Shown: positions 1 to 64,000, counted from the stretch's first letter. The stretch: 64,000 bases of DNA from Synoicihabitans lomoniglobus (GCF_029023725.1 NZ_CP119075.1:553501-617500), one strand, 5' to 3'. The notes: a model not told the origin generated them from the letters alone. Numbers and translations are program-made.

Positions 1-1122
1 ATGGAGCTCACCGATGCGCAAGCCTGCCTGATCCTGAACGCGTTGCCGCACATCGGGCCGGTCAACTTGCGTCGATTGTTGGCCGCGTTTGAAGATGACC
101 CCCGCGAAGTGCTTTCCGCCGGGACCAAGGACCTGGAGCGAGTGAAGGGGGTGGGGCCGGCGATCAGTGGCACGATCGCGGCCTGGGAGGAGCACTTTGA
201 TTTGGGGCGGGAGGAGGAGCGAATCGCCAAGGCCAAGGCCAGGTTTGTGACGTGCCGAGACGAAACCTATCCGGCAATGTTGCGAGAGATCTACGACCCG
301 CCCATCGGTCTGTATCAGCGCGGTGACTACGGATTCGTCCGCCCCATGCTGGCGATGGTGGGCAGCCGCAAGACCACGCTCTACGGGCAGAAGGTGGCGA
401 AGACCCTGGCACGCGAACTTACCGAGGCGGGGTTTTGCGTCGTGAGCGGATTGGCTCGCGGCATCGATACCGCCGCTCACGAGGGGGCGCTGGAGGCGGG
501 AGGTCCCACGGTCGGTGTGCTGGGGACCGGCATGAATATTGTCTACCCACCGGAGAATCTGGACCTCTACCGCCAGGTCGCGGCGAACGGCGCGGTGGTC
601 ACGGAGTTTCCCTTCGATCGGCGGGCGGACCGGCAGTCGTTTGCCATGCGCAATCGCATCGTGGCGGGCATGTCGGCGGGCGTGATCGTGATCGAGTCCG
701 ATGTCGCGGGCGGCTCCATGATCACGGCGCGTTTTGCGGGCGAGCAGGGGCGGCAACTGTTTGCCGTGCCGGGGAGGATTGATCAACCGACGAGCGCCGG
801 TTGTCATCAGCTCATTCGCGATGGCGCGATGTTGGTGACCTGCGTGGACGATATTCTGGCGGAGTTCAGTTACCTCGACGGGTTGAAACCCACACCTTTG
901 GCCGCGAAAGAAACCGCCGATGGTGGAGAGGAAAGCGGGCCGCCAATGTCGGCGAGCGAGGACAAGGTGTTCGCCTGTTTCGCGGGTGGTGCCCAGCTCA
1001 GTCCGGATGAGTTAACCGGACTGACCGGCCTCGGTGTTTCGGAGGTCACCACCGCGCTCATGATGTTGGAGCTGCAGCGACGTCTCGCTCGGCGCACCGA
1101 CGGGCGCTACGAAGCGACATAG
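1..1122 (+). CDS. dprA: DNA-processing protein DprA (Smf)
   Basis: A 373-residue protein, close to the usual DprA length, that loads RecA on incoming single-stranded DNA during natural transformation. The N-terminus (about 1-65) has a helix-hairpin-helix feel (LPHIGPVNLRRLL, then VKGVGPAI). The central Rossmann fold (about 110-290) carries the family signature GSRKTTLYG, then VVSGLARGIDTAAH and GVLGTGMNIVYPPEN. A C-terminal winged-helix-like tail (about 315-370) resembles the DprA DML1 domain. The ATG is the first base of the window, so a start further upstream cannot be excluded, but the protein begins where the family normally begins. The TAG stop is followed directly by a GTAG-headed hairpin. 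The function call is secure; whether the organism is competent cannot be seen from here. Confidence 0.95.
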   Translation: MELTDAQACLILNALPHIGPVNLRRLLAAFEDDPREVLSAGTKDLERVKGVGPAISGTIAAWEEHFDLGREEERIAKAKARFVTCRDETYPAMLREIYDPPIGLYQRGDYGFVRPMLAMVGSRKTTLYGQKVAKTLARELTEAGFCVVSGLARGIDTAAHEGALEAGGPTVGVLGTGMNIVYPPENLDLYRQVAANGAVVTEFPFDRRADRQSFAMRNRIVAGMSAGVIVIESDVAGGSMITARFAGEQGRQLFAVPGRIDQPTSAGCHQLIRDGAMLVTCVDDILAEFSYLDGLKPTPLAAKETADGGEESGPPMSASEDKVFACFAGGAQLSPDELTGLTGLGVSEVTTALMMLELQRRLARRTDGRYEAT

Positions 1123-1207
1123 GTAGGGCGGTTTCGCCGAAACCGCCGAACGCGATGCCTCTCCGCCCGAATTACTGACACGGCGCGCTTGGCGAGCATG
1201 CCCTAAC
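1123..1207. repeat. REP-like palindromic element pair
   Basis: Directly after the dprA stop there is a GTAG-headed hairpin with arms ggcggttt (1127-1134) and aaaccgcc (1140-1147). Facing it at 1182-1207 is an inverted partner which, read on the minus strand, begins gttagggcatgctcgcc. The arrangement resembles two inverted REP units between dprA and the convergent HIT gene. It has no T-run, so it is not a classical terminator. Similar GTAG-headed elements occur elsewhere in this window. Confidence 0.5.
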
Positions 1208-1238
1208 TTTGTTGATGGGCGAAATCGAATTCAGGGAC

Positions 1239-1580
1239 TCAACCGGGAGGCCACTGTAATTGGCGCTGGCCGAGGAGATGGACGTGAAGATGAGGGACGC
1301 TTTCGCAGCCGTCGGGGCCGTTGTTGATCACGACGCGGAAGCCGTTGTCGAGGTGGAGCTTTCGGGCGACGTTGCGAGCGATGAGCAGGAGGTGGCCGAG
1401 TTGAGCGCCGTCGTCGTCACCGGCTTCGGCGAGACGGGGAATAAGTTGCTTCGGGATGATCAACACATGCACCGGCGCTTGAGGCTGAATGTCATGAATG
1501 ACGATGCATTGGTCGTCCTCATGCTCAATTTTGGCGGGGATTTCACGATCAATGATCTTCTGGAAGAGCGTCTTGGGCAT
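1239..1580 (-). CDS. HIT-family nucleotide hydrolase/transferase
   Basis: A 113-residue protein of the histidine-triad (HIT) superfamily, Hint/PKCI branch; these enzymes hydrolyse nucleoside phosphoramidates or AMP-lysine type substrates in the cytoplasm. The N-terminal LFQKIIDREIPAKIEHED is the typical Hint start. FRVVINNGPDG leads into the catalytic HxHxH motif (HLHVHLLGQR) near the C-terminus. The length is normal. The gene lies downstream of the nrdR pair on the same strand, separated by an inverted repeat (1593-1670), so it may or may not share a transcript. The exact substrate cannot be inferred. Confidence 0.93.
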   Translation of the reverse strand: MPKTLFQKIIDREIPAKIEHEDDQCIVIHDIQPQAPVHVLIIPKQLIPRLAEAGDDDGAQLGHLLLIARNVARKLHLDNGFRVVINNGPDGCESVPHLHVHLLGQRQLQWPPG

Positions 1581-1592
1581 GGCGGAGTTTCT

Positions 1593-1670
1593 AGACCACG
1601 AAATACACGAATCACACGAAAACCGTCCGAGGTCGTGAACCTTTCGTTTCGTTCGGGTATTTCGTGGTCT
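1593..1670. repeat. 19-bp inverted repeat
   Basis: Left arm 1593-1611 (agaccacgaaatacacgaa) and right arm 1652-1670 (ttcgggtatttcgtggtct) are inverse complements with one mismatch, about 40 bases apart. The right arm overlaps the stop codon (1669-1671) of the upstream minus-strand gene and the left arm ends about 12 bases before the HIT start codon. It could form a long stem in the intergenic transcript, as a weak terminator or processing site, or be a small mobile repeat. Confidence 0.6.
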
Positions 1671-2175
1671 ACAAGAATAGCAGGTTCAGATTGGCGCTGG
1701 GGGCGGTGCGGGCGGCGGCGAGTTCACGGATGTAGCCGAGGGATTCGGCGTAGTCGCGCTTGCGGCGTGGAGTCTGCCGTTTGTCGGGCGGGAGCAGCGC
1801 GGGACGCAAGTTGGTGACCAGCAGCGTCGATTCGCGAAAGGGCGCGAGGCGCTTCAGGCCGGTCATGAGCTCGGCGCGGGCGAAGAGCGGCTCGGCGGCA
1901 GTGAGCGTGCGGGTGGCGTCCCAGTGAAAGAAGCCGTGTTTGGGCAGATGGCTGAACGATTCCTCGAGCAGGCGGGCGGCGGCGGTGTTGAACGCCGCAT
2001 CGTATTGCGCGGCGAACTCAGGGTGGTCGCTGGTCTGCTGTTCGAACTCGGCCAGACTGAACGTGATCGCACTCTTGATCTGTTCGGCGAGGTAGAGGTC
2101 CTGACCGGTGACGTGGGCGAACAGCGCGTTGATCAGGTGCAGGCGGCGCAACTCGTCGCGTGCGGGGGCGGTCAT
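1669..2175 (-). CDS. Conserved-looking hypothetical protein coupled to nrdR
   Basis: A 168-residue protein that I do not recognise. It is mostly predicted helix (an alanine- and leucine-rich first two thirds, then a basic stretch PPDKRQTPRRKRDY and a short hydrophobic end LNLLFL). It has no signal peptide and no obvious catalytic motif. Its ATG overlaps the nrdR stop by 4 bp (ATGA type), so the two are probably translationally coupled. nusB often sits next to nrdR and is of similar size, but the NusB signature region is not visible, so I do not call it NusB. An Opitutaceae-specific protein seems more likely. Confidence 0.7.
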   Translation of the reverse strand: MTAPARDELRRLHLINALFAHVTGQDLYLAEQIKSAITFSLAEFEQQTSDHPEFAAQYDAAFNTAAARLLEESFSHLPKHGFFHWDATRTLTAAEPLFARAELMTGLKRLAPFRESTLLVTNLRPALLPPDKRQTPRRKRDYAESLGYIRELAAARTAPSANLNLLFL

Positions 2176-2630
2176 GCCTGGGGTCGATCGAGCGCGTTGA
2201 TCTCGTGGATGAATTCGGACGCGTCGCGGAATTGTTTGTAGATACTCGCGAAGCGCACGTAGGCGACCTGATCAATGCGCGACAAGCGCTGCATGACGGC
2301 GTCGCCGATGGCGCGCGAGGGGATTTGGGTGTCGAATTGGGCTTCCAGCACGTCGATCACGTCTTCGACCAACATGAGGATCTGCTCCTCGTCGATGGGA
2401 CGTTTGTGGCAGGCGGCGTGGATCGAGCGGCCCAGTTTGTGACGATCAAACTCTTCGCGACGGTCGTCGCGTTTGACCACCATGAGACCCTCGCGCACGA
2501 GCATTTCGGTGGTGCTGAAGCGGTGACCGCATTCCAGGCATTCGCGACGTCGACGGATGCTGGTCCCTTCTTTGCTGATGCGGGAATCGATGACTTTGTC
2601 ATCAATCGAAGTGCATTTGGAACAACGCAT
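2172..2630 (-). CDS. nrdR: Transcriptional repressor NrdR
   Basis: A 152-residue protein of normal length. NrdR senses ATP/dATP and represses ribonucleotide reductase genes by binding NrdR boxes. The N-terminal zinc ribbon has CSKC at residues 3-6 and CLEC about residues 31-34, in the family context RRRRECLECGHRFST. The ATP-cone domain follows (VVKRDDRREEFDRHKLGRS), and the C-terminal VAYVRFASIYKQF is the usual closing motif. No nrd gene or NrdR box is visible in the window. It sits 15 bp downstream of the amidotransferase gene and overlaps the following unknown gene by 4 bp, so the three genes probably form one minus-strand unit. Confidence 0.97.
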   Translation of the reverse strand: MRCSKCTSIDDKVIDSRISKEGTSIRRRRECLECGHRFSTTEMLVREGLMVVKRDDRREEFDRHKLGRSIHAACHKRPIDEEQILMLVEDVIDVLEAQFDTQIPSRAIGDAVMQRLSRIDQVAYVRFASIYKQFRDASEFIHEINALDRPQA

Positions 2631-2645
2631 GGTGCTGGGGTGGGA

Positions 2646-3212
2646 TCAGTTGAGACGCAGAAAATTTTCCAATATCTGCATCCCACTTTCAGTGGCAATC
2701 GACTCGGGGTGAAATTGGACGCCCCAGATGGGCAGGGTTTGGTGGCGGATGCCCATGATCTCGCCTTCCGCCGTCTCGGCGGTGATTTCAAGGCAGTCGG
2801 GCAGGGAAGCGCGCTCGATCAGGAGGGAGTGATAACGCGTGGCGGCGAAACCTTGGGGGAGTCCCGCGAATACATCGGTATCGCGATGTTGGATCGGCGA
2901 GGTTTTGCCGTGCATGAGACGCTCGGCGCGCACGATGTTGCCGCCGAAATGCTGGCCGATCGACTGGTGCCCGAGGCAGACCCCGAAAAGGGGGACTTTG
3001 CCGGCAAAGGCGGCGATCATATCGAGCGAAACGCCCGCCTCACGCGGAGAGCAGGGGCCCGGGGAGATCATGACGCGCTCGGGCTTGAGAGCGAGCGCTT
3101 CGGCCGGGGTGATCTCGTCGTTGCGGAATACGCGCTGCTCCACGCCCAACTGACCGAAATATTGGACGAGGTTAAAAGTGAAGGAGTCGTAGTTGTCGAT
3201 TACGAGGAGCAC
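2646..3212 (-). CDS. trpG/pabA: Anthranilate/aminodeoxychorismate synthase glutamine amidotransferase subunit
   Basis: A class I glutamine amidotransferase that supplies ammonia to a chorismate-using partner (TrpE or PabB) for tryptophan or folate synthesis. It has [16 protein letters not shown] at the start, the nucleophile elbow [11 protein letters not shown], and the His-Glu pair in GVQFHPESI. The GTG start at 3212 gives 188 residues, the normal family length. An in-frame ATG at 3284 would add a proline-rich 24-residue leader and would overlap the divergent tgt start codon, so I prefer the GTG. Neither start has a convincing ribosome site. No chorismate-binding subunit is adjacent, so the enzyme may serve both pathways. 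Confidence 0.93.
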
Positions 3213-3282
3213 AGTGCGTAGCGGCGGATTAGCTGGCGGATTGACAGTGGGGTCAAGCGTGCGGGTAGGGTGTTCCACGCTC

Positions 3283-4422
3283 ATGCCTTCTCACTTTGAC
3301 CTTATTTCCACCGATACAGCCACCGCCGCCCGTCGTGGTCGTCTGCGCACGCGTCATGGCGTGGTGGAGACGCCCATCTTCATGCCGGTCGGCACGCAGG
3401 GCACGGTCAAGGCGTTGACCCCGGCACATCTGCACGAAATCGGCGCGCAAATCATCCTCGGCAACACCTATCATCTCAACCTGCGCCCCACCAGCGAGCT
3501 CGTGGCCGAGATGGGGGGGCTGCATGAGTTTATGGGGTGGAACAAGCCGATCCTGACCGACAGCGGTGGGTTTCAGGTCTTTTCCTTGGCCAAACTGCGC
3601 AAGCTCAAGCCTGACGGCATTGAGTTTCAGAGCCACATTGACGGCAAAAAATTGTTTCTGGGGCCGAAGGAAGTGATGCAGATTCAGACCAATCTGGGCA
3701 GCGATATCGCCATGGTGATCGACGAATGCCCGCCCTGGCCCTGCGATCGCGACGCGTGCGCTTCGGCGGTCGAACGGAGTTTTCGGTGGGCGGGGCAGTG
3801 CCGCGATATTGCGGTCGACAGTGGTTTCTTCGAGGCGGGGCACCATCTCTTTGGCATCGTGCAGGGATCGACCTTTGACGATCAGCGGCGAGAGGCCGCG
3901 GAATCGCTGGCGACTTTGGATTTGCCGGGATATGCGGTCGGCGGGGTCAGTGTGGGCGAGCCCGAACCCGAGATGCTCAAGCAAGTCGGCGCGACCACGC
4001 CCTTCATGCCGGCCGACAAACCGCGCTATACCATGGGACTGGGCACGCCGCCGCAGTTGCTGAAAATGGTCGCGCTCGGCGTCGACATGTTTGACTGCGT
4101 GCTGCCCTCGCGGGTGGCGCGCAATGGGCTCGTCTTCACGCCGAACGGCCCGATCAACCTGCGCAACGAAAAGTTCCGCCTGGACAAGTCACCCATCGTG
4201 GAGGGACTGGACAACTATACCTGCCGGAACTTCACCCGGGCGTATCTGCGACATCTGTTGCTCGCCGAAGAGATGTTGGCCGGCACATTGCTCACGCTGC
4301 ACAATCTGCATTTCTACCTCGATCTGATGGCGCAAGTGCGCGCGCACCTCGAAGCCGGCGACTATGCGTCGTGGCACCTTGAGTGGATCGCCCGCTACGA
4401 AGCGGGGCTGGCATCGCGCTGA
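3283..4422 (+). CDS. tgt: Queuine tRNA-ribosyltransferase (TGT)
   Basis: A 379-residue enzyme that exchanges guanine-34 for a queuosine precursor in GUN-anticodon tRNAs. The start [10 protein letters not shown] matches the family. [23 protein letters not shown] (general acid/base Asp), [20 protein letters not shown] and the nucleophile region [14 protein letters not shown] are all present. Oddly, the usual zinc site CxCxxC appears as [17 protein letters not shown]: only the last Cys, plus the later His (LHNLHFY), is kept. The gene diverges from trpG/pabA and its 3' end overlaps the convergent histidine kinase by 28 bp. The active site looks intact, so I infer a functional enzyme with an altered metal site. 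Confidence 0.95.
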
Positions 4423-6581
4423 CCGGTTTCCTCGTCGAGCGGCGACAGAATGCCAAACTCCTGGAGCGCTGCCCGCAGATGCTCGGCCCGGATCGGTTTG
4501 GTCACGTAACCGTTCATGCCGGCTTCCCGGCACCGGTCTTCGTCGCCGATCATGGCATAGGCCGTCAAGGCGACGATTGGAATAGAGGGGTCGAGCTTCT
4601 CCACGGTGCCTTCGCGAATGCGGCGGGTGGTCTCAAAGCCGTCGAGCACCGGCATCTGACAATCCATCAAAACGGCATCGTAACGATTGCGTGCGAGGAG
4701 CGCCAAGGCTTCCTCGCCGTGGTTGGCGACGTCGTGGGTGAAGCCGATTTTCTTCAGGATGTGCTGGGCGACGAACTGATTGGTTTTGTTGTCCTCGACC
4801 AGCAGCAGATGCGTCCGAACCGGCGGCGACGTTTCGGCCGCCGGGCCTTGGGGACGCTTGGCCGGTTTGGTCGATTGCGGGGGATTCGCGTCCGTCAGGA
4901 AAGGTAACTCGAGCCAGAACGTGGAGCCCGTGCCGATGGTGCTGCGAAGCCCGATGTGGCCGCCCATGAGTTCGGTGAGCTGACGGGAAATTGCCAGCCC
5001 CAGCCCCGTGCCCCCATACTGGCGACTGTCGGATCCGTCGATCTGCACGAAGGGCAGAAACAATTTCGACTGGTCCTCCGTCGAAATACCGAATCCTGTA
5101 TCGGAAATAGTAATACGAACGGCGCAGTGTTTGGATGCGCGGAGGGTCGTCGCCACGTGCACCGCGACCTCCCCCTCGGCGGTGAACTTGATGGCGTTGC
5201 CGAGCAGGTTCGTGACGATCTGCCGCACCCGATACGCGTCGCCCACGACCTTCGTCGGCAGGTTCGCATCGATTTCGCATTTCAAATTGATTCCCTTGTC
5301 CGTGGCCTGCGGCTGCAGCAAAGACATCACTTCGCCGATCACGTGGGACAGGCTGAATGGGGCGGTTTCGATCGAGAGCATGCCCGCTTCAATTTTAGAG
5401 ATGTCCAGAATGTCGTTGATGACGACGAGCAGGGATTCACCGCTCTCCTGAATGACGCGGCCCATCTGCCGCTGCGCGTCGTTCAGATCCGAGTCCATGA
5501 GCATATTGGCCGTGCCGATGATGCCGTTCATGGGGGTGCGGATCTCATGACTCATGTTCGCGAGGAACTGTGATTTCAGCTGAGACGCCTTCAGGGCCTC
5601 ATCCCGGGCGTGAGCGAGATTGGCTTCGAGCTCCTTGAGCATCGTAATGTCGGTCGCGACCCCGACGACCCAGTGGCGTTTTTGGCCGAGCGGAGTTATG
5701 GTGACCGATTCGCGCAACCAGAACGTTTTGCCTTTTTCCACCACCCGAAATTCCTGCATGTAGCCCGGTTTGCCCGTGAGCAGCGCCTCGCGGCTGCGCT
5801 GGTCCATGGCGGCCTGGTCGGGGAGTTCGTGGCGATACCACAACCCCATGTCGCTGGAGGTCGTCCGGCTGCCGAACAGTCGCTTGTAGAGTCCCGAGGG
5901 TTGGATGTTGAATCGCCAGGCCCAATTATCCGTCGTGCAGTCGACTTCCGCTTCCCACACCAGGCAGTCCGCCCATCCCAGTGCCTTGGAGAGTCGGCCC
6001 TGATTCGCTTCGAGTTTCGCTTCGGTGATCAAGCTGCGATAGCGACTCCCAATCTCGGATTTCAACAACTCGTTGAAATCGTGCATGAGCTCGATCTCCT
6101 CCTCCGCCCAGACGCGTTCCTTCGTATCCATGGCACCGAATACCCCTACAATGAACCCATCGGGGGTGCGGATGGGGTATCCCAGGTAAGCCGCCACATC
6201 GGTGCTGTTCAGCTCATCTTTTTTCGGAGCGGGGTGCGTCTTGTCGACGATTAGAAGACTTCCGGTCGTCACCACCAATTGGGAGTAACCAAGCGCCTGC
6301 GCAGATTCACCGCCGAGATCTCCGCATGACGCAAAGACATGCTGATCTGTCGCTCCGATCAACGTCGCGAAACTGGCAGGGGCGTTCAGGAACTGGCTGG
6401 CGAGGCGGGTGTGTCGTTCGTAGGCGGGCTCGGTTGGCGCCCCCTTGAGCTGCAGGCGCTCCACGGCTGCGAGGCGGACTGCACTGCGGAGCGTGTTCAG
6501 GGTCGCGTCCTCCCGGAGGACAACCGGAGTGGAGGCGGGGGCCAGCGGGGGACGGGGGGAAGCGTGATGGTCGGCGGACAT
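4395..6581 (-). CDS. Hybrid sensor histidine kinase/response regulator (GAF-PAS-HisKA-HATPase-REC)
   Basis: A 728-residue cytoplasmic hybrid kinase with no transmembrane segment. Residues about 40-190 resemble a GAF domain, with the YLGYPIRTPDGFIVGVFGAMD context. Residues about 195-325 look like a PAS/PAC domain ending WVVGVATDITMLKELE. The dimerisation domain carries the phosphoacceptor His345 in NMSHEIRTPMNG. The ATPase has the G1 box SDTGFGIS and G2 box GTGLGLAIS. The C-terminal receiver has the phosphoacceptor Asp640 (VLMDCQMP) and KPI near the end. There is no DNA-binding output, so phosphotransfer to another protein is likely. It is a single gene between tgt (28-bp 3' overlap) and a divergent UDP-sugar gene; its signal and partner are unknown. 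Confidence 0.95.
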   Translation of the reverse strand: MSADHHASPRPPLAPASTPVVLREDATLNTLRSAVRLAAVERLQLKGAPTEPAYERHTRLASQFLNAPASFATLIGATDQHVFASCGDLGGESAQALGYSQLVVTTGSLLIVDKTHPAPKKDELNSTDVAAYLGYPIRTPDGFIVGVFGAMDTKERVWAEEEIELMHDFNELLKSEIGSRYRSLITEAKLEANQGRLSKALGWADCLVWEAEVDCTTDNWAWRFNIQPSGLYKRLFGSRTTSSDMGLWYRHELPDQAAMDQRSREALLTGKPGYMQEFRVVEKGKTFWLRESVTITPLGQKRHWVVGVATDITMLKELEANLAHARDEALKASQLKSQFLANMSHEIRTPMNGIIGTANMLMDSDLNDAQRQMGRVIQESGESLLVVINDILDISKIEAGMLSIETAPFSLSHVIGEVMSLLQPQATDKGINLKCEIDANLPTKVVGDAYRVRQIVTNLLGNAIKFTAEGEVAVHVATTLRASKHCAVRITISDTGFGISTEDQSKLFLPFVQIDGSDSRQYGGTGLGLAISRQLTELMGGHIGLRSTIGTGSTFWLELPFLTDANPPQSTKPAKRPQGPAAETSPPVRTHLLLVEDNKTNQFVAQHILKKIGFTHDVANHGEEALALLARNRYDAVLMDCQMPVLDGFETTRRIREGTVEKLDPSIPIVALTAYAMIGDEDRCREAGMNGYVTKPIRAEHLRAALQEFGILSPLDEETGQRDASPAS

Positions 6582-6784
6582 GTCGCAGTCTGCTTCGCGC
6601 CGTCGGCGTGGAGGGGTTCGACGGAGCGAAGTAGAAATACACGGACCGATAAGCCGGTTTTAACAATATTAATGCGAAGAAACGGGATCGATGGTGACGC
6701 CGTCCGGCTGTGGAAATGACGGTGGTGGTGCTCAACCGTTTGTCTCGGCTCGACATGGTTCGACCGGATCAGTCGAATGCCGCC

Positions 6785-7711
6785 ATGCGCGTTCTTGTCA
6801 CCGGCGGAGCCGGCTTTTTGGGCTCTCATCTTTGCGACCGTTTGCTGGAGCAGGGGCACGAGGTTATTTGCCTCGATAACTTCTTCACGGGTCGCAAGAG
6901 CAACATCGCGCACTTGTTGCCGAATCCCAATTTTGAGCTCGTGCGCCACGACGTGATCGATCCGTTCAAGTTCGAGGTCGATCAAATCTACAACCTGGCC
7001 TGCCCGGCCTCGCCGCCCCATTACCAATTCAACCCCATCAAGACGACCAAGACTTCGGTCATGGGGGCGATCAACAGTCTCGGCCTGGCAAAACGCGTGC
7101 GCGCCCGCGTGTTTCAAGCCAGCACGAGCGAGGTCTACGGTGATCCGGCGGTGCACCCGCAACCCGAGGGCTACTGGGGCAACGTCAACCCGATCGGCCT
7201 GCGCTCGTGCTACGACGAGGGCAAACGCTGCGCCGAGACGCTCTTCTTCGACTATCACCGCGAGAACGACGTCGATATCCGGGTCGTGCGCATCTTCAAC
7301 ACCTACGGCCCCCGGATGCATCCCAACGATGGCCGCGTCGTATCCAACTTTATCGTGCAAGCTCTGCGCGGCGAGGACCTCACCGTTTACGGCGACGGCT
7401 CCCAAACCCGCTCCTTCTGTTACGTCGACGACCTCATCGAGGGTTTCCTCCGCCTCATGGCGCAGACGGCCACGGTCGGTCCGGTCAACATTGGCAACCC
7501 GGGCGAATTCACCATGCTCGAACTGGCCGAACAGACGCTGAAACTGGTCGGCGGACCGTCGAAAATCAAGCACCTGCCCCTCCCGGCCGACGACCCCAAG
7601 CAGCGCCGACCTGATATCACCCTGGCCCAGAAACACCTCGACTGGACGCCCGCCGTTCCGCTCGAAGAGGGCCTGAAGCGGACCATTGCCTACTTCCGCA
7701 CGCAGGTCTGA
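6785..7711 (+). CDS. uxs: UDP-glucuronate decarboxylase (UDP-xylose synthase), extended SDR
   Basis: A 308-residue NAD-dependent extended short-chain dehydrogenase. Family knowledge: it decarboxylates UDP-glucuronate to UDP-xylose for cell-surface polysaccharide. The NAD motif GGAGFLGSH lies at the very N-terminus; [30 protein letters not shown] is cut here to its key pieces RHDVIDP and [12 protein letters not shown], which are hallmarks of the Uxs group. The catalytic YxxxK is YDEGK, in [33 protein letters not shown] confirms the clade by its NTYGPRM core. I chose the ATG at 6785, directly before MRVLVTGG; an upstream start at 6710 would add a non-family leader. It stands alone between divergent and co-directional housekeeping genes. 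Confidence 0.92.
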
Positions 7712-7747
7712 TCCGGTCCGTTCCACCCGTCGCGTCGCGACACGGAA

Positions 7748-7784
7748 TGCGCCACGCTCTCAGTCGGCGTGACAGCATGGCGCA
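7748..7784 (+). terminator. Hairpin downstream of uxs (possible terminator)
   Basis: Arms tgcgccacgc and gcgtg...tggcgca form a broken stem about 36 bases after the uxs stop. There is no U-tract, so intrinsic termination is uncertain. It is the only structure I see in the 190-base uxs-secA gap. Confidence 0.3.
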
Positions 7785-7902
7785 CTTGGCCTGAACTCGA
7801 TCGCGTCGCTCACGGCCCCACGCGCGCGAAAGTTACCTCTGGCAGACAGGGCGATTCTTCATTTGCCAAGGCAATGGCGCGTCCTACGCTCGCGGGCTCT
7901 TC

Positions 7903-10911
<3,009 letters not shown>

Positions 10912-10945
10912 GGCTGCTCCTCGTCGGGTATCCGAGGATTGCATT

Positions 10946-11043
10946 GTAGGCCGCGAGCTCGCTCGCGCTCCGGTCATTTGCCGACTCGGGGCGTTCGTCG
11001 GCGAGCGAAGCCCTTGCCACTCGGAATAGCTCGCGGCCTGCAC
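10946..11043. repeat. REP-like element pair (type gtaggccgcgagct)
   Basis: A GTAG-headed palindromic unit, gtaggccgcgagctcgctcg (10946-10965), is faced at 11028-11043 by an inverted unit that reads gtgcaggccgcgagct on the minus strand. The same head occurs at the end of lnt (16159). It lies between the convergent ends of secA and the coiled-coil operon. Confidence 0.65.
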
Positions 11044-11065
11044 GGATCTGCCGAGCTCTCGCGGG

Positions 11066-11917
11066 CTAACCGTCGTAACCCCAGTTGCCCAGGGGGGCTT
11101 CGTCGTCGATCGCGGTCCATGGCGCGTCGACGTCGGGCAACCACGTGTAGCGCACGCCGTGGCTTTTGAGAAACGCCACCGCCGTGCGGTAACTGTCGAT
11201 CGCGTCATCGCACACCCACAAGGTCACGTAGGTCTGCGTCCGATCGAAGTCGGGCGACGTGACGAGCTCGTGCAACACGCCGCCGGGTTGCACGGCCAGA
11301 GTTGTCGCGCCCGCATCGCGATCGCGGGTGTAGCGGGGGCGTTCGACCACCCGCCGATCATGCAAACGCACCTTGATGTTTTGGGCGGTGAAATAGGGCT
11401 GGCTGAAGGGGGCGATGGCTTCCCCGGTCAGCAGAAACGCTCGCGACTGCATGCCATCGAGTGAGATGGCGGTGGAGATGTGGCGTTTGGTTTCCGGCGG
11501 CGGGATATCCTCGCGCAAATGTTCCTCGTCGATGAGCAGCTGTTCGCGAGCGGCGAGCGCCTGCGCCAACGCTTCCTGCACGGCGGCGGCATCGACCTGC
11601 AGCAGTTTTCGCAACTGAGCGAGCAGGGCTTCGAGCTGTTCGACGGTGAGCTTCAACTCATCACGTTCCTGTGAGAGCGTGGTGATGAGTTTGGCGAGAT
11701 CGGTGTCGTCGATACGGTAGGCCTCCAGCAAAGCCTCGATGCGTTGCAGGGCGACCTGCGTGTCGGCGAGATCCTCCGCCGCGGCTTCATGGCGTTGTCG
11801 CAGCTCTTGATAAATCTGCTGACGCGGCCGAGGGGCGTCGGTCGCCGCCGATGTCGCCGCGGCCCCGAGGGCGCATCCGAGGACGAAGACCTGCCAGCAC
11901 TTTGCCGTCGCGATCAT
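11066..11917 (-). CDS. Exported coiled-coil protein of the ExbB-like operon
   Basis: A 283-residue protein that I do not recognise by name. The N-terminus looks like a signal peptide or anchor (VFVLGCALGAAATSAATDA). A long coiled coil (about residues 30-135) follows, with repeated LxxxL and Glu/Gln/Arg spacing. The C-terminal globular part (about 145-283) contains VQPGGVLHELV, QTYVTLWVCDDAIDSYRTAV and LKSHGVRYTWLP, and resembles the C-terminal part of the product at 12196-12960 (strand, Asp/Cys-containing loop, helix, strand). Its ATG overlaps the preceding 89-residue gene by 4 bp. It is the last gene of a four-gene operon headed by an ExbB/MotA-like channel; I infer a periplasmic element worked by that channel. 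Confidence 0.75.
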   Translation of the reverse strand: MIATAKCWQVFVLGCALGAAATSAATDAPRPRQQIYQELRQRHEAAAEDLADTQVALQRIEALLEAYRIDDTDLAKLITTLSQERDELKLTVEQLEALLAQLRKLLQVDAAAVQEALAQALAAREQLLIDEEHLREDIPPPETKRHISTAISLDGMQSRAFLLTGEAIAPFSQPYFTAQNIKVRLHDRRVVERPRYTRDRDAGATTLAVQPGGVLHELVTSPDFDRTQTYVTLWVCDDAIDSYRTAVAFLKSHGVRYTWLPDVDAPWTAIDDEAPLGNWGYDG

Positions 11918-12183
11918 GGTTGGCGGGACTCGGGTGTTTCCAGGCCGAGTTGGTCGCTGAGATTTTCGATGGCTTCGAGCTGGGTTTGGACGGTATCGGC
12001 CTCGGCCTCCAGGCGTCCGATGGCCTTTTCGATTTCCGCGGGATTGGGGTCGCGGTCAACCAATGGATCTTCGCCTTCGAGGGTTTTGCCCTCGATGGCA
12101 CTCAGCAGAAACAAACTCGCACTCAAAGCGAAAAACAGGTCCGCCATGCAGATGAGATTGCGAAATTTGGTGGTGGAGGCCAT
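11914..12183 (-). CDS. Small single-span membrane protein, MotB/ExbD-like transmembrane segment
   Basis: An 89-residue protein. After a short cytoplasmic start (MASTTKFRNLI) comes a hydrophobic helix CMADLFFALSASLFLLSAI, containing one Asp near its cytoplasmic end, and then an acidic coiled-coil tail (about 45-80). The pattern ADLxxALxAxLFLLS is like the proton-carrying helix of MotB/ExbD-type stators, where the Asp is essential. That likeness is my reading and not a database hit. It has no peptidoglycan-binding domain. It overlaps the next gene by 4 bp and follows the 254-residue protein by 12 bp. I infer that it is the ion-pathway partner of the ExbB/MotA-like protein. Confidence 0.72.
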   Translation of the reverse strand: MASTTKFRNLICMADLFFALSASLFLLSAIEGKTLEGEDPLVDRDPNPAEIEKAIGRLEAEADTVQTQLEAIENLSDQLGLETPESRQP

Positions 12184-12195
12184 GCGGGCAGTGAA

Positions 12196-12960
12196 TCAGC
12201 TGGAGCGCGGCAGATAGGGACCGATCGGCTCGGCGGCCTTGATGGGGAAATCGGTGCGGGCGATCTCGCGGCCGGTGGATTGGCGCACGGCATCAAGGTG
12301 CGCGTAGATGAGTTGTTTCGCGGCGTCGAAGGAGTCGCGGGTCCAGCCCCCCGGTCGCACCGCAATGGCCACATAGCCGAATTCGTCGATCTGCTCCAGC
12401 AGTGCCGCTTGATGGGCGGGCAAGTCGTTGAGACTGATGCGCTGCGCCCCCGGATAGACGATGATGGCGTTGTCGACGCATTCGACCAGAACGTAGGGAC
12501 CGGTGTAGTTGTCGAATAACGACCGGCGCTCGGCGATGACCTTGTTACGCTGCACCTCGAGTTCGGCAATGCGGAGCCGAGCCGCCTCGATTTCGGCCAA
12601 CAGCTTTTCGAGGCGATCGAGATCAAGCTGCTCCTGTTGCAGGTCGCGATGGCGGGCGGCGAGTTGGGCGAGCTCCGCTTGGATGCGAGCGAGGCGGGCG
12701 GCGTTTTGGAGGAGCCGCAGTTTTTCCGCCGCGGACTGTTCGCGTGTGTCGAGGTCGTGCGCGGTGAAGGCCGACGCCGCAACCTGTTCCTCCAGGGCGA
12801 GGAATTCCTTGGTCAACGTGGGGGCGCTGCCGCCGTATTCGTAGACGAAGAGCGCGGCGCCCAGCAGGCAACAGAGCAGCGGAATCGAGACCAACCCGAG
12901 TTCGGGTTGGCCGGGCGCCGGGGTGCGGGCGCGGTGGCGGGATTTATGCCGACGGCTCAT
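12196..12960 (-). CDS. Membrane-anchored coiled-coil protein of the ExbB-like operon
   Basis: A 254-residue protein with a very basic cytoplasmic start (MSRRHKSRHRARTP), one membrane span (LVSIPLLCCLLGAALFVYEYGG), a coiled coil (about residues 45-140) and a compact C-terminal domain (about 150-254) with YVLVECVDNAIIVYPGAQRI and YVAIAVRPGGWTRDSFDAA. This resembles, from memory, periplasmic domains attached to ExbD-like proteins in Planctomycetes and Verrucomicrobia. It overlaps the channel gene by 17 bp. It is likely an inner-membrane protein with a periplasmic domain that works with the channel; its biochemical role is unknown. Confidence 0.75.
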   Translation of the reverse strand: MSRRHKSRHRARTPAPGQPELGLVSIPLLCCLLGAALFVYEYGGSAPTLTKEFLALEEQVAASAFTAHDLDTREQSAAEKLRLLQNAARLARIQAELAQLAARHRDLQQEQLDLDRLEKLLAEIEAARLRIAELEVQRNKVIAERRSLFDNYTGPYVLVECVDNAIIVYPGAQRISLNDLPAHQAALLEQIDEFGYVAIAVRPGGWTRDSFDAAKQLIYAHLDAVRQSTGREIARTDFPIKAAEPIGPYLPRSS

Positions 12961-14287
12961 CGGCGCGTTCCGGCGCGGCGGTTACGGTGAACGTTTTGGG
13001 GCGTTGCACGAGCTCCTGCGTGCGCTGGTGGGCGGCATCCCCGGTGGCTTGCAGATCGCTGAGCGCACGGCCGTGGGCGGCGGCGTGTTGTTCCAACGCG
13101 TCGATGGTCGACTGTTGGGCGGCGGCGAGTTGTTTGAGCGCGTCGAGGGTCGTGAGTTGACTCGACGACGCCTCCCCAATCTGTGCGGCGACTTGCTCGC
13201 CGGAGGCAGTCACCGCTTGCTGCAATGCACTCTCCGCCGTGGCCGCGTCGCCCCGGGCTTTTTCCAATTGCGCGAGCACGGCGGTGAGGGTGGTCGCCGC
13301 AGCGCTGCTGCTCGCAGTGAGCGTGTCCAGCTGGTCGAGCTTGGCGAGTTGCTCGCGGGCGGCGGTGGCGGCTTGCGCGGAGGAATCACGCAGGGCGGTC
13401 GCGAGGGCCTCGAGCTGCGGACCCGGGTCGGGTGCGGCGGGCGGGGTGGCGTTGAAGGACTCGAGGGCCGCCGTGAGTTTTTCGTTGGTGGCGGAGAGGA
13501 CGTTGAGATCGGTGGCCATGCTGCCGAGTTTGCCGCGCAGGTAGCCGATCAGTTCGGCCGGATCGATCCCGAACTCGTCGAGCCAGACGCGCGGATCATT
13601 GGATGACGGGATCGGCGAGGTGCCGGTGGCGTCGAGTTTGAGCAGGTGGTCTTCGACGAAATGGTCCAGACGCTCCAGCAGAGCGATCTCGGCGCGCCGC
13701 AACAGACTTTGCGCGATGGTGAGGGCGATGGTGAGAAAGAGCGCGAGCAGGGTGGTGTCGAACGCCGTGCCGATGGCGTTGGCGAAGGAGTTGGTGCTGT
13801 CTTCGCCCTGTAGCACGAAGTTGTTGTAAAGCCCTTTACTGAGCCCCCACACCGTGCCGAAGAAACCGACGAGAGGCAGGGTGCCGATCACATCGGCTGG
13901 CAGCACGAAACTCTCGTTGACCGCGCGCATGTCCTCCTCGGAGAGATCCTTGGCCGTATCCTGGCAAAAGGACGGCGAGTGATGCTGGGCGAGTTCCGCC
14001 ATCGCGGAGACGCGGCGCCGCACCACGCTGTCGGCGGTCGCAGCGGCATCGTGCGTCTGCCATTGGGCGTGGGTGAGATGGCGTTGTTCGGCCGCGAGGC
14101 GGCGGGCCTTCGCGATGAGCACATCGGCGCCGAAGATGAACATGGCGATGCTCAGCCATTGCACCGGGCTGCGTTCGAATAAAAACGCGTGGAACCACGC
14201 TTCGCTTGAAAGGGTGAACCGGAGCACCACCCACAACGCGATCGTTGCAACCGATGCCACGAGGGCGGACTTGATAAGATTTCGCAT
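12944..14287 (-). CDS. MotA/TolQ/ExbB proton-channel family protein with long coiled-coil tail
   Basis: A 447-residue inner-membrane protein. TM1 is near the N-terminus (SALVASVATIALWVVL) and TM2 follows (WLSIAMFIFGADVLIA). The family core is GTLPLVGFFGTVWGLSKGL, then FANAIGTAFDTTLLALFLTIAL, the TolQ/ExbB TM3-TM4 signature. From about residue 240 to the end the protein is an Ala/Glu/Gln-rich helical tail, unusual for ExbB/TolQ but reminiscent of ZorA and other tailed MotA-like proteins. The ATG at 14287 precedes the first membrane helix; an upstream TTG (14344) would add 19 residues. It heads a four-gene operon and is likely to convert proton or sodium flow into motion. Its target is unknown. 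Confidence 0.88.
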   Translation of the reverse strand: MRNLIKSALVASVATIALWVVLRFTLSSEAWFHAFLFERSPVQWLSIAMFIFGADVLIAKARRLAAEQRHLTHAQWQTHDAAATADSVVRRRVSAMAELAQHHSPSFCQDTAKDLSEEDMRAVNESFVLPADVIGTLPLVGFFGTVWGLSKGLYNNFVLQGEDSTNSFANAIGTAFDTTLLALFLTIALTIAQSLLRRAEIALLERLDHFVEDHLLKLDATGTSPIPSSNDPRVWLDEFGIDPAELIGYLRGKLGSMATDLNVLSATNEKLTAALESFNATPPAAPDPGPQLEALATALRDSSAQAATAAREQLAKLDQLDTLTASSSAAATTLTAVLAQLEKARGDAATAESALQQAVTASGEQVAAQIGEASSSQLTTLDALKQLAAAQQSTIDALEQHAAAHGRALSDLQATGDAAHQRTQELVQRPKTFTVTAAPERADEPSA

Positions 14288-14386
14288 GGGGTAGCAGGCG
14301 GGGAGACGTGACGGCAGTGTTCCGATCGAGTCGATGCGCAGCAAGCGATAAGCCTGCGGTTGCTTCTGATCCGTTGAGCACTGTAG

Positions 14387-16162
14387 ATGGGTGGCTCTTT
14401 AGTGAAAACCACCGACGACGATCTTCCTCCATTTCCTGACTACGATAATCCGCCCGTCCCGTTTTGGGAGCAACACGGTGGCTGGCTGGCCCCGTTGGGC
14501 GTGTTTGTCACCATGGTGCTTTTTACGGTGGTGGCGTTTCCGCCGTTCGATGCGCCCGAAGCTGCGTATGCCTGTCTCGCTCCCGCCATCCTGTGGGCTT
14601 ATCGGTGGCCCAAGCTGAAGGTGTTCGCCGCCGTGACGATCGGCGCGCAGATCACGGCGTGGTATATCCTCACGTGGTGGCTGCATCATGCGACCTGGCC
14701 GGGCTATCTGATGTTGGGACCTGTGGTGGGGGCGTGGGTCGGTTCGTGGTTCTTCATCGCATGGTGGTGGGTGCCTCGGTTGCGGGGGATGCGCACGATG
14801 AACCGATTGTTCGGTATTCTCGGTCTGGCGGCGGCTTGGGTGTTCATCGAATGGACGCGCACCTGGCTGTTGTCGGGCTTTCCCTGGCTGCCGTTGGCGG
14901 CCAGCCAATGGGAGCGATCGTCGATCCTGCAAGTGGCGGCTTACACGGGCGCGGGCGGCGTCTCCTTCGTGCTGGTGCTAATGAATCTCGGCTTTGCGGC
15001 CTATGGGCATCGTCTGTTTTTCGAGCACAACCTGCGCGGAATCAAGAAGCGCAGTCAGGAGTTCTTTTTGGCCATCTTCGGCCTGTTGGTGTGCCTGAGC
15101 ATCCACGTGCAGGAATCGGTCAATCGTTACCATTTTCATTCGCCGTTGGCGCGGTTCGGATTCGTGCAGCCCAACGTGCCGCAGGAGATCAAATGGAATC
15201 CGGAAGACGCTCCCGCCATCGTGGACACGTTGCAAAAGGCCACCGCCACGATCGCCCGCCGGCGTCCGGACGTCATTCTGTGGCCCGAAGCCGTGACCCC
15301 CTGGGCGGTGAAAGGCGACCCAACGGTGCAGGCTTTCGTCGAGCACACCGCGCAAGAAGCCGGCGCGCCGATTTTGCTCGGCTCGATTGCGCGGGAACCC
15401 GGGCCCACCCCGGACAGCGAGGAACGTTGGTATAACGGGGCCTTTATCGTGGATCCGGAGCTGGGCCTCGACCCCAACTATTACGCGAAGCGGCATCTGG
15501 TGCCGTTTGGGGAATACGTGCCGTGGCGTCCCGTGCTGGGCTGGCTCGACAAGGTCGTGCCGTTGCCCGGAGATTTCGAGGAAGGCGATTCGCCGCAGCC
15601 CTTGTTGTTCAACGCCGGCGGCCAGACGCTGGCCGTGGGTCCGCTGATTTGCTACGAAGACACGTATCCGCAACTGGCGCGGGCGACGGTGAAGGCCAAC
15701 GTCGATCTGCTGGTCGTGTTGACCAATAACGGCTGGTTCGGCGAAGGCGGAGCCGCGGAGCAACATGCCGCGCACAGCGTGTTGCGGGCGGTCGAAACGC
15801 GGCGTCCGGTGCTGCGGATCGGCAACGCCGGCTGGAGTGGCTGGATCGACGAATTCGGGGCCGTTCGCGCGGTGCTGCGCGCCGTCACGCGCACCGATGC
15901 CGATGGCACCTCGCGGACGATGGTGTCCAACAAACCGGGCGACATTGACGGCACGATCTACTTTCGCGGATCTTCCTCCGTCGACGTGCAACGCGACGTG
16001 CGCTGGATCGGCCGGGAGAGCTTTTACGTGCAACACGGCGATTGGTTCGTGTGGGTCTGCGTGGGCTTGATCGTCTTCGGCGTGATGCTGGTGCGTCCGG
16101 TTGATCCCAAAGAGGCCGCGAAAGCAGACAATCCCGGGGACCAAACTGAACCGCAACCGTAG
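14387..16162 (+). CDS. lnt: Apolipoprotein N-acyltransferase
   Basis: A 591-residue inner-membrane enzyme that adds the third acyl chain to lipoproteins in Gram-negative bacteria. The first half has about six membrane spans; the second half is a nitrilase-fold domain. The catalytic triad is visible: Glu301 in LWPEAVTPW, Lys368 in YYAKRHLVPFGEYVP, and Cys422 in LICYEDTYP. NNGWFGEGGAAEQHAAHS is the family's conserved region after the Cys. A final membrane span (WVCVGLIVFGVMLV) closes the protein. It is somewhat longer than E. coli Lnt (512 residues), with extended N- and C-termini. The TAG stop lies inside a GTAG-headed repeat. It is divergent from the ExbB-like operon. Confidence 0.95.
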   Translation: MGGSLVKTTDDDLPPFPDYDNPPVPFWEQHGGWLAPLGVFVTMVLFTVVAFPPFDAPEAAYACLAPAILWAYRWPKLKVFAAVTIGAQITAWYILTWWLHHATWPGYLMLGPVVGAWVGSWFFIAWWWVPRLRGMRTMNRLFGILGLAAAWVFIEWTRTWLLSGFPWLPLAASQWERSSILQVAAYTGAGGVSFVLVLMNLGFAAYGHRLFFEHNLRGIKKRSQEFFLAIFGLLVCLSIHVQESVNRYHFHSPLARFGFVQPNVPQEIKWNPEDAPAIVDTLQKATATIARRRPDVILWPEAVTPWAVKGDPTVQAFVEHTAQEAGAPILLGSIAREPGPTPDSEERWYNGAFIVDPELGLDPNYYAKRHLVPFGEYVPWRPVLGWLDKVVPLPGDFEEGDSPQPLLFNAGGQTLAVGPLICYEDTYPQLARATVKANVDLLVVLTNNGWFGEGGAAEQHAAHSVLRAVETRRPVLRIGNAGWSGWIDEFGAVRAVLRAVTRTDADGTSRTMVSNKPGDIDGTIYFRGSSSVDVQRDVRWIGRESFYVQHGDWFVWVCVGLIVFGVMLVRPVDPKEAAKADNPGDQTEPQP

Positions 16163-16298
16163 GCCGCGAGCTCGCTCGCGCTTCCGAGTCATTCGCCGGC
16201 GGATGAGTAGCGCGGAGCGGGCTCCTTGCACTCTGGTTACGCTTTTGCTTCAGGTTATCGGGCCGATAGCGCCGAGCGCCTGCGAGCAGGCCACCTAC
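16159..16298. repeat. REP-like element pair spanning the lnt stop
   Basis: A first unit gtaggccgcgagctcgctcg (16159-16178) includes the lnt stop codon and matches the unit at 10946. An inverted second unit at 16276-16298 reads gtaggtggcctgctcgcagg on the minus strand and closely matches the one at 24191. Two sub-families thus sit in one intergenic region between convergent genes. Confidence 0.65.
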
Positions 16299-16329
16299 GA
16301 TAATGCTCAGCGGGCGGCCAATTTTCGCC

Positions 16330-16899
16330 CTACTTGGCTGCAGCAGCGGAGGTCACGCGTTTGAGACCGGCGACGGCCTCACCGTGATCAGGACGCTCGT
16401 CGATCGTGGCTTGGAAAAGCGCGGCGGCCTTCGCGAGGTCGCCGCGTTTCTCGGCTACGAGGGCGAGCTCGGTATTACCGAGCCAAGCAAGACGTTTGTG
16501 CACTTCTTGTGCGTAGGGTTCCGCTTTGTCGGCGCTGCCGCCGGCGATCGCCGGAGCGTTCAAGTAGTAGCGGCTTAGGCCGATCCAGCCCGTGAGGTGG
16601 TTGGGATCGATTTCCACGGAGCGCTCATAGGCTTTGAGCATTTTGCCTGCGACCATGCCCTTCACCATGAAGTTCACCTCATTGATTCGGGTGACCAGCA
16701 TTTGCGCGTAGTCGGTTTGTAAGGTCGCGTCATTGGGGTCGGCCTCGATCGCCTTTTCCATCAGCGCCAACGCGGGTTTGGTCTCACCGGCTTTGAGGGT
16801 AGCCTGGGCTTCGGTAGCAAGCGCCGTGGCCGCTTCATTGGCGGCGAAGGTCGCGGAAGCGGTGAATAAAACTGCAACAATAGCGATCGTAGATTTCAT
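16330..16899 (-). CDS. Exported TPR-like protein
   Basis: A 189-residue protein with a clear signal peptide (MKSTIAIVAVLFTASATFAA, cut near residue 19). The mature part is helical with TPR-type repeats: LALMEKAIEADPNDATLQTD and AYERSVEIDPNHLTGW carry the canonical ALxxxxxAxxxDP spacing, and AAALFQATIDERPDHGEA closes with a third. It is probably periplasmic and protein-binding; no enzyme motif is seen. It lies 51 bp after the ADOP permease on the same strand, with a perfect palindrome in that gap, so it may have its own promoter and operator. Confidence 0.85.
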   Translation of the reverse strand: MKSTIAIVAVLFTASATFAANEAATALATEAQATLKAGETKPALALMEKAIEADPNDATLQTDYAQMLVTRINEVNFMVKGMVAGKMLKAYERSVEIDPNHLTGWIGLSRYYLNAPAIAGGSADKAEPYAQEVHKRLAWLGNTELALVAEKRGDLAKAAALFQATIDERPDHGEAVAGLKRVTSAAAAK

Positions 16900-16923
16900 A
16901 TTATCAATGAGTTAGGAGAGAGT

Positions 16924-16940
16924 GTAACCATAATGGTTAC
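16924..16940. promoter_or_regulatory. Perfect 8-1-8 palindrome upstream of the TPR gene
   Basis: gtaaccat-a-atggttac is a perfect inverted repeat 24 bases before the TPR start codon and 10 bases after the permease stop. Its shape and position fit an operator for a dimeric regulator. It lacks a U-tract and a GC-rich stem, so it is unlikely to be a terminator. Confidence 0.45.
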
Positions 16941-16950
16941 AGTGGTAGGT

Positions 16951-19359
16951 TTACGGAGATTGGAGAATGGTGGCGGGCGGGACGCGGGAGGCGCGGCGGG
17001 CGAGGGGGTAGGCGGTGAGCGTGGTCACGCCGGCAATCACGCCGATGAGCAGGAGGTAGGTGATGGGGTCTGACGGACCGATGCCGAAGAGTTGGCCGCG
17101 CAACAGCAGGGTGGTTGGCACGGCGAACACGACGCCACCGGCGAGACCGATGCCGGTGAGGCGTCCGGCGCGGCGGATCATGAGCTGACGGATCGAAGCC
17201 GGACTGGCACCGAGGGCGATGCGCACCGCGATCTCGCGGAGGCGTTGCTCGAGGGAGAAGCGTAAGCTGGCGTGTAAGCCGAACGCCGACAGCGAAAGCG
17301 CCAGCACGGCGAATCCACCAAATAAATACGCGTAGAGCCGTGATGCGGTCGCGCCCTGCGCGATGTTGGTCGTGAGAGCGGTGGGCGAAACCGGCAGGGT
17401 GCTGTCGTGGGCGCGCAAGGCGGCGATGACGGCGGTGGTGGCGCTGGCCCGGTCGAGCCGCACCAACAGGGTGCTGAAAAACCACGGCATCTGTTTCTGC
17501 GGCACGTAGATTTGTGGCAGGGGCGGCTCGGCCAGGGAAGTCTGGCGCGTGTCGCCCACGATGCCGACCACCTCGCGGTAGACCGCCCCCATCCACGGCA
17601 GAATCATCACGCGCTGGCCGAGGGCGTTGCCATCGGGAAACATGCGGCGGGCGTAAGCTTCGTTGATGACGGCGACCGGAGCGCCCTCGGCGTTGTCGTG
17701 GTCGGAGAAAGTGCGACCGGCGTGCACCGGGATTTGCAACGTGCGAAAGAAGCCTTCGCTGATCGGGGCGTAAACGGCCTCGACCGCGTTGGTTGCATCC
17801 GTGTTGGTGCCTTGCCGCCAGCTCGGGTAAGCGAGGGTAATGCCGTTGAGCGGGGCGCTGGCGTTGATCGAAACCTGGCCGACCCCCGGCACCTCTTCGA
17901 CGACGGTGAGCAAATCCTCGTAGTAGCGCACGAGCTCCTCGTTGGTTTCGTAGCGACTCGCGGGCGGCGACAGACGCAAGGTCATCACCTCGTCGGCGTT
18001 GAAGCCCGGCGGCACTTGGTTGAGTCGCACCAGGCTTTGCATGAGCAGCATGGCCACCGCGAGGACCGTGACGGTGAGGGCAACCTGGCCTGAAACGAGC
18101 GGCGATTGCCAACGGGCAACCCCGCGGCTGGTGGCACCGCGGGCCGCGCCATCCTTGAGCCATTGGTTCACGTCGGCGGTCGAAAGCTGCCACGCCGGGA
18201 GCGCGGCGCAGAGCAACGCGCTCACGAGCGCCGCGAGTAAACCGACACCGACGGCACTCCAATCCAGCGCCACTTCGTGTGCCCGGGGAAGCAATACCGG
18301 GGGGATTTGGTCCGCCACGATCGGCAGCGCGACGGCGGCGAGCGCCGTGCCAATCAGCCCGCCGATCAAAGCGAGCACAAAGCTCTCAAAGACCACGGTG
18401 CGAGCCAGCCGAATCGGCGTGGCGCCGAGTGCGAGGCGCACGCCGAGTTCGGGCAGGCGGGCGATGCAGCGGGCGAGCAACAGGTTGGCGAGATTGAAGC
18501 AGACAATGAGCAGCACCAGCCCCACCGCGCCGAGGAGCAACAGCAGGTTCGTGCGGATACCAGCGGTGCGTTGCTCCAACAAGGAGCGAATGGCGGTGGT
18601 CCAGTCGCGGTTGCTCTCGGGGTATTCCCGGGCGAGGTCCTGCGAGATGCCACGAACCTCGGCGTTGGCGGCGGCAAGGTTTGCTCCGGCGGCCAAACGG
18701 CCGAAGCCGTTCCAAAAGCGAGAGTCGCGGGCGAAGTATTCGGGGGACTCGTCGGGGAAGGGAATCCAAGCCTCGACGAAAGTCGGCTCGCGGAAACTGG
18801 CCGGCATCACGCCGATGACGGTGTGCGGCACATCGTCGAGGGTGATTGACGCGCCCAGCACGGCGGCATCGCGGCCGAAATAGCGTTCCCACGCTTCTTC
18901 GCTCAGCACGACCGTGCGGGCCGAGGAAAACGAGAATTCGTCGGAGGCGAAGGTGCGGCCGAGGATGGGTTGCACCTTAAATACCGTGAAAAAATCGGGG
19001 GTGACGAGACCGTTGATCAACTGCACCGGCGTGCCTTCCTCGGGCGTGTAAGCGATGAAGTTGGGCCGCACGGCTCCCAGCGCCTCAAACTGGGTGGAGC
19101 GGTCGATGAAGTCGCGAAAGTCGGTCGGCGAAACCCCTTCCTGATCGAGCGCCTTGGCGTGATTCAAGGAGCGAAATCCCACCAGCCGACCGGGGTCGTT
19201 GTAGGGCAGGGGCTGGAGCACGATGGAGTGAAACAGGGAAAAAATCGCGACCGTGGAGCCGAGTCCCACCGCGAGCAGCACCACGGCCAACGAGCTGAAC
19301 CCCGGAGCGCGGCGGAGCTGGCGGAGAGCGTCTTGGAAATCGGCGAGCAGGTCTTTCAT
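16951..19359 (-). CDS. Orphan ABC transporter permease (ADOP/MacB-FtsX type)
   Basis: An 802-residue inner-membrane protein of the acidobacterial duplicated orphan permease type. It has two copies of the MacB-like periplasmic domain plus FtsX domain. The start MKDLLADFQDALRQLRRAPGF and the first helix SLAVVLLAVGLGSTVAIFSL are typical, and NDPGRLV and VLSEEAWERYFGRD occur in the first periplasmic domain. A second set starts near residue 430 (LVSGQVALTVTVLAVAMLL). FTVFKVQPILGRTF and the terminal LREIAVRIALGASP are also signature segments. No ATP-binding subunit is adjacent, as usual for this family. It follows a NarL-type two-component system, which may control it. The substrate is unknown. Confidence 0.93.
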   Translation of the reverse strand: MKDLLADFQDALRQLRRAPGFSSLAVVLLAVGLGSTVAIFSLFHSIVLQPLPYNDPGRLVGFRSLNHAKALDQEGVSPTDFRDFIDRSTQFEALGAVRPNFIAYTPEEGTPVQLINGLVTPDFFTVFKVQPILGRTFASDEFSFSSARTVVLSEEAWERYFGRDAAVLGASITLDDVPHTVIGVMPASFREPTFVEAWIPFPDESPEYFARDSRFWNGFGRLAAGANLAAANAEVRGISQDLAREYPESNRDWTTAIRSLLEQRTAGIRTNLLLLLGAVGLVLLIVCFNLANLLLARCIARLPELGVRLALGATPIRLARTVVFESFVLALIGGLIGTALAAVALPIVADQIPPVLLPRAHEVALDWSAVGVGLLAALVSALLCAALPAWQLSTADVNQWLKDGAARGATSRGVARWQSPLVSGQVALTVTVLAVAMLLMQSLVRLNQVPPGFNADEVMTLRLSPPASRYETNEELVRYYEDLLTVVEEVPGVGQVSINASAPLNGITLAYPSWRQGTNTDATNAVEAVYAPISEGFFRTLQIPVHAGRTFSDHDNAEGAPVAVINEAYARRMFPDGNALGQRVMILPWMGAVYREVVGIVGDTRQTSLAEPPLPQIYVPQKQMPWFFSTLLVRLDRASATTAVIAALRAHDSTLPVSPTALTTNIAQGATASRLYAYLFGGFAVLALSLSAFGLHASLRFSLEQRLREIAVRIALGASPASIRQLMIRRAGRLTGIGLAGGVVFAVPTTLLLRGQLFGIGPSDPITYLLLIGVIAGVTTLTAYPLARRASRVPPATILQSP

Positions 19360-19640
19360 GTCGCCGCCCAGTATGCGCGTTTAGCGGTTCGGGCACATGG
19401 CCCAATGGTCATGGCCGAAGGTCACGGTTGGTCGTTGGGGGAACGCGGCAAAGCGCCAAGTGGACCGTAGCACGAGTCCGCGTTGGGGCGTGCAAGGATT
19501 CTACATGAGGTCGAAACTCAGGGTAGCGCGTTCGCTGGCGAATGCCGTCGCAGAGTGGACGCGGTCGTCGCAAGCAACGACCCCACAAGTATCCCAACCC
19601 GAATGCGTGATCCGCGACAGGGGGGGGCGGGGGCGATGGC

Positions 19641-20300
19641 TCAGATCAGATCCAGCTCGCGGGCGCGAAGGGCGGCTTGGGTGCGATCGAGGACGCCGAG
19701 TTTGCCGAGGACGTTGCTCATGTGGTTTTTGACCGTGCCTTCGGCGATGCCGAGTGCGTTCGCGATCTCCTTGTTGCTGTGACCGGTGGCGAGGTGTTTG
19801 AGCACGTCGAGTTCACGGCTGGACAACGGCTCGGCCAAAGGTTGCGGCGCGGCACGGCGCACTTGGTTGCTGGCGAGACGCGAGAAATGTTGCAGCAGCT
19901 TGGCGGTGACCGAGGGCTCGATGAACGATTCGCCGCGGGCCGTGAGTTCGATGGCTTCGATGACGCGTTCCGAAGGGGAGGCTTTGAGCAAATAGCCGAC
20001 CGCGCCGGCGCTGAGGGCTTCGTAGACTTCTTCGTCATCCTCAAACGTGGTGAGCACAATGATCCGCGTATCGGGCATCTCGGCGCTGATGCGGCGGGTG
20101 GCCTCGACACCGTTCACGCGTGGCATCCGCAGGTCCATCAGCACGATGTCGGGCCGGTGGAATCGGGCAGCGGTCAGCGCCTGCTCTCCGTCTCCGGCTT
20201 CATCCACGATTTCAAGGTGGGACTTTTGTTCGAGTAGGATGCGCAGCCCTTCCCGAAAGAGGGCTTGGTCATCGACGAGGAGCACGCGAATTCGGTTCAT
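19641..20300 (-). CDS. NarL/FixJ-family response regulator
   Basis: A 219-residue regulator: a receiver domain with the acidic pair LVDDQ, phosphoacceptor Asp56 (IVLMDLRMP), Thr in VLTTFEDDE and Lys in LLKASPSE, then a LuxR-type helix-turn-helix (LSSRELDVLKHLATG, NKEIANALGIAEGTVKNHMS). It binds DNA when phosphorylated. Its ATG overlaps the stop of the kinase gene by 4 bp, so the two are one coupled unit. The ADOP permease lies 281 bp downstream on the same strand and is a plausible target. The gap (19360-19640) holds no gene that I can support. Confidence 0.96.
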   Translation of the reverse strand: MNRIRVLLVDDQALFREGLRILLEQKSHLEIVDEAGDGEQALTAARFHRPDIVLMDLRMPRVNGVEATRRISAEMPDTRIIVLTTFEDDEEVYEALSAGAVGYLLKASPSERVIEAIELTARGESFIEPSVTAKLLQHFSRLASNQVRRAAPQPLAEPLSSRELDVLKHLATGHSNKEIANALGIAEGTVKNHMSNVLGKLGVLDRTQAALRARELDLI

Positions 20301-21472
20301 ACGGGCACTTCCACTTTAAGGGCAAAGCCTCCGCCGGTTCGCGGTCCGGCGTGGACTTCGCCGCCCAGCAGACCGATGCGTTCGCGCATCCCGCGCAAGC
20401 CGAAGCCGGCGGCGGGATTGTCTCCACTGGGGCCGGTGCCGTCGTCGTCGACGGAGAGGCGGACACGGGAGGCGTCACCAAAATCCAAGCACACCTGGGC
20501 TTCGTTCGCCCGGGCGTGTTTGCGCACGTTGGTCAACCCTTCCTGAGCGGCGCGGTAGAGGGCGTGTTCGGTGGCGGAAGGCATTGAGCGGGGTTCGCCG
20601 TTCATGCTAAATTGCACCCGCAGACCGGCATCCTCGCCCAGGGCGCGGATTGCATCGGGCAGAGGCGGGCGTTTTTGTTCGGTGCGCAGCGCGCCCACGG
20701 AGCGCCGCACATCATCGAGGGCTTCGCGGCTGAGGCGGGCGGCTTTGTCGAGTGCGGTGGCAGCCTTGACCGGATCGTGGGCGACGAGGCTGCGGGCGGC
20801 TTCGACCTGCACGTTGATGACGGTGAGGAAGTGCCCCACGCCGTCATGAATTTCGCGTGCGACGCGATTGCGTTCACGCGTGGTCGCGAGCTCTTCAGTT
20901 TGCGCGGCCTGGGCTCGCAGCTGGGCATTGGCCTCCTCGAGATCGTGGGAAAGTTTGGCGGAATGGATATGGTTCTCTACTGCATTTTGGGTAACGAACG
21001 AGAACCCGATGGTGAACAAATAGCCGGGTGAGTATAAGATCAGGGCTTCATTGAAACCGCTCCACCCATAGAGCGGGAAGAACACGAAACTGGTCGCGAC
21101 ATAGAGAAAAACGCCCGCGGCGATGGCGGTTTTCCACCGAAACATGAACACGGCCTGACTGGCCAGCGGCAGGGCGAGAATCCCGAAGAACCCCCGCAGC
21201 GGACTGATGTAGATCGCGCCCAGAGCCAGAGCGGCTTGGAGCGCAAAGAAGAGCGCGCATTCGCGGGGCGACTCTTCATCGAGGAAGCGAACCGACAGCA
21301 CTCCCGCGACACCAAAGGCGGCGCCGAGTGCGAAGGTGGTGAGCACCTGCCAAGGTTCCCCGTTCCGGCCGGTGTAGTTGGAATACGTCGCGTAGCTCGC
21401 GAGGATCACACCGGTGTAGGCGACCATGCCGATGTAGTCGCCTTTGTGCAGGGGCTGGTTTCCGGTTCGCAT
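20297..21472 (-). CDS. Membrane sensor histidine kinase (HisKA_3/NarX-type)
   Basis: A 391-residue kinase. The N-terminal half is a bundle of about six membrane helices (VAYTGVILASYATYS through LYSPGYLFTIGFSF) with almost no extracytoplasmic domain, so it may sense the membrane or a small ligand. A short coiled coil leads to the HisKA_3 dimerisation domain with His209 in RNRVAREIHDGVGH. The HATPase_c domain follows (YRAAQEGLTNVRKHA, SVDDDGTG, FGLRGMRERIGLLGG). I chose the ATG at 21472; a TTG at 21508 would add 12 residues. It is coupled to the response regulator by a 4-bp overlap, in the NarX/LiaS/DesK style. Confidence 0.94.
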   Translation of the reverse strand: MRTGNQPLHKGDYIGMVAYTGVILASYATYSNYTGRNGEPWQVLTTFALGAAFGVAGVLSVRFLDEESPRECALFFALQAALALGAIYISPLRGFFGILALPLASQAVFMFRWKTAIAAGVFLYVATSFVFFPLYGWSGFNEALILYSPGYLFTIGFSFVTQNAVENHIHSAKLSHDLEEANAQLRAQAAQTEELATTRERNRVAREIHDGVGHFLTVINVQVEAARSLVAHDPVKAATALDKAARLSREALDDVRRSVGALRTEQKRPPLPDAIRALGEDAGLRVQFSMNGEPRSMPSATEHALYRAAQEGLTNVRKHARANEAQVCLDFGDASRVRLSVDDDGTGPSGDNPAAGFGLRGMRERIGLLGGEVHAGPRTGGGFALKVEVPV

Positions 21473-21569
21473 TGGAGGGGATCGTAGCAAATCCCGTGAT
21501 GACTGCAAATAGGTCGTTGGTCACGGTTTGCGGGCACGATCCGTGCGACTGCGCGGGGGGTTGTCCCGA

Positions 21570-22427
21570 CTACTTCGGCAGTCTTGATTCGAGATCGGTC
21601 GTGTGGTCGCGGATGAAATCCACGATGGGTGTGGGATCGGCCAGACTGTGAGGGTGGTGTCCCACTCCGGGTTTGAGGATGACTTTGATGGTGCCGCCTC
21701 CGGCTTCGTAAATTGATTTCAGCACGGCGAGATTTTCGTCGTAGGGCACCACCGGGTCGGCATCGCCGGCGACGCCGATGATGGGGATGTCGGCATCGAG
21801 CAGCGGTTGAAGCCGATGGATCGGACTGAATTTTGCGGTGTCGGCGGCTTCGAGCGTAAGGCCGTAATGTGCGACCACGGCAGGCCAGCGCGGGGTGTCG
21901 TAACCGGGCCAGCTGCGAAGATCGAGCGCGGGAGCATCGAGGTAAAGAGCGGCTACACGATCCGGGTGGTTGGCGGCGAAATTGACGGCGTAGAGTCCGC
22001 CGCGGCTGAACCCCTCAATCACCACCCGTGGGTCGAGCGTGCAGGCCGTGATGAGGTGGTCGTAAAACGCATCGAAGATGCGCATCGCCTCGGGCGAGCC
22101 GTAGCGGTCGCTGGCGTTGATGTAGGCGAGGTGCCAGCCCTCGGCGAGCAAGGCGAGGGAGACTTGGGGACCGTGTCGATCGCCAAACCATTCCGCGCGC
22201 CAGACCCAGGGACGGGAAGGGGCGGATTCATGGGGCACGATCAGAATGGCGGGTTGCCCAGCCACCACAAAGTCGAGCCGTTCGTAACCATGCCATTCCG
22301 ATTGGGTGACGCCGTATTGTTGTCCGGCGTGCGTGGATGAGGATAGATTGAGGCAGCACCCGATGACGAAGAGAGCGCGTGTTCGCCAAGGACGGGAAAC
22401 GCGGAAAAGAGAATCGAGGTAAGCCAC
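21570..22427 (-). CDS. Exported alpha/beta hydrolase
   Basis: A 285-residue protein of the alpha/beta hydrolase fold. A GTG start gives a leader with the hydrophobic core ALFVIGCCLNLSSSTHA, probably a signal peptide ending near residue 35. The nucleophile elbow is GFSRGG (Ser flanked by Phe and Arg), the acid is in AGDADPVVPYDEN, and the catalytic His is in PGVGHHPHS. LLAEGWHLAYINASDRYGSPEA is a prolyl-oligopeptidase/acetylxylan-esterase-like stretch near the lid. The substrate is unknown; a carbohydrate ester is possible given the sialate O-acetylesterase nearby. It lies 97 bp upstream of the kinase gene on the same strand, and may be unrelated to it. Confidence 0.85.
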   Translation of the reverse strand: MAYLDSLFRVSRPWRTRALFVIGCCLNLSSSTHAGQQYGVTQSEWHGYERLDFVVAGQPAILIVPHESAPSRPWVWRAEWFGDRHGPQVSLALLAEGWHLAYINASDRYGSPEAMRIFDAFYDHLITACTLDPRVVIEGFSRGGLYAVNFAANHPDRVAALYLDAPALDLRSWPGYDTPRWPAVVAHYGLTLEAADTAKFSPIHRLQPLLDADIPIIGVAGDADPVVPYDENLAVLKSIYEAGGGTIKVILKPGVGHHPHSLADPTPIVDFIRDHTTDLESRLPK

Positions 22428-22620
22428 GTGTGAGCATTCCGGCGAGACCCTCGAGTAGCGTCAATGCACCGTTGATTCCAACCGTCCGTAGACTCTCGGT
22501 ATTTCACACCAAGAACGCAACGTTCGCGAAGCGTGGCGGGTGCAGTGCATGGCGAGCTTTGCGGCCTTCGTGTGAATTCAAGTCGTCGGTCGACGGGGCA
22601 ACTGGGAGAGGCGCGGGCCC

Positions 22621-22654
22621 AAAAAAGGGCGGACCGCGGAAAGCGGACCCGCCC
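22621..22654 (-). terminator. Intrinsic terminator of the RRM gene
   Basis: Read on the minus strand: stem gggcgggtccgc, short loop, gcggtccgccc, then six T residues (22626-22621). It lies 33 bases after the stop of the RNA-binding protein gene. A GC-rich stem with a U-tract makes it a convincing Rho-independent terminator. Confidence 0.85.
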
Positions 22655-22687
22655 GAAAGGGAAAGCGTTTAGGGACGCCCGAACCGC

Positions 22688-22939
22688 TTATTCGCGGGGT
22701 TTGGCTTCGTTGACCTTGAGGTTGCGACCGTCGAGGTCACGACCGTTGAGGCCGTCGATGGCTGCGTGTGCTTCTTCAGCCTTGCTGAAGGTCACGAAGG
22801 CGAAACCACGCGGGCGGCCGGTGTCACGGTCCATCGCCACGTAGACGTCGGTGACGTCGCCGAAGGCGCCGAAGGCATCACGGATGCCGGACTCGGTGGT
22901 GTTGAAGGACAGATTACCAACGTAGAGTTTGGAGTTCAT
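22688..22939 (-). CDS. Single-RRM RNA-binding protein
   Basis: An 83-residue protein made of one RNA recognition motif. RNP2 is LYVGNL (residues 5-10) and RNP1 is RGFAFVTF (about 44-51), with GFAFV aromatic residues in place for stacking on RNA. It resembles the cyanobacterial Rbp and bacterial glycine-rich RRM proteins, but lacks the Gly-rich tail and ends KPRE. Such proteins are often cold-induced in bacteria. It is monocistronic, with a strong terminator directly after it and a 279-base upstream region in which I see no other gene, room for a long 5' leader. Confidence 0.95.
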   Translation of the reverse strand: MNSKLYVGNLSFNTTESGIRDAFGAFGDVTDVYVAMDRDTGRPRGFAFVTFSKAEEAHAAIDGLNGRDLDGRNLKVNEAKPRE

Positions 22940-23218
22940 AGGTTAAAAATCGTAAGCTCCTTAGCTTTTCAGCGCGTTTCCGAAATTCGGATTTCGAATC
23001 AGACAGCTGAACCAAAAGCTCACTTGCAGACTCACCAACCACTAGCATCTAACGTGTTTACGAGCCGCCACCGTCACGGCTGAGCAGCGGAATGCAAGCG
23101 GCATTGTGGGGAGTGGGTCTGTCGGGTGCGGCTCGGTTGACCGATTGAGTGACCGCCGATGGCGCGGATTCACGCGGATTTCGGTGCCAGGGGGGGCGAT
23201 GCCGGCGTTGCCGTCGGG

Positions 23219-24034
23219 CTAGTTTTTTGTCGCGGGCGGGAAGAAGGATTCGAAGTAGGCTTTGCCACGGGTAACGAATTCCGTGGGGTCGGCGGCGAAG
23301 TCGGGGTTGTCGGTTTCGAGCGCCATGACGCCGGACCAATCGCTGGCGCGGAGGGCTTCGAACACGCCGACGTAGTTGCTGTTGCCGAGCCCGATGTGTG
23401 TGCCCATGGGGCGTCCCGGGCGCTCCTCTTGGTCGAGGCGCTTGTCCTTGAGGTGCATGTCAAACACGCGGTCGCCGTAATTTTTAAGCACGGTGGCAGC
23501 ATCGAAGCCGGCGGCGGTGACCCAGCCGATGTCGAGACACACGCCAATGCGTGGATCGCGTTCGGCGAGGATGTGTTTTACGACCGATGGATTGCCGTAG
23601 GTGGTGCCGGTGCCGTGGTTGTGCACGGCGAGCTTGATGTCGTATTCGCGCACGAGCTCTTCGAGATTGTCCCAGATGAGCGGGTCGCCGGGTTCAACCA
23701 CGATGACTTTGATCCCGCAGCGTTGAGCGAACTCGAAGAGTTTGCGGTTCTCCTCTTTGTTGAGCGATGTGCCACTGACGCCGATGGAGTAGGCGGTGAC
23801 GCCGTGCTCTTTCAGGAAAGCCAATTTCCGGGCGGTCTCGGCCTCGGTGCCGTTGGGGTCGAGATGGGCGCGGTAAAACTCGATCTGAGTAATGCCGTGT
23901 TTTTCGGCGAACAGCACCGTTTCCTCGAACGACATATTGCGGCAGGTCCAGGACTGGATGCCGAGTTGCGGGGCGGCCGTGGCGGTGGCGGCGAAAGCAG
24001 AGATGAGGAGTAGAAAGCGAAGGGCGTTTTTCAT
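23219..24034 (-). CDS. Exported sugar phosphate isomerase/epimerase-like protein (AP endonuclease 2 TIM barrel)
   Basis: A 271-residue protein with a signal peptide (MKNALRFLLLISAFAATATAA) followed by a TIM barrel of the xylose isomerase-like family. LGIQSWTCRNMSFEETV opens the barrel. The metal-binding acidic and His residues are likely in VVEPGD, LAVHNHGT, IGVCLDIGW, FDMHLKD and MALETDNP. The longer ORF start (24235) adds 67 residues of non-family sequence over a repeat, so the ATG at 24034 is preferred. Exported members are frequent in Planctomycetes and Verrucomicrobia. The substrate is unknown. It lies 267 bp downstream of the sialate O-acetylesterase on the same strand. Confidence 0.9.
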   Translation of the reverse strand: MKNALRFLLLISAFAATATAAPQLGIQSWTCRNMSFEETVLFAEKHGITQIEFYRAHLDPNGTEAETARKLAFLKEHGVTAYSIGVSGTSLNKEENRKLFEFAQRCGIKVIVVEPGDPLIWDNLEELVREYDIKLAVHNHGTGTTYGNPSVVKHILAERDPRIGVCLDIGWVTAAGFDAATVLKNYGDRVFDMHLKDKRLDQEERPGRPMGTHIGLGNSNYVGVFEALRASDWSGVMALETDNPDFAADPTEFVTRGKAYFESFFPPATKN

Positions 24035-24176
24035 GAGGGGAGTGAAATCAAAGCGAGAGATCCGCCATGGGCCAGAATCGTTTTCCGGGACCGGCGGCGG
24101 AGCTCGGCTCGATCCGGCCGCATGATGTAGGATGACTTTACCGCCAAGACACCGACGTGCATGCGATCCGCGGGAG

Positions 24177-24253
24177 GGCGCACGACCCAAGTAGGCCGCC
24201 TGCTCGCAGGCGCTACGGGGGGAAAGCGCCTGCAAGAAGGCGCACGACCCAAG
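24177..24253. repeat. REP-like unit inside a short direct repeat
   Basis: A GTAG-headed palindrome gtaggccgcctgctcgcagg (24191-24210, continuing cgctac) is flanked by two copies of the 15-mer ggcgcacgacccaag (24177-24191 and 24239-24253), 62 bases apart. It lies between two same-strand genes. Confidence 0.55.
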
Positions 24254-24301
24254 CTGGATGCGTAGAAGGTGCGCGCGTTTTAACCGAGCCGGCGACGAAC
24301 C

Positions 24302-26248
24302 TCAGTCGTCGGTGCGGAAGGGCGAGGCAGGCAGACCCTCGCGGTTGGCCAAGTTGGCGAAGTCGGGGTTGTCGGCCCACGCGTAACGCACGTATTTCGG
24401 AGCCGGGAGGTCCTCGTGCCAAACGACGACGGTGTCGCCATCGATGCGGGCATGCCCCCAGATGAAGGCCTGGTCCTCGCCCGCGATGGCGAAGTGGGCG
24501 AGGGTCTCGCCCTTGTTACTCATCAGGCCACTGCCGACGTGGTCGAAGTGTAGCACGATTTCGCCGTCTTTGATTTCCTGGGAACGGAAGATCGGACCGG
24601 AGGCCACGAGCTCATCGTCGCCGTAGCTGATCCGCATCGCCTGCAGCGCGAGGCGCTCGCCGACGGGTTTTTTGTCGCCGGGATGGATGTCGTTCCATTC
24701 GCCAAGATCGATATTGATGCCCAAGCCGGTGCGAGGCGTGGTGAGCGCGGTCTCGAGTTGAGCTTCGCGCATGAGCGCCCAGTTGCTTTCGGCCGGCAGG
24801 TAGTCGACGTCCTGGAAGTTGGGCAGTTGAGCGATGAGGAATGGCAGTGCTCCCATGTCCCAGTGGGCGCGCCAATCGGCGATGAGGTTGGGGAGCAAAC
24901 GCCGATAGGCAGCGGGGTTGCCGGCATTGCTTTCGCCTTGATACCAGAGCAGACCGCGGACGCCGAAATTGGTGAACGGCGCAATCATGCCGTTGTAGAG
25001 CGAGGCGGGTTGGCCTTGGGCGTTGATGCCCCATTTGTAGGAGCGGCGGGGCGCATACGCTTCGCCGACCTTGTAGTCCCAGTCGCCTTTCAGGTCGATG
25101 GACTGATCGGCGGCGATGAGCTGGTAGGGCTTGTCGGGGATGAAGCCGCCTTTGCCGCCCTGGTTGATCACGCGGATTACGAACAGGTTCTTGCCGGGCT
25201 GCAGCACGCCGGCGGGGATCGTGTAACGGCGTTGCGGATACTCGTAGGTGGTGTTGCCGATGCGTTGCCCGTTGACGTAGATTTCGTCGGCGTTGCGGAT
25301 GCGCCCGAGTTTGGCCAACGCGTCCATGCCGGTCATGGCGGCAGGCACATCGATTTCGCGGCGATACCAGACGACCCCATCGAGATCGCGCACGCCTTGG
25401 TCCTCCCAGTAGCCGGGGACATTGATGCGTTTCCAGTTTTGGGGTTCGTAGGCGGGGTCGAACCATTTGACGTCGCCGGTGAGACCGCGATCGGCTTCGA
25501 CACGGGGGCCGTCGGATTCGCGGTCGGCTTGAGCCTCGGCGTTGACGCGATCGACATAGGCGGTGTCGAGGTTGCGCTCGATGGTGGCGAGTTGATCGGG
25601 GAAGTCGCGAAAGCCCTCGGCGCTCGTCCAGGCTTCGATGATGGTGCCGCCGACACAGCTCATGATGATGCCTTGAGGCACGCCGTAGCGGTCATGGAGT
25701 TTCTTGGCGAAGAAGTAGCCGATGACGGTAAAGTCCAAGAGATTCTCGGGATTGGATTCCTTCCACGTGAGCCCGGGGAAGTCATCCTGCGGGCCCGTCA
25801 GCACGGGCTGGGTGGGGACGCGGAACTGGCGAATGGCGGGATTGGCCGAGGCGGCGATTTCGGTGGCGTAGCGTTCCTGCCAGCGACCGAAGTTGTGCGT
25901 CATGTTGGACTGGCCGGACGCGACCCAAACATCGCCGACGTAAATGTCGCGCAGCAGGAGGCTGTTGTGGCCTTGGATTTCCATCGTGTCCGGACCACCC
26001 GGGGACAGCGGTTCGAGGCGCACCATCCATTTGCCGTCGGCGTCGGCGGTGGCCGCGAGTTGTTGTTTGCGAAACGCGACCGAGACGGACTCGCCGGGAT
26101 CGGCCCAACCCCAGATTTTCAAGGCGGCGTCGCGTTGGAGCACCATGCCGTCACCGACGATGCTGGGAAGTCTGACATCGGCCGAGGCGACGGAGATCAG
26201 AAAAAGTGAAACGAGCAGCGAGAGGAGGAGGGGAATTCGGGGGCGCAT
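24302..26248 (-). CDS. Sialate O-acetylesterase (SGNH/SASA domain), exported
   Basis: A 648-residue exported protein. The signal peptide has the core PLLLSLLVSLFLISVASA. The SASA/SGNH nucleophile is in WVASGQSNMTHNF (about residue 110). GLLWYQGESNAGN is the second block and NDIHPGDKKPVGERLA carries the catalytic Asp-x-x-His. A galactose-binding-like domain is inserted (about 225-350, with YWEDQGVRDLDGVVWYRREI in pieces). It removes O-acetyl groups from sialic acids or related polysaccharide esters in the periplasm or outside the cell. I chose the ATG at 26248 over an upstream start lacking family sequence. No sialidase or sialic acid transporter is near, so xylan- or pectin-type esters remain possible. 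Confidence 0.93.
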   Translation of the reverse strand: MRPRIPLLLSLLVSLFLISVASADVRLPSIVGDGMVLQRDAALKIWGWADPGESVSVAFRKQQLAATADADGKWMVRLEPLSPGGPDTMEIQGHNSLLLRDIYVGDVWVASGQSNMTHNFGRWQERYATEIAASANPAIRQFRVPTQPVLTGPQDDFPGLTWKESNPENLLDFTVIGYFFAKKLHDRYGVPQGIIMSCVGGTIIEAWTSAEGFRDFPDQLATIERNLDTAYVDRVNAEAQADRESDGPRVEADRGLTGDVKWFDPAYEPQNWKRINVPGYWEDQGVRDLDGVVWYRREIDVPAAMTGMDALAKLGRIRNADEIYVNGQRIGNTTYEYPQRRYTIPAGVLQPGKNLFVIRVINQGGKGGFIPDKPYQLIAADQSIDLKGDWDYKVGEAYAPRRSYKWGINAQGQPASLYNGMIAPFTNFGVRGLLWYQGESNAGNPAAYRRLLPNLIADWRAHWDMGALPFLIAQLPNFQDVDYLPAESNWALMREAQLETALTTPRTGLGINIDLGEWNDIHPGDKKPVGERLALQAMRISYGDDELVASGPIFRSQEIKDGEIVLHFDHVGSGLMSNKGETLAHFAIAGEDQAFIWGHARIDGDTVVVWHEDLPAPKYVRYAWADNPDFANLANREGLPASPFRTDD

Positions 26249-26473
26249 GCGGCAAGGGGTTAGGTTTGGTGAACCAAGCGGGGAAGGATCGAGAGGGCAA
26301 CCATCCGGCGGAGAACGGTTCAGTCTAACCATTGGGCGTTAAATGCGGATGGGGCGCGGTGTCTTTGCGGTTGATCCCGGTTCGTGGGTGGGCGAAATCA
26401 AAGGTGCCGCCGAAGCGAAGGCTCGACGGCGCTGGTTGGAGATCGAAATCGAGACCGGTTTCGATCGTGCCGT

Positions 26474-26548
26474 GGTCCCGTAGTTCAACGGATAGAACGA
26501 TGGTTTCCTAAACCGTAAATCTGGGTTCGATTCCCAGCGGGACTACCA
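26474..26548 (+). tRNA. tRNA-Arg (anticodon CCT)
   Basis: A full cloverleaf can be drawn. Acceptor ggtcccg pairs with cgggact (G-U at 1-72), D arm gttc/gaac, anticodon arm atggt/accgt with loop ttcctaa (anticodon CCT, reads AGG), 4-base variable loop, T arm ctggg/cccag with loop ttcgatt, discriminator A, and an encoded CCA. It is 75 bases including CCA. It stands alone on the plus strand. Confidence 0.95.
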
Positions 26549-26565
26549 GCCTTCGCCAAGGCTAC
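26549..26565 (-). repeat. GTAG-headed hairpin abutting the tRNA 3' end
   Basis: On the minus strand this reads gtagccttggcgaaggc, a GTAG-headed palindrome (gcctt/aaggc) starting one base after the encoded CCA. On the plus strand it folds just after the tRNA and could help end or process the transcript. The rest of the 234-base gap to the SBBP gene shows nothing else. Confidence 0.45.
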
Positions 26566-26782
26566 GGCTGGCAAGCCAGCCCGAGCTCCGGCCCATTGCT
26601 GCGGGAAATCAGAGTCTGGCTCGGAGCGTAGAATCATCTTCCGCCAGCTCACTCGCGGTGTGCAGGGCACCCAGTGAAAATTTGGCACCGGTCCCCTGTT
26701 TGCTGAGAAACCCCGATTGACTGGAAACCTGATTACCGACGAGTGAGGCGGAAGTCACACCGTTGCAATAATCAGGTCAATT

Positions 26783-29080
26783 CTACGGAGAATTTGGGTC
26801 AACTCGGATTACGAGACCGTTGGGTTCCCTGGTGGATGAGTTGGCAAAGAGCCGCCCCAGATAAATTTCGTTGCGACGGGCAAAGGACATCGATCCGAAG
26901 ATCATGTTTTCCCCCCAAGGCCAGCTGACGACCTGACTCCCCGATTCACCGCTGGCGTTGCCAAAGCCCATCAGAAAGTCGGTTGAGAGATCGGGTATCG
27001 CAAAGGCTCCATACAGCAAGTCGGTGCCTCCGAGTGCGGTTCCAGAAGAGAGGGGGAAAGCCTGCTCTAAATGGAACGTGAGTGACCCTCCGTTGATCGC
27101 GCCGGTGATGATGGCGCGGGATTCTTGCAGGGTAACGCTGGTGGCGTGGTCGCTCAAGGAACCTCCGATAATCTCCGTCCAAATCGTCTGTGAAACGAAA
27201 TCGACGACGGCCAACGCAACATCGTAGTCCAGATCGGAGTAGGTGGCTTCACTGATGCTTGGCCGGTCCACACAGTGACCGACAAAAATCATGCGCCGAT
27301 CCGGCGATAGTTTCACGTCCTCGAACCACGTCATTGAACGGTCGAGGACTGCGCTACCTTGGACAGGTTCCATGGTGTCGCCCGTGTGAGGATTCACTAG
27401 GCCGATGTAGGCTTGATAGAGAGGCCAGTTGCGACCTGTCCATGGGTAGTGGGCATTGAAGGAGTCCTCACCGCGATCGGCCCCCACCACAACCAGGTAT
27501 CCATCGGGGGACGCAGCGATGGCTCGGGACTGTCCCCGCTTCAACCGGGCCGTATAGCTCGACCATGCGGGCAGGTGGGGCTGCGGGCGCTTTTGCGAGA
27601 GTTTGGCGGCGTATCCATTGATGAGGCTGGAGTTCAGGCGCCCCCGGCCGGGAATTTGTCGGGGAAGCGTGTCACTCACGGTGGATCCGACGATGTAGAT
27701 CGAGTCGTGCTCGTCGGTGATGAAGTCCTCAATCGAATCAGAATTGTTTCCGCCAAAATAGGTGGACCATGCAAGCTCGCCGCTGTTCACATCCAGTGCG
27801 GCGAGGAAACCGTCAGTAACGTAGCGCGCCGCAGGCGGTGGGGCGGAGTGGTTGAATTTCCCGTGGGATCGGGCGAGCGGCCCCGACGTGGTGCCGGCGA
27901 TGAGTAACAGTTTATCCTGAGGCAACCAACCGATGGAAGACGCCAGAACCCGGCGGGCGAATGAGACAGAATTGTCTGTGCCCAGGTAGCTGACCCACGC
28001 AATTTGTTGACTGGAGATATGATGCATCGCCACGAAGGAATTTTCCCCGGAGGAGAAGGCGTTGTTGTAGCCGAGCACGTCGGTGAAGGCGTCACTTTGC
28101 GTTACGCCGGTTGTCAGGAAATGTCCGCTGGAGCCCAAAATGCCTTCACTGATGCCATCCGTGCGTTGGCCCTCGATCACCCACACGTCCTGAATCTGCG
28201 GGTCGATCACCAATGTTTGGGACTGATCATAGTCGCCGAGTTTGAATCCGAACACGCCATTGCCGAATGATTCGTATGTTGTTTCGATCGATTTTGCGTT
28301 CTGAAAGCTGATGGGGGCGGGTTCGACAAACTCTGCGAATCGAGCCTTCACTCTAATGTTTCCGTCCGGCTCGAAATCAACGGAATCAGCTCCTCGGTAG
28401 GCGAGGCGGATGTCCTTGGGATTGGCCCCCGAATGAACGATAAAATCGTATTTAAGAGTCCCGAAATCGGTGGCGTAGAATTGCAGGTCAATGCCGTGCC
28501 ATAGATGTTTGTAGGTGATTTTACGATACGATTGGGCGGATTTACCGTCGATTTGATCAGGGAAGTAGTAGCGAGTGACGGGCCCCCCTTGATCGGTCCC
28601 GGCGGGGGCTGCTTTGGGGTTGGAATTGAGGAAGGTGAGGTCGATTCGATGAACCTCGCGGGTTGCGGGCAAACGATCGAGGTGGTCGGCCTCCGTCATT
28701 TTGGGAGGGTCGAGGTCGCCATCCCGTGGATCCCGCTTGCGTTGAAATATCAGACTGACCCGGTCGGCGGAGAAGTAGGCGTCCACACCAGTGAGGCGAC
28801 TGTGAAAAAGCACGTTGTGAGATATCTGACCATTGGGCAGCCTCACTTGACCCTGATTTGGGAGGAACGGGTATGACCCGTCTTTCTCTTTGGTCGGAGG
28901 GGGGAGTGAAACCGAAATGGGAATGGTATTTTCGTCGGTGAACTTGGGACTCTCAACTTGGGGTAGATTTTGAATCTGCTGAACCGTTGAAGTGGGGAGG
29001 ATGGCCGTTTCTGGTTTGGCATCGAGCCCGATGCCGCTGGCGATGAGATAGAGAAGAAGGAAGCGGAGGCTGATTTTCAT
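26783..29080 (-). CDS. Exported SBBP-repeat/DUF7948-like beta-propeller protein
   Basis: A 765-residue protein with a signal peptide (MKISLRFLLLYLIASGIG). The N-terminal third has FLPNQGQVRLPNGQ, VDAYFSADRVSLIFQ and YYFPDQIDGKSAQSYRKITY, the pattern of the PNxGQ domain (DUF7948) that precedes SBBP (beta-propeller) repeats. The following region has propeller-like blocks such as SGELAWSTYFGGNNSDSIEDF and ISSQQIAWVSYLGTDNS. The family usually carries a surface-sorting C-terminus; none is evident here. Base composition looks somewhat less GC-rich than in its neighbours. The ATG at 29080 is preferred over an earlier start that lacks a signal peptide context. The role is unknown, probably an extracellular binding or structural protein. 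Confidence 0.82.
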   Translation of the reverse strand: MKISLRFLLLYLIASGIGLDAKPETAILPTSTVQQIQNLPQVESPKFTDENTIPISVSLPPPTKEKDGSYPFLPNQGQVRLPNGQISHNVLFHSRLTGVDAYFSADRVSLIFQRKRDPRDGDLDPPKMTEADHLDRLPATREVHRIDLTFLNSNPKAAPAGTDQGGPVTRYYFPDQIDGKSAQSYRKITYKHLWHGIDLQFYATDFGTLKYDFIVHSGANPKDIRLAYRGADSVDFEPDGNIRVKARFAEFVEPAPISFQNAKSIETTYESFGNGVFGFKLGDYDQSQTLVIDPQIQDVWVIEGQRTDGISEGILGSSGHFLTTGVTQSDAFTDVLGYNNAFSSGENSFVAMHHISSQQIAWVSYLGTDNSVSFARRVLASSIGWLPQDKLLLIAGTTSGPLARSHGKFNHSAPPPAARYVTDGFLAALDVNSGELAWSTYFGGNNSDSIEDFITDEHDSIYIVGSTVSDTLPRQIPGRGRLNSSLINGYAAKLSQKRPQPHLPAWSSYTARLKRGQSRAIAASPDGYLVVVGADRGEDSFNAHYPWTGRNWPLYQAYIGLVNPHTGDTMEPVQGSAVLDRSMTWFEDVKLSPDRRMIFVGHCVDRPSISEATYSDLDYDVALAVVDFVSQTIWTEIIGGSLSDHATSVTLQESRAIITGAINGGSLTFHLEQAFPLSSGTALGGTDLLYGAFAIPDLSTDFLMGFGNASGESGSQVVSWPWGENMIFGSMSFARRNEIYLGRLFANSSTREPNGLVIRVDPNSP

Positions 29081-29635
29081 GGTAGCAACAGATGAGCTGG
29101 GAGATGGGGCGATCGTCGTTCGGGCCGACGGCTGCGCGAGGGTGTGCCGAAGCAATCATTTCGCCCCGATCATACCGTAAGCGTGGTCCCGATTTCCTGC
29201 CGCCATGGGGTGAAACCGTGCTCACTCGAACGGGTGATGCCCTCATCCCCAGTCATTACCAGTTGGGAGACTGACACGAGGGCCGGTTTCGCGGTTCGGG
29301 CAAATGTTTACGACGCTCAACTCGTGTTTTTTGGAGTCCTATAGATTTGTCATGGGACGATGAGTGCAGGCCGGATTTGCGAGTCGAGCCCGTCTTCCCC
29401 TTGGCAATGAACCGTGCGGAGCCGGGTAGGAGCTCGCTGTGGCGGGATCTTACCAGCGCTCTCGGAGCGATTCTACAAAAGCGAGAGGTTGATGGCGGGC
29501 GCGCTGGACTTCATTGTCATGGGATTGTGACCGGGAGGGGCTTGAAACATCCTCTAATATTGGGCGTCTGATGTCGTTGGTGGAGGTGAGCCCTTTCTCG
29601 ACAACCCACCGCGTCGCCCGTTAATCCCGTATCTC
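29081..29635. other. 555-base non-coding region with a degenerate REP-like unit
   Basis: This gap separates the divergent SBBP gene and the gsp operon. Short ORFs are present but none has family sequence, a credible start or a neighbour logic. At 29426-29476 there is a GTAG-headed element (gtaggagctcgctgtggcgg) with an inverse closing half (ggagcgattctac). The rest probably holds the promoters for both directions; I cannot point to a convincing -35/-10 pair. Confidence 0.5.
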
Positions 29636-30103
29636 ATGACTTTATCCGCCCCGCGTTCTTCCCGTTTTCATCGTCAACGCTCTGCCCGCACTCGCGGTTT
29701 TACGCTGTTGGAAATCATGGTGGTGCTGGCGATCCTGGGCCTGCTGGTGGCGGTCTTGGTGCGCAATGTCGGGGGTGATCTCGAGCGCGGCAGTCAACAG
29801 GCGGCCGGTCTCTTCGTCAAATCGACCATGGCGCTGCCGCTCACGACTTACAAAATCGACATGGGCAGCTACCCCACGACCGCCCAGGGGCTCGACGCAT
29901 TGATCAATGCGCCGCAGTCGGGCAATGGGCGCTGGAAAGGGCCCTACTTTGAGTCCACCAACGGCCAGCTCCCGCTCGATCCGTGGCAGCAGCCTTACCA
30001 ATACCGGTTTCCCGGCACCAAAAATCCCCGGCTCTACGACTTGTATTCCAAGGGGCCTGATTTGACGGCTGACACCGACGACGACGTCGGCAACTGGCAG
30101 TAA
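29636..30103 (+). CDS. gspG: Type II secretion major pseudopilin GspG
   Basis: A 155-residue major pseudopilin that polymerises into the T2SS pseudopilus in the inner membrane and periplasm. It has a basic leader then the prepilin peptidase site RG|FTLLEIMVVLAILGLL (Glu+5 present). The GspG C-domain follows: TYKIDMGSYPTTAQGLDALI, GRWKGPYFE, LPLDPWQQPYQYRFPG, and the calcium-binding end DLYSKGPDLTADTDDDVGNW in its key parts. It is the first gene of gspGHIJKLM, with 18 bp to gspH. Confidence 0.96.
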   Translation: MTLSAPRSSRFHRQRSARTRGFTLLEIMVVLAILGLLVAVLVRNVGGDLERGSQQAAGLFVKSTMALPLTTYKIDMGSYPTTAQGLDALINAPQSGNGRWKGPYFESTNGQLPLDPWQQPYQYRFPGTKNPRLYDLYSKGPDLTADTDDDVGNWQ

Positions 30104-30121
30104 TCGCCAGATCTCGCCCGC

Positions 30122-30655
30122 ATGACATTCACGCACCGCCGATCCCGGATGGAGCGGCGCGGGCCGGGCGCCCGAGGTTTCACGCTGCTGGAAATCATGG
30201 CGGTGATCGGGCTCATGGGCTTGCTCGCCGCCGTGCTCTCGGTCGGCGTCTCGCGGGCGTTGCAGGATCGGTCGGAATCGGCCGACGATGTGTTTTGGTA
30301 TGCGATCGGCGAGGCCCGAAAATTCGCGCTGATGAACCAGACCGAAGTGCGGCTCACCTTCGACAATCAGGAGCAGGTGTTTCGCGCGTCGACCCCGCTG
30401 GGCGAGAAGGTGTTTCCGCTGCCGCCGGGCATGGAGTTTGACCTCGAGTTTCTCGGCGTGGGCAAGGGCACGCGTTCGATCATGATCGGGGGCATTCTGC
30501 TCGAGGCCAGTGAGCTCAAGCATGTGCGGTTTTTCGATGACGGCACCTGCACGCCGTTTCGCGCGCAACTGAGGGTGAACGATGGGCAACCGATCGTGTA
30601 TGAGATCGACCCGTGGACTTGTGCGCCGGTGCTGCGCGGGGAGGAGAACCGCTGA
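30122..30655 (+). CDS. gspH: Type II secretion minor pseudopilin GspH
   Basis: A 177-residue protein with a prepilin-type N-terminus ARG|FTLLEIMAVIGLMGLLAA after an 18-residue basic leader. The C-terminal domain is GspH/FimT-like (FWYAIGEARKFALMNQTEVRL). The assignment to GspH rests on position and general shape; minor pseudopilins diverge quickly. It has normal length and is followed by gspI with one base between. Confidence 0.85.
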   Translation: MTFTHRRSRMERRGPGARGFTLLEIMAVIGLMGLLAAVLSVGVSRALQDRSESADDVFWYAIGEARKFALMNQTEVRLTFDNQEQVFRASTPLGEKVFPLPPGMEFDLEFLGVGKGTRSIMIGGILLEASELKHVRFFDDGTCTPFRAQLRVNDGQPIVYEIDPWTCAPVLRGEENR

Positions 30656-30656
30656 G

Positions 30657-31115
30657 ATGACGCGACGCGGTGGATTCACGATTTTGGAGGTGCTGGCGGC
30701 GCTGGCGATTTTTGCGGGCGCGGCGATCGTGATGGGCACGGCCTACATCAACGTGTTGATGGGCTACCAACATGCCGAACGGGCCACGCGCACGGATGCG
30801 GACGTGCAGTTCGCACGGGAGATTCTGTTTCGGCAGCCGGATCTCGAAAAAGTGGAGGAGGGTGGCGACTTCGCCACGGCCGACGGCCGACAACTTACGT
30901 GGCGGGCGGAAGTCGTGCCGACCAACGTGGCCGACCTGTTTGACGTGATTTTCGAGGTGGAGATTTCCGGCAACGATGATGTCGCGGAGCAGAAAATCTC
31001 CGAGCAGTTTCGCATGTTGCGCCCGACCTGGTCGGAGGATGATGACCGCGATAAACTGCGGCAGGAATCGCTCGATCGCATCACGGAGTATTTGGAACGG
31101 AGGCAGGTGCGATGA
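30657..31115 (+). CDS. gspI: Type II secretion minor pseudopilin GspI-like
   Basis: A 152-residue protein with the short leader MTRRGG then FTILEVLAALAIFAGAAIVM, the prepilin cleavage and membrane segment with Glu+5. The remainder has little identifiable motif. The ATG at 30657 follows the gspH stop directly; a start upstream inside gspH lacks the class III leader form. Position after gspH and before the larger gspJ supports GspI. It overlaps gspJ by 4 bp. Confidence 0.82.
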   Translation: MTRRGGFTILEVLAALAIFAGAAIVMGTAYINVLMGYQHAERATRTDADVQFAREILFRQPDLEKVEEGGDFATADGRQLTWRAEVVPTNVADLFDVIFEVEISGNDDVAEQKISEQFRMLRPTWSEDDDRDKLRQESLDRITEYLERRQVR

Positions 31116-31756
31116 AGCGTCGCGGTGGATTCACCCTGATGGAGCTGATGGTGGCACTGGCGCTGGTCGCGATGGTGTTGATCGGGCTCAATTCGTTCAT
31201 CTTTTCGATGTCGGAGCTGTGGGGGCGCGGTCGGGATTGGCGGCTCTTCGATCAACATGCCCGGGCGGTGACCCGATTCCTCGAGCGCGAATTGCGGGTG
31301 GCGTCGCTGCCACCGGCAGTGGCGAGTGGACAGGCTTCCGTCGAAGTGCGCGAAGTCGAGGTGCAGTTTGGTCGGCGGGAGGAGTTGCTTACCTTTGGAT
31401 TGCGCGAAGGCAGTCGCATTTTGGAGTGGCCGGAACGCCCCTTGCCCGACGTGTGGTGTGCGTTGGAAGTGCGGCGCGGCGAAGGTTTGGTCCTGTATTG
31501 GCAGTCGGCGCTGGAGGAGCGTTTCGACGACGATCCGCCGCGGGAGATGGTGCTCACGCCGCTGGTGACCGAAATCGCCTACGACTACTTTGATGCGGAG
31601 TTCAATCGGTGGGAAACCGAGGACGCGTTCCGCACCAGCGATGACCGCGAATTGGAAACGCCGTCGCGGATTCGCCTCACCTTCACCTATCGGGACGAGA
31701 CCATTGTGACCGTCGTGCCATTGCCGTTGTTCGGGGAAGGGCTGCCTCCATTCTGA
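31112..31756 (+). CDS. gspJ: Type II secretion minor pseudopilin GspJ-like
   Basis: A 214-residue protein with leader MKRRGG and FTLMELMVALALVAMVLIGL, the prepilin signature. GspJ proteins are about 200 residues, larger than H and I, as here. The rest is a beta-rich domain (HARAVTRFLERELRVASLPP; LVTEIAYDYFDAEFNRWE) typical of GspJ. It forms the tip complex with GspI and GspK. It overlaps gspI by 4 bp and gspK by 1 bp. Confidence 0.85.
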   Translation: MKRRGGFTLMELMVALALVAMVLIGLNSFIFSMSELWGRGRDWRLFDQHARAVTRFLERELRVASLPPAVASGQASVEVREVEVQFGRREELLTFGLREGSRILEWPERPLPDVWCALEVRRGEGLVLYWQSALEERFDDDPPREMVLTPLVTEIAYDYFDAEFNRWETEDAFRTSDDRELETPSRIRLTFTYRDETIVTVVPLPLFGEGLPPF

Positions 31757-32985
31757 TGCGTGCCTCGATTCTCACTTCATGGCGGCGGAAGTCGCGCCGG
31801 GCATCGGTGCTGATCATCGTGTTGGTGACGTTGGTGTTCGCGACGACGGCGTTGCTGTTGTTTATCGAACGGGCGAGCACGGATCTCATCGTGCATGTGC
31901 GCGATGCCGATCGCATGCGCCTGCGGCAGGAAGCGTATTCGGCGTTGGAGACGACGATGGCGGTCTTGCTCGATTTCAAGGAAGTCATCGGCGGCCTGCA
32001 CAGCCCGGCGGAAGGGTGGGGCGATCCTTTGGATTGGACGGACTACGAACCCGGTGAAGGTCTGGAGGTGTCGGTCGAGTTTGTGGATGAAAGCGGTAAA
32101 ATTTCCGTCGGCCAACTGACCCAAAAATCGCTTTACGACCTGTTCTTTACGTGGGGTGAAACCCAATCGGAGGCCGAGCTGTGGGCCGACGCCATCATGG
32201 GTTGGATGGAGGAGGATTACACGCCGGTCTCGTTCGAGGCGCCGGAGGTGGAAGACTACGAGCGCGGTGATCTCGCGTTTCGTCCCCCGTGGCGGCGACT
32301 GCGCTCTTTTGAAGAATTGCGGGCGATTGACGTGATCCGGGAAGCGTTTTTCACCCCGACCGGTTTGTGGAACGAGAAGGGACGCCGCTTCAAGGAGTCG
32401 GTGTCGTTGTTCAACTACAGCAAGGCCAACGTGAACTCGGCTCCCGAATCGGTGTTGGCCGCCTTGGGCGGATTTGACCGGATGCAGCAGGAACTCCTGA
32501 GCGATTATCGCGGTGGAATCGGGCTGTATCAGGGCAATGGCCCGGGATTTTTCACCGACGCCGGTGAAGTTTCCGGCATCGTCGGTGAAGGGGCGGGCGC
32601 GGACGCGTTCAGCACGGAGATCTCCGCGCTGCGGATTATCGTGACGGTGAAACAAAACGTGACCGAATATCGTCTGAATGTGGTGATTTCCCCCAATGGA
32701 GCGGCCAGCACCGTGCGCGCAGAGCCCATTCCCCGCAAAGGTGAGTCGCGAGACACCACGAGTGAAGAAGCCGCGGCGGACGCGGAAGCGACCGCTGCGC
32801 AGGCGGCAGGTGCACCGGAGCAAGGCACGGCGACCGCGAAACGGGTCTCCGCCGCCGAATTGGTGGTGCAGGAGGACAGTGAGTCCGAAAACCTGAGCTT
32901 AGAGTATCCCTTTACACTGTTGGAGATTCGCGAGATTGATGCACCCGAGCATCTGGCTCCGCCTCCCTTGACTGAAGCGCCCTGA
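31756..32985 (+). CDS. gspK: Type II secretion minor pseudopilin GspK-like
   Basis: A 409-residue protein. Its N-terminus is basic then hydrophobic (SRRASVLIIVLVTLVFATTALLLFIERA), but residue +5 is not Glu, as is normal for the GspK tip. The large globular insert has SALETTMAVLLDF, SGKISVGQLTQKSLYDLF, MGWMEEDYTPV and LRAIDVIREAFF, and an ANVNSAPESVLAALGG helix-hairpin-helix region characteristic of T2SSK. The Ala/Glu-rich stretch near residues 330-365 is low-complexity. It overlaps gspJ by one base (TGATG) and is followed by gspL after one base. Confidence 0.87.
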   Translation: MRASILTSWRRKSRRASVLIIVLVTLVFATTALLLFIERASTDLIVHVRDADRMRLRQEAYSALETTMAVLLDFKEVIGGLHSPAEGWGDPLDWTDYEPGEGLEVSVEFVDESGKISVGQLTQKSLYDLFFTWGETQSEAELWADAIMGWMEEDYTPVSFEAPEVEDYERGDLAFRPPWRRLRSFEELRAIDVIREAFFTPTGLWNEKGRRFKESVSLFNYSKANVNSAPESVLAALGGFDRMQQELLSDYRGGIGLYQGNGPGFFTDAGEVSGIVGEGAGADAFSTEISALRIIVTVKQNVTEYRLNVVISPNGAASTVRAEPIPRKGESRDTTSEEAAADAEATAAQAAGAPEQGTATAKRVSAAELVVQEDSESENLSLEYPFTLLEIREIDAPEHLAPPPLTEAP

Positions 32986-32986
32986 C

Positions 32987-34153
32987 ATGTCTGCCCTCCC
33001 GATCCGAATTCCCGTCTTCAAAACCCGGCCACGTTACGTCGTGATGCTGCCCGATCATCGCTTTTTTGTGCGCTCGGTGCCGCTGGCGACCGGTGAAGGC
33101 GCGGGCTCCGTGCGGGAGCAAATCGAACTCGCGTTGGAAACGGTGGCGCCGTTTCCCCTGTCGCAGCTTTACTGGGGTTACTGGAGCCGGAAAGGCGGCG
33201 ACCGCGCCTTGGTGTTTGCAGCCTACCAGAAACGGTTTGCGGCGGCCGAGATCGAGGACTGGGGGGAGGCCGAGTGGGTCGTGCCGCAGTTTGGCGCGGT
33301 CCTGGCGGGCAAACCGCCGGAACCAGCCACGACGGTGATCTTGCGCTCGGCGGAGGGACTGACGGCACTGCACTTTGGCGATGCCTCGGGTGTGCCCACG
33401 GTGGTCAAATCAATCGAAGTCGCCGAAGAATCCTCCGACCGCGAATGGGACGCCGCCCGGGAAACATTGATCCGCGAGTGCGGCGGCAGCCGGACGATCC
33501 TCGATGTAAGTCGCGCCGAGGTCGATCCGGGGAAACCGGGTGACGACGAAATTACGGTCCGACGCGACGGCGAGCGCGTGAGCTTCGATTTGGATGAGGC
33601 CCAGATGCTCGACGTGCGCGATCCGACCGAGTTGGCGGGACGCCGCCGGGCGCGGCTGCGCGACACCTGGCTGTGGCGCGGCCTCGTCGCCGCCGCGATC
33701 ATCATCTTGATCTCTGCGCTGGGCGAAGGGGGACTCTACGGATTGGAAAAATGGCAGCAGGGACGCCGGGCGAAGATCGCCGCGCAAGTGCCGTTGGTGA
33801 GTGAGATCGAAACCGCCGACCGCCTGGCCAACCGCATTGATGAGCTTAAGAACAAGCGCCTGCGCCCATTTGAAATGATTGGAATCGTCGATCAACCGCG
33901 CCCGGAGGAAATCCTCTTTCTGAGCACGGCGGCGACGGGTCTTTATTCGATGGAAATAGAAGCCGTCACCGAGTCACCCACCGCGGTGAACACCTACATT
34001 TCGGCTTTATCCGCGCTGCCGGGCACCGAAACGGTGGAGGCGCTCAGTCTCGATTCACGCGGATCGCGCACGACGGTCCGACTCTTGGTTCGGTTTAATG
34101 CCGATGCGTTTCAAACGGCGATTCAGCCGGCGGCAGGGGAGGTGTCATCATGA
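32987..34153 (+). CDS. gspL: Type II secretion GspL-like inner-membrane protein
   Basis: A 388-residue bitopic protein. The cytoplasmic half (about 1-220) has the weak actin-like fold style of GspL/PilM (QIELALETVAPFPLSQLYWG; RDGERVSFDLDEAQM). One membrane span (WRGLVAAAIIILISALGEGGL) is followed by a coiled coil and a small periplasmic ferredoxin-like domain (MEIEAVTESPTAVNTYISAL). GspL recruits GspE and links it to GspM. The call rests on topology and position; sequence identity is low. It overlaps gspM by 4 bp. Confidence 0.78.
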   Translation: MSALPIRIPVFKTRPRYVVMLPDHRFFVRSVPLATGEGAGSVREQIELALETVAPFPLSQLYWGYWSRKGGDRALVFAAYQKRFAAAEIEDWGEAEWVVPQFGAVLAGKPPEPATTVILRSAEGLTALHFGDASGVPTVVKSIEVAEESSDREWDAARETLIRECGGSRTILDVSRAEVDPGKPGDDEITVRRDGERVSFDLDEAQMLDVRDPTELAGRRRARLRDTWLWRGLVAAAIIILISALGEGGLYGLEKWQQGRRAKIAAQVPLVSEIETADRLANRIDELKNKRLRPFEMIGIVDQPRPEEILFLSTAATGLYSMEIEAVTESPTAVNTYISALSALPGTETVEALSLDSRGSRTTVRLLVRFNADAFQTAIQPAAGEVSS

Positions 34154-34680
34154 GGACTTGGTTCATGGGCAAACTGGCCCGCGAGAAATTCATCCTGCTC
34201 ATCTTCGTCGGCGCGCTGGCGGTGTATTGGAGCTCCGACCTGTGGGCCCGGTTCGGGGCGGCCTGGCGGGAAAAGACCCAGACGACGGTGCAGCTGCAGG
34301 TGCAGGAGCAGTGGTTGATGCGGCGGGAACAAATTGAAGGCGCGGCGCGGGCCGCAGTGGAGGACTTGGACAGCTCCCGCACATTCAACAGCGTTCGTCT
34401 CTCCGGCGAACTCAGCACGCTCGCCGCCGGGGCGGGTATCGCCACCAACTTGCGCAGCGAGGCCCAACCCACCCAGCGCACCGCCCAATTCTCGGTGCAT
34501 ACCGTGCAACTCACGCTCAATCGGGTGCCGTGGGAGAATCTACTCTCGTTTTACGAGGGACTCTCCCAGCGCGCACCTTACATCAGTATTGAACAGTTTA
34601 CGCTCGAGTCGGTCCGAAGTGATACCACTCAGCTCAACGCCCGCTTGCTCGTATCCTCCGTGGAGATCTCCGCTCGTTAG
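34150..34680 (+). CDS. gspM: Type II secretion GspM-like inner-membrane protein
   Basis: A 176-residue protein with a short cytoplasmic start, one membrane span (KFILLIFVGALAVYWSSDL), a coiled coil (about 40-80) and a periplasmic ferredoxin-like domain (SVHTVQLTLNRVPWENLLSFYEGL). This is the GspM/PilO plan, the partner of GspL. It is the last gene of the plus-strand gsp block. Confidence 0.78.
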   Translation: MRTWFMGKLAREKFILLIFVGALAVYWSSDLWARFGAAWREKTQTTVQLQVQEQWLMRREQIEGAARAAVEDLDSSRTFNSVRLSGELSTLAAGAGIATNLRSEAQPTQRTAQFSVHTVQLTLNRVPWENLLSFYEGLSQRAPYISIEQFTLESVRSDTTQLNARLLVSSVEISAR

Positions 34681-34727
34681 GTCTCTCGACTCCTGGATCG
34701 ATCAAATCGACGGCCCGCCTATTGATC

Positions 34728-35204
34728 ATGAAACCCACGTCCGCCGAAATCGAAGCCCGAGCGCCCTCCATTGCGCAATGTCGGGCGGCGGCCGCAGCCT
34801 GTGTGTGTTTCAATATTCGCCGCACCGCCCGCTTGGTGACGCACGTTTATGACGAAGCGTTGGCGCCGGTGAACGTCAGCTCGGGGCAATTTGTCATCCT
34901 GCTCTCCATGCGAATCTTGGAAATGGCCACGATGCAGCAATTGGCGGAGGCGGTGGCGCTCGATCGTTCGGCTTTGTCGCGAGCGATTCGGCCGCTCGTG
35001 GGGCGGGATTTGCTGCAAGTCGACGTGGGGGCCGACCGACGGCGGCGGGAAGTCCGGCTCACCACCGCAGGACTCGCGGTGCTGGCCGACGGAGCACCGC
35101 ATTGGCAACGGGCCCAGGATCGCCTCTTGGAAGGGTTGGGGGAACAAGGGTTTCACGGACTGCTGCACACCAGCATCGAAAGTTACCGCCAACTCAGTGC
35201 GTAG
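34728..35204 (+). CDS. MarR-family transcriptional regulator
   Basis: A 158-residue winged-helix regulator. FNIRRTARLVTHVYDEAL opens with the MarR dimerisation helices. The recognition helix is in MQQLAEAVALDRSALSRAIRPL, and the wing follows in DVGADRRRREVRLTTAGLAVL. MarR proteins usually repress a nearby gene and respond to a small ligand. I chose the ATG at 34728 (a TTG 6 bases upstream adds two residues). It sits 47 bp after gspM and upstream of the cyclophilin gene, both on the plus strand, so either could be a target. I see no clear operator. Confidence 0.93.
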   Translation: MKPTSAEIEARAPSIAQCRAAAAACVCFNIRRTARLVTHVYDEALAPVNVSSGQFVILLSMRILEMATMQQLAEAVALDRSALSRAIRPLVGRDLLQVDVGADRRRREVRLTTAGLAVLADGAPHWQRAQDRLLEGLGEQGFHGLLHTSIESYRQLSA

Positions 35205-35316
35205 TTTCGATCGCGGGTGATCGACGGCCGGGAAAGGGGGGGGAATGTGGCGCCGGCGAATGGAGTTTAGCTTGGCGATGGCACCTTCGGCATTAACGGT
35301 GGTCTGTTTGCACGCC

Positions 35317-37350
35317 ATGTATCGGTCACCCCTCACTTATCTCCTCATGTTAGTCTCGCTGACGGCGGCCCTGCGGGCCCAGTCGTTGGCCCCGATTGCG
35401 ACCGGCTCGATCGCGCCCCGCTCGAGTGGAGTGGGAGCAGCGGCGGTGGAGGTCGACCTCACTTCGTATTTTACCATCGATGGTGTGACCGCGCAGATCG
35501 TGCGTTTCGACACGATTTTTGGAGATATCGATGTCGAGATGTTGCCGGCGCATGCGCCCAACCACGTGGCCAATTTTCTCAGCTACGTGGACGATCAGCT
35601 CTACGATAATTCCATCATCCACCGGGCGGCTCCGTTTGGTAATGACGTGACCGAAGCGTCCATTATCCAAGGCGGCTCCCACTATGCGACGATCCCCTTG
35701 GGTAACATCGCGGAACTAGGTGAAATCGATTTGGAATACAGTTACCCCAACGCCCGCGGCACGTTGGCCGCCGCGCGCACGGCCGAGCCCAACAGTGCTC
35801 AGGCCCAGTGGTATTTTAACGTGGCCGACAATACGGAGGCCCTCGGTCCGCTCGACACCAGTCCCGGTTACAGCGTCTACGGCCGCATCATCGCGGGGAT
35901 CGAGAACATGGACACGTTGGCTTCCATCAATTGGTTTTCCCTGAGCTCCAGTTTCCCCTCGATCCCATTGCGGTTTTACAATGGCGGTGAGATCGCGGTG
36001 GAAAATCTGGTCATCATCCACCGGGTGCTGCGCGTGCCGATGTATCCAGCCAGTGCGGACGCCGAAGCAGCGCTGACATTCACCGCCACGAGCTCCGCGC
36101 CCGGGGTGGTCAACGCGACGGTCGTGGGCAGCACCCTGCAAGTGTCGGCGCTGAGCGTCGGCACGGCGACGGTGACCATCACGGCGACCAACGGCAACGG
36201 TCAGACGGCCACTCAGCAGGTCGTGGTGGCCGCGGGTGGAATCGAGATATCCGCGCAACCGCAGAGCGTTGATCTGGCGGTGGGTGGTTCCGCGACGGTC
36301 GCCGTGACGGCGACATCGTCCGAGGCGCTCAGTTACCAATGGTATCGTCACCAGGCCGGGCAGGCGGCGCCGGTTGCCATGGCCGGCGCGACGGGAACCT
36401 CGCTCACGCTTTCCAACGTGCAAAGCAGCGACATGGGTTACTATTTTGTGCGTATTTCCAACGGCGTGCATGAAGTCGAATCGGACGCCGCCGTATTAAC
36501 GGTGTCCGGCGGGACGAGCCGTTTGTCCAACCTCTCGACCCGCGGTCGCATCGCGGTCGGCGGGTCGCTCACGCCTGGATTCGTGCTGCGGGGCGACGGA
36601 GAGAAGCCGTTGGTCATGCGCGGTATCGGTCCGCAGTTGATCAGCTTCGGACTGAGTGCGGGTCTGGGTGACCCCATCATGGATCTGATCCCGCTTGGTG
36701 GCTCTGAACCCCTGCTCACCAGCGACAACTGGGGCACGGCGGTGAACGCGGCGGCGCTCGTCACCACCAGCGCCTCGGTGGGAGCGTTCGCGCTTGAAAC
36801 GGGTTCGCTCGACGCGGCGGTGCTGGCGGATGTGCCCTTGCCCAATGCCGCCGATTCCCGCGGTTACACGCTCAAGATCACGTCGACCAATACCGGGTTG
36901 TCCGGCATCGCGCTGGCCGAAGTCTACGACCCGGAGCCTCTTGGCGCGGACGTGCAGCTCATCAATGTGTCGGCGCTCGGCTTCTCCGGGACGGGCATCG
37001 ATGCGTTGGTGCCGGGATTTGTCATCGATGGCGATGGGGCCAAGACGATGCTCATCCGGGTGGTGGGTCCGTCACTGGAGAGTTTCGGCGTGGCGGGTCT
37101 GATGACGAACCCGAAGCTCCGGGTCGTGCCGTTGGGCCAGTCCTTCACCATTGCCCGCAATGACAATTGGGCGGGAGCCGCCGACCTGCAGGCCGCTTTC
37201 ACGGCGGCCGGGGCGTTCAACTTTGCCAGCACGGCCTCGCTCGATGCGGCGGTCGTGGTGCGGCTGCCGCCGGGGGGTTACACCGTCGTGGTGGAAGGTG
37301 CCGATGGCGGCACCGGCACCGTGTTGGTGGAAGCCTACGATCTCGACTAG
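35317..37350 (+). CDS. Exported cyclophilin-type PPIase with Ig-like domain and repeated C-terminal domain
   Basis: A 677-residue exported protein. After a signal peptide (SPLTYLLMLVSLTAALRAQ) a cyclophilin domain covers about residues 40-240: IVRFDTIFGDIDVEMLP, APNHVANFLSYVDD, IHRAAPF and IIQGGS. The canonical catalytic Arg (FHR) appears in IHRAAPF. An Ig-like domain (about 305-400; SYQWYRHQ, GYYFVRISNG) follows. The last 280 residues hold two related blocks, each with PGFVLRGDGEKPLVMRGIGPQL or the variant PGFVIDGDGAKTMLIRVVGPSL. It may fold proteins outside the cell or bind surfaces. It is the first of two tandem paralogues (with 37455-39512) and lies inside the type II secretion locus. I chose the ATG at 35317, directly before the signal peptide. 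Confidence 0.88.
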   Translation: MYRSPLTYLLMLVSLTAALRAQSLAPIATGSIAPRSSGVGAAAVEVDLTSYFTIDGVTAQIVRFDTIFGDIDVEMLPAHAPNHVANFLSYVDDQLYDNSIIHRAAPFGNDVTEASIIQGGSHYATIPLGNIAELGEIDLEYSYPNARGTLAAARTAEPNSAQAQWYFNVADNTEALGPLDTSPGYSVYGRIIAGIENMDTLASINWFSLSSSFPSIPLRFYNGGEIAVENLVIIHRVLRVPMYPASADAEAALTFTATSSAPGVVNATVVGSTLQVSALSVGTATVTITATNGNGQTATQQVVVAAGGIEISAQPQSVDLAVGGSATVAVTATSSEALSYQWYRHQAGQAAPVAMAGATGTSLTLSNVQSSDMGYYFVRISNGVHEVESDAAVLTVSGGTSRLSNLSTRGRIAVGGSLTPGFVLRGDGEKPLVMRGIGPQLISFGLSAGLGDPIMDLIPLGGSEPLLTSDNWGTAVNAAALVTTSASVGAFALETGSLDAAVLADVPLPNAADSRGYTLKITSTNTGLSGIALAEVYDPEPLGADVQLINVSALGFSGTGIDALVPGFVIDGDGAKTMLIRVVGPSLESFGVAGLMTNPKLRVVPLGQSFTIARNDNWAGAADLQAAFTAAGAFNFASTASLDAAVVVRLPPGGYTVVVEGADGGTGTVLVEAYDLD

Positions 37351-37413
37351 ACTTTTCATAATTTTGCCGGATCGCGCTTCACCGTCGGTCCGAATGCTAA
37401 AACCCTCGCGGAT

Positions 37414-37434
37414 GACGGCACCTTTGGTGCCGTC
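37414..37434 (+). terminator. Hairpin between the two cyclophilin genes
   Basis: Perfect 9-bp stem gacggcacc/ggtgccgtc with a ttt loop, about 60 bases after the first cyclophilin gene, followed by a pyrimidine-rich but interrupted tract. It could be a terminator or attenuating structure before the second gene. Confidence 0.5.
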
Positions 37435-37454
37435 GTCTGTCTCTTTCGCTCTCC

Positions 37455-39512
37455 ATGTTCAGGACCCTTACTCGCTCGCTCTTCCTTTCACTCGCTTTGG
37501 CCTCGGCCTTGAGCGCTCAAACCCTGGCCCCCACCGCCACTGCAACCATCGGGGCGACCGGTGCCACCGTCGGCGGCGCACCGGTGGAGGTTCTGCTTTC
37601 GTCGCATTTTGACATCGACGGCGTCGAAGACCAGTTGGTGCTCTTCGACACGATCTACGGAAAGTTCACCGTCGAAATGCAACCGGATCACGCGCCCAAC
37701 CACGTGGTCAACTTCCTCGCCTATGTGGACCTGGATGCTTACGACGACACGATCTTGCATCGCTATGCCTCTTTTACCACGGGCGGAGCCGCGTCGGGAC
37801 CATCGATCATCCAAGGCGGATCGTTTACGGCGGAGTTGCCATTTGAGTCGATCGAGCAGACCTACGGCCCGGTGAACCTGGAATACAGCCTGCCCAATGC
37901 CCGGGGCACGCTGGCTGCTTCCCGGCTCGGCCCCAACAGCGCCACCACCGGCTGGTATTTCAATACCAAGGACAATACGGTGACCTTGGGACCGGGCAAC
38001 GATGGCTTCGGCTACACCGTGTTCGGTCGGATCACGGGCAACCTCAATGCCGCGTTCGCGGATTTCATCGCGCAACCCTGGTTTGATTTCAGTAATTTCA
38101 CGGGCTTTCCCCTGCGGAACTACACCACTCAAGACTACAACAACAGCAAAGAGGTGGAGGAGGAGAACCTCATCACGATTAACCGCATCAGCCGGGTGAA
38201 CATGTATCCCGCGGACGCGACGAGTGAAGCCGCGCTTGCGTTCAGCGCCACCAGTGCGAACCCGAATGTCGTGACCGCGACGGTGGTTGGCAGCACCTTG
38301 CGGCTCACGCCGGGCGTGGTCGGCAGCACCACGGTAACGGTGCGCGCCACCGATATGACCGGAATGGTCGCAACTCAGACCTTTGCCTTCTCCACCGGTG
38401 GTGTCGTGCTCACGGCGAACCCGCAAAGCCGCAACGTCAACGCCGGCGGTTCGCTGACCTTGCGGGTCACGGCGTCCTCCACCGATCCGCTGACCTACCA
38501 ATGGTATCGGCACCGTTCCGGCATGTCGGCTCCGGAGGCGCTGGCCGGACAAACCGCCGCGTCGCTGGTGATCAACAATGTGCAAGCCACCGACATGGGC
38601 TCGTATTTCGTGCGCGTGTCGAATGGTTCCCATGAAGTTCAATCCGCGGCGGCGGTGATCACCACCACGGGTGGTTCGAGCCGTTTGTCCAATCTTTCAA
38701 CCCGCGGCCGCATCGCCGCCGGAGGTGCCCTTACGCCTGGATTCGTGCTGCGCGGCGACGGCGACAAGCCACTGATCATGCGCGGTATTGGCCCGCAGTT
38801 GATCGAGTTCGGGCTGACGACCGGTTTGGCCGATCCCACGATGGATCTCATCCCCCTGGGTGGTTCGACCCCACTGCTCACCAGCAACAACTGGGGCGAA
38901 GCGGCCAACGTGGCCGCGCTCGCGGCAACCAGTGCGACGGTAGGCGCTTTCGCCCTTGATGCGGACTCACTTGATGCTGCGGTCCTCGCGGACGTGCCGT
39001 TGCCCAATTCCACCGGTTCCCGTGGTTACACGCTCAAGATCACGTCCACGGACGCGGCGGCCACCGGCATTGCCCTGGCCGAGGTCTATGACCCGGAAGC
39101 AATCGGGGCGGACGTGCAGCTCATCAATGTTTCGGCACTTGGTTTCTCGGGCACGGGGAGTGATGCGTTGGTGCCCGGTTTTGTGATCGATGGGGACGGC
39201 GCCAAAACGATGCTCATCCGCGTGGTGGGTCCGTCGTTGGAAAGCTTTGGCGTGACCGGCCGGATGGCCAATCCGCGTCTGCGCGTGGTGCCGCTTGGTC
39301 AGAGTTTTTCGATTGCAGCCAATGATGATTGGGCCGGCGCCGCCGCGTTGCAGAGCGCCTTTACGGTGGCGGGAGCGTTCGACTTTGCCAGCGCGGCATC
39401 GCTTGATGCGGCGGTCGTGGTGCGGTTGCCTCCGGGCGGCTACACCGTCGTGGTCGAGGGCGCCGACGGTGGCACCGGCACCGTGCTGGTCGAAGCCTAC
39501 GACCTGGACTAA
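37455..39512 (+). CDS. Exported cyclophilin/Ig/repeat protein, tandem paralogue
   Basis: A 685-residue paralogue of the preceding protein with the same domain order: signal peptide (SLFLSLALASALSAQ), cyclophilin (LVLFDTIYGKFTVEMQP, APNHVVNFLAYVD, ILHRYASF, IIQGGSF), Ig-like segment (TYQWYRHRSG, GSYFVRVSNG) and the same two C-terminal GFVLRGDG/GFVIDGDG blocks, in places nearly identical. The cyclophilin half diverges more than the C-terminus, suggesting duplication with later change of the catalytic part, or gene conversion of the C-terminus. Its end is convergent with gspF. Confidence 0.88.
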   Translation: MFRTLTRSLFLSLALASALSAQTLAPTATATIGATGATVGGAPVEVLLSSHFDIDGVEDQLVLFDTIYGKFTVEMQPDHAPNHVVNFLAYVDLDAYDDTILHRYASFTTGGAASGPSIIQGGSFTAELPFESIEQTYGPVNLEYSLPNARGTLAASRLGPNSATTGWYFNTKDNTVTLGPGNDGFGYTVFGRITGNLNAAFADFIAQPWFDFSNFTGFPLRNYTTQDYNNSKEVEEENLITINRISRVNMYPADATSEAALAFSATSANPNVVTATVVGSTLRLTPGVVGSTTVTVRATDMTGMVATQTFAFSTGGVVLTANPQSRNVNAGGSLTLRVTASSTDPLTYQWYRHRSGMSAPEALAGQTAASLVINNVQATDMGSYFVRVSNGSHEVQSAAAVITTTGGSSRLSNLSTRGRIAAGGALTPGFVLRGDGDKPLIMRGIGPQLIEFGLTTGLADPTMDLIPLGGSTPLLTSNNWGEAANVAALAATSATVGAFALDADSLDAAVLADVPLPNSTGSRGYTLKITSTDAAATGIALAEVYDPEAIGADVQLINVSALGFSGTGSDALVPGFVIDGDGAKTMLIRVVGPSLESFGVTGRMANPRLRVVPLGQSFSIAANDDWAGAAALQSAFTVAGAFDFASAASLDAAVVVRLPPGGYTVVVEGADGGTGTVLVEAYDLD

Positions 39513-39546
39513 GCGCGAGGCTGAGCCCTTTCGGTTCCTCTCGTTC

Positions 39547-39580
39547 TCGTTCTCCCGCTGTAATATGCGGAGGAGAACGA
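39547..39580. terminator. Hairpin between convergent cyclophilin and gspF genes
   Basis: Stem tcgttctcc.cgc / gcgg.a.ggagaacga around a taatat loop, between two converging genes. It lacks a strong U-tract on either strand; a bidirectional terminator is possible. Confidence 0.45.
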
Positions 39581-39626
39581 TTCGAGCACGCGGCACGAGA
39601 ACGATGGCGGGCCTTCGGCCCTTGCC

Positions 39627-40910
39627 TCACATGTTGAAATTGCTGCTGAGCGTGGAGATCGCTGAGACCATCGCGTAGGCGATGAAGCCGACGAAAAGAA
39701 ACACGCTGAGCAGCACGCCACTTGCGATCACCTTGGTGAAGACGTTGAGCTGATCGGCGATCTCGGCTCGATAGGTGGTGGCGATGTTTTTAAGCGACGG
39801 CACCACGTTGCCGGTGTTTTCGCCGATCGAGAGTTTGTCCAGCACGAGGTCGGGGAAACATTGGGTTTCGGGCAACGCGGCCGAGAGCGCCTCGCCCTCG
39901 AGAATGCGGTCGGTGGCCGCGTCAAACGCCGCCCGATGCACGCGGTTTTGAATTTGTTTTTCCGTCATGCGCAACGCCTCGGCCGTGGTGATCCCGTTTT
40001 CGAGCAGCACCGACAACGTCTGGCTGAACGCGAGCACGGTCTGGCTCTGCACAAACGGTCCCAGCAGCGGCAAGCGCAGGGCGAAACGGTCGGTCACCAT
40101 GCGGCCGCTTTCGGTCACGCGCCAGCGCCAGAAGGAGACGAGGAAAAACGCCGCGCCGACCAGCACCACGATACCGTATTTGAGGGCAAAATCGGACATG
40201 CCCACGAGCAGTTGGGTCGACCACGGGAGTTCGCCGCCCAACGCGTCGAGCAGGCCCTGCAAACGCGGCAGCAGGAAAAACAGAAAGAACAGGATCACGC
40301 CCGTGGCGACTACGCCCATGAAGAACGGGTAGGCCAAGGCAGAGCCCAGCTGCCGCTTCATCTCGCGCTGTTGGGTGAGATGCTCGATGAGGCGCGCCAG
40401 GGTGTCGTTGAGGTTGCCGGTGGCTTCGCCGGCTTGGAGGAGGTTGATCGAGGATTCGTCGAAGACCTGCGGAAAATCCTGTAGCGCCCGGGAGAGGTTG
40501 GCTCCTTCGCTGAGGCGATCCCACAGCTCACTGCTCAAGCCGCGCAAGGTCGGGTCCTTGATGCGAGCTCCCAACAGGCGCACGGCTTCACCGGCGGAAA
40601 GCCCGCTGGAGGTCAGATCGTGCAGCGCCTGCAGAAAGGGCAGACGCATGGCGCGCGACAACTTGCGGCCTTTGCCGGGACGATCGAGAGATGGCGTCGG
40701 CGCGGAACGCGAAGAGGAGGACGCTTGGGCGGCGGCTTTCGGTTTTTTCGCGCGGCGATTCGCGGCGGCTCCAGCGCGTTCGTCCAAACGCATCGGTTGC
40801 AAACCGCGTGCTTGGAGACGGCGCAGGGCGTCTTTGCGCGACGGGGCGTCGAGTTCGTCGGTGACGGATTGGCCCGATCGATCGCGAGCAGTGAAAGCGA
40901 AGCGAGGCAT
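39627..40910 (-). CDS. gspF: Type II secretion platform protein GspF
   Basis: A 427-residue inner-membrane platform protein on which the GspE ATPase acts. MPRFAFTARDRSG opens as in GspF; a basic, Ala-rich linker follows (about 45-75). Two T2SSF domains have LHDLTSSGLSAGEAVRLL and LLQAGEATGNLNDTLARL (first) and FSQTLSVLLENGITTAEALRM and LSIGENTGNVVPSL (second). Three membrane helices are AYPFFMGVVATGVILFFLFF, KYGIVVLVGAAFFLVSF and a C-terminal one (LLSVFLFVGFIAYAMV). It follows gspE after 150 bp that contain a REP-like pair. Confidence 0.95.
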   Translation of the reverse strand: MPRFAFTARDRSGQSVTDELDAPSRKDALRRLQARGLQPMRLDERAGAAANRRAKKPKAAAQASSSSRSAPTPSLDRPGKGRKLSRAMRLPFLQALHDLTSSGLSAGEAVRLLGARIKDPTLRGLSSELWDRLSEGANLSRALQDFPQVFDESSINLLQAGEATGNLNDTLARLIEHLTQQREMKRQLGSALAYPFFMGVVATGVILFFLFFLLPRLQGLLDALGGELPWSTQLLVGMSDFALKYGIVVLVGAAFFLVSFWRWRVTESGRMVTDRFALRLPLLGPFVQSQTVLAFSQTLSVLLENGITTAEALRMTEKQIQNRVHRAAFDAATDRILEGEALSAALPETQCFPDLVLDKLSIGENTGNVVPSLKNIATTYRAEIADQLNVFTKVIASGVLLSVFLFVGFIAYAMVSAISTLSSNFNM

Positions 40911-40960
40911 GTTACGAACAGTCGGTGGAACCGGGATGATGCACCTTGATCGCGGTCAAT

Positions 40961-41021
40961 GTAGGAGCGTGCTTGCGCGCGATAAGCCGGGTGCAGAGAT
41001 CGCGCGCAAGCGCGCTCCTAC
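40961..41021. repeat. REP/BIME-type inverted pair between gspE and gspF
   Basis: Two GTAG-headed units face each other: gtaggagcgtgcttgcgcgc (40961-40980) and, on the minus strand, gtaggagcgcgcttgcgcgc (41021-41002). The pair folds into one long hairpin. The sequence is strikingly like the REP elements of Pseudomonas and Xanthomonas. It lies within the gspDEF transcript and could affect relative expression of gspF. Confidence 0.8.
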
Positions 41022-41060
41022 ACGATGGAATTTGCACAAGATGAAACATCGGGCGCGGGC

Positions 41061-42797
41061 TCAGGAGTCGGTCACAGTCACGACGCGCAGCACCTCTTCG
41101 AGAGTGGTGTTGCCGTCTTTGATTTTTTCCCAACCGGACTGGCCGAGGGTGCGCATACCGTGTTTGCGGGCGACTTGGGCGAGGGTGCGTGTGCTCTCGC
41201 GTTGGAGGACGAGTTCGTGGAGTTCTTCGTTGAGACGGAAGATTTCAAAGATGCCGATTCGGCCGCGATAACCGGTGCCGCGGCAGCGGTCGCAGCCGCA
41301 GGGACCTTTGAGCGTGGTAACTTGGTCGGCTTCGCTGGGATCGAGGCCGAGCACGAGCAGGTTTTCGCGAAGCTTCACGTTATTGACCGGCGTATCTTTC
41401 GCGCAAGCCGGGCAGAGGCGACGCACCAGACGTTGGGCGATCACGAGCTCGATCGACGATGCGACGAGGAAGGGTTCGATGCCCATGTCGACCAAGCGCG
41501 TGATGGCGCCGGGCGCGTCGTTGGTGTGAATGGTGGAAAACACCAAGTGACCGGTGAGCGAGGCGCGAATGGCGATGTCGGCCGTTTCGCGGTCTCGGAT
41601 TTCACCGACCATGATGACGTCGGGATCCTGCCGCAACACGTGGCGCAACGCGCTGGCGAAGGTGAGGCCGATCTCGGAGCGCACCTGGAGTTGGTTGACG
41701 CCCTGGATTTCGTATTCGATCGGGTCCTCGATGGTGATGATGCGCAGATCGGTGGAATTGATCTGGCGCAGAAACGCGTTGAGCGAGGTGGATTTACCCG
41801 AACCCGTGGGACCGGTGACGAGGATAATGCCGTGGGGAAACTTCAGGATCTCGGAAATGATCGCCTGCTCGTGCGCGCTCATGCCGAGTTTCTCCATGGA
41901 GAACGCCTGCTTCTTCTGGTTGAGCAAACGCAGGGAAATGGACTCGGCGTAGATGGTGGGGAAGGTCGAGACGCGGATATCGAGGTTGATGCCGTTGGCG
42001 CGGAAATTGATGCGACCGTCCTGGGGCAGGCGTTTCTCCGAGATATTGAGGCGCGCCATGATTTTGACGCGGGAGATGATGGCGTCCTGATAGCGCAGGA
42101 GATTCTCGGGCACCGGCACGGGGACGAGCAGACCGTCGACGCGGTAGCGGATGCGGAGTTGTCCCTCCTGGGGCTCGAAATGGATGTCGGTCGCCTCGTC
42201 GGTAATGGCCTGGCTGATGACCTCGGTCACGAAGCGCACCACGGCGGCGTCTTCATCGACGATTTCGTCGTCATCGGCGGCGGCTTCGGGGGCGAGATAG
42301 TCTTCGCCGCCGTCGTCGAGAGAGCCGGCCCCAACGCCGAAGTGTTCCACGATGAGTTGGTGAATGCGCTCGGGCACGGCGAGGTGCCAGACGATGGGGC
42401 GCGGCGTGAACGTGTGTATCCAGTCGCGCATGACATCGTCGGGCAGCCAGGCGGACGCGAGATGCAGTTCCACTTTGGCCAAAGCCTCGGCGGACAACGG
42501 TTCGGCCGGTTCCGGGGCCTCGGACGGGCGGAGGTCGATGGGAAGGATTTGATACTCGTGCACCAGCCGGGCGGGCAGGAGGCGCAAGGAACCGGCATCG
42601 GCCCGGAGATCGGAGGCCACGTCGATACCGGCGGCGGCCGCCAGGTTATGCAGCACTTCGGTCTCGGTTTGGCTGAGGGCTGCGGCCAGGGCGGCTACGC
42701 GCTCGTGACGCGGCGCTTCGAGCACGGTGAGTTGTTGTTCCTCATCCAACGTCGAAACGAGGGACTCGGGCAGTGAGTCGACGGCGAGGGGCGTCAT
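41061..42797 (-). CDS. gspE: Type II secretion ATPase GspE
   Basis: A 578-residue cytoplasmic hexameric ATPase. The N-terminal part contains two MshEN-like segments. The nucleotide core has Walker A GPTGSGKSTSLN, the Asp box, Walker B (VIMVGEIRDRETADIA) and the His box (HLVFSTIHTNDAPGA). The zinc tetracysteine is CPAC (about residue 480) and CGCDRCRGTGYRGR. I chose the ATG at 42797, eight bases after gspD; an upstream start (42893) lies inside gspD. Middle gene of the minus-strand gspDEF block. Confidence 0.96.
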   Translation of the reverse strand: MTPLAVDSLPESLVSTLDEEQQLTVLEAPRHERVAALAAALSQTETEVLHNLAAAAGIDVASDLRADAGSLRLLPARLVHEYQILPIDLRPSEAPEPAEPLSAEALAKVELHLASAWLPDDVMRDWIHTFTPRPIVWHLAVPERIHQLIVEHFGVGAGSLDDGGEDYLAPEAAADDDEIVDEDAAVVRFVTEVISQAITDEATDIHFEPQEGQLRIRYRVDGLLVPVPVPENLLRYQDAIISRVKIMARLNISEKRLPQDGRINFRANGINLDIRVSTFPTIYAESISLRLLNQKKQAFSMEKLGMSAHEQAIISEILKFPHGIILVTGPTGSGKSTSLNAFLRQINSTDLRIITIEDPIEYEIQGVNQLQVRSEIGLTFASALRHVLRQDPDVIMVGEIRDRETADIAIRASLTGHLVFSTIHTNDAPGAITRLVDMGIEPFLVASSIELVIAQRLVRRLCPACAKDTPVNNVKLRENLLVLGLDPSEADQVTTLKGPCGCDRCRGTGYRGRIGIFEIFRLNEELHELVLQRESTRTLAQVARKHGMRTLGQSGWEKIKDGNTTLEEVLRVVTVTDS

Positions 42798-42804
42798 CAG
42801 ACGA

Positions 42805-44859
42805 TCACTTCTCGTTGATGGGTTCGCCCCGCAGTGCGCGTTGGGCTTCCACGTTGATCTCGGTGGATTCGAGTCGTTCGAGGGCCTCGGCATTGTCCGC
42901 CTCGGTATTGGTCAGAACGACGGGCCGCAGGAAGAAAATCAGATCGGTGCGAACCTTCTCTTTGCTGCGTGAACCGAAGAGGTCACTGATAATGGGAATC
43001 GGACCGAAACGATTTCGGGTGCGGTTCTCGGTCGCTTGTTGGAGACCGCCGAGGACGATGATGTCGCCGCTGTTCACCGTCACGAAGGATTCGGCTTCAC
43101 GTTTGCCGATGATGGGCTGCTCGTTGCCGTCGACGGTGACGTTGTCGACGACACTGGACACCTCTTGTTTGATTTCCATTTGCACGCTGCCATTGGCGCC
43201 GATGAGCGGGGTGACCTGCAGCGTGATACCCACCTCGCGGTTGCTCAGGGTGGTGCGACCAAAGCCAGAGTTGGTGCTGGTGCCGCTGGTGCTGTCGAGG
43301 AAGCTGCTGATCGTGGGGATGTCGCGTCCCACAAACACCCGGCCTTCTTTGTTGTGCGTGGTCAGGACGGCCGGGACGGACAGGATGTTGGCCTTGCTCT
43401 TCCGGTTGCCGTTGCCGTTGATGATTTTGATCAGACCGGTGAGGTCGTAGCCGCTGAAAGTAGCAAAGCTCCCCGCAACAGTGGCGGCATCATCCGTTGC
43501 TTCGCCGAGTAATTGACCAACTCCGCCGATGGAGGCTCCGATTGTTTCGGCGGAAACGCCGACTAACTTTCCGTTATCGACCAGCAGATTGAGCTCGTTG
43601 ATGCCGCTGGAGTTGCTGTCGGTGAGGGTGACCTCGGCGATGACCACCTCAACGCGCACTTGAGCGAGCAGCACGTCGATCTTGGCGACCAGTTCCTTGA
43701 TTAAACGGATGTCCTCGACCGTGCCGCTGACGACCACGGCGTTGCTGCGTTCGTCGGCGAGAATGGTGACCAGAGTGCTGAATTCGTTGGTGGAGACGCC
43801 GGCGGCGCTGGCGGCGGCTTGAGCAATATTGGTGGCCGGCACGACGGTGGCGGCTTGCACGTTGCCATTGGGCCGGCGGGTGGATTCGGAGCGGGAGGCT
43901 GCCTGGTTCTGGCCCGACACGAGTTGACTGACCAAAGAGGCGACCTCGGTGGCGTCGGCGTGCTTGAGCGGGATGACCTCGTTGCGGGTATTGGGGTCGG
44001 ACCGGACGTCGAGTTTGGCGATGAGCTTATCGAAGAAATTGTGCAGCCGCGGGTCGCTGATCACGATGATCTGGTTGGTGCGGTCGTCGGCGTTGAAGGT
44101 GGTGCCGGTGCCCAGTTGCTGTTGGGCCGGGCCCTGCAGGATGGTGCGCATCTTGTTGGCGAGCTCGGAGGCCTTGGCAAAGACCAGCGGGTAGAACTTG
44201 GGCTCCAGCGCACTGACGTTGGGTTGATCGAGCTGTTTCACCAATGTCTCCACGCGTTGCAGCGTGCTGATGGAATCGGTCACGAGCAGGGCGTTGGCCT
44301 GTTCAAAGGGCATCGCGCCGCCGAGTTGGGCGTTGAGCAAGTTGGCGATCTTGGAGGCGAATTGCTCAACGCGCACGAACTCGAAGGTGAACAGCTTCGT
44401 GGCGATGCGACCGCTGGGAGGCAGGTTGAGTGTGGAGCCTTCGATGAGTTCGGGCGATTCGATGCGGGCGGCGCCGAGTTGCACGACCTTGATGAAGCGT
44501 TCGCCCAGAGGAGCCACGGCGATGTTGTTCATCGTCAAGGTGGTCTCGATGGCGAGCAGGGCCTCGCTCGGAGTGACGGGTTGTTTGATGACCAGGGAGA
44601 ACGTGCCTTGTGCGGTATTGGGGGCCTTGAGCACCGTGCGTCCGGTCAGGAGCTCCAGGAGACCGTAGGCGGCATCGAGTGGTCCCTCGGGAATATTGAT
44701 GCCCTCGGTCAGCACCTCGTTGGTGATGGGGGTGAGGGACGGAGACAGCACCCGTGATGCCGCAACCGGCTCCGCCGAAGCTTCCTGCGCCGCGACGGGG
44801 CCGGAAATGAGGAGCAGACTGGAAATTAGCAGGCCGAGACGGAAAATGGGAATGCGCAT
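42805..44859 (-). CDS. gspD: Type II secretion secretin GspD
   Basis: A 684-residue outer-membrane secretin. The signal peptide is MRIPIFRLGLLISSLLLISG. N0 and N1-N3 domains follow (FTFEFVRVEQFASKIANLL; FYPLVFAKASELANKM; VIPLKHADATEVASLVSQL). The secretin core begins about residue 435 (VRVEVVIAEVTL; VLTTHNKEGRVFVGRDIP; GITLQVTPLIG). The C-terminus ends with FLRPVVLTNTEADN. The ORF runs further upstream into aroC, but the signal peptide fixes the start at 44859. It is divergent from aroC with 183 bases between, and heads gspDEF. No pilotin or GspC gene is nearby. Confidence 0.95.
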   Translation of the reverse strand: MRIPIFRLGLLISSLLLISGPVAAQEASAEPVAASRVLSPSLTPITNEVLTEGINIPEGPLDAAYGLLELLTGRTVLKAPNTAQGTFSLVIKQPVTPSEALLAIETTLTMNNIAVAPLGERFIKVVQLGAARIESPELIEGSTLNLPPSGRIATKLFTFEFVRVEQFASKIANLLNAQLGGAMPFEQANALLVTDSISTLQRVETLVKQLDQPNVSALEPKFYPLVFAKASELANKMRTILQGPAQQQLGTGTTFNADDRTNQIIVISDPRLHNFFDKLIAKLDVRSDPNTRNEVIPLKHADATEVASLVSQLVSGQNQAASRSESTRRPNGNVQAATVVPATNIAQAAASAAGVSTNEFSTLVTILADERSNAVVVSGTVEDIRLIKELVAKIDVLLAQVRVEVVIAEVTLTDSNSSGINELNLLVDNGKLVGVSAETIGASIGGVGQLLGEATDDAATVAGSFATFSGYDLTGLIKIINGNGNRKSKANILSVPAVLTTHNKEGRVFVGRDIPTISSFLDSTSGTSTNSGFGRTTLSNREVGITLQVTPLIGANGSVQMEIKQEVSSVVDNVTVDGNEQPIIGKREAESFVTVNSGDIIVLGGLQQATENRTRNRFGPIPIISDLFGSRSKEKVRTDLIFFLRPVVLTNTEADNAEALERLESTEINVEAQRALRGEPINEK

Positions 44860-45042
44860 ACGACGGATTCGAAAATCGGGGAGGGCGGAGAGCCGCTGGG
44901 AAGAGTCAGCAGAGTTAATCAAAACAGGGATGTAAACCGCGTTGTGTTTACTAGAACAACACAGAGACGCGTGTCTTAGGGGAAAGTTGCCGTATTTTGA
45001 CACTTGCGGGGGCGGGGGAGCGGTGGCCAGCTTCGCGACAGT

Positions 45043-46149
45043 ATGGGCAATGTGTTCGGTAAGTTGTTTCGGATATCCACCTGGGGCGAAAGCCATGGGG
45101 CCGCCGTGGGCGTGGTCATCGATGGTTGTCCTCCTCGTCTGCCGATCACGGCCGCGGAAATTCAAGCCGAGCTTGACCGCCGTCGACCCGGGCAGAGTGA
45201 CATCGTGACGCCGCGGAAGGAAGCGGATCAGGTGGAGATACTTTCGGGCGTCTTCGAGGGCGTCACCACCGGCACGCCGATTTCCATGGTGGTGCGCAAC
45301 GGCGATCAACGTCCGGGCGCTTACGATGAAATGAAGGACAAATTTCGTCCCTCGCATGCCGATTTCACTTACCAGACCAAGTATGGCATTCGCGACCATC
45401 GCGGCGGGGGACGCAGTTCCGCCCGCGAGACGATTGGTCGCGTCGCCGCCGGTGCCATTGCGAAGAAGTTGCTCGCGACGGCACTGCCGGCGGGGACGGT
45501 CGAAATGTGTGCTTATATTACCCGAGTTCACGATATCGCGGTGCCGGCGGACGCGCTGACAGCCTTCCCGACAATCGAAGCGATCGAAGCCACCCCCGTG
45601 CGTTGCCCCGATCCGGCGACGGCTGCCGCCATGATCGAGCGGATCAAGGCCGTGCGAGCCGACGGTGACTCCGTGGGAGGTGTGATCGAGTGCCGCGTGC
45701 GAGGTCTGCCAGCCGGGCTCGGTGAGCCGGTCTTTGACCGCTTGGAGGCCGATCTGGCCAAAGCCATGCTTTCACTGCCGGCGACCAAAGGATTCGAAGT
45801 CGGCAGCGGCTTCGGGGGCACGCTGCAGAAAGGCAGCGAACACAATGACACCTTTGAAAACCGCGACGGTGCGGTGCGCACCTCCAGCAACCGCTCGGGC
45901 GGCGTGCAAGGGGGCATCAGCAACGGTGAGGAGCTCGTCTTCCGCGTCGCCTTCAAACCGACCGCCACGATCTTGCAACCGCAGGCCACGGTCGGCAAAG
46001 ACGGCCAGCCGACGGAATTGATGGGGCGCGGGCGTCACGATCCTTGCGTTGTGCCGCGGGCCGTGCCCATTGTGGAAGCGATGACGGCCCTGGTGTTAGT
46101 GGATCATTGCATGCGCCAGAATGCGCAATCGGCGACTTTCAACCCGTGA
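45043..46149 (+). CDS. aroC: Chorismate synthase
   Basis: A 368-residue enzyme that makes chorismate from EPSP using reduced FMN, the last step of the shikimate pathway. [19 protein letters not shown] is the classical start, with the RPG...D and [17 protein letters not shown] segments for FMN and phosphate contact. [17 protein letters not shown] and [11 protein letters not shown] are the later signatures. Start at 45043 rather than 45004, because only from there does it match the family. Length is normal. Its stop overlaps the GTG start of the next gene by 4 bp. Confidence 0.97.
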
Positions 46150-46907
46150 GTGAAATCAAACCGTTGGTCTATGTGATCCTGGGCGCGGCCGGTTCCGGTC
46201 GGCGCGAAGTTGTCGCCGATCTGATCGAAGGCGGCGTCGATGCATCTGAAAACGTCGCCGTTTTATTGGCCGCCAATGAGGTCGATGATCCGGCGGACGC
46301 GCAGTTGCAGAACTGTTCGCGTTGGCATCAGACGGAGGACAACGCCATCGCGGCGGACTGGCCGGCGGGGGCGACCGTGGTGTTTTTTGTGATGGACGGG
46401 CGGGCCAGTCCCGTCGACCAAGTTGAAATGCTCAAACCATGGGTGACGAGCCACGGCGCCGAAGTGGGCCGGGTGATCACGGTCATGCATTGCGGTCTCG
46501 CCGCGTCAAATTCCCGGGTCGTGGCGTGGTATGATGCGTGTGTGCACTTTTCCGACATCGTGCTGCTCAATCGTCGCGAGGGAGTCGAAAACAAGTGGTT
46601 CTCCGAGCTCAAGGCGCGCTACCACAAACTTTGCCTCCCGTGTCTCGTCGAAATGGTCAAAAAGGGCAGGGTGCACAACCCCGCGCTGGTGCTCGATTCG
46701 ACGGTGCGCCGACTGTCGCATTGGTTCGACGAGGACGAGCAAAACGATTGGACCGCGTTGATTGCGGAGGATTCCGATACGGTGATTGAAGACGATGCCG
46801 ACGATGATCCGGACGACATGCCGGACGACGAAGATATCTACCTCGCCCGCCACCCCAGCGGTCGCCGCATGAAGGAAGTGCCCGACATCGCCAAGTTGCT
46901 GGACTAG
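46146..46907 (+). CDS. P-loop-like protein with degenerate Walker A, coupled to aroC
   Basis: A 253-residue protein starting with GTG inside the aroC stop (4-bp overlap). [16 protein letters not shown] stands where CobW/G3E-type GTPases have GxxGxGKT, but Lys and Ser/Thr are replaced by two Arg. The order continues like CobW ([25 protein letters not shown]), suggesting a NKxD-like position turned into NR. A C-terminal acidic stretch (about 215-230; [15 protein letters not shown]) follows. I infer a P-loop fold that has lost normal nucleotide binding or uses a variant loop. The function is not known. A bidirectional terminator follows. Confidence 0.7.
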
Positions 46908-46916
46908 ACCGGCACG

Positions 46917-46946
46917 AAAAAACCCGGCGCATTCACGCCGGGTTTT
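46917..46946. terminator. Bidirectional intrinsic terminator
   Basis: Stem cccggcg/cgccggg with loop cattca, flanked by aaaaaa (46917-46922) and tttt (46943-46946), so it has a U-tract on both strands. It sits between the convergent aroC-linked gene and the DUF481 gene. Confidence 0.9.
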
Positions 46947-46984
46947 AAGATGCGATCGTAACCGGAGAACCCGGTGGACGAGGA

Positions 46985-48070
46985 TTAAAACTCGAATTGA
47001 ACCCCGCTTTGCAGAGTGAGTCGGCCTTTTTCCGCCGGCGTGAAACCGGTGTAGAGCGCGCCAAGTGAACCGTATCCCGCGAGCACCGTGGTGGGAATGG
47101 GGCCGAGGACGTTATCGTAGTCGTATTTGGCGGTGAGGTTCAGCGCGATATTGTCGGTCAACGCGGCCTTGATGGTCACCTCGGCGAGCAGGTTCCAGTT
47201 GTCGGTTTCCTCCACGGCCACTCGATATTTCAGTCGTTGAACCATGGATACACGCTCGTTGAAGTGATATTCGAAGCGTTCGAGGAAACCGGCGGCGATG
47301 TTCCAGTCACCGTCGTAGACGCTGCCTTTCTTGAATTCCGTGAGAGCGATGCCGGGGATGAGGTCGAACTTGGTTCGCTCGGTATCAACTATTTTGAAGC
47401 CGTAGCCGAAGATCTGCTCAAAATCGTGATCGATGTTCGAAATTTTATCCACCGAGTAGAAGGTCTGCGAGAGCCAGTAGTTCTGGTCGGACAGGATTTG
47501 GGTGAACTTCAACGTGCCGGAATAGGCGTCGGCCACGGTTCCCGCGGGTTCATAAGTCGCCTTGGCGTAGTTGGCATTGAATTCCCAGAGCTGCGCAGGA
47601 GTGATACGCAGGACGGTGGCGGACATATTGTAGTTGGAGGTCTCACCTTGCAAACCGAGGGCCGCGCCCGTGGAAGGAGCACCGGCGGGAATACCGGGAC
47701 CCAGGGTGCCTTGTTTATAGCTGGGCGAGCTGTAGTTTCCGCTGATGGAGAAGATACGCTTCCACACGGGAGCATGGGGATTCTTGGCGCTTTCAGCTTG
47801 AGCGACTTCCATGGGCGTGGGAGCGGTGGCGGCTTGGACCGAGGCCGCCTTGGTGGTGCCGGAGGCACTCGCGGTCGAGGTGCTTTCGACGTCACTGCGG
47901 GCAACTGATATCTCACCGATTAAATCGGCGTTGATTACGATTGTCTCGCTGGTTTCTGATTTAACGGCACCTACGATTACGGTGCCGTTTTTGAGTTTGA
48001 TCGTTGCCGCCGAAGCCGTGAAGGCTGAGAAACTGGTCAACGCCAGTAGGGTAAGCAGGGAAGAGCGCAT
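46985..48070 (-). CDS. DUF481-family outer-membrane protein
   Basis: A 361-residue exported protein. Signal peptide MRSSLLTLLALTSFSAFTA; then a small SH3-like leading part (IKLKNGTVIVGAVKSETSET) that is common in DUF481 proteins of this group. The rest has alternating beta-strand pattern (LWEFNANYAKATYEP; LSQTFYSVDKIS; FLERFEYHFNERVSM; LNLTAKYDYDN) and ends in Phe (LQSGVQFEF), as outer-membrane barrels do. The family includes salt-stress-induced YdiY. Monocistronic, divergent from the decarboxylase operon; its terminator is shared with the opposite gene. Confidence 0.88.
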   Translation of the reverse strand: MRSSLLTLLALTSFSAFTASAATIKLKNGTVIVGAVKSETSETIVINADLIGEISVARSDVESTSTASASGTTKAASVQAATAPTPMEVAQAESAKNPHAPVWKRIFSISGNYSSPSYKQGTLGPGIPAGAPSTGAALGLQGETSNYNMSATVLRITPAQLWEFNANYAKATYEPAGTVADAYSGTLKFTQILSDQNYWLSQTFYSVDKISNIDHDFEQIFGYGFKIVDTERTKFDLIPGIALTEFKKGSVYDGDWNIAAGFLERFEYHFNERVSMVQRLKYRVAVEETDNWNLLAEVTIKAALTDNIALNLTAKYDYDNVLGPIPTTVLAGYGSLGALYTGFTPAEKGRLTLQSGVQFEF

Positions 48071-48174
48071 CGTGCGAAAATAACGCCATTAATTCTGTTC
48101 ACTAGCAATGCTAAACGCCGGAGCAACAAAACCTTCGATCAGCCGGACCGGGACGATGTTTATACCGACAAATC

Positions 48175-48185
48175 CTTATCATAAG
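48175..48185. promoter_or_regulatory. Short palindrome in the DUF481/decarboxylase divergent region
   Basis: cttat-c-ataag is a perfect 5-1-5 palindrome 72 bases before the decarboxylase start and about 105 bases before the DUF481 start. The 186-base divergent region is noticeably AT-richer than its surroundings, as promoters are. I cannot assign a regulator. Confidence 0.3.
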
Positions 48186-48256
48186 CATTGCGGGCAGTAT
48201 TCCCTACCTGGATTTATCGGGAGTTGAGGGAGCCCTGATCGCACCCTTCGTTTGCT

Positions 48257-49504
48257 ATGTCATCTTTACCCCGTTCGACCCCATTGAAACTGCCTTCCAA
48301 ACCTTCCCAGGCGGTTTCGTGGTGGCGGCGGGAAGGGCTGGGCTACGAAAACGGTCGATTGCACATGGCCGGTCAGGATTTAGGCGCACTGGCGAACGCC
48401 TTTCCCGCGCCGTTGTATGTTTATGATGCCAATCGCGCACGCGAAAATCTGAACCGAATCAAAACCGCGTTACTCGGCGGGGCGGCGTGCGGCCGCGTGT
48501 TTTATGCCATGAAGGCCAATCGTCATGTGCCTTTGCTGATGGCTTTGCGCGCAACCGGCCAATGCGGACTGGATGTGTGTTCTCCGGGAGAGCTGCTTTT
48601 GGCGCGAGAATGTGGGTTTGCGGAGGAGGAGATTACCTATACGGGAACGGCCATGTCTCCGGCGGATTTGGCGGTGATCCAGCGTTTTCCCCGGATCGCA
48701 CTGAATTGCGATTCCATGGCGGCGGTGGAACTGGTGGCTCGCCACATGCCAGGTCGACGAATCGGACTGCGCATCGACCCAGCGGTGGGTATCGGTTACC
48801 GGCAGAATCCTCGTTTGGACTATGCGGGCATCGGGATTTCAAAGTTCGGCATCCTCCTTGAGGACCTGCCGGCGGCGGTCGCACGGGCGCGCGCCGCAGG
48901 GCTCGTGATCGAAGGTCTGCATGTGCACGCGGGGTGTGGGTTTCTGACTCCGCAATTGCCGCTCTGGGATCGCGTGCTGGCTCGACTGCGAGCGGCGATC
49001 ACCAGCGTGGGAACCGTGCGATACGTTAATCTCGGCGGTGGATTGGGGATTCCGTTGGTGGCGCGCGATCGTCCACTGGATCTGGACGCTTGGACGCGCA
49101 TATTGCGGAAGCATTTTGGTTCCGCCGCGCACGAGGTGTGGATCGAGCCCGGGGACTATATCGTTAAGGATGCCGGGGTCCTGTTGTTGGAAGTTACCGC
49201 CGTTGAGACCAAAGCGGAGCAGGTGTTTGTGCGAGTGAATGGAGGTTTCAACCTGCATCCTGAACCGCTGTTCTACCAACTGCCTCTTGAACCGGCTTCC
49301 GTGGTCGCAGGGGGGCACCGGGGTCGGGTGACCCTTGCCGGCAACATCAATGAAGCTCACGATTTGTGGGCCCAGAATGTGCTCATGACCATGCCAACGG
49401 CGGGTGATGTGCTGGCATTGCTCAATGCCGGCGGATACGGCGCTGCCATGGCCTCATCCCATTGCCTGCGAGGTGAATATTCCCAATATTTGATATGGAG
49501 TTAA
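48257..49504 (+). CDS. PLP-dependent decarboxylase, DAP/ornithine-decarboxylase fold (fold III)
   Basis: A 415-residue enzyme of the alanine-racemase/group IV decarboxylase fold. The PLP-binding Lys is in FYAMKANRHVPLL. DVCSPGELLLA, GLHVHAGCGF, VRYVNLGGGLGIP and VWIEPGDYIVKDAG are DapDC-type motifs (PLP phosphate at GGG; active-site EPG). The C-terminal domain has CLRGEYS, but the exact CxSxD motif of standard LysA is not plain, so the substrate may not be meso-DAP. Such divergent LysA-like enzymes serve in secondary metabolism. It heads a seven-gene overlapping operon and overlaps the next gene by 10 bp, giving strong coupling. I infer it makes an amine or modified amino acid for this system. 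Confidence 0.88.
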   Translation: MSSLPRSTPLKLPSKPSQAVSWWRREGLGYENGRLHMAGQDLGALANAFPAPLYVYDANRARENLNRIKTALLGGAACGRVFYAMKANRHVPLLMALRATGQCGLDVCSPGELLLARECGFAEEEITYTGTAMSPADLAVIQRFPRIALNCDSMAAVELVARHMPGRRIGLRIDPAVGIGYRQNPRLDYAGIGISKFGILLEDLPAAVARARAAGLVIEGLHVHAGCGFLTPQLPLWDRVLARLRAAITSVGTVRYVNLGGGLGIPLVARDRPLDLDAWTRILRKHFGSAAHEVWIEPGDYIVKDAGVLLLEVTAVETKAEQVFVRVNGGFNLHPEPLFYQLPLEPASVVAGGHRGRVTLAGNINEAHDLWAQNVLMTMPTAGDVLALLNAGGYGAAMASSHCLRGEYSQYLIWS

Positions 49505-50340
49505 CGGCCAAATCCGCTTCCTGGCGTCGTCTACCGTGGGTATTGGCCGTATTGGAAACTTTGGAAGCGCAGACTTCGATCGCGCCCGCCCGCAGGGTTC
49601 AGGACCTGGAGTTGCAACGCATGATCGCATATGCCGATGGCGACGGCGAGCAATTGGCTCGTGCGATCCTGCGTCGATTGGCCGGGGAACCGTTGGCTTA
49701 CATTGTGGGAGAATTGGAGTTTGGGGGCCGTTTTTTTTGGGCGGACCAACGGGCCTATATCACCGATCCGGAGACCATTTGGCTGGTGCGCGAAGTGGTG
49801 GCGGAAATTCGAAATTTCGAGCAAATTCATCAACGTTGGCCGGTTGTGGCGGAATTTGGCGTGGGGGGAGGGGCTTTAAGTATTTCGGTCAAACTGGAGT
49901 GTCCCGAGGTCACTATCATCGGACTCGATATCGATGACAACGCGCTCGCAGTAGGCCGTCTCAATGCGCTGCGGCATGGGGTGGCGATTGAGCTGCTGGA
50001 AAGTAACTTGTTCAGTGCGTGGTCGGATCGAGGCGCGCCGGATTTGATCTTTGGTGATCCGCCCTGGGGAGGGGAGGACGACCTTTACGACGAAGTTAGG
50101 GATGCGGCGCACTACCACGCGATGCCGGCGGCTTCTGCGTTTCCCGTGGGAGGGGTGACCGGAGCACATCAACAATTGCTGCAGGACGTTTACGAGCGAC
50201 GATGGACCAGCCGGCTGATATTAAATGCCGGAGTTTTACGGGACGAACCGCTCGCAGAATTGACGCGACAGTCTGCATGGCACGAAATCCGGCATCCTGC
50301 CCCCGACCTCGCCTTGTTGGTGGCCCAAATGCATCGATGA
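49495..50340 (+). CDS. HemK/PrmC-like SAM-dependent methyltransferase
   Basis: A 281-residue protein with an N-terminal helical part then a class I methyltransferase domain (VVAEFGVGGGALSISVKL; IIGLDIDDNALAVGRLNAL). The PrmC-like arrangement before the SAM site is LAGEPLAYIVGELEFGGRFF. The catalytic site, normally NPPY, is FGDPPWGG here, a DPPW form as found in some amino-methyltransferases acting on bases. So the substrate is probably not the release-factor glutamine. Overlaps the decarboxylase by 10 bp and the next gene by 4 bp. I infer N-methylation of an amine or amide in this pathway, unproven. Confidence 0.8.
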   Translation: MELTAKSASWRRLPWVLAVLETLEAQTSIAPARRVQDLELQRMIAYADGDGEQLARAILRRLAGEPLAYIVGELEFGGRFFWADQRAYITDPETIWLVREVVAEIRNFEQIHQRWPVVAEFGVGGGALSISVKLECPEVTIIGLDIDDNALAVGRLNALRHGVAIELLESNLFSAWSDRGAPDLIFGDPPWGGEDDLYDEVRDAAHYHAMPAASAFPVGGVTGAHQQLLQDVYERRWTSRLILNAGVLRDEPLAELTRQSAWHEIRHPAPDLALLVAQMHR

Positions 50341-51092
50341 GATCTACCCCTCCATTCTTGCCGGATTCCGATCAGAATTCCGGCGCGGGTCTGACCGCAC
50401 GCAATCTCGTCGCTTGGGACAAGCTCTATGCTTCGACTCCCGAATTGGTGTGGGGACGAGCCGCAGCCGGCTTTTTACCGGAGTTCGTTACCGAGACGTG
50501 CGGGGATGCGAGGCGTTTTCGGCACGCCTTGGATGCGGCCACGGGAGAGGGGCGCAACCTGGCATTTCTGACCACGCGGGCTGAGGCGGTAACCGGGTGT
50601 GATGGATCGGCGGAAGCGTTGGCCAAGTTTTCGGCGAACGAATCTCCGGCCATACAGTTGGTTTGCGCAGCGTTGGATCGGTTGCCGTTCGCGGACGACA
50701 GTTTTGATTTCATTCTGCTTTGCGACACCGTGGAGACCTTGCCGGATCCGGTGCCGGTTTTGCGCGAGTTGCGCCGCGTGGCTGCGCCCGGAGCGCGACT
50801 GGTATGCAACATCCCACCGCCTGAGGGCGATGTCGCGGGTGAGGATATGGCGCCCGCGGGGGAGGACGGTTTTTTTTATCAGGATCGATATTACTATCGT
50901 TTTTTTGAAGCGGCGGCAGCAGCAGCCTTGTTAAAGCGCGGAGGGTGGCGAGTGCTGCAAGAGCGGGAGATGGAATGGGTCGAGCCGGCGCACCCGGGGT
51001 TTCGCGCGCACGATCACACTCATCGAAGCAACGTGTTTTTGGCCGAGCCCGATTCAGGGGAGGTTGAAAGCGGCACCACGGCGCATGACTAA
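50337..51092 (+). CDS. Class I SAM-dependent methyltransferase (UbiE/Methyltransf_11-like)
   Basis: A 251-residue protein starting at the ATG overlapping the preceding stop (ATGA). Motif I is ALDAATGEGRNLAFL, followed by the acidic loop VTGCDGSAEAL; CAALDRLPFADDSFDFILLCDTVETL is motif II with D-x-x-x. LRELRRVAAPGARLV is motif III. Typical of small-molecule methyltransferases. Its ORF extends into the previous gene, but the coupling and family start support 50337. Likely acts on the same product as the HemK-like gene or the decarboxylase. Overlaps the next gene by 8 bp. Confidence 0.87.
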   Translation: MRSTPPFLPDSDQNSGAGLTARNLVAWDKLYASTPELVWGRAAAGFLPEFVTETCGDARRFRHALDAATGEGRNLAFLTTRAEAVTGCDGSAEALAKFSANESPAIQLVCAALDRLPFADDSFDFILLCDTVETLPDPVPVLRELRRVAAPGARLVCNIPPPEGDVAGEDMAPAGEDGFFYQDRYYYRFFEAAAAAALLKRGGWRVLQEREMEWVEPAHPGFRAHDHTHRSNVFLAEPDSGEVESGTTAHD

Positions 51093-54000
51093 GGCCTATC
51101 GTTTCAAAGCCGGTGATCCTTGGCGGGTGGTGCCGTTCATGTTCCTGGGCGCCATTCTGCAGGCAGGGTTGGCTATCGGAATCAGTGCCGCCGATTCGTT
51201 GTTTATTTCCCATGTCGGGGCGGATCGGCTGCCAGTGATTTACGCCTGTATGCCGGTAATCATGCTGGCATATATCGCGGGCTACACCCGACTGCTGAAT
51301 CGATGGGGCATCGATAGACTTTTTGTCGTTACGATCGGAGTATTGGTGGTGGGGGGCGTCGCGTTTGCGGTGTTGTTGCGCGGCGAACACACGTCGCTCC
51401 CGGTGTATTTCGCGGCCAAGTTTTACGGGTCCCTGTGGTATATCGCGCTGTATTCCTTGTTATGGAATTTCATCGACGGTTTCTTTGATCTCAGTGAGGC
51501 GAAACGCTTGTTTGGGCTAATCGCCGGCGGATCTGCGGTGGGGGCGATCGGGGGCGGATTTGTGGTGACTCATTTGTCGGAAATAATCGGAGTCGCGGGA
51601 CTGTTCGGCATCTGGGCGGGCAGTGTGCTGTTCGCGTTGCCGGTTCACCGTTGGATCGTCCATCATGTTCCGCGAGTCGCCGGAGAAGATGCCGGGGAGG
51701 AAGAAGAGGGTGAGTCCAGCCTCGCGGACACCCTGCGCAACATCATCGGATCGCGTTATGTGACGGCCTTCACGCTGGTGATTTTCCTGACATTGATCAC
51801 GGCGACGTTGTGCGAATTTCGCTACTATTCGATTTTCGAGAAGCACTATCCGGACGAAGCGGCGTTGGCGGCCTTGTTCGGAAAGCTCTATGCCGGGGTC
51901 AACGTCTTCAATCTCGTCGTCACGTTGATTTTGTTTCGCACCCTCGTGCGTTGGGTGGGGGTGCGCAACGTCGCGCTGATTCAACCGGTGATCTATCTGG
52001 GCGTGTTCGGTTTCCTATTGATGGACGGAGGCATGGTGGCCGCGTTGTTTGGTTTTGTGGCCTACCAAGGCGTGATGACGTCCATCGACTACAACAACCA
52101 GAACCTGTTGTTTAGTGTCCTGCCGGAAAAAGGAAAGGAGCGCACCCGCACTTTCATCGAAGGCATCTGCGAACCCCTGGCCACGGCCAGTGCCGGTGTG
52201 CTGTTGTTGGGCGCGCAGTATTTTCTATCCGACACGGGGATTTCGGGCATTGGTTTTGGCACGGCGTTGGCGTGTTTGGTTTTGGCGTTGGTGTTGCGCG
52301 TGGAGTTTTTGAAATCGATGACCGCCAATGTCCGCCGCAGTTGGCTCGACTTCAGTGGGGCGGGTAAGGACGTCGCTTTTGTTCAAAAAGAGGATGAGGT
52401 GTTTCTGCGCACCCGCGCGGATGATCAGGCGGCTCCGGAGCATGAACGACTCGCCGCCTTGGAACGATTGTGGCAGTTGCAACCCATCGAAACGGTGGAG
52501 CGCGTATTGGCGTGGTTGCCCGCCATGAGCCTGGAGTCGCGGCGGGCAGTGCGTGGGCTCCTGCGGGAGATTTTACTGACGGATGATCCGGCGATCGTGG
52601 ATCGTTGTCTCAGTTGGGCGGAACAATACGGGGCGGATTGCGACGCGTATGTTTTGGAGCATTTTGGTCGTCGTCGCCTGGTGCCGCTGGGGGTCGGGCG
52701 GCGCCGCGTGCAAATGGCCGATCCGCGCGATCGAGCGGCGGGGGCGATTGTTTTGTGGGAAAGCAATGATGTTTCCGATGTGCAGATCGCCCTGAAGACA
52801 ATCGACCGCTTGCTGGATGGTGAGCCGACTGAGGCCGAGGCGGGATGGCATGCGCTCGGAGTGTTGGGCGAAATGCGATTCATTCCCCGTATCCTGCCGC
52901 ATCTCCGCGACACGAATCCGCACCTACGCCTGCGGGCGATCGAAGTGCTACTCCAGTTGACCGGACCGGAATCATCCCGCGTCCAACCCGAATTGCTGCA
53001 ATTGATCTCGACCAGTCGCCGACCCGAGGAACGGTTGTTGGTCATCGGAGCGCTGGCGCGCATCAACGATTCGGCGATCATCGAGCCTTTGCTGAAATCC
53101 ATCGGTGACATGGTTCCGCAGGAACGGCGGGAGCTGGAGCATCTACTGATTGGCTTTGGTCCCCGCGCCGTTCCGGCTTCTATCAAAGTTTTACGCGGGA
53201 CAACCTACTCCCTGGCGTCCCGGTCCATTGCCGCGCGGGCGCTGGCTCGAGTGGCGTTTCCGCAACTCGAACTCATGGTGCCTGAGTTGATTGAGGACAT
53301 CGTGCGGCGCGCATATCGGGTGGTCGCTTTTCGCCACATTTTACGTCAGCATGCCGATCGTGGCCCCGGAACAGCGGCATTGGCGTTGGTTTACCACGAT
53401 CTGCCCCGGCTGATGCTGGAGCTGGTGTTGGAACTGCTCAGCGTGATCGGCCGGTTGTCCAGTTACGATTCGATCGTGGCGGCGTTGCGAGCGGAGAACG
53501 GTCGCGAGCGTGGTTACGCGTTGGAGAGCATTGAACAAGCCTGCGGCCGCCAGTTGTTCGAGCGCTTGTTTCCGATCCTCGACGAGCAATCCGACGAGGA
53601 CATCATCGCCAAGGGTGAAAAATTTGGGGTGCGAACTGATGGTTCGCTGGACACAATCGTGCAACGATCCCGCAAGGCGGTGTTTCCGCTGGAAGCATCG
53701 GCGGCGCTGCAGGCGGCGGTGGAAGCCGAACCCCATCGAGCGCGGGATATCTGCTTGGAAACCTTGCAGGAGCAATCCCATCCCATGGTGCGAGGCACCG
53801 CCCGAGTGCTCATGCGCCGCACGGATGCCAATGCCTCCCCCACCTCCACGGTGGTGGAGCGCGTTCGTGAGTTGTCGCGCCATGCATTTTTTCGCAACTG
53901 GGGCGTGCGGTCGCTGGAGGCGGTGGGTCTGCAGTTGGAGGAATGCTGGCATGAGCCCGGGGAGGTTGTGGTGGATACGGGGCAACGGATGGCCCGATTT

Positions 54001-54243
54001 GGAGTGGCGATGGAAGGCGGGTTTCGTTCGATGAACGATGAAGGGCAGATTCGCGATTTGCCGGCACCGTCCGACTTCGGGCGGGAGTCGCTGGGTGAGC
54101 TCTGGTCCGCGCAACGTCGCACGGTCACGGTCACGAAGCGGGCTCGTATCATGTGGTTGCCGGCGCATGCCTTGCGGGCGTCGGTGCAGGCCCAGCCCCG
54201 TCTCGCGATTGAACTGTTGGTCTGGAAACTTTCGAACCCGTGA
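51085..54243 (+). CDS. Nucleotide-transporter-like membrane protein with HEAT-repeat and cNMP-like domains
   Basis: A 1052-residue protein. Residues about 10-425 form ten to twelve membrane helices like the Npt1/ADP-ATP-carrier or MFS family (AADSLFISHVGADRLPVIYA; YIALYSLLWNFIDGFFD; LFSVLPEKGKERTRTFIEG). Residues about 470-880 are HEAT-type repeats (LRLRAIEVLLQL; ERLLVIGALARI; SLASRSIAARALARV). Residues about 930-1052 resemble a cyclic nucleotide-binding jelly roll (ECWHEPGEVVVDTGQ; FGRESLGELW) ending in helices. Known related proteins join these three parts; their job is unclear. A transport or receptor complex that reads a nucleotide is my inference. The ATG at 51085 is preferred to a TTG 21 bases upstream. 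Overlaps neighbours by 8 and 4 bp. Confidence 0.85.
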   Translation: MTKAYRFKAGDPWRVVPFMFLGAILQAGLAIGISAADSLFISHVGADRLPVIYACMPVIMLAYIAGYTRLLNRWGIDRLFVVTIGVLVVGGVAFAVLLRGEHTSLPVYFAAKFYGSLWYIALYSLLWNFIDGFFDLSEAKRLFGLIAGGSAVGAIGGGFVVTHLSEIIGVAGLFGIWAGSVLFALPVHRWIVHHVPRVAGEDAGEEEEGESSLADTLRNIIGSRYVTAFTLVIFLTLITATLCEFRYYSIFEKHYPDEAALAALFGKLYAGVNVFNLVVTLILFRTLVRWVGVRNVALIQPVIYLGVFGFLLMDGGMVAALFGFVAYQGVMTSIDYNNQNLLFSVLPEKGKERTRTFIEGICEPLATASAGVLLLGAQYFLSDTGISGIGFGTALACLVLALVLRVEFLKSMTANVRRSWLDFSGAGKDVAFVQKEDEVFLRTRADDQAAPEHERLAALERLWQLQPIETVERVLAWLPAMSLESRRAVRGLLREILLTDDPAIVDRCLSWAEQYGADCDAYVLEHFGRRRLVPLGVGRRRVQMADPRDRAAGAIVLWESNDVSDVQIALKTIDRLLDGEPTEAEAGWHALGVLGEMRFIPRILPHLRDTNPHLRLRAIEVLLQLTGPESSRVQPELLQLISTSRRPEERLLVIGALARINDSAIIEPLLKSIGDMVPQERRELEHLLIGFGPRAVPASIKVLRGTTYSLASRSIAARALARVAFPQLELMVPELIEDIVRRAYRVVAFRHILRQHADRGPGTAALALVYHDLPRLMLELVLELLSVIGRLSSYDSIVAALRAENGRERGYALESIEQACGRQLFERLFPILDEQSDEDIIAKGEKFGVRTDGSLDTIVQRSRKAVFPLEASAALQAAVEAEPHRARDICLETLQEQSHPMVRGTARVLMRRTDANASPTSTVVERVRELSRHAFFRNWGVRSLEAVGLQLEECWHEPGEVVVDTGQRMARFGVAMEGGFRSMNDEGQIRDLPAPSDFGRESLGELWSAQRRTVTVTKRARIMWLPAHALRASVQAQPRLAIELLVWKLSNP

Positions 54244-56174
54244 AACCGCTGCACCTTCACTTCAACGTTCGCACGTGGCTGCAAATTGGGTTGCTGTCCT
54301 CCATCACCGGGGTGGCGATTTGGATCGGTTCCGGACTCTTCGTTTCGTTGCGACGGGTCATCCTTGATGGGTTCGACAAACAGCTCACTTCTCCGAGCGT
54401 GGTGGTGGCGGCTTTTATCGAGCCGGAGGATCACGCTTGGCTGGCCGAACGCCGCAATATTCACGGGTTGGCCTACGCGGAGAAAGAGGATGTCTTTTAT
54501 GCGCTGGCGCAGACCCGGGGGGCGTTTGGTTTGGTGACCATTTCACCACTGACCGGGGTGGTGGCGGACGATGCGGCGGTTTACCTTTCGATGGAACTCC
54601 GGGACCTGGCCGTGGAACCGGTGTCGGGCCGCTTGATCGGGTTGCTGCCGGACGGTTCGCCGGCATGGGTGGATACGGCAACGGGAGAGGTGGCTCCCAT
54701 CGCCGGCGCGCCCGCGGGCTGGCGCGGCATGGCCGACGGTCCGGGGGACGGCGGTATTTGGGTGATTGATACCATGGTCCGGCAGTGGCATCCGCAAACC
54801 GGGGCGTGGGCCGCGGCGCAGGCCGTGCCGGAGGTGCATGAGGATCCCATTTTAATGGGGGGCGGACGCGATGGACAAGCCGTGCTGCTCGTCAATCCCT
54901 GGCATCGCAAAATTGTCTCCATGTATCCTGAAAGTGGATACGTGAGTGAAATCGACTGGGCGCACGACGATGCCATGACATGGGAGTGGGGGTTCGACAC
55001 CCGGCGCGAACGTTGGGTGGGAGCGCGCCACAAGCTGGTGCTGATTGATCCCCTCACCGGCACCGAACCGGTGGATCGATTCGCTGCCGCCTATGGCCGG
55101 GAGCAGTCCGACACCTACGCCCGGTTGGTCGAGCCGATGAGACGGTTGCGCGAGCGACTGAAATTGACCTACCTTTACACCCAAATGGTCGAGTCTCCTG
55201 ATTTGATCACCTACGTGCTGGATAGTTCGACGGGGGACGAGCATTCGCCGCTCATGGCCGAGGATATTCTGCCCGCCACGGAGGTGGAAGGGGTGGCGCG
55301 CTTGTTGACCGGAGGTTCGATGCATTTCACCAATTTGGAACGGTGGGAAAACTGGGGTTGGCTGAAATCAGCGTTCGCGCCGATGTTTGCAGCCGACGGT
55401 CGGGTGATGGCCATGGCGGGCACGGATTTTAACGCCAGTGTCATCGAAAACAGCACGCGGCGGGCGTTGCTGATGGTGTTTCTGGTGGGAGCGGCGACGT
55501 TGGTGCTGGCTTCAGGGTGGTCACTGACGATTTCACGTTGGTTGCGCCGTCCCGTGGAGGCGCTCAAGCGTGGTGCCTTGAGCATGGCGGCGGGAGATTT
55601 CCAAGTGTTGGAAGTCAAGGGCTCGCGTGAGGTCAATCAACTCGCGGGAGTGTTTAACCAAGTCAGTGATTCAATGCAGCAGTCGGTCACCAATCTTACG
55701 AGTGAAGTCACCCGTCTGCTGCAGCGACGGGATCGAGCGGAGGTTGCCCGGGTCTTTGCCCGTGATCGCGACGCCAATCTGAGTTTTGCCGATGAACCGG
55801 AAGTTACGGTGCTGCATTCCACTTATGGGCTGGGCGGCGCGACTCGGCATGGGGACGTGGCATTGGTATGGTGGGATATGACCCGGGCCACGACCGCCGT
55901 GCCGTCGATGGGCGCGCTCTGCGCAGTCCCCGGACAGGTGCGAGCTCGTTTCACGTCCTTGTCGGAAAGCGCAGCGCAGCCCCCACGATGGCCGGAAAAC
56001 GTGCGAGCGGTGTTGCGACTCAACCTTCGCACCAATCAGGGCGTTTATTGGGGGCGCGAATCAACTGAGACACCGTTTGCCCGCGGTGTGCCCACGGCGC
56101 TCGAAATGGGATGGGCGGAGTTTGGTCCCGTGTTGAAATTGGAGGAGTATGTGGTGAAGGAGGCGGGGACATGA
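54240..56174 (+). CDS. HAMP-domain membrane sensor with large extracytoplasmic domain
   Basis: A 644-residue protein with a GTG start inside the preceding stop. TM1 is WLQIGLLSSITGVAIWIGSG; an extracytoplasmic domain (about 40-405) with WD/propeller-like pieces (SPAWVDTATGEVAPI; DTMVRQWHPQTGAW) follows; TM2 is about 418-440 (VFLVGAATLVLASGWSLTI). The HAMP domain (RRPVEALKRGALSMAAGDF) continues into a coiled coil (about 475-515). The last 130 residues are weakly like a PP2C/SpoIIE domain (GDVALVWWDMTRATTAVPSM) but lack its metal-binding acidic residues as I read them. A membrane receptor is certain, the output is not. Overlaps the next gene by 4 bp. Confidence 0.8.
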   Translation: MKPLHLHFNVRTWLQIGLLSSITGVAIWIGSGLFVSLRRVILDGFDKQLTSPSVVVAAFIEPEDHAWLAERRNIHGLAYAEKEDVFYALAQTRGAFGLVTISPLTGVVADDAAVYLSMELRDLAVEPVSGRLIGLLPDGSPAWVDTATGEVAPIAGAPAGWRGMADGPGDGGIWVIDTMVRQWHPQTGAWAAAQAVPEVHEDPILMGGGRDGQAVLLVNPWHRKIVSMYPESGYVSEIDWAHDDAMTWEWGFDTRRERWVGARHKLVLIDPLTGTEPVDRFAAAYGREQSDTYARLVEPMRRLRERLKLTYLYTQMVESPDLITYVLDSSTGDEHSPLMAEDILPATEVEGVARLLTGGSMHFTNLERWENWGWLKSAFAPMFAADGRVMAMAGTDFNASVIENSTRRALLMVFLVGAATLVLASGWSLTISRWLRRPVEALKRGALSMAAGDFQVLEVKGSREVNQLAGVFNQVSDSMQQSVTNLTSEVTRLLQRRDRAEVARVFARDRDANLSFADEPEVTVLHSTYGLGGATRHGDVALVWWDMTRATTAVPSMGALCAVPGQVRARFTSLSESAAQPPRWPENVRAVLRLNLRTNQGVYWGRESTETPFARGVPTALEMGWAEFGPVLKLEEYVVKEAGT

Positions 56175-56566
56175 CGCCGGTAGAACTCATGTTTGCGCTG
56201 CGTCGACAGCCGCCTTTTGACAGCATGTCGGATGGCGAATTGGAGATAGCGGCGAAAGTGGTGGTGGAACGCAGCTTCGCCCCCGGTGCATTGGTGTTGG
56301 GACCGGGGGAACCCTTTCGGCGACTGCTGTTGCGTCTCGACGGGAGTTGGCAGACGGATAGCCGAAGCCTTCCGACCATCTTGGGCGTGGAGTCACTGCT
56401 CACGGGTATTGAAGGACCGGGCGAAGTGAGGGCGGGTCCCGACGGCGTGCGTTGTCTCACCATGACGCGCGGGCATTTTTTCACGTTGGTCAATGAGTGT
56501 CCCGCGTTGCTGTTGTCCCTTTTGTCCATGGCCGATGAGCCTCCGGAAACTCGTCCGTTCCTATGA
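56171..56566 (+). CDS. Small cyclic-nucleotide-binding-like domain protein
   Basis: A 131-residue protein made of one jelly-roll-like domain: LRRQPPFDSMSDGELEIA is the usual helix before the cNMP fold (F-x-x-L/M-S-x-x-E), then VVERSFAPGALVLGPGEPFRRLLLRLDG matches the 'G..i...G....' turn, and TRGHFFTLVNECPALLLSLL the last helix. The phosphate-binding cassette (FGExA-R) is not evident, so it probably does not bind cAMP in the classical way. It closely resembles in style the C-terminal domain of the transporter-like protein in the same operon. 4-bp overlap at both ends. Confidence 0.75.
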   Translation: MTPVELMFALRRQPPFDSMSDGELEIAAKVVVERSFAPGALVLGPGEPFRRLLLRLDGSWQTDSRSLPTILGVESLLTGIEGPGEVRAGPDGVRCLTMTRGHFFTLVNECPALLLSLLSMADEPPETRPFL

Positions 56567-57894
56567 GACTGCGCACACAAACATTCTGGGGAATCGTGCC
56601 ACTTTTTCTGGTCGTGGGCATCGCGGGATCAGGGGTGTCTTGGTTGTTGGAATCCCGAGAGCTGCGCCATGGGGCGGAAGCCCAAGCGCGCACCATGGCC
56701 GTTTCGCTGGCGGAGTATCTTTATGGTCAATCGTGGCCGACCCAAAGTGCGGCGGCGCAGGAACGGCTGGAACGTGCGGAAGTGCGATTTGAGTATTGGA
56801 AGTTCGTCCGCGCCATCCAGCTGTGGGATCAATCGGGGCGACGCGTGCATCGTTGGGTCTCTCCGGCCGCGGGAGAGGTGGAGGATGCGCGTTGGATGCA
56901 AGCGGAGGTTGCGACGGGAACTGAAGAGAGTGCCGTCGGGGAACTCATTAGGAAATCGGCCGATTCGGCCGTGGCCCGGGGCGGAGCGTTGGTATGGTCC
57001 GCTGACGGGCAGCTTCAAGGTTGGGTGGAGTGTGAACTCGATGCGAATGACTGGTTGACCGAAAGCCGTCACCAAGAAGTGGGCAACCTACGTCGCGTGG
57101 TGGGGATTGTTATACTGGGCGTTATACTGGCCTGGTTGGTCAGTCGCTTACTGGCTGGTGATGTGCGTCGCCTGATTTCGTCGGCTCGTGCGGTCGGGGA
57201 GGGCAAATATGTCGCGCCGGATGATCTGCGGGTGAGAGAATTCGCGGAGTTGAGCGAGTCGTTCGGAGTGTTGGATGGCCTCACCCACGAGTATCGACTG
57301 AAATTTCGGCGCGCGATGATTGAAAATGAGGTGTTTCGCACGAGTGGGGTGCTGGCGCAGGCGTTCCGGGCTGAGGTGATGCCGTCAATTGATCAACACA
57401 TTGCCGGACGCCGAGTGATGAGCCGATTGTTCGATGCGAGCGAATGCTCCCGCTGGCATGGTGCGGGAGGAGATGATCAAACGGGCTGGTTGTGGTTCGG
57501 CCGGGTGGAGGGACTGGTGGGTAGCGAAGTGGCGCGACTGGCGTTCACCGTAAAAAGTGAGCTGGAGACGTTGCTGATTCGTCAGAAGGTGGATCCGGTG
57601 GAGGCCCTCCAAGAGCTGGCCGGGTATTATCAAATCACACGGGCAATTGTGGTCACCTGGACGTCGGCATCGACCGATTTGGAAATTTTCGATTACAACC
57701 GCGAAACGGATGTCGTCGCCCGTCGGCGGCTGACATCTCCGGTTCGGTTCGTCGGCCACGATTTGGTCGCTGATGAAGGTGCGACGATTGATGTGGTGGT
57801 GGCGTCAGCGGCGGATGCGGGAGTCGAGCAAATCTATGATCATATTGTTCGATTCCTGGGCGACACCGACGCGGTGGTGACCATCGTCGAGTGA
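56563..57894 (+). CDS. HAMP-domain membrane sensor with degenerate SpoIIE/PP2C-like output
   Basis: A 443-residue protein. TM1 (FWGIVPLFLVVGIAGSGVSW), a periplasmic sensor (about 30-175), TM2 (VVGIVILGVILAWLVSRLL), HAMP (LLAGDVRRLISSARAVGEGKY), coiled-coil linker, then a C-terminal domain (about 260-443). That domain has the order of SpoIIE phosphatases: GAGGDDQTGWLWFGRVEGLVGSE, where the active form has GDxxD...DvxGHG; VDPVEALQELAGYY; LEIFDYNRETD. The expected metal-binding Asp residues are replaced, so I infer a pseudophosphatase. Last gene of the operon. The next gene is convergent 31 bp away. Confidence 0.78.
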   Translation: MRLRTQTFWGIVPLFLVVGIAGSGVSWLLESRELRHGAEAQARTMAVSLAEYLYGQSWPTQSAAAQERLERAEVRFEYWKFVRAIQLWDQSGRRVHRWVSPAAGEVEDARWMQAEVATGTEESAVGELIRKSADSAVARGGALVWSADGQLQGWVECELDANDWLTESRHQEVGNLRRVVGIVILGVILAWLVSRLLAGDVRRLISSARAVGEGKYVAPDDLRVREFAELSESFGVLDGLTHEYRLKFRRAMIENEVFRTSGVLAQAFRAEVMPSIDQHIAGRRVMSRLFDASECSRWHGAGGDDQTGWLWFGRVEGLVGSEVARLAFTVKSELETLLIRQKVDPVEALQELAGYYQITRAIVVTWTSASTDLEIFDYNRETDVVARRRLTSPVRFVGHDLVADEGATIDVVVASAADAGVEQIYDHIVRFLGDTDAVVTIVE

Positions 57895-57925
57895 CGCTGC
57901 CTGATCGCGCTCGTTGATGGTGTTA

Positions 57926-59206
57926 CTATTCCGAAGGTGCGGTGGTCAGCGCCGGGCTACCCTTCGCGGTGGCCAAGACCGCCGACCGCACGATGTCGAT
58001 TCCGGCGTCGAGGGTGGCTTCATCAATGGTGAGCGGCGGGAGAAATTTCAGCACGTTTTTGCCGGAGCCGCAGATCTCGATGATCAAACCCTGCTGGAAG
58101 GCTTCACTGGCGACGGCCTGACAACGGGAGGCTTGTTTGAATTCCAGGCCGTGAATCATGCCGACTCCGCGGGGCTTGGCCTCGATTTCCGGCAACTCGG
58201 CCGCGAGCGCATGCAGACGTGCGGACATGTGCGCGCCGCGGGCAGCGATTTGAGCCGTGAATTCAGCCGTGGCCCAGTAGTTGAGCGCCTCGGTGGCGGC
58301 GACGAAGGCCAGATTGTTACCGCGGAACGTGCCGGTGTGTTCACCGGGTTTCCATTGATCGTGTTCGGGTTTGATCAACAGCAGTGACATCGGCAGACCG
58401 CACCCGCTGATTGATTTGGAAAGTGCAATCAGGTCCGGCCGGATGCCGGTGCGTTCGAAACTGAAGAAGCTACCCGTGCGCCCGCACCCGACTTGGATGT
58501 CGTCGACGATGAGCAGGATGCCGTGTTGCTGGCAAAGGTCGGCAACACCCTGCAACCACTCCGTCCGCGCAATGTTGACTCCGCCTTCGGCCTGCACCGT
58601 TTCCAGGACGATGGCGGCCGGGAGGTCGATGCCGCTGGATGTATCCGATAAGGAACGACGCAAGTAGGCGAGGGTGTCGACCCCGGCTCCGAGATAGCCG
58701 TCGAAAGGCATGAAGCTCGCGTCCAGTCGTTGAGTCCAGGCTTCATGGCGAAAGTGACGATTGGCCGTGACGGCGAGAGCCCCGGCGCTCAACCCATGGT
58801 AGGCGTTGGTGAAGGCGATGACGTTGCGGCGCTTCGTCACGCGGCGGGCGAGTTTGAGAGCCGCCTCGATCGCGTTGGTGCCGGTGGGCGCGGTGAACTG
58901 CAGCTTGTAGTCCATGCCGCGGGGCTCGAGGATGACTTCTTCAAACCGCTCCAAAAAGCGCTGTTTGGCGACAGTCGCCATATCCAGGCTGTGCAGCACG
59001 CCGCCCTCCTGCAGATAGGCGATCAAGGCCTCCCGCATGGCGGGCGGGTTGTGCCCGTAGTTGAGCGCTCCGGCGCCGGCAAAGAAGTCGACGTAGGGCC
59101 GACCTTCACGATCGAAGAGGCGCGCGCCTTCCGCGCGTTCGAAGATGGTGGGGTAGGAACGGGAGTAGGACCGAATCTCCGATTCGCGCCGTTGGAATAT
59201 GTTCAT
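57926..59206 (-). CDS. Diaminobutyrate--2-oxoglutarate aminotransferase
   Basis: A 426-residue class III PLP aminotransferase of the EctB/Dat group, which makes 2,4-diaminobutyrate from aspartate semialdehyde. MNIFQRRESEIRSYSRSYPTIF is the typical EctB opening. GAGALNYGHNPP, FTAPTGTNAIEAALKLAR, YHGLSAGALA and the PLP Asp in LLIVDDIQVGCGRTG are family motifs; the Schiff-base Lys is in LIALSKSISGCGLPMSL. TGTFRGNN follows. The normal ectoine genes ectA and ectC are not adjacent; instead it follows the NRPS gene by 45 bp on the same strand. Diaminobutyrate is therefore probably a monomer for the peptide, as in several siderophores and lipopeptides. Confidence 0.92.
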   Translation of the reverse strand: MNIFQRRESEIRSYSRSYPTIFERAEGARLFDREGRPYVDFFAGAGALNYGHNPPAMREALIAYLQEGGVLHSLDMATVAKQRFLERFEEVILEPRGMDYKLQFTAPTGTNAIEAALKLARRVTKRRNVIAFTNAYHGLSAGALAVTANRHFRHEAWTQRLDASFMPFDGYLGAGVDTLAYLRRSLSDTSSGIDLPAAIVLETVQAEGGVNIARTEWLQGVADLCQQHGILLIVDDIQVGCGRTGSFFSFERTGIRPDLIALSKSISGCGLPMSLLLIKPEHDQWKPGEHTGTFRGNNLAFVAATEALNYWATAEFTAQIAARGAHMSARLHALAAELPEIEAKPRGVGMIHGLEFKQASRCQAVASEAFQQGLIIEICGSGKNVLKFLPPLTIDEATLDAGIDIVRSAVLATAKGSPALTTAPSE

Positions 59207-59251
59207 GTGGGAGGGGTTGGCAGGATGCTGGCCAGCACGAGCTCGACTAAA

Positions 59252-62200
59252 TTAACACGTGATATTGGTCAAAATGTCACGCAGTGACTGTGCGTTGGGA
59301 CTCAAATAGGGTGGATACAGCATGGCATTATGATCACCTTGTGCAGGGTGAACGCGGTAACTTCCCCGGGTGACGTCGCGCCACCCATGGGTGCGAGTCA
59401 ACGGAATGTTATTTTCATCAATGTGGTCGACCGAATCCTGGCAGACCATGCCATGGATGTCGGCTGCAACTTGATGTTGATCAGTGCTATGACTCATCAA
59501 GTCGTAGTAGGCGGCGATGACGCGCGCTGCCTTGTCGCGTAACAGCGGGGTGGAGACGTAGGGCCGGATGCTTTCGTGATCCAGAAAAGCAGCCGTGACT
59601 TTCTCGCACTCGCCCGGGGGGAAAGTAATGGGGTGCACGACTTGTGCGCTATCAAACATCACGATGGCGGCCACCCGGCGGCCCCGGCGTTCGAGCTCGG
59701 CGGTGACGTGGTAGGCGAGATTGCCGCCGGCGGAGTATCCGCCCAGGACGATGGATCCGTCGGGCTGAGTGGTCGTGATCAAATCCACGTAGTCACCCAA
59801 GCGGGACGCTGCCACGATGAAATTGAAACCGTAGACGGCGTAGTCCGGGAGCTCCTGCGCCAGTTGCACGTAGCCGAGCGCGTCGCCGGTGCCGGGAGGG
59901 AACAGAAAGAACGGATGACGATTTTCGTCCCCGGGGTTGAGCAACACCATGGGATCGTCGATGCCTTCCGTGCCGAACCGAGCGCGGTCGAGGAGCAACT
60001 CCGCTTGGGCGCGCACGGTGGTGGCTTTGAACAACGCGGTGAGGGGAAGCGAAAGGGCGAAGGTTTCGCGCAGTCGGGCGGCGAGTTTGGTCACTTTGAG
60101 ACTATGTCCGCCGACATCGAAAAAATTGTCGGTGACGCCGATGGCAGACATTTCGAGGACTTCCTGCCAGAGTTTGAGCACCGTTTTTTCGGTGGGAGTA
60201 ACCGGTGCCATCTGGTTCCCCGGACGATCGGCGGTGGTCCACTCCGGCGGTGGCAGGGCCGCCCGGTCAACCTTGCCGTTGGGGGTGAGTGGCAACGCGT
60301 CCAGAAAAACGAACTGAGCCGGAAGCATGTAGGCGGGCAAAGCCTGCGAGAGGTGGGATCGCAGGGATTCGATCGTGGTCGGACCGACCACGTAAGCGAC
60401 CAACGCCAGTGATTTGTCCATCGCTTTCCGCGCCACGACAACGGCATCGTGCACGTCGTCAAGCTGCCGCAGGCGGGTTTCGATTTCTCCGGGCTCAATC
60501 CGGAACCCGCGAATCTTCACCTGATCGTCCTTTCGACCCAGATACTCGACCGTGCCGTTGGCGGTCCAACGCCCGAGGTCACCGGTGCGATACAATCGCG
60601 CGGTGTTGTCTTCACTGAACGGGTGCGGGATGAATTTTGCGTCCGTCAGGGCGGAATCTCCCAAGTATCCGCGCGCCAGTCCATCGCCGCCAGTGCAGAT
60701 CTCACCGGCCACTCCGACCGGGACCAATTGATCCCGGGTATCGAGAATATACACGGATGTATTCGCAATGGGACTACCGAGCGGAATGTTTTCGGAATGG
60801 TCGCGGTCGATGCGATGACAGCACGTGAAGGTGGTGTTCTCCGTCGGTCCGTAGCCATTGATCACGGTGAGCTGCGGATGCGCCGCCCGGATGCGGTTGA
60901 TGTGCGGCGCCGACAGTTTTTCCCCGCCGACCAGCAGGGTGCGGAGACCGCCAAACAACGACAGGTCGGCGTCGGCGAGTTGATTGCACAAGCTCGAGGT
61001 CAGCCAGAGCGTGGTGATACCATGGGTCGTGATGAGTTGTTTCAGGGCCTCGGGGTCGAGCACCGCCTTTTCCGGCGGTCGGCACAACGCCCCCCCATTG
61101 AGCAGCGCCCCCCAGATCTCGAACGTCGACGCATCGAATGCCAGGGCCCCGGTCATCAAGATGCGATCGGTCGCGGAGAGCCGGATGAAGTTGGTTTCCT
61201 TCACCAGTCTCAGGACGGCGCGATGTTCGACCAGCACTCCCTTGGGCCGCCCGGTCGTGCCCGAAGTATAGATGGCGTAGGCGAGTGCGGTGGGCCGGGC
61301 GCGTTCCGGCAGCGCGGCAGGCGACAGTTCGCTCAGTTGCCGCGCGTCTCGTTGTTGCTTGGACTTGGCGACGGGGTTCGGGACTGTCGCCGCGGACTTG
61401 TCGATGCGCAGGATGGCATCGTAACCGAAACGCGAAAGTTCACTCTCCGCTTCGCCGAGCATGTTTGAAAATTCGATGGTCGCGATTTCGGGCCAGTCGC
61501 ATTGGAGGTCGCGCCAGAATGCTCGAGACACAAACAAGTCTTCGGAGCGGTCCACCTTGGTGCGGACCCCCTCCGCCGCATGTTCGCGTTGATAGCCCAG
61601 AAGTTCGGTCTCAAACGCGACTTTGGTGTCCTGATCCCAGACATTACCGAGAAACAACGTGCCCTGCGCGGGCATGAGATCGATGGCCTGGCGTAGCACG
61701 TCGCGCAGATAGTTTACGCCGCTGAAACACTGCAGCACGCTGTTGATGATCACGACATCGTAGTCGGCGGTCGGCACCTCCCGCAGAGCGTGAGCGGGCA
61801 AGTGTTGCAGGGTGATGTTGGTGGCATCGCGGCGGGTCATTTCCTGCCGGGTCCAAGCCAGGATACGGGCGGAAAGGTCGGTGCCATGGTAGGCGGCCAC
61901 GAGCGGGGCCAGACGAAACATGCTGATGCCGGAAGCGCAGCCCACTTCGAGGACCCGATCGGTGGGACGCAGCAGCGGGGAGAGTTTGCGACGAATGTTC
62001 ACGCCGTATGCGTCCATCACTTCGCGGCTGAGTAGTTCGCCGGTGAAACTGCTGCGCCATCCACCGCCGGAGATATCGTCAACGGTTTGGTCGCCGACCA
62101 AGTCCCAGATTTCTTCGCGCATGAACTCGCCGATGCCTTCAGGCTCCGCGTGGATGTCGGGACTGTCAGGACAACACAGCAAACCCAGCTCCGGACATTC

Positions 62201-62656
62201 CCATTGCAATCGATTCAAGCGACGGATGTGTCGCCGACTGCCGATGAGGGCGCGGGCTTGAGTCTCGCGCAGCATGTGCCCCGAACGTGCGGTCGGCATA
62301 TCGGTGTCAAGCGGGAGATAGGCGCCGCCGGCCGTGAGTATGCCCAGCAATGTGGTGGCGATGTCGAACGCCGAATCAAGCATGACACCCACAAAGCCTT
62401 CGGGGCCGAGTTCATGATCCAACAGCAAACGGGCGATCCGATTGGCCTGGGCCGCCACCTCCGCGTAGGTGTGGTTGCCTTCGGGACCGACAATGGCAAT
62501 TGCTGCCGGGGTCGAAGTGGCCTGGCGAAAAAACTCGGCGGGAATGGTGGAGTCGCGCGGATAGGCCGTGGCGTTGTCGTTGAAGCTCTGGACGAGAGAA
62601 AGCAGGTCGTCACGTTGTTCGTCGTCGGCGAGTAGATTGAAGTCTCCGAGTTTCAT
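59252..62656 (-). CDS. Nonribosomal peptide synthetase A(interrupted by MT)-PCP-TE
   Basis: A 1134-residue terminal NRPS module. The adenylation domain starts with FFRQATSTPAAIAIVGPEG. Motif A2 (GGAYLPLDTDMP, about residue 110) is followed by a methyltransferase insert (about 170-435; motif I VLEVGCASGISMF near 234, YHGTDLSARILAWTR), then A3 (YTSGTTGRPKG, about 462), A5 (NGYGPTENTTF), A7/A8 (YRTGDLGRW; GRKDDQVKIRGFRIEPGEIE) and A10 (PNGKVDR). The PCP site is DNFFDVGGHSLK (about 849). The thioesterase has GGYSAGG (about 972) and the final His in GDHNAML. The active-site code read by eye is DAFWLGGTFK, one residue from a valine code. No condensation domain is in this protein; it is supplied by the upstream gene 5 bp away. 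Confidence 0.95.
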   Translation of the reverse strand: MKLGDFNLLADDEQRDDLLSLVQSFNDNATAYPRDSTIPAEFFRQATSTPAAIAIVGPEGNHTYAEVAAQANRIARLLLDHELGPEGFVGVMLDSAFDIATTLLGILTAGGAYLPLDTDMPTARSGHMLRETQARALIGSRRHIRRLNRLQWECPELGLLCCPDSPDIHAEPEGIGEFMREEIWDLVGDQTVDDISGGGWRSSFTGELLSREVMDAYGVNIRRKLSPLLRPTDRVLEVGCASGISMFRLAPLVAAYHGTDLSARILAWTRQEMTRRDATNITLQHLPAHALREVPTADYDVVIINSVLQCFSGVNYLRDVLRQAIDLMPAQGTLFLGNVWDQDTKVAFETELLGYQREHAAEGVRTKVDRSEDLFVSRAFWRDLQCDWPEIATIEFSNMLGEAESELSRFGYDAILRIDKSAATVPNPVAKSKQQRDARQLSELSPAALPERARPTALAYAIYTSGTTGRPKGVLVEHRAVLRLVKETNFIRLSATDRILMTGALAFDASTFEIWGALLNGGALCRPPEKAVLDPEALKQLITTHGITTLWLTSSLCNQLADADLSLFGGLRTLLVGGEKLSAPHINRIRAAHPQLTVINGYGPTENTTFTCCHRIDRDHSENIPLGSPIANTSVYILDTRDQLVPVGVAGEICTGGDGLARGYLGDSALTDAKFIPHPFSEDNTARLYRTGDLGRWTANGTVEYLGRKDDQVKIRGFRIEPGEIETRLRQLDDVHDAVVVARKAMDKSLALVAYVVGPTTIESLRSHLSQALPAYMLPAQFVFLDALPLTPNGKVDRAALPPPEWTTADRPGNQMAPVTPTEKTVLKLWQEVLEMSAIGVTDNFFDVGGHSLKVTKLAARLRETFALSLPLTALFKATTVRAQAELLLDRARFGTEGIDDPMVLLNPGDENRHPFFLFPPGTGDALGYVQLAQELPDYAVYGFNFIVAASRLGDYVDLITTTQPDGSIVLGGYSAGGNLAYHVTAELERRGRRVAAIVMFDSAQVVHPITFPPGECEKVTAAFLDHESIRPYVSTPLLRDKAARVIAAYYDLMSHSTDQHQVAADIHGMVCQDSVDHIDENNIPLTRTHGWRDVTRGSYRVHPAQGDHNAMLYPPYLSPNAQSLRDILTNITC

Positions 62657-62661
62657 GGTTG

Positions 62662-64000
62662 TCAGGAATTGGGCGTCGAACCGATCATGTCGGCGAAGCG
62701 ATCGAGCAGGCTGAGATAGCGGCGGATGGTGGCGGCTTTGAAGAGACCAGCGTCGTATTCGAGCACGAGCTCGATGGTATCTCCGTCGTCGCTGGCAAAC
62801 AGGGTGAGATCGAACTTGGAGGTGTGGAACGTATGATCGAACGGGGTTATCTCGGGGCCGTTCGGGGAGGGCGTGTTGCTGGGAAGAGGCACCCCGATGT
62901 CCACGTGAACATCGGCGAAATTTTGAAACGCATAGACGATGTTGAGCAACGGCTGGCGATTGGCGGCGCGATCGGGGTTGAGCTGCTGCACCATGAGGTC
63001 GAAGGGATACTCCTGATGTTCCAAAGCGGCGTCGGCCGTTTCCACGACCTGGTTGAGCAGCGCGTCGAAATCCATCGAGGCATCAAGGCGCGCACGGACG
63101 GGCAGCAGATTGACGAAGAAGCCGAGCAAGTTTTCCAAGTCGGGGTGGTGTCGGTTGGCGTGACTCACGCCGATGCAAAAGTCGGGCTGTTGCGTGAGTT
63201 GAAACAACAGCAGATCGAACACTGCCAGCAACGTGTTGGCGACGGTCGTGCGCCGTTCGGTGGCGCGACGACGCAACGCGGCGGTGGCAACCGCCCCGAG
63301 AGTGTGTTTCTCATGATCGCCCCGGAAGTCACGTTCGGTGGTCGAGGGGAAATCGTAGGGCAGCGCCAGGGCGGAGGGGGCGCCGCGCAATGCATGCAAC
63401 CAATAGCTTTCCTCGCGGTCCCAACCGCGGGCTTTTTGCCAACAAGCGAAATCCTTGTAGTGCAGGCGCAGGGCGGGCAGCGGAGGCGTGGCACCACTCA
63501 TGGCGGCTGCATAGGCGGCGAAAATTTCACGATACAGCACGTTGCCCGACCAACCGTCTCCCACGATGTGATGAATCGTTTGGAGATAAACCCAGCGATC
63601 ATCCTTCAGTTGCAACAAGGTCGTGCGCAGCAGTGGCGGGGTCTTGAGATCGAAGGGGGCGACCGCTTCCCGGTCGGCGATGGAACGAGCTTCGGATTCG
63701 GCGTCGCTTGAGTCGCGCAGGTCGACGCGGTTGAGCGTATACGGAACGTCGGCGTGAATGCGTTGCACCGGATCGCCTTCGATTTCCGTAAATTCCGTGC
63801 GCAGGGCCTCATGTCTTTGGATCACACGGGCAATGGCTTGTTCGAGCGCGGTGGGGTCAAGTGGACCGTCCACCCGATAAGCTTCCGGCATGTTGTAAGC
63901 CGTCTCGCCACCGAGTTGGTGCAGCAGCCACAAGCGTTGCTGGGCGTAGGAGAGCGGATAGTGCGGCGCCGGCGCAGCGAGAGGGATTTGCCGGTCGCCT
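62662..64000 (-). CDS. NRPS condensation domain, 3' end of a larger gene (partial)
   Basis: The last 446 or so residues of an NRPS protein whose 5' end lies outside the window. The condensation domain begins at the window edge (YPLSYAQQRLWLLHQL, motif C1) and has RHEALRTEF (C2), the catalytic HHIVGDGWS (C3, HHxxxDG), LLGFFVNLLPVR (C5) and HQEYPFDLMVQQL (C6). It ends straight after the domain, five bases before the next NRPS gene. Module boundaries are thus split between proteins at C/A. The frame stays open to the edge of the window, so it is reported to 64000; the start is not in the window. Confidence 0.94.
   Translation of the reverse strand, partial: GDRQIPLAAPAPHYPLSYAQQRLWLLHQLGGETAYNMPEAYRVDGPLDPTALEQAIARVIQRHEALRTEFTEIEGDPVQRIHADVPYTLNRVDLRDSSDAESEARSIADREAVAPFDLKTPPLLRTTLLQLKDDRWVYLQTIHHIVGDGWSGNVLYREIFAAYAAAMSGATPPLPALRLHYKDFACWQKARGWDREESYWLHALRGAPSALALPYDFPSTTERDFRGDHEKHTLGAVATAALRRRATERRTTVANTLLAVFDLLLFQLTQQPDFCIGVSHANRHHPDLENLLGFFVNLLPVRARLDASMDFDALLNQVVETADAALEHQEYPFDLMVQQLNPDRAANRQPLLNIVYAFQNFADVHVDIGVPLPSNTPSPNGPEITPFDHTFHTSKFDLTLFASDDGDTIELVLEYDAGLFKAATIRRYLSLLDRFADMIGSTPNS

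Follow-up and report, generated by a model that had tools for sequence, protein, structure and literature searches.

A rare seven-gene operon of predicted enzymes, an NTT-HEAT membrane protein and sensor-like proteins recurs in Opitutales, frequently with NRPS/PKS genes

Results

Organization of the operon

The window, i.e. the whole 64,000-nucleotide stretch of the Synoicihabitans lomoniglobus genome that was analysed, contains seven ORFs on the + strand between positions 48257 and 57894 (Table 1). Their successive junctions overlap by 10, 4, 8, 4, 4 and 4 bp, in exact agreement with an earlier note on this DNA, whose domain calls also hold for g1 to g5 by Pfam/NCBIfam and, through a g6-family profile, for the cNMP-like nature of g6; the HAMP domain of g7 is found only below threshold. 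The length of g4 is counted from the ATG at 51085. A consensus scan of the region gives 3 promoter-like sites against 4.3 expected by chance and 17 terminator-like sites against 14.5, with no excess of either and no promoter-like site on the + strand.

Table 1. Features of the operon and its surroundings, with positions counted from the start of the window.
Feature	Coordinates	Strand	Length (aa)	Assignment	Basis
DUF481 protein	46985..48070	-	361	Divergent neighbour	
g1	48257..49504	+	415	Fold-III PLP decarboxylase-like, LysA/BtrK-related subfamily	Profile matches, residue alignment
g1 pocket residues				Charge-reversed D300 and E336; N365 at the catalytic Cys position; H402 at the phosphate Tyr position	
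g2	49495..50340	+	281	HemK/PrmC-related methyltransferase; DPPWG instead of NPPY; only a remnant of the PrmC N-domain	
g3	50337..51092	+	251	Class I (Methyltransf_11) SAM methyltransferase; fused to g1 in two relatives	
g4	51085..54243	+	1052	NTT (TLC, ADP/ATP-translocase-like) membrane domain, HEAT repeats, divergent C-terminal cNMP-like domain	
g5	54240..56174	+	644	Membrane sensor-like: extracytoplasmic beta-propeller, Cache/PAS-like domain, TM, HAMP	
g6	56171..56566	+	131	Free divergent cNMP-like domain without the canonical phosphate-binding cassette	
g7	56563..57894	+	443	Second membrane sensor-like: PAS/Cache-like extracytoplasmic domain, TM, weak HAMP	
EctB-type diaminobutyrate transaminase	57926..59206	-		Convergent neighbour, last gene of the NRPS/PKS cluster	
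Terminal NRPS gene	59252..62656	-		A domain interrupted by a methyltransferase, PCP, thioesterase	
Next NRPS gene, C-terminal condensation domain	62662..63933	-		Gene runs past the window edge	

The overlaps had also been read as the sign of a stoichiometric complex, which is not supported: the NRPS/PKS genes of the neighbouring cluster overlap by 4 bp too, so that overlaps alone are not special, and the nearest relatives lack the enzymes. A recent foreign insertion of g1-g3 was rejected, their G+C and third-position G+C matching the rest of the operon, as was an anti-phage defence system, for which PADLOC gives no specific match and just a generic methyltransferase similarity to mads_2.

The three enzymes

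The g1 protein matches Orn_Arg_deC_N in Pfam (5.6e-27), and its profile lies nearest to diaminopimelate decarboxylases (DAPDC), with BtrK also among the solved relatives (5.7e-39). The features of fold-III PLP decarboxylases are kept, namely the PLP lysine (K86), the HxHxG histidine (H224), the GGG loop (G260-G262) and the EPG glutamate (E297). In the T. maritima DAPDC, Arg249 and Arg285 serve the distal carboxylate of the substrate, Glu315 its distal amine and Tyr343 the PLP phosphate (PMC8277567). The residues aligned to these four positions are Asp, Glu, Glu and His in seven g1 homologues, as mapped by motifs and by alignment to the DAPDC structures 2p3e and 1knw rather than on a structure of g1; the LysA rows of this comparison are those of genomes G395 and G396 only, the own LysA, the own SpeA and the G393 and G394 rows being left out as wrong ORFs. 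Both distal-carboxylate arginines are thus acidic in 7/7 homologues (R to D and R to E; here Asp300 and Glu336), and the Cys that precedes the Glu is an Asn. We therefore rejected a diaminopimelate decarboxylase, since g1 scores 205.1 bits against the curated LysA model, under its cut-off of 297.9, and has these two arginines replaced. The exchange turns the side-chain pocket from basic to acidic, from which we infer that the side chain of the substrate is positively charged. Having lost the phosphate-binding Tyr and the catalytic Cys, g1 could also catalyse another PLP reaction, or none.

The NCBIfam match of g2 is to the HemK family (6.1e-21), yet under every curated cut-off. A PrmC/HemK glutamine methyltransferase was rejected as well, because g2 reaches 88.8 bits against the 199.1 of the equivalog and has DPPWG, invariant in 5/5 sequences, in place of NPPY. 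The g3 protein matches Methyltransf_11 in Pfam (5.3e-19). In two relatives, G057 and G256, g1 and g3 are fused into one gene, which makes a functional link between them likely.

The NTT-HEAT protein and the cNMP-like domains

Pfam finds in g4 a TLC domain (3e-8; 33.3 bits, cut-off 21) and HEAT_2 repeats (6.8e-8; 33.1 bits, cut-off 27.7), in the succession of TLC/NTT domain and HEAT repeats by which NTT-HEAT-cNBD proteins are recognized. According to PMC5381601, NTT-HEAT proteins with a fused or adjacent cNMP domain form a widespread class (cyanobacteria, Chlamydiae, oomycetes), are termed functionally uncharacterised, and have been proposed to place nucleotide uptake under cAMP control. Nucleotide transport by NTT requires four charged residues, K155, E245, E385 and K527 (PMC10654386); g4 has an EAKR motif in common with an NTT of known structure, and its alignment to NTT1 is too weak to place these four residues reliably. 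With a profile of the NTT part, the g4 subfamily stands apart, its members scoring above 240 bits and the other NTT proteins 160 at most.

No Pfam or NCBIfam match was found for g6. Its family profile finds cNMP domains after NTT-HEAT genes elsewhere (1.3e-8 and 8.7e-9) and also matches the C-terminus of a g4 homologue (8.4e-6), which indirectly supports g6 as a divergent cNMP domain. It lacks the FGE and RSA features and the phosphate-cassette arginine, whereas the cNMP domains beside other NTT-HEAT genes keep FGE and RSA. This absence weakens the earlier suggestion that the membrane proteins form a receptor reading a (cyclic) nucleotide.

The sensor-like proteins and their SpoIIE and STAS partners in relatives

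HAMP is recognized by Pfam in g5 (6.4e-9) and lies below threshold in g7 (E 0.094; 13.5 bits against 25). The g5 model leaves out residues 494-644 and is otherwise of fair to good confidence; it comprises a long TM helix, an extracytoplasmic beta-propeller, a Cache/PAS-like domain, a TM and the HAMP; the propeller is absent in several relatives. The outer domain of g7 resembles CitA/WalK-type sensor domains in a weak model (mean pLDDT 56). After HAMP, no output domain was recognized by Pfam in either protein, and a degenerate SpoIIE fold for the g7 C-terminus was rejected, the profile comparison with the SpoIIE sensor giving 0.3%; the g7 model is too weak to tell either way.

In G057 and G256, a SpoIIE phosphatase sensor sits between g7 and g2 and shares its sensor-TM-HAMP region with g5 (93% probability, profile alignment). 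G484, a genome further removed, has an NTT-HEAT gene beside STAS, DJ-1/PfpI and SpoIIE-HATPase genes. The operon of this genome has no SpoIIE/PP2C phosphatase, kinase or STAS gene, and the own genome's best match to the SpoIIE sensor covers only its catalytic half. Taken together, g5, g6, g7 and these SpoIIE and STAS neighbours point to signalling, with partner switching as its likely ancestral output. The earlier note overlooked these partners.

Distribution and gene order

In one 384-genome sample of the class, the strong matches to the profiles of g1, of g2 and of the NTT part of g4 all fall in the same four genomes, namely this one (G000), G002, G256 and G271 (for g4 they exceed 240 bits, and the next score is 160); the chance of identical sets of four genomes is 1.1e-9 per pair, ignoring kinship. 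Furthermore, g1 and g2 occur in the same three genomes of a 289-genome sample of the phylum. Strong g4 relatives are few in a sample of the order (132 genomes), and neither the sampled genome of the same genus nor any of the eight sampled from the family's other genera has g4. Sets of these genes recur in eight genomes of the order, this one included. Four of the eight lie outside the 384-genome sample, and there the recurring genes are clustered; g1 is also present in G046, G057 and G070 and was not found in G076, whose genome is 77% complete.

The order of the genes is variable. It reads fused g1+g3, g4, g5, g6, g7, SpoIIE sensor and g2 in G256, and fused g1+g3, g4, fused g5+g6 (HAMP+cNMP), a short g7, SpoIIE sensor and g2 in G057. 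In G002, g2, g3, g4, g5, a GAF+cNMP fusion (GAF+g6), g7 and a solute-binding protein follow one another, with g1 on a separate contig. G070 has PKS/NRPS, PPTase, AT, g1, a Band_7 protein, a solute-binding protein, g2, g3, g4 and g5; G046 and G076 have g2, g3, g4, g5 and g7 together; and G271 has g1-g2 and g4-g5 on two short contigs. The 4-bp overlaps recur in G057 and are also seen in the ORF coordinates of G256 and of the MAG L030. Identities between loci are 26-58%, hence the arrangement is old; the distances of g1 to g4 correlate at 0.23-0.64 over 15 pairs, with too few taxa to argue for co-evolution. From this recurrence, fusions included, we conclude that the seven genes are one inherited system, rare and patchily distributed, and not a local accident. 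The proposal that the genes belong to one unit is thereby supported, and no named system with these seven components was found.

The closest relatives of g4 add a qualification. These are four Opitutaceae/Verrucomicrobia MAGs (L030-L033; 65-74% identity), in which g5, g6 and g7 follow g4 (L030, L031 and L032; the L033 contig ends inside g4), a DUF481 gene is directly divergent from g4 (L030, L032 and L033), and EctB and NRPS converge on the far side of g4-g7 (L030 and L032; 67-75% identity). These loci leave no space for g1-g3, and the sole counterpart of g1 in the genomes is a housekeeping-like LysA, which scores 141-148 bits where g1 reaches about 500 or more. The enzymes and the membrane part can therefore be separated and are not obligate partners.

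Association with NRPS/PKS genes

Almost entirely encoded on the - strand, a 65-kb NRPS/PKS cluster (G000:C1 611426-676517, of which the window reaches 617500) is convergent with the operon and has EctB as its last gene, 31 bp from the g7 stop. Both the cluster and its recurrence with the operon were overlooked in the earlier note. In our own alignment, its A-domain codes suggest three Thr, one Ser and one diaminobutyrate-like specificity, the last being consistent with EctB.

Of the 12 genomes with the system, 10 contain NRPS C domains, compared with 5/21 others (p 0.0014); without the four MAGs selected by locus the figures are 6/8 against 5/21 (p 0.018), kinship being uncorrected in both cases. 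In G070, g1 immediately follows PKS-NRPS, phosphopantetheinyl transferase and acyltransferase genes, and in G002 a type II thioesterase is near g1. No NRPS condensation domain was found in G057 and G256, which have the full system, and the link is therefore frequent but not universal.

Discussion

In our view, this operon probably serves to produce and to sense (or move) a small molecule connected with complex-peptide chemistry. More specifically, but at somewhat less than an even chance, the enzymes would make a modified amine, which fits the charge-reversed pocket of g1, and the membrane complex would sense or move it, the whole being tied to NRPS/PKS production. Under this proposal, g1 would act as decarboxylase of a basic amino acid (diaminobutyrate, ornithine, lysine or arginine, either free or carried), whose amine product would then be methylated by g3 and g2. 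Through its NTT fold, g4 may bind this molecule or a nucleotide, or move either across the inner membrane. The extracytoplasmic side would be read by g5 and g7 via the propeller and the Cache/PAS-like domains, and the HAMP helices would relay the state to the HEAT and cNMP-like parts as an inner scaffold. Judging from the relatives, the output could be partner switching via the SpoIIE phosphatase (and a STAS protein), whose gene is missing from the operon in this genome. The likely purpose would be to couple the synthesis or release of an NRPS/PKS product to its own chemical environment. The system is usually found in genomes with NRPS clusters and, in several lineages, directly beside NRPS/PKS genes. 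Several findings count against the proposal: g4-g7 and the NRPS occur in the nearest relatives without g1-g3, G057 and G256 have the full system and no condensation domain, g1 has lost the Tyr and the Cys, and g5 and g7 show no output domain in an operon that has no SpoIIE sensor of this type. A bolder version, which we regard as doubtful, would have a three-enzyme amine signal received by an NTT-HEAT-based complex with propeller/Cache HAMP subunits and controlling natural-product synthesis, with both producers and enzyme-less listeners. Read in this way, the listeners would be the MAGs with g4-g7 only.

A possible but rather unlikely alternative is that these are NRPS/PKS accessory genes, g1-g3 tailoring a building block or a carrier-bound intermediate, as BtrK does, and g4-g7 exporting the product or protecting its producer. 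The convergent 65-kb cluster, the recurrence of its NRPS end with EctB next to g4-g7 in L030 and L032, the position of g1 after the PKS/NRPS-PPTase-AT genes of G070, BtrK among the solved relatives of g1 and the diaminobutyrate-like A domain together with EctB all argue for it. However, G057 and G256 have enzymes and membrane genes with no NRPS condensation domain, L030 and L032 have the NRPS end without enzymes, and sensor-like g5 and g7 with a SpoIIE partner are ill-suited to a plain exporter.

It is quite improbable that the membrane part transports or perceives nucleotides to report the energy state, with the enzymes in the operon for an unrelated reason. The TLC match, the EAKR motif common with the NTT of known structure and the cAMP control proposed for the known NTT-HEAT-cNMP class (PMC5381601) are consistent with it; the loss in g6 of the FGE and RSA kept beside other NTT-HEAT genes speaks against it, and the presence of enzymes and g4 in the same 4/384 genomes makes an unrelated reason unlikely. 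The least probable reading considered here is a system that modifies and senses an envelope component (e.g. an amine-containing lipid or polymer), its NRPS link being self-protection: although the extracytoplasmic propeller, the Cache-like sensors, the DUF481 neighbour and the Band_7 and solute-binding proteins of relatives would suit it, the set is not accompanied by any recurring lipid or glycan enzyme.

The system offers concrete partners for one NTT-HEAT-cNBD subfamily, namely three enzymes, two sensors, the SpoIIE phosphatase of some relatives and NRPS/PKS clusters. It would also be a marker for Opitutales natural-product loci, and g1 represents a decarboxylase subfamily with a predicted substrate change that is easily testable.

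As far as we checked, the system is undescribed; some known systems resemble it in part. BtrK decarboxylates acyl-carrier-bound glutamate. Like LysA and BtrK, g1 has fold III, the PLP lysine, HxHxG, the GGG loop and the EPG glutamate; it differs by its 205 bits against a LysA cut-off of 298, by acidic residues for the distal-carboxylate arginines, by an Asn for the Cys and by a His for the Tyr. A likeness to SpoIIE/STAS partner-switching operons is seen in two relatives, whose operon includes a SpoIIE sensor, and in a third, with NTT-HEAT beside STAS and SpoIIE-HATPase. This operon differs in having no phosphatase, kinase or STAS gene; no literature was found on NTT together with HEAT, SpoIIE and STAS. 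The trans-AT PKS-NRPS clusters of Opitutaceae (palmerolide and others, PMC8636102) come from the same bacterial family and are of the same assembly-line kind, and G070 likewise has a discrete AT and RhiE-like linkers; a term search of the text of PMC8636102 did not turn up any decarboxylase, methyltransferase, HEAT or cyclic nucleotide genes. In g4 architecture, the operon resembles the NTT-HEAT and NTT-HEAT-cNBD class, with or without a cNBD gene alongside, of Major, Embley and Williams (2017, PMC5381601), sharing its NTT, HEAT and C-terminal cNMP-like parts and a free cNMP-like gene nearby. Unlike this operon, the class is not reported, in the sections of that paper covered here, with enzymes, HAMP sensors or biosynthetic clusters; the operon departs from it further by a g4 of a distinct subfamily and by degenerate cNMP-like domains.

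Genes flanking the operon

The g1-g7 operon is bordered by an NRPS/PKS cluster convergent on g7 and by a divergent DUF481 gene (see table). On the basis of the A-domain codes, the substrates of the cluster are suggested to be Thr, Thr, Thr, Ser, and a diaminobutyrate-like residue. One of its modules is divided over two genes, a C domain closing the first and an A domain opening the next, and the last A domain of the cluster is interrupted by a methyltransferase.

Coordinates of the features flanking the operon and its relatives
Feature	Locus	Position
NRPS/PKS cluster (65-kb, ~ten modules, with the diaminobutyrate transaminase gene EctB)	window	57926-64000, on to G000:C1 676517
DUF481 gene, divergent from operon	window	46985-48070
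DUF481 gene, divergent from operon	L030	8674-9801
DUF481 gene, divergent from operon	L032	8675-9817
DUF481 gene, divergent from operon	L033	3433-4584

In the clade of the window and of the MAG loci L030, L032, and L033, a DUF481 gene occupies this divergent position, including where g1-g3 are missing. In L032, the g4 homologue lies in two overlapping frames (11556-11644), reflecting a frameshift or an assembly error, and a stop is also found inside the g7 frame.

Neighbors in other genomes

Among relatives carrying the system, G070 encodes near the g5 end of its locus a protein of 1148 aa that combines WD40 repeats with a caspase (Peptidase_C14) domain (L023 1268-4714), and G002 an AAA_14/DUF4143 ATPase with g2 directly downstream (L019 5929-7374). 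Elsewhere, the NTT gene of G653 is followed by a gene for a cNMP-binding protein of the canonical type and by one for a secretin (L073 9114-11697). In the more distant G484, the NTT-HEAT gene precedes genes encoding STAS, DJ-1/PfpI, HAMP-SpoIIE-HATPase_c_2, and ankyrin-glyoxalase proteins (L072 80-7864), apparently a partner-switching operon built around the NTT-HEAT protein.
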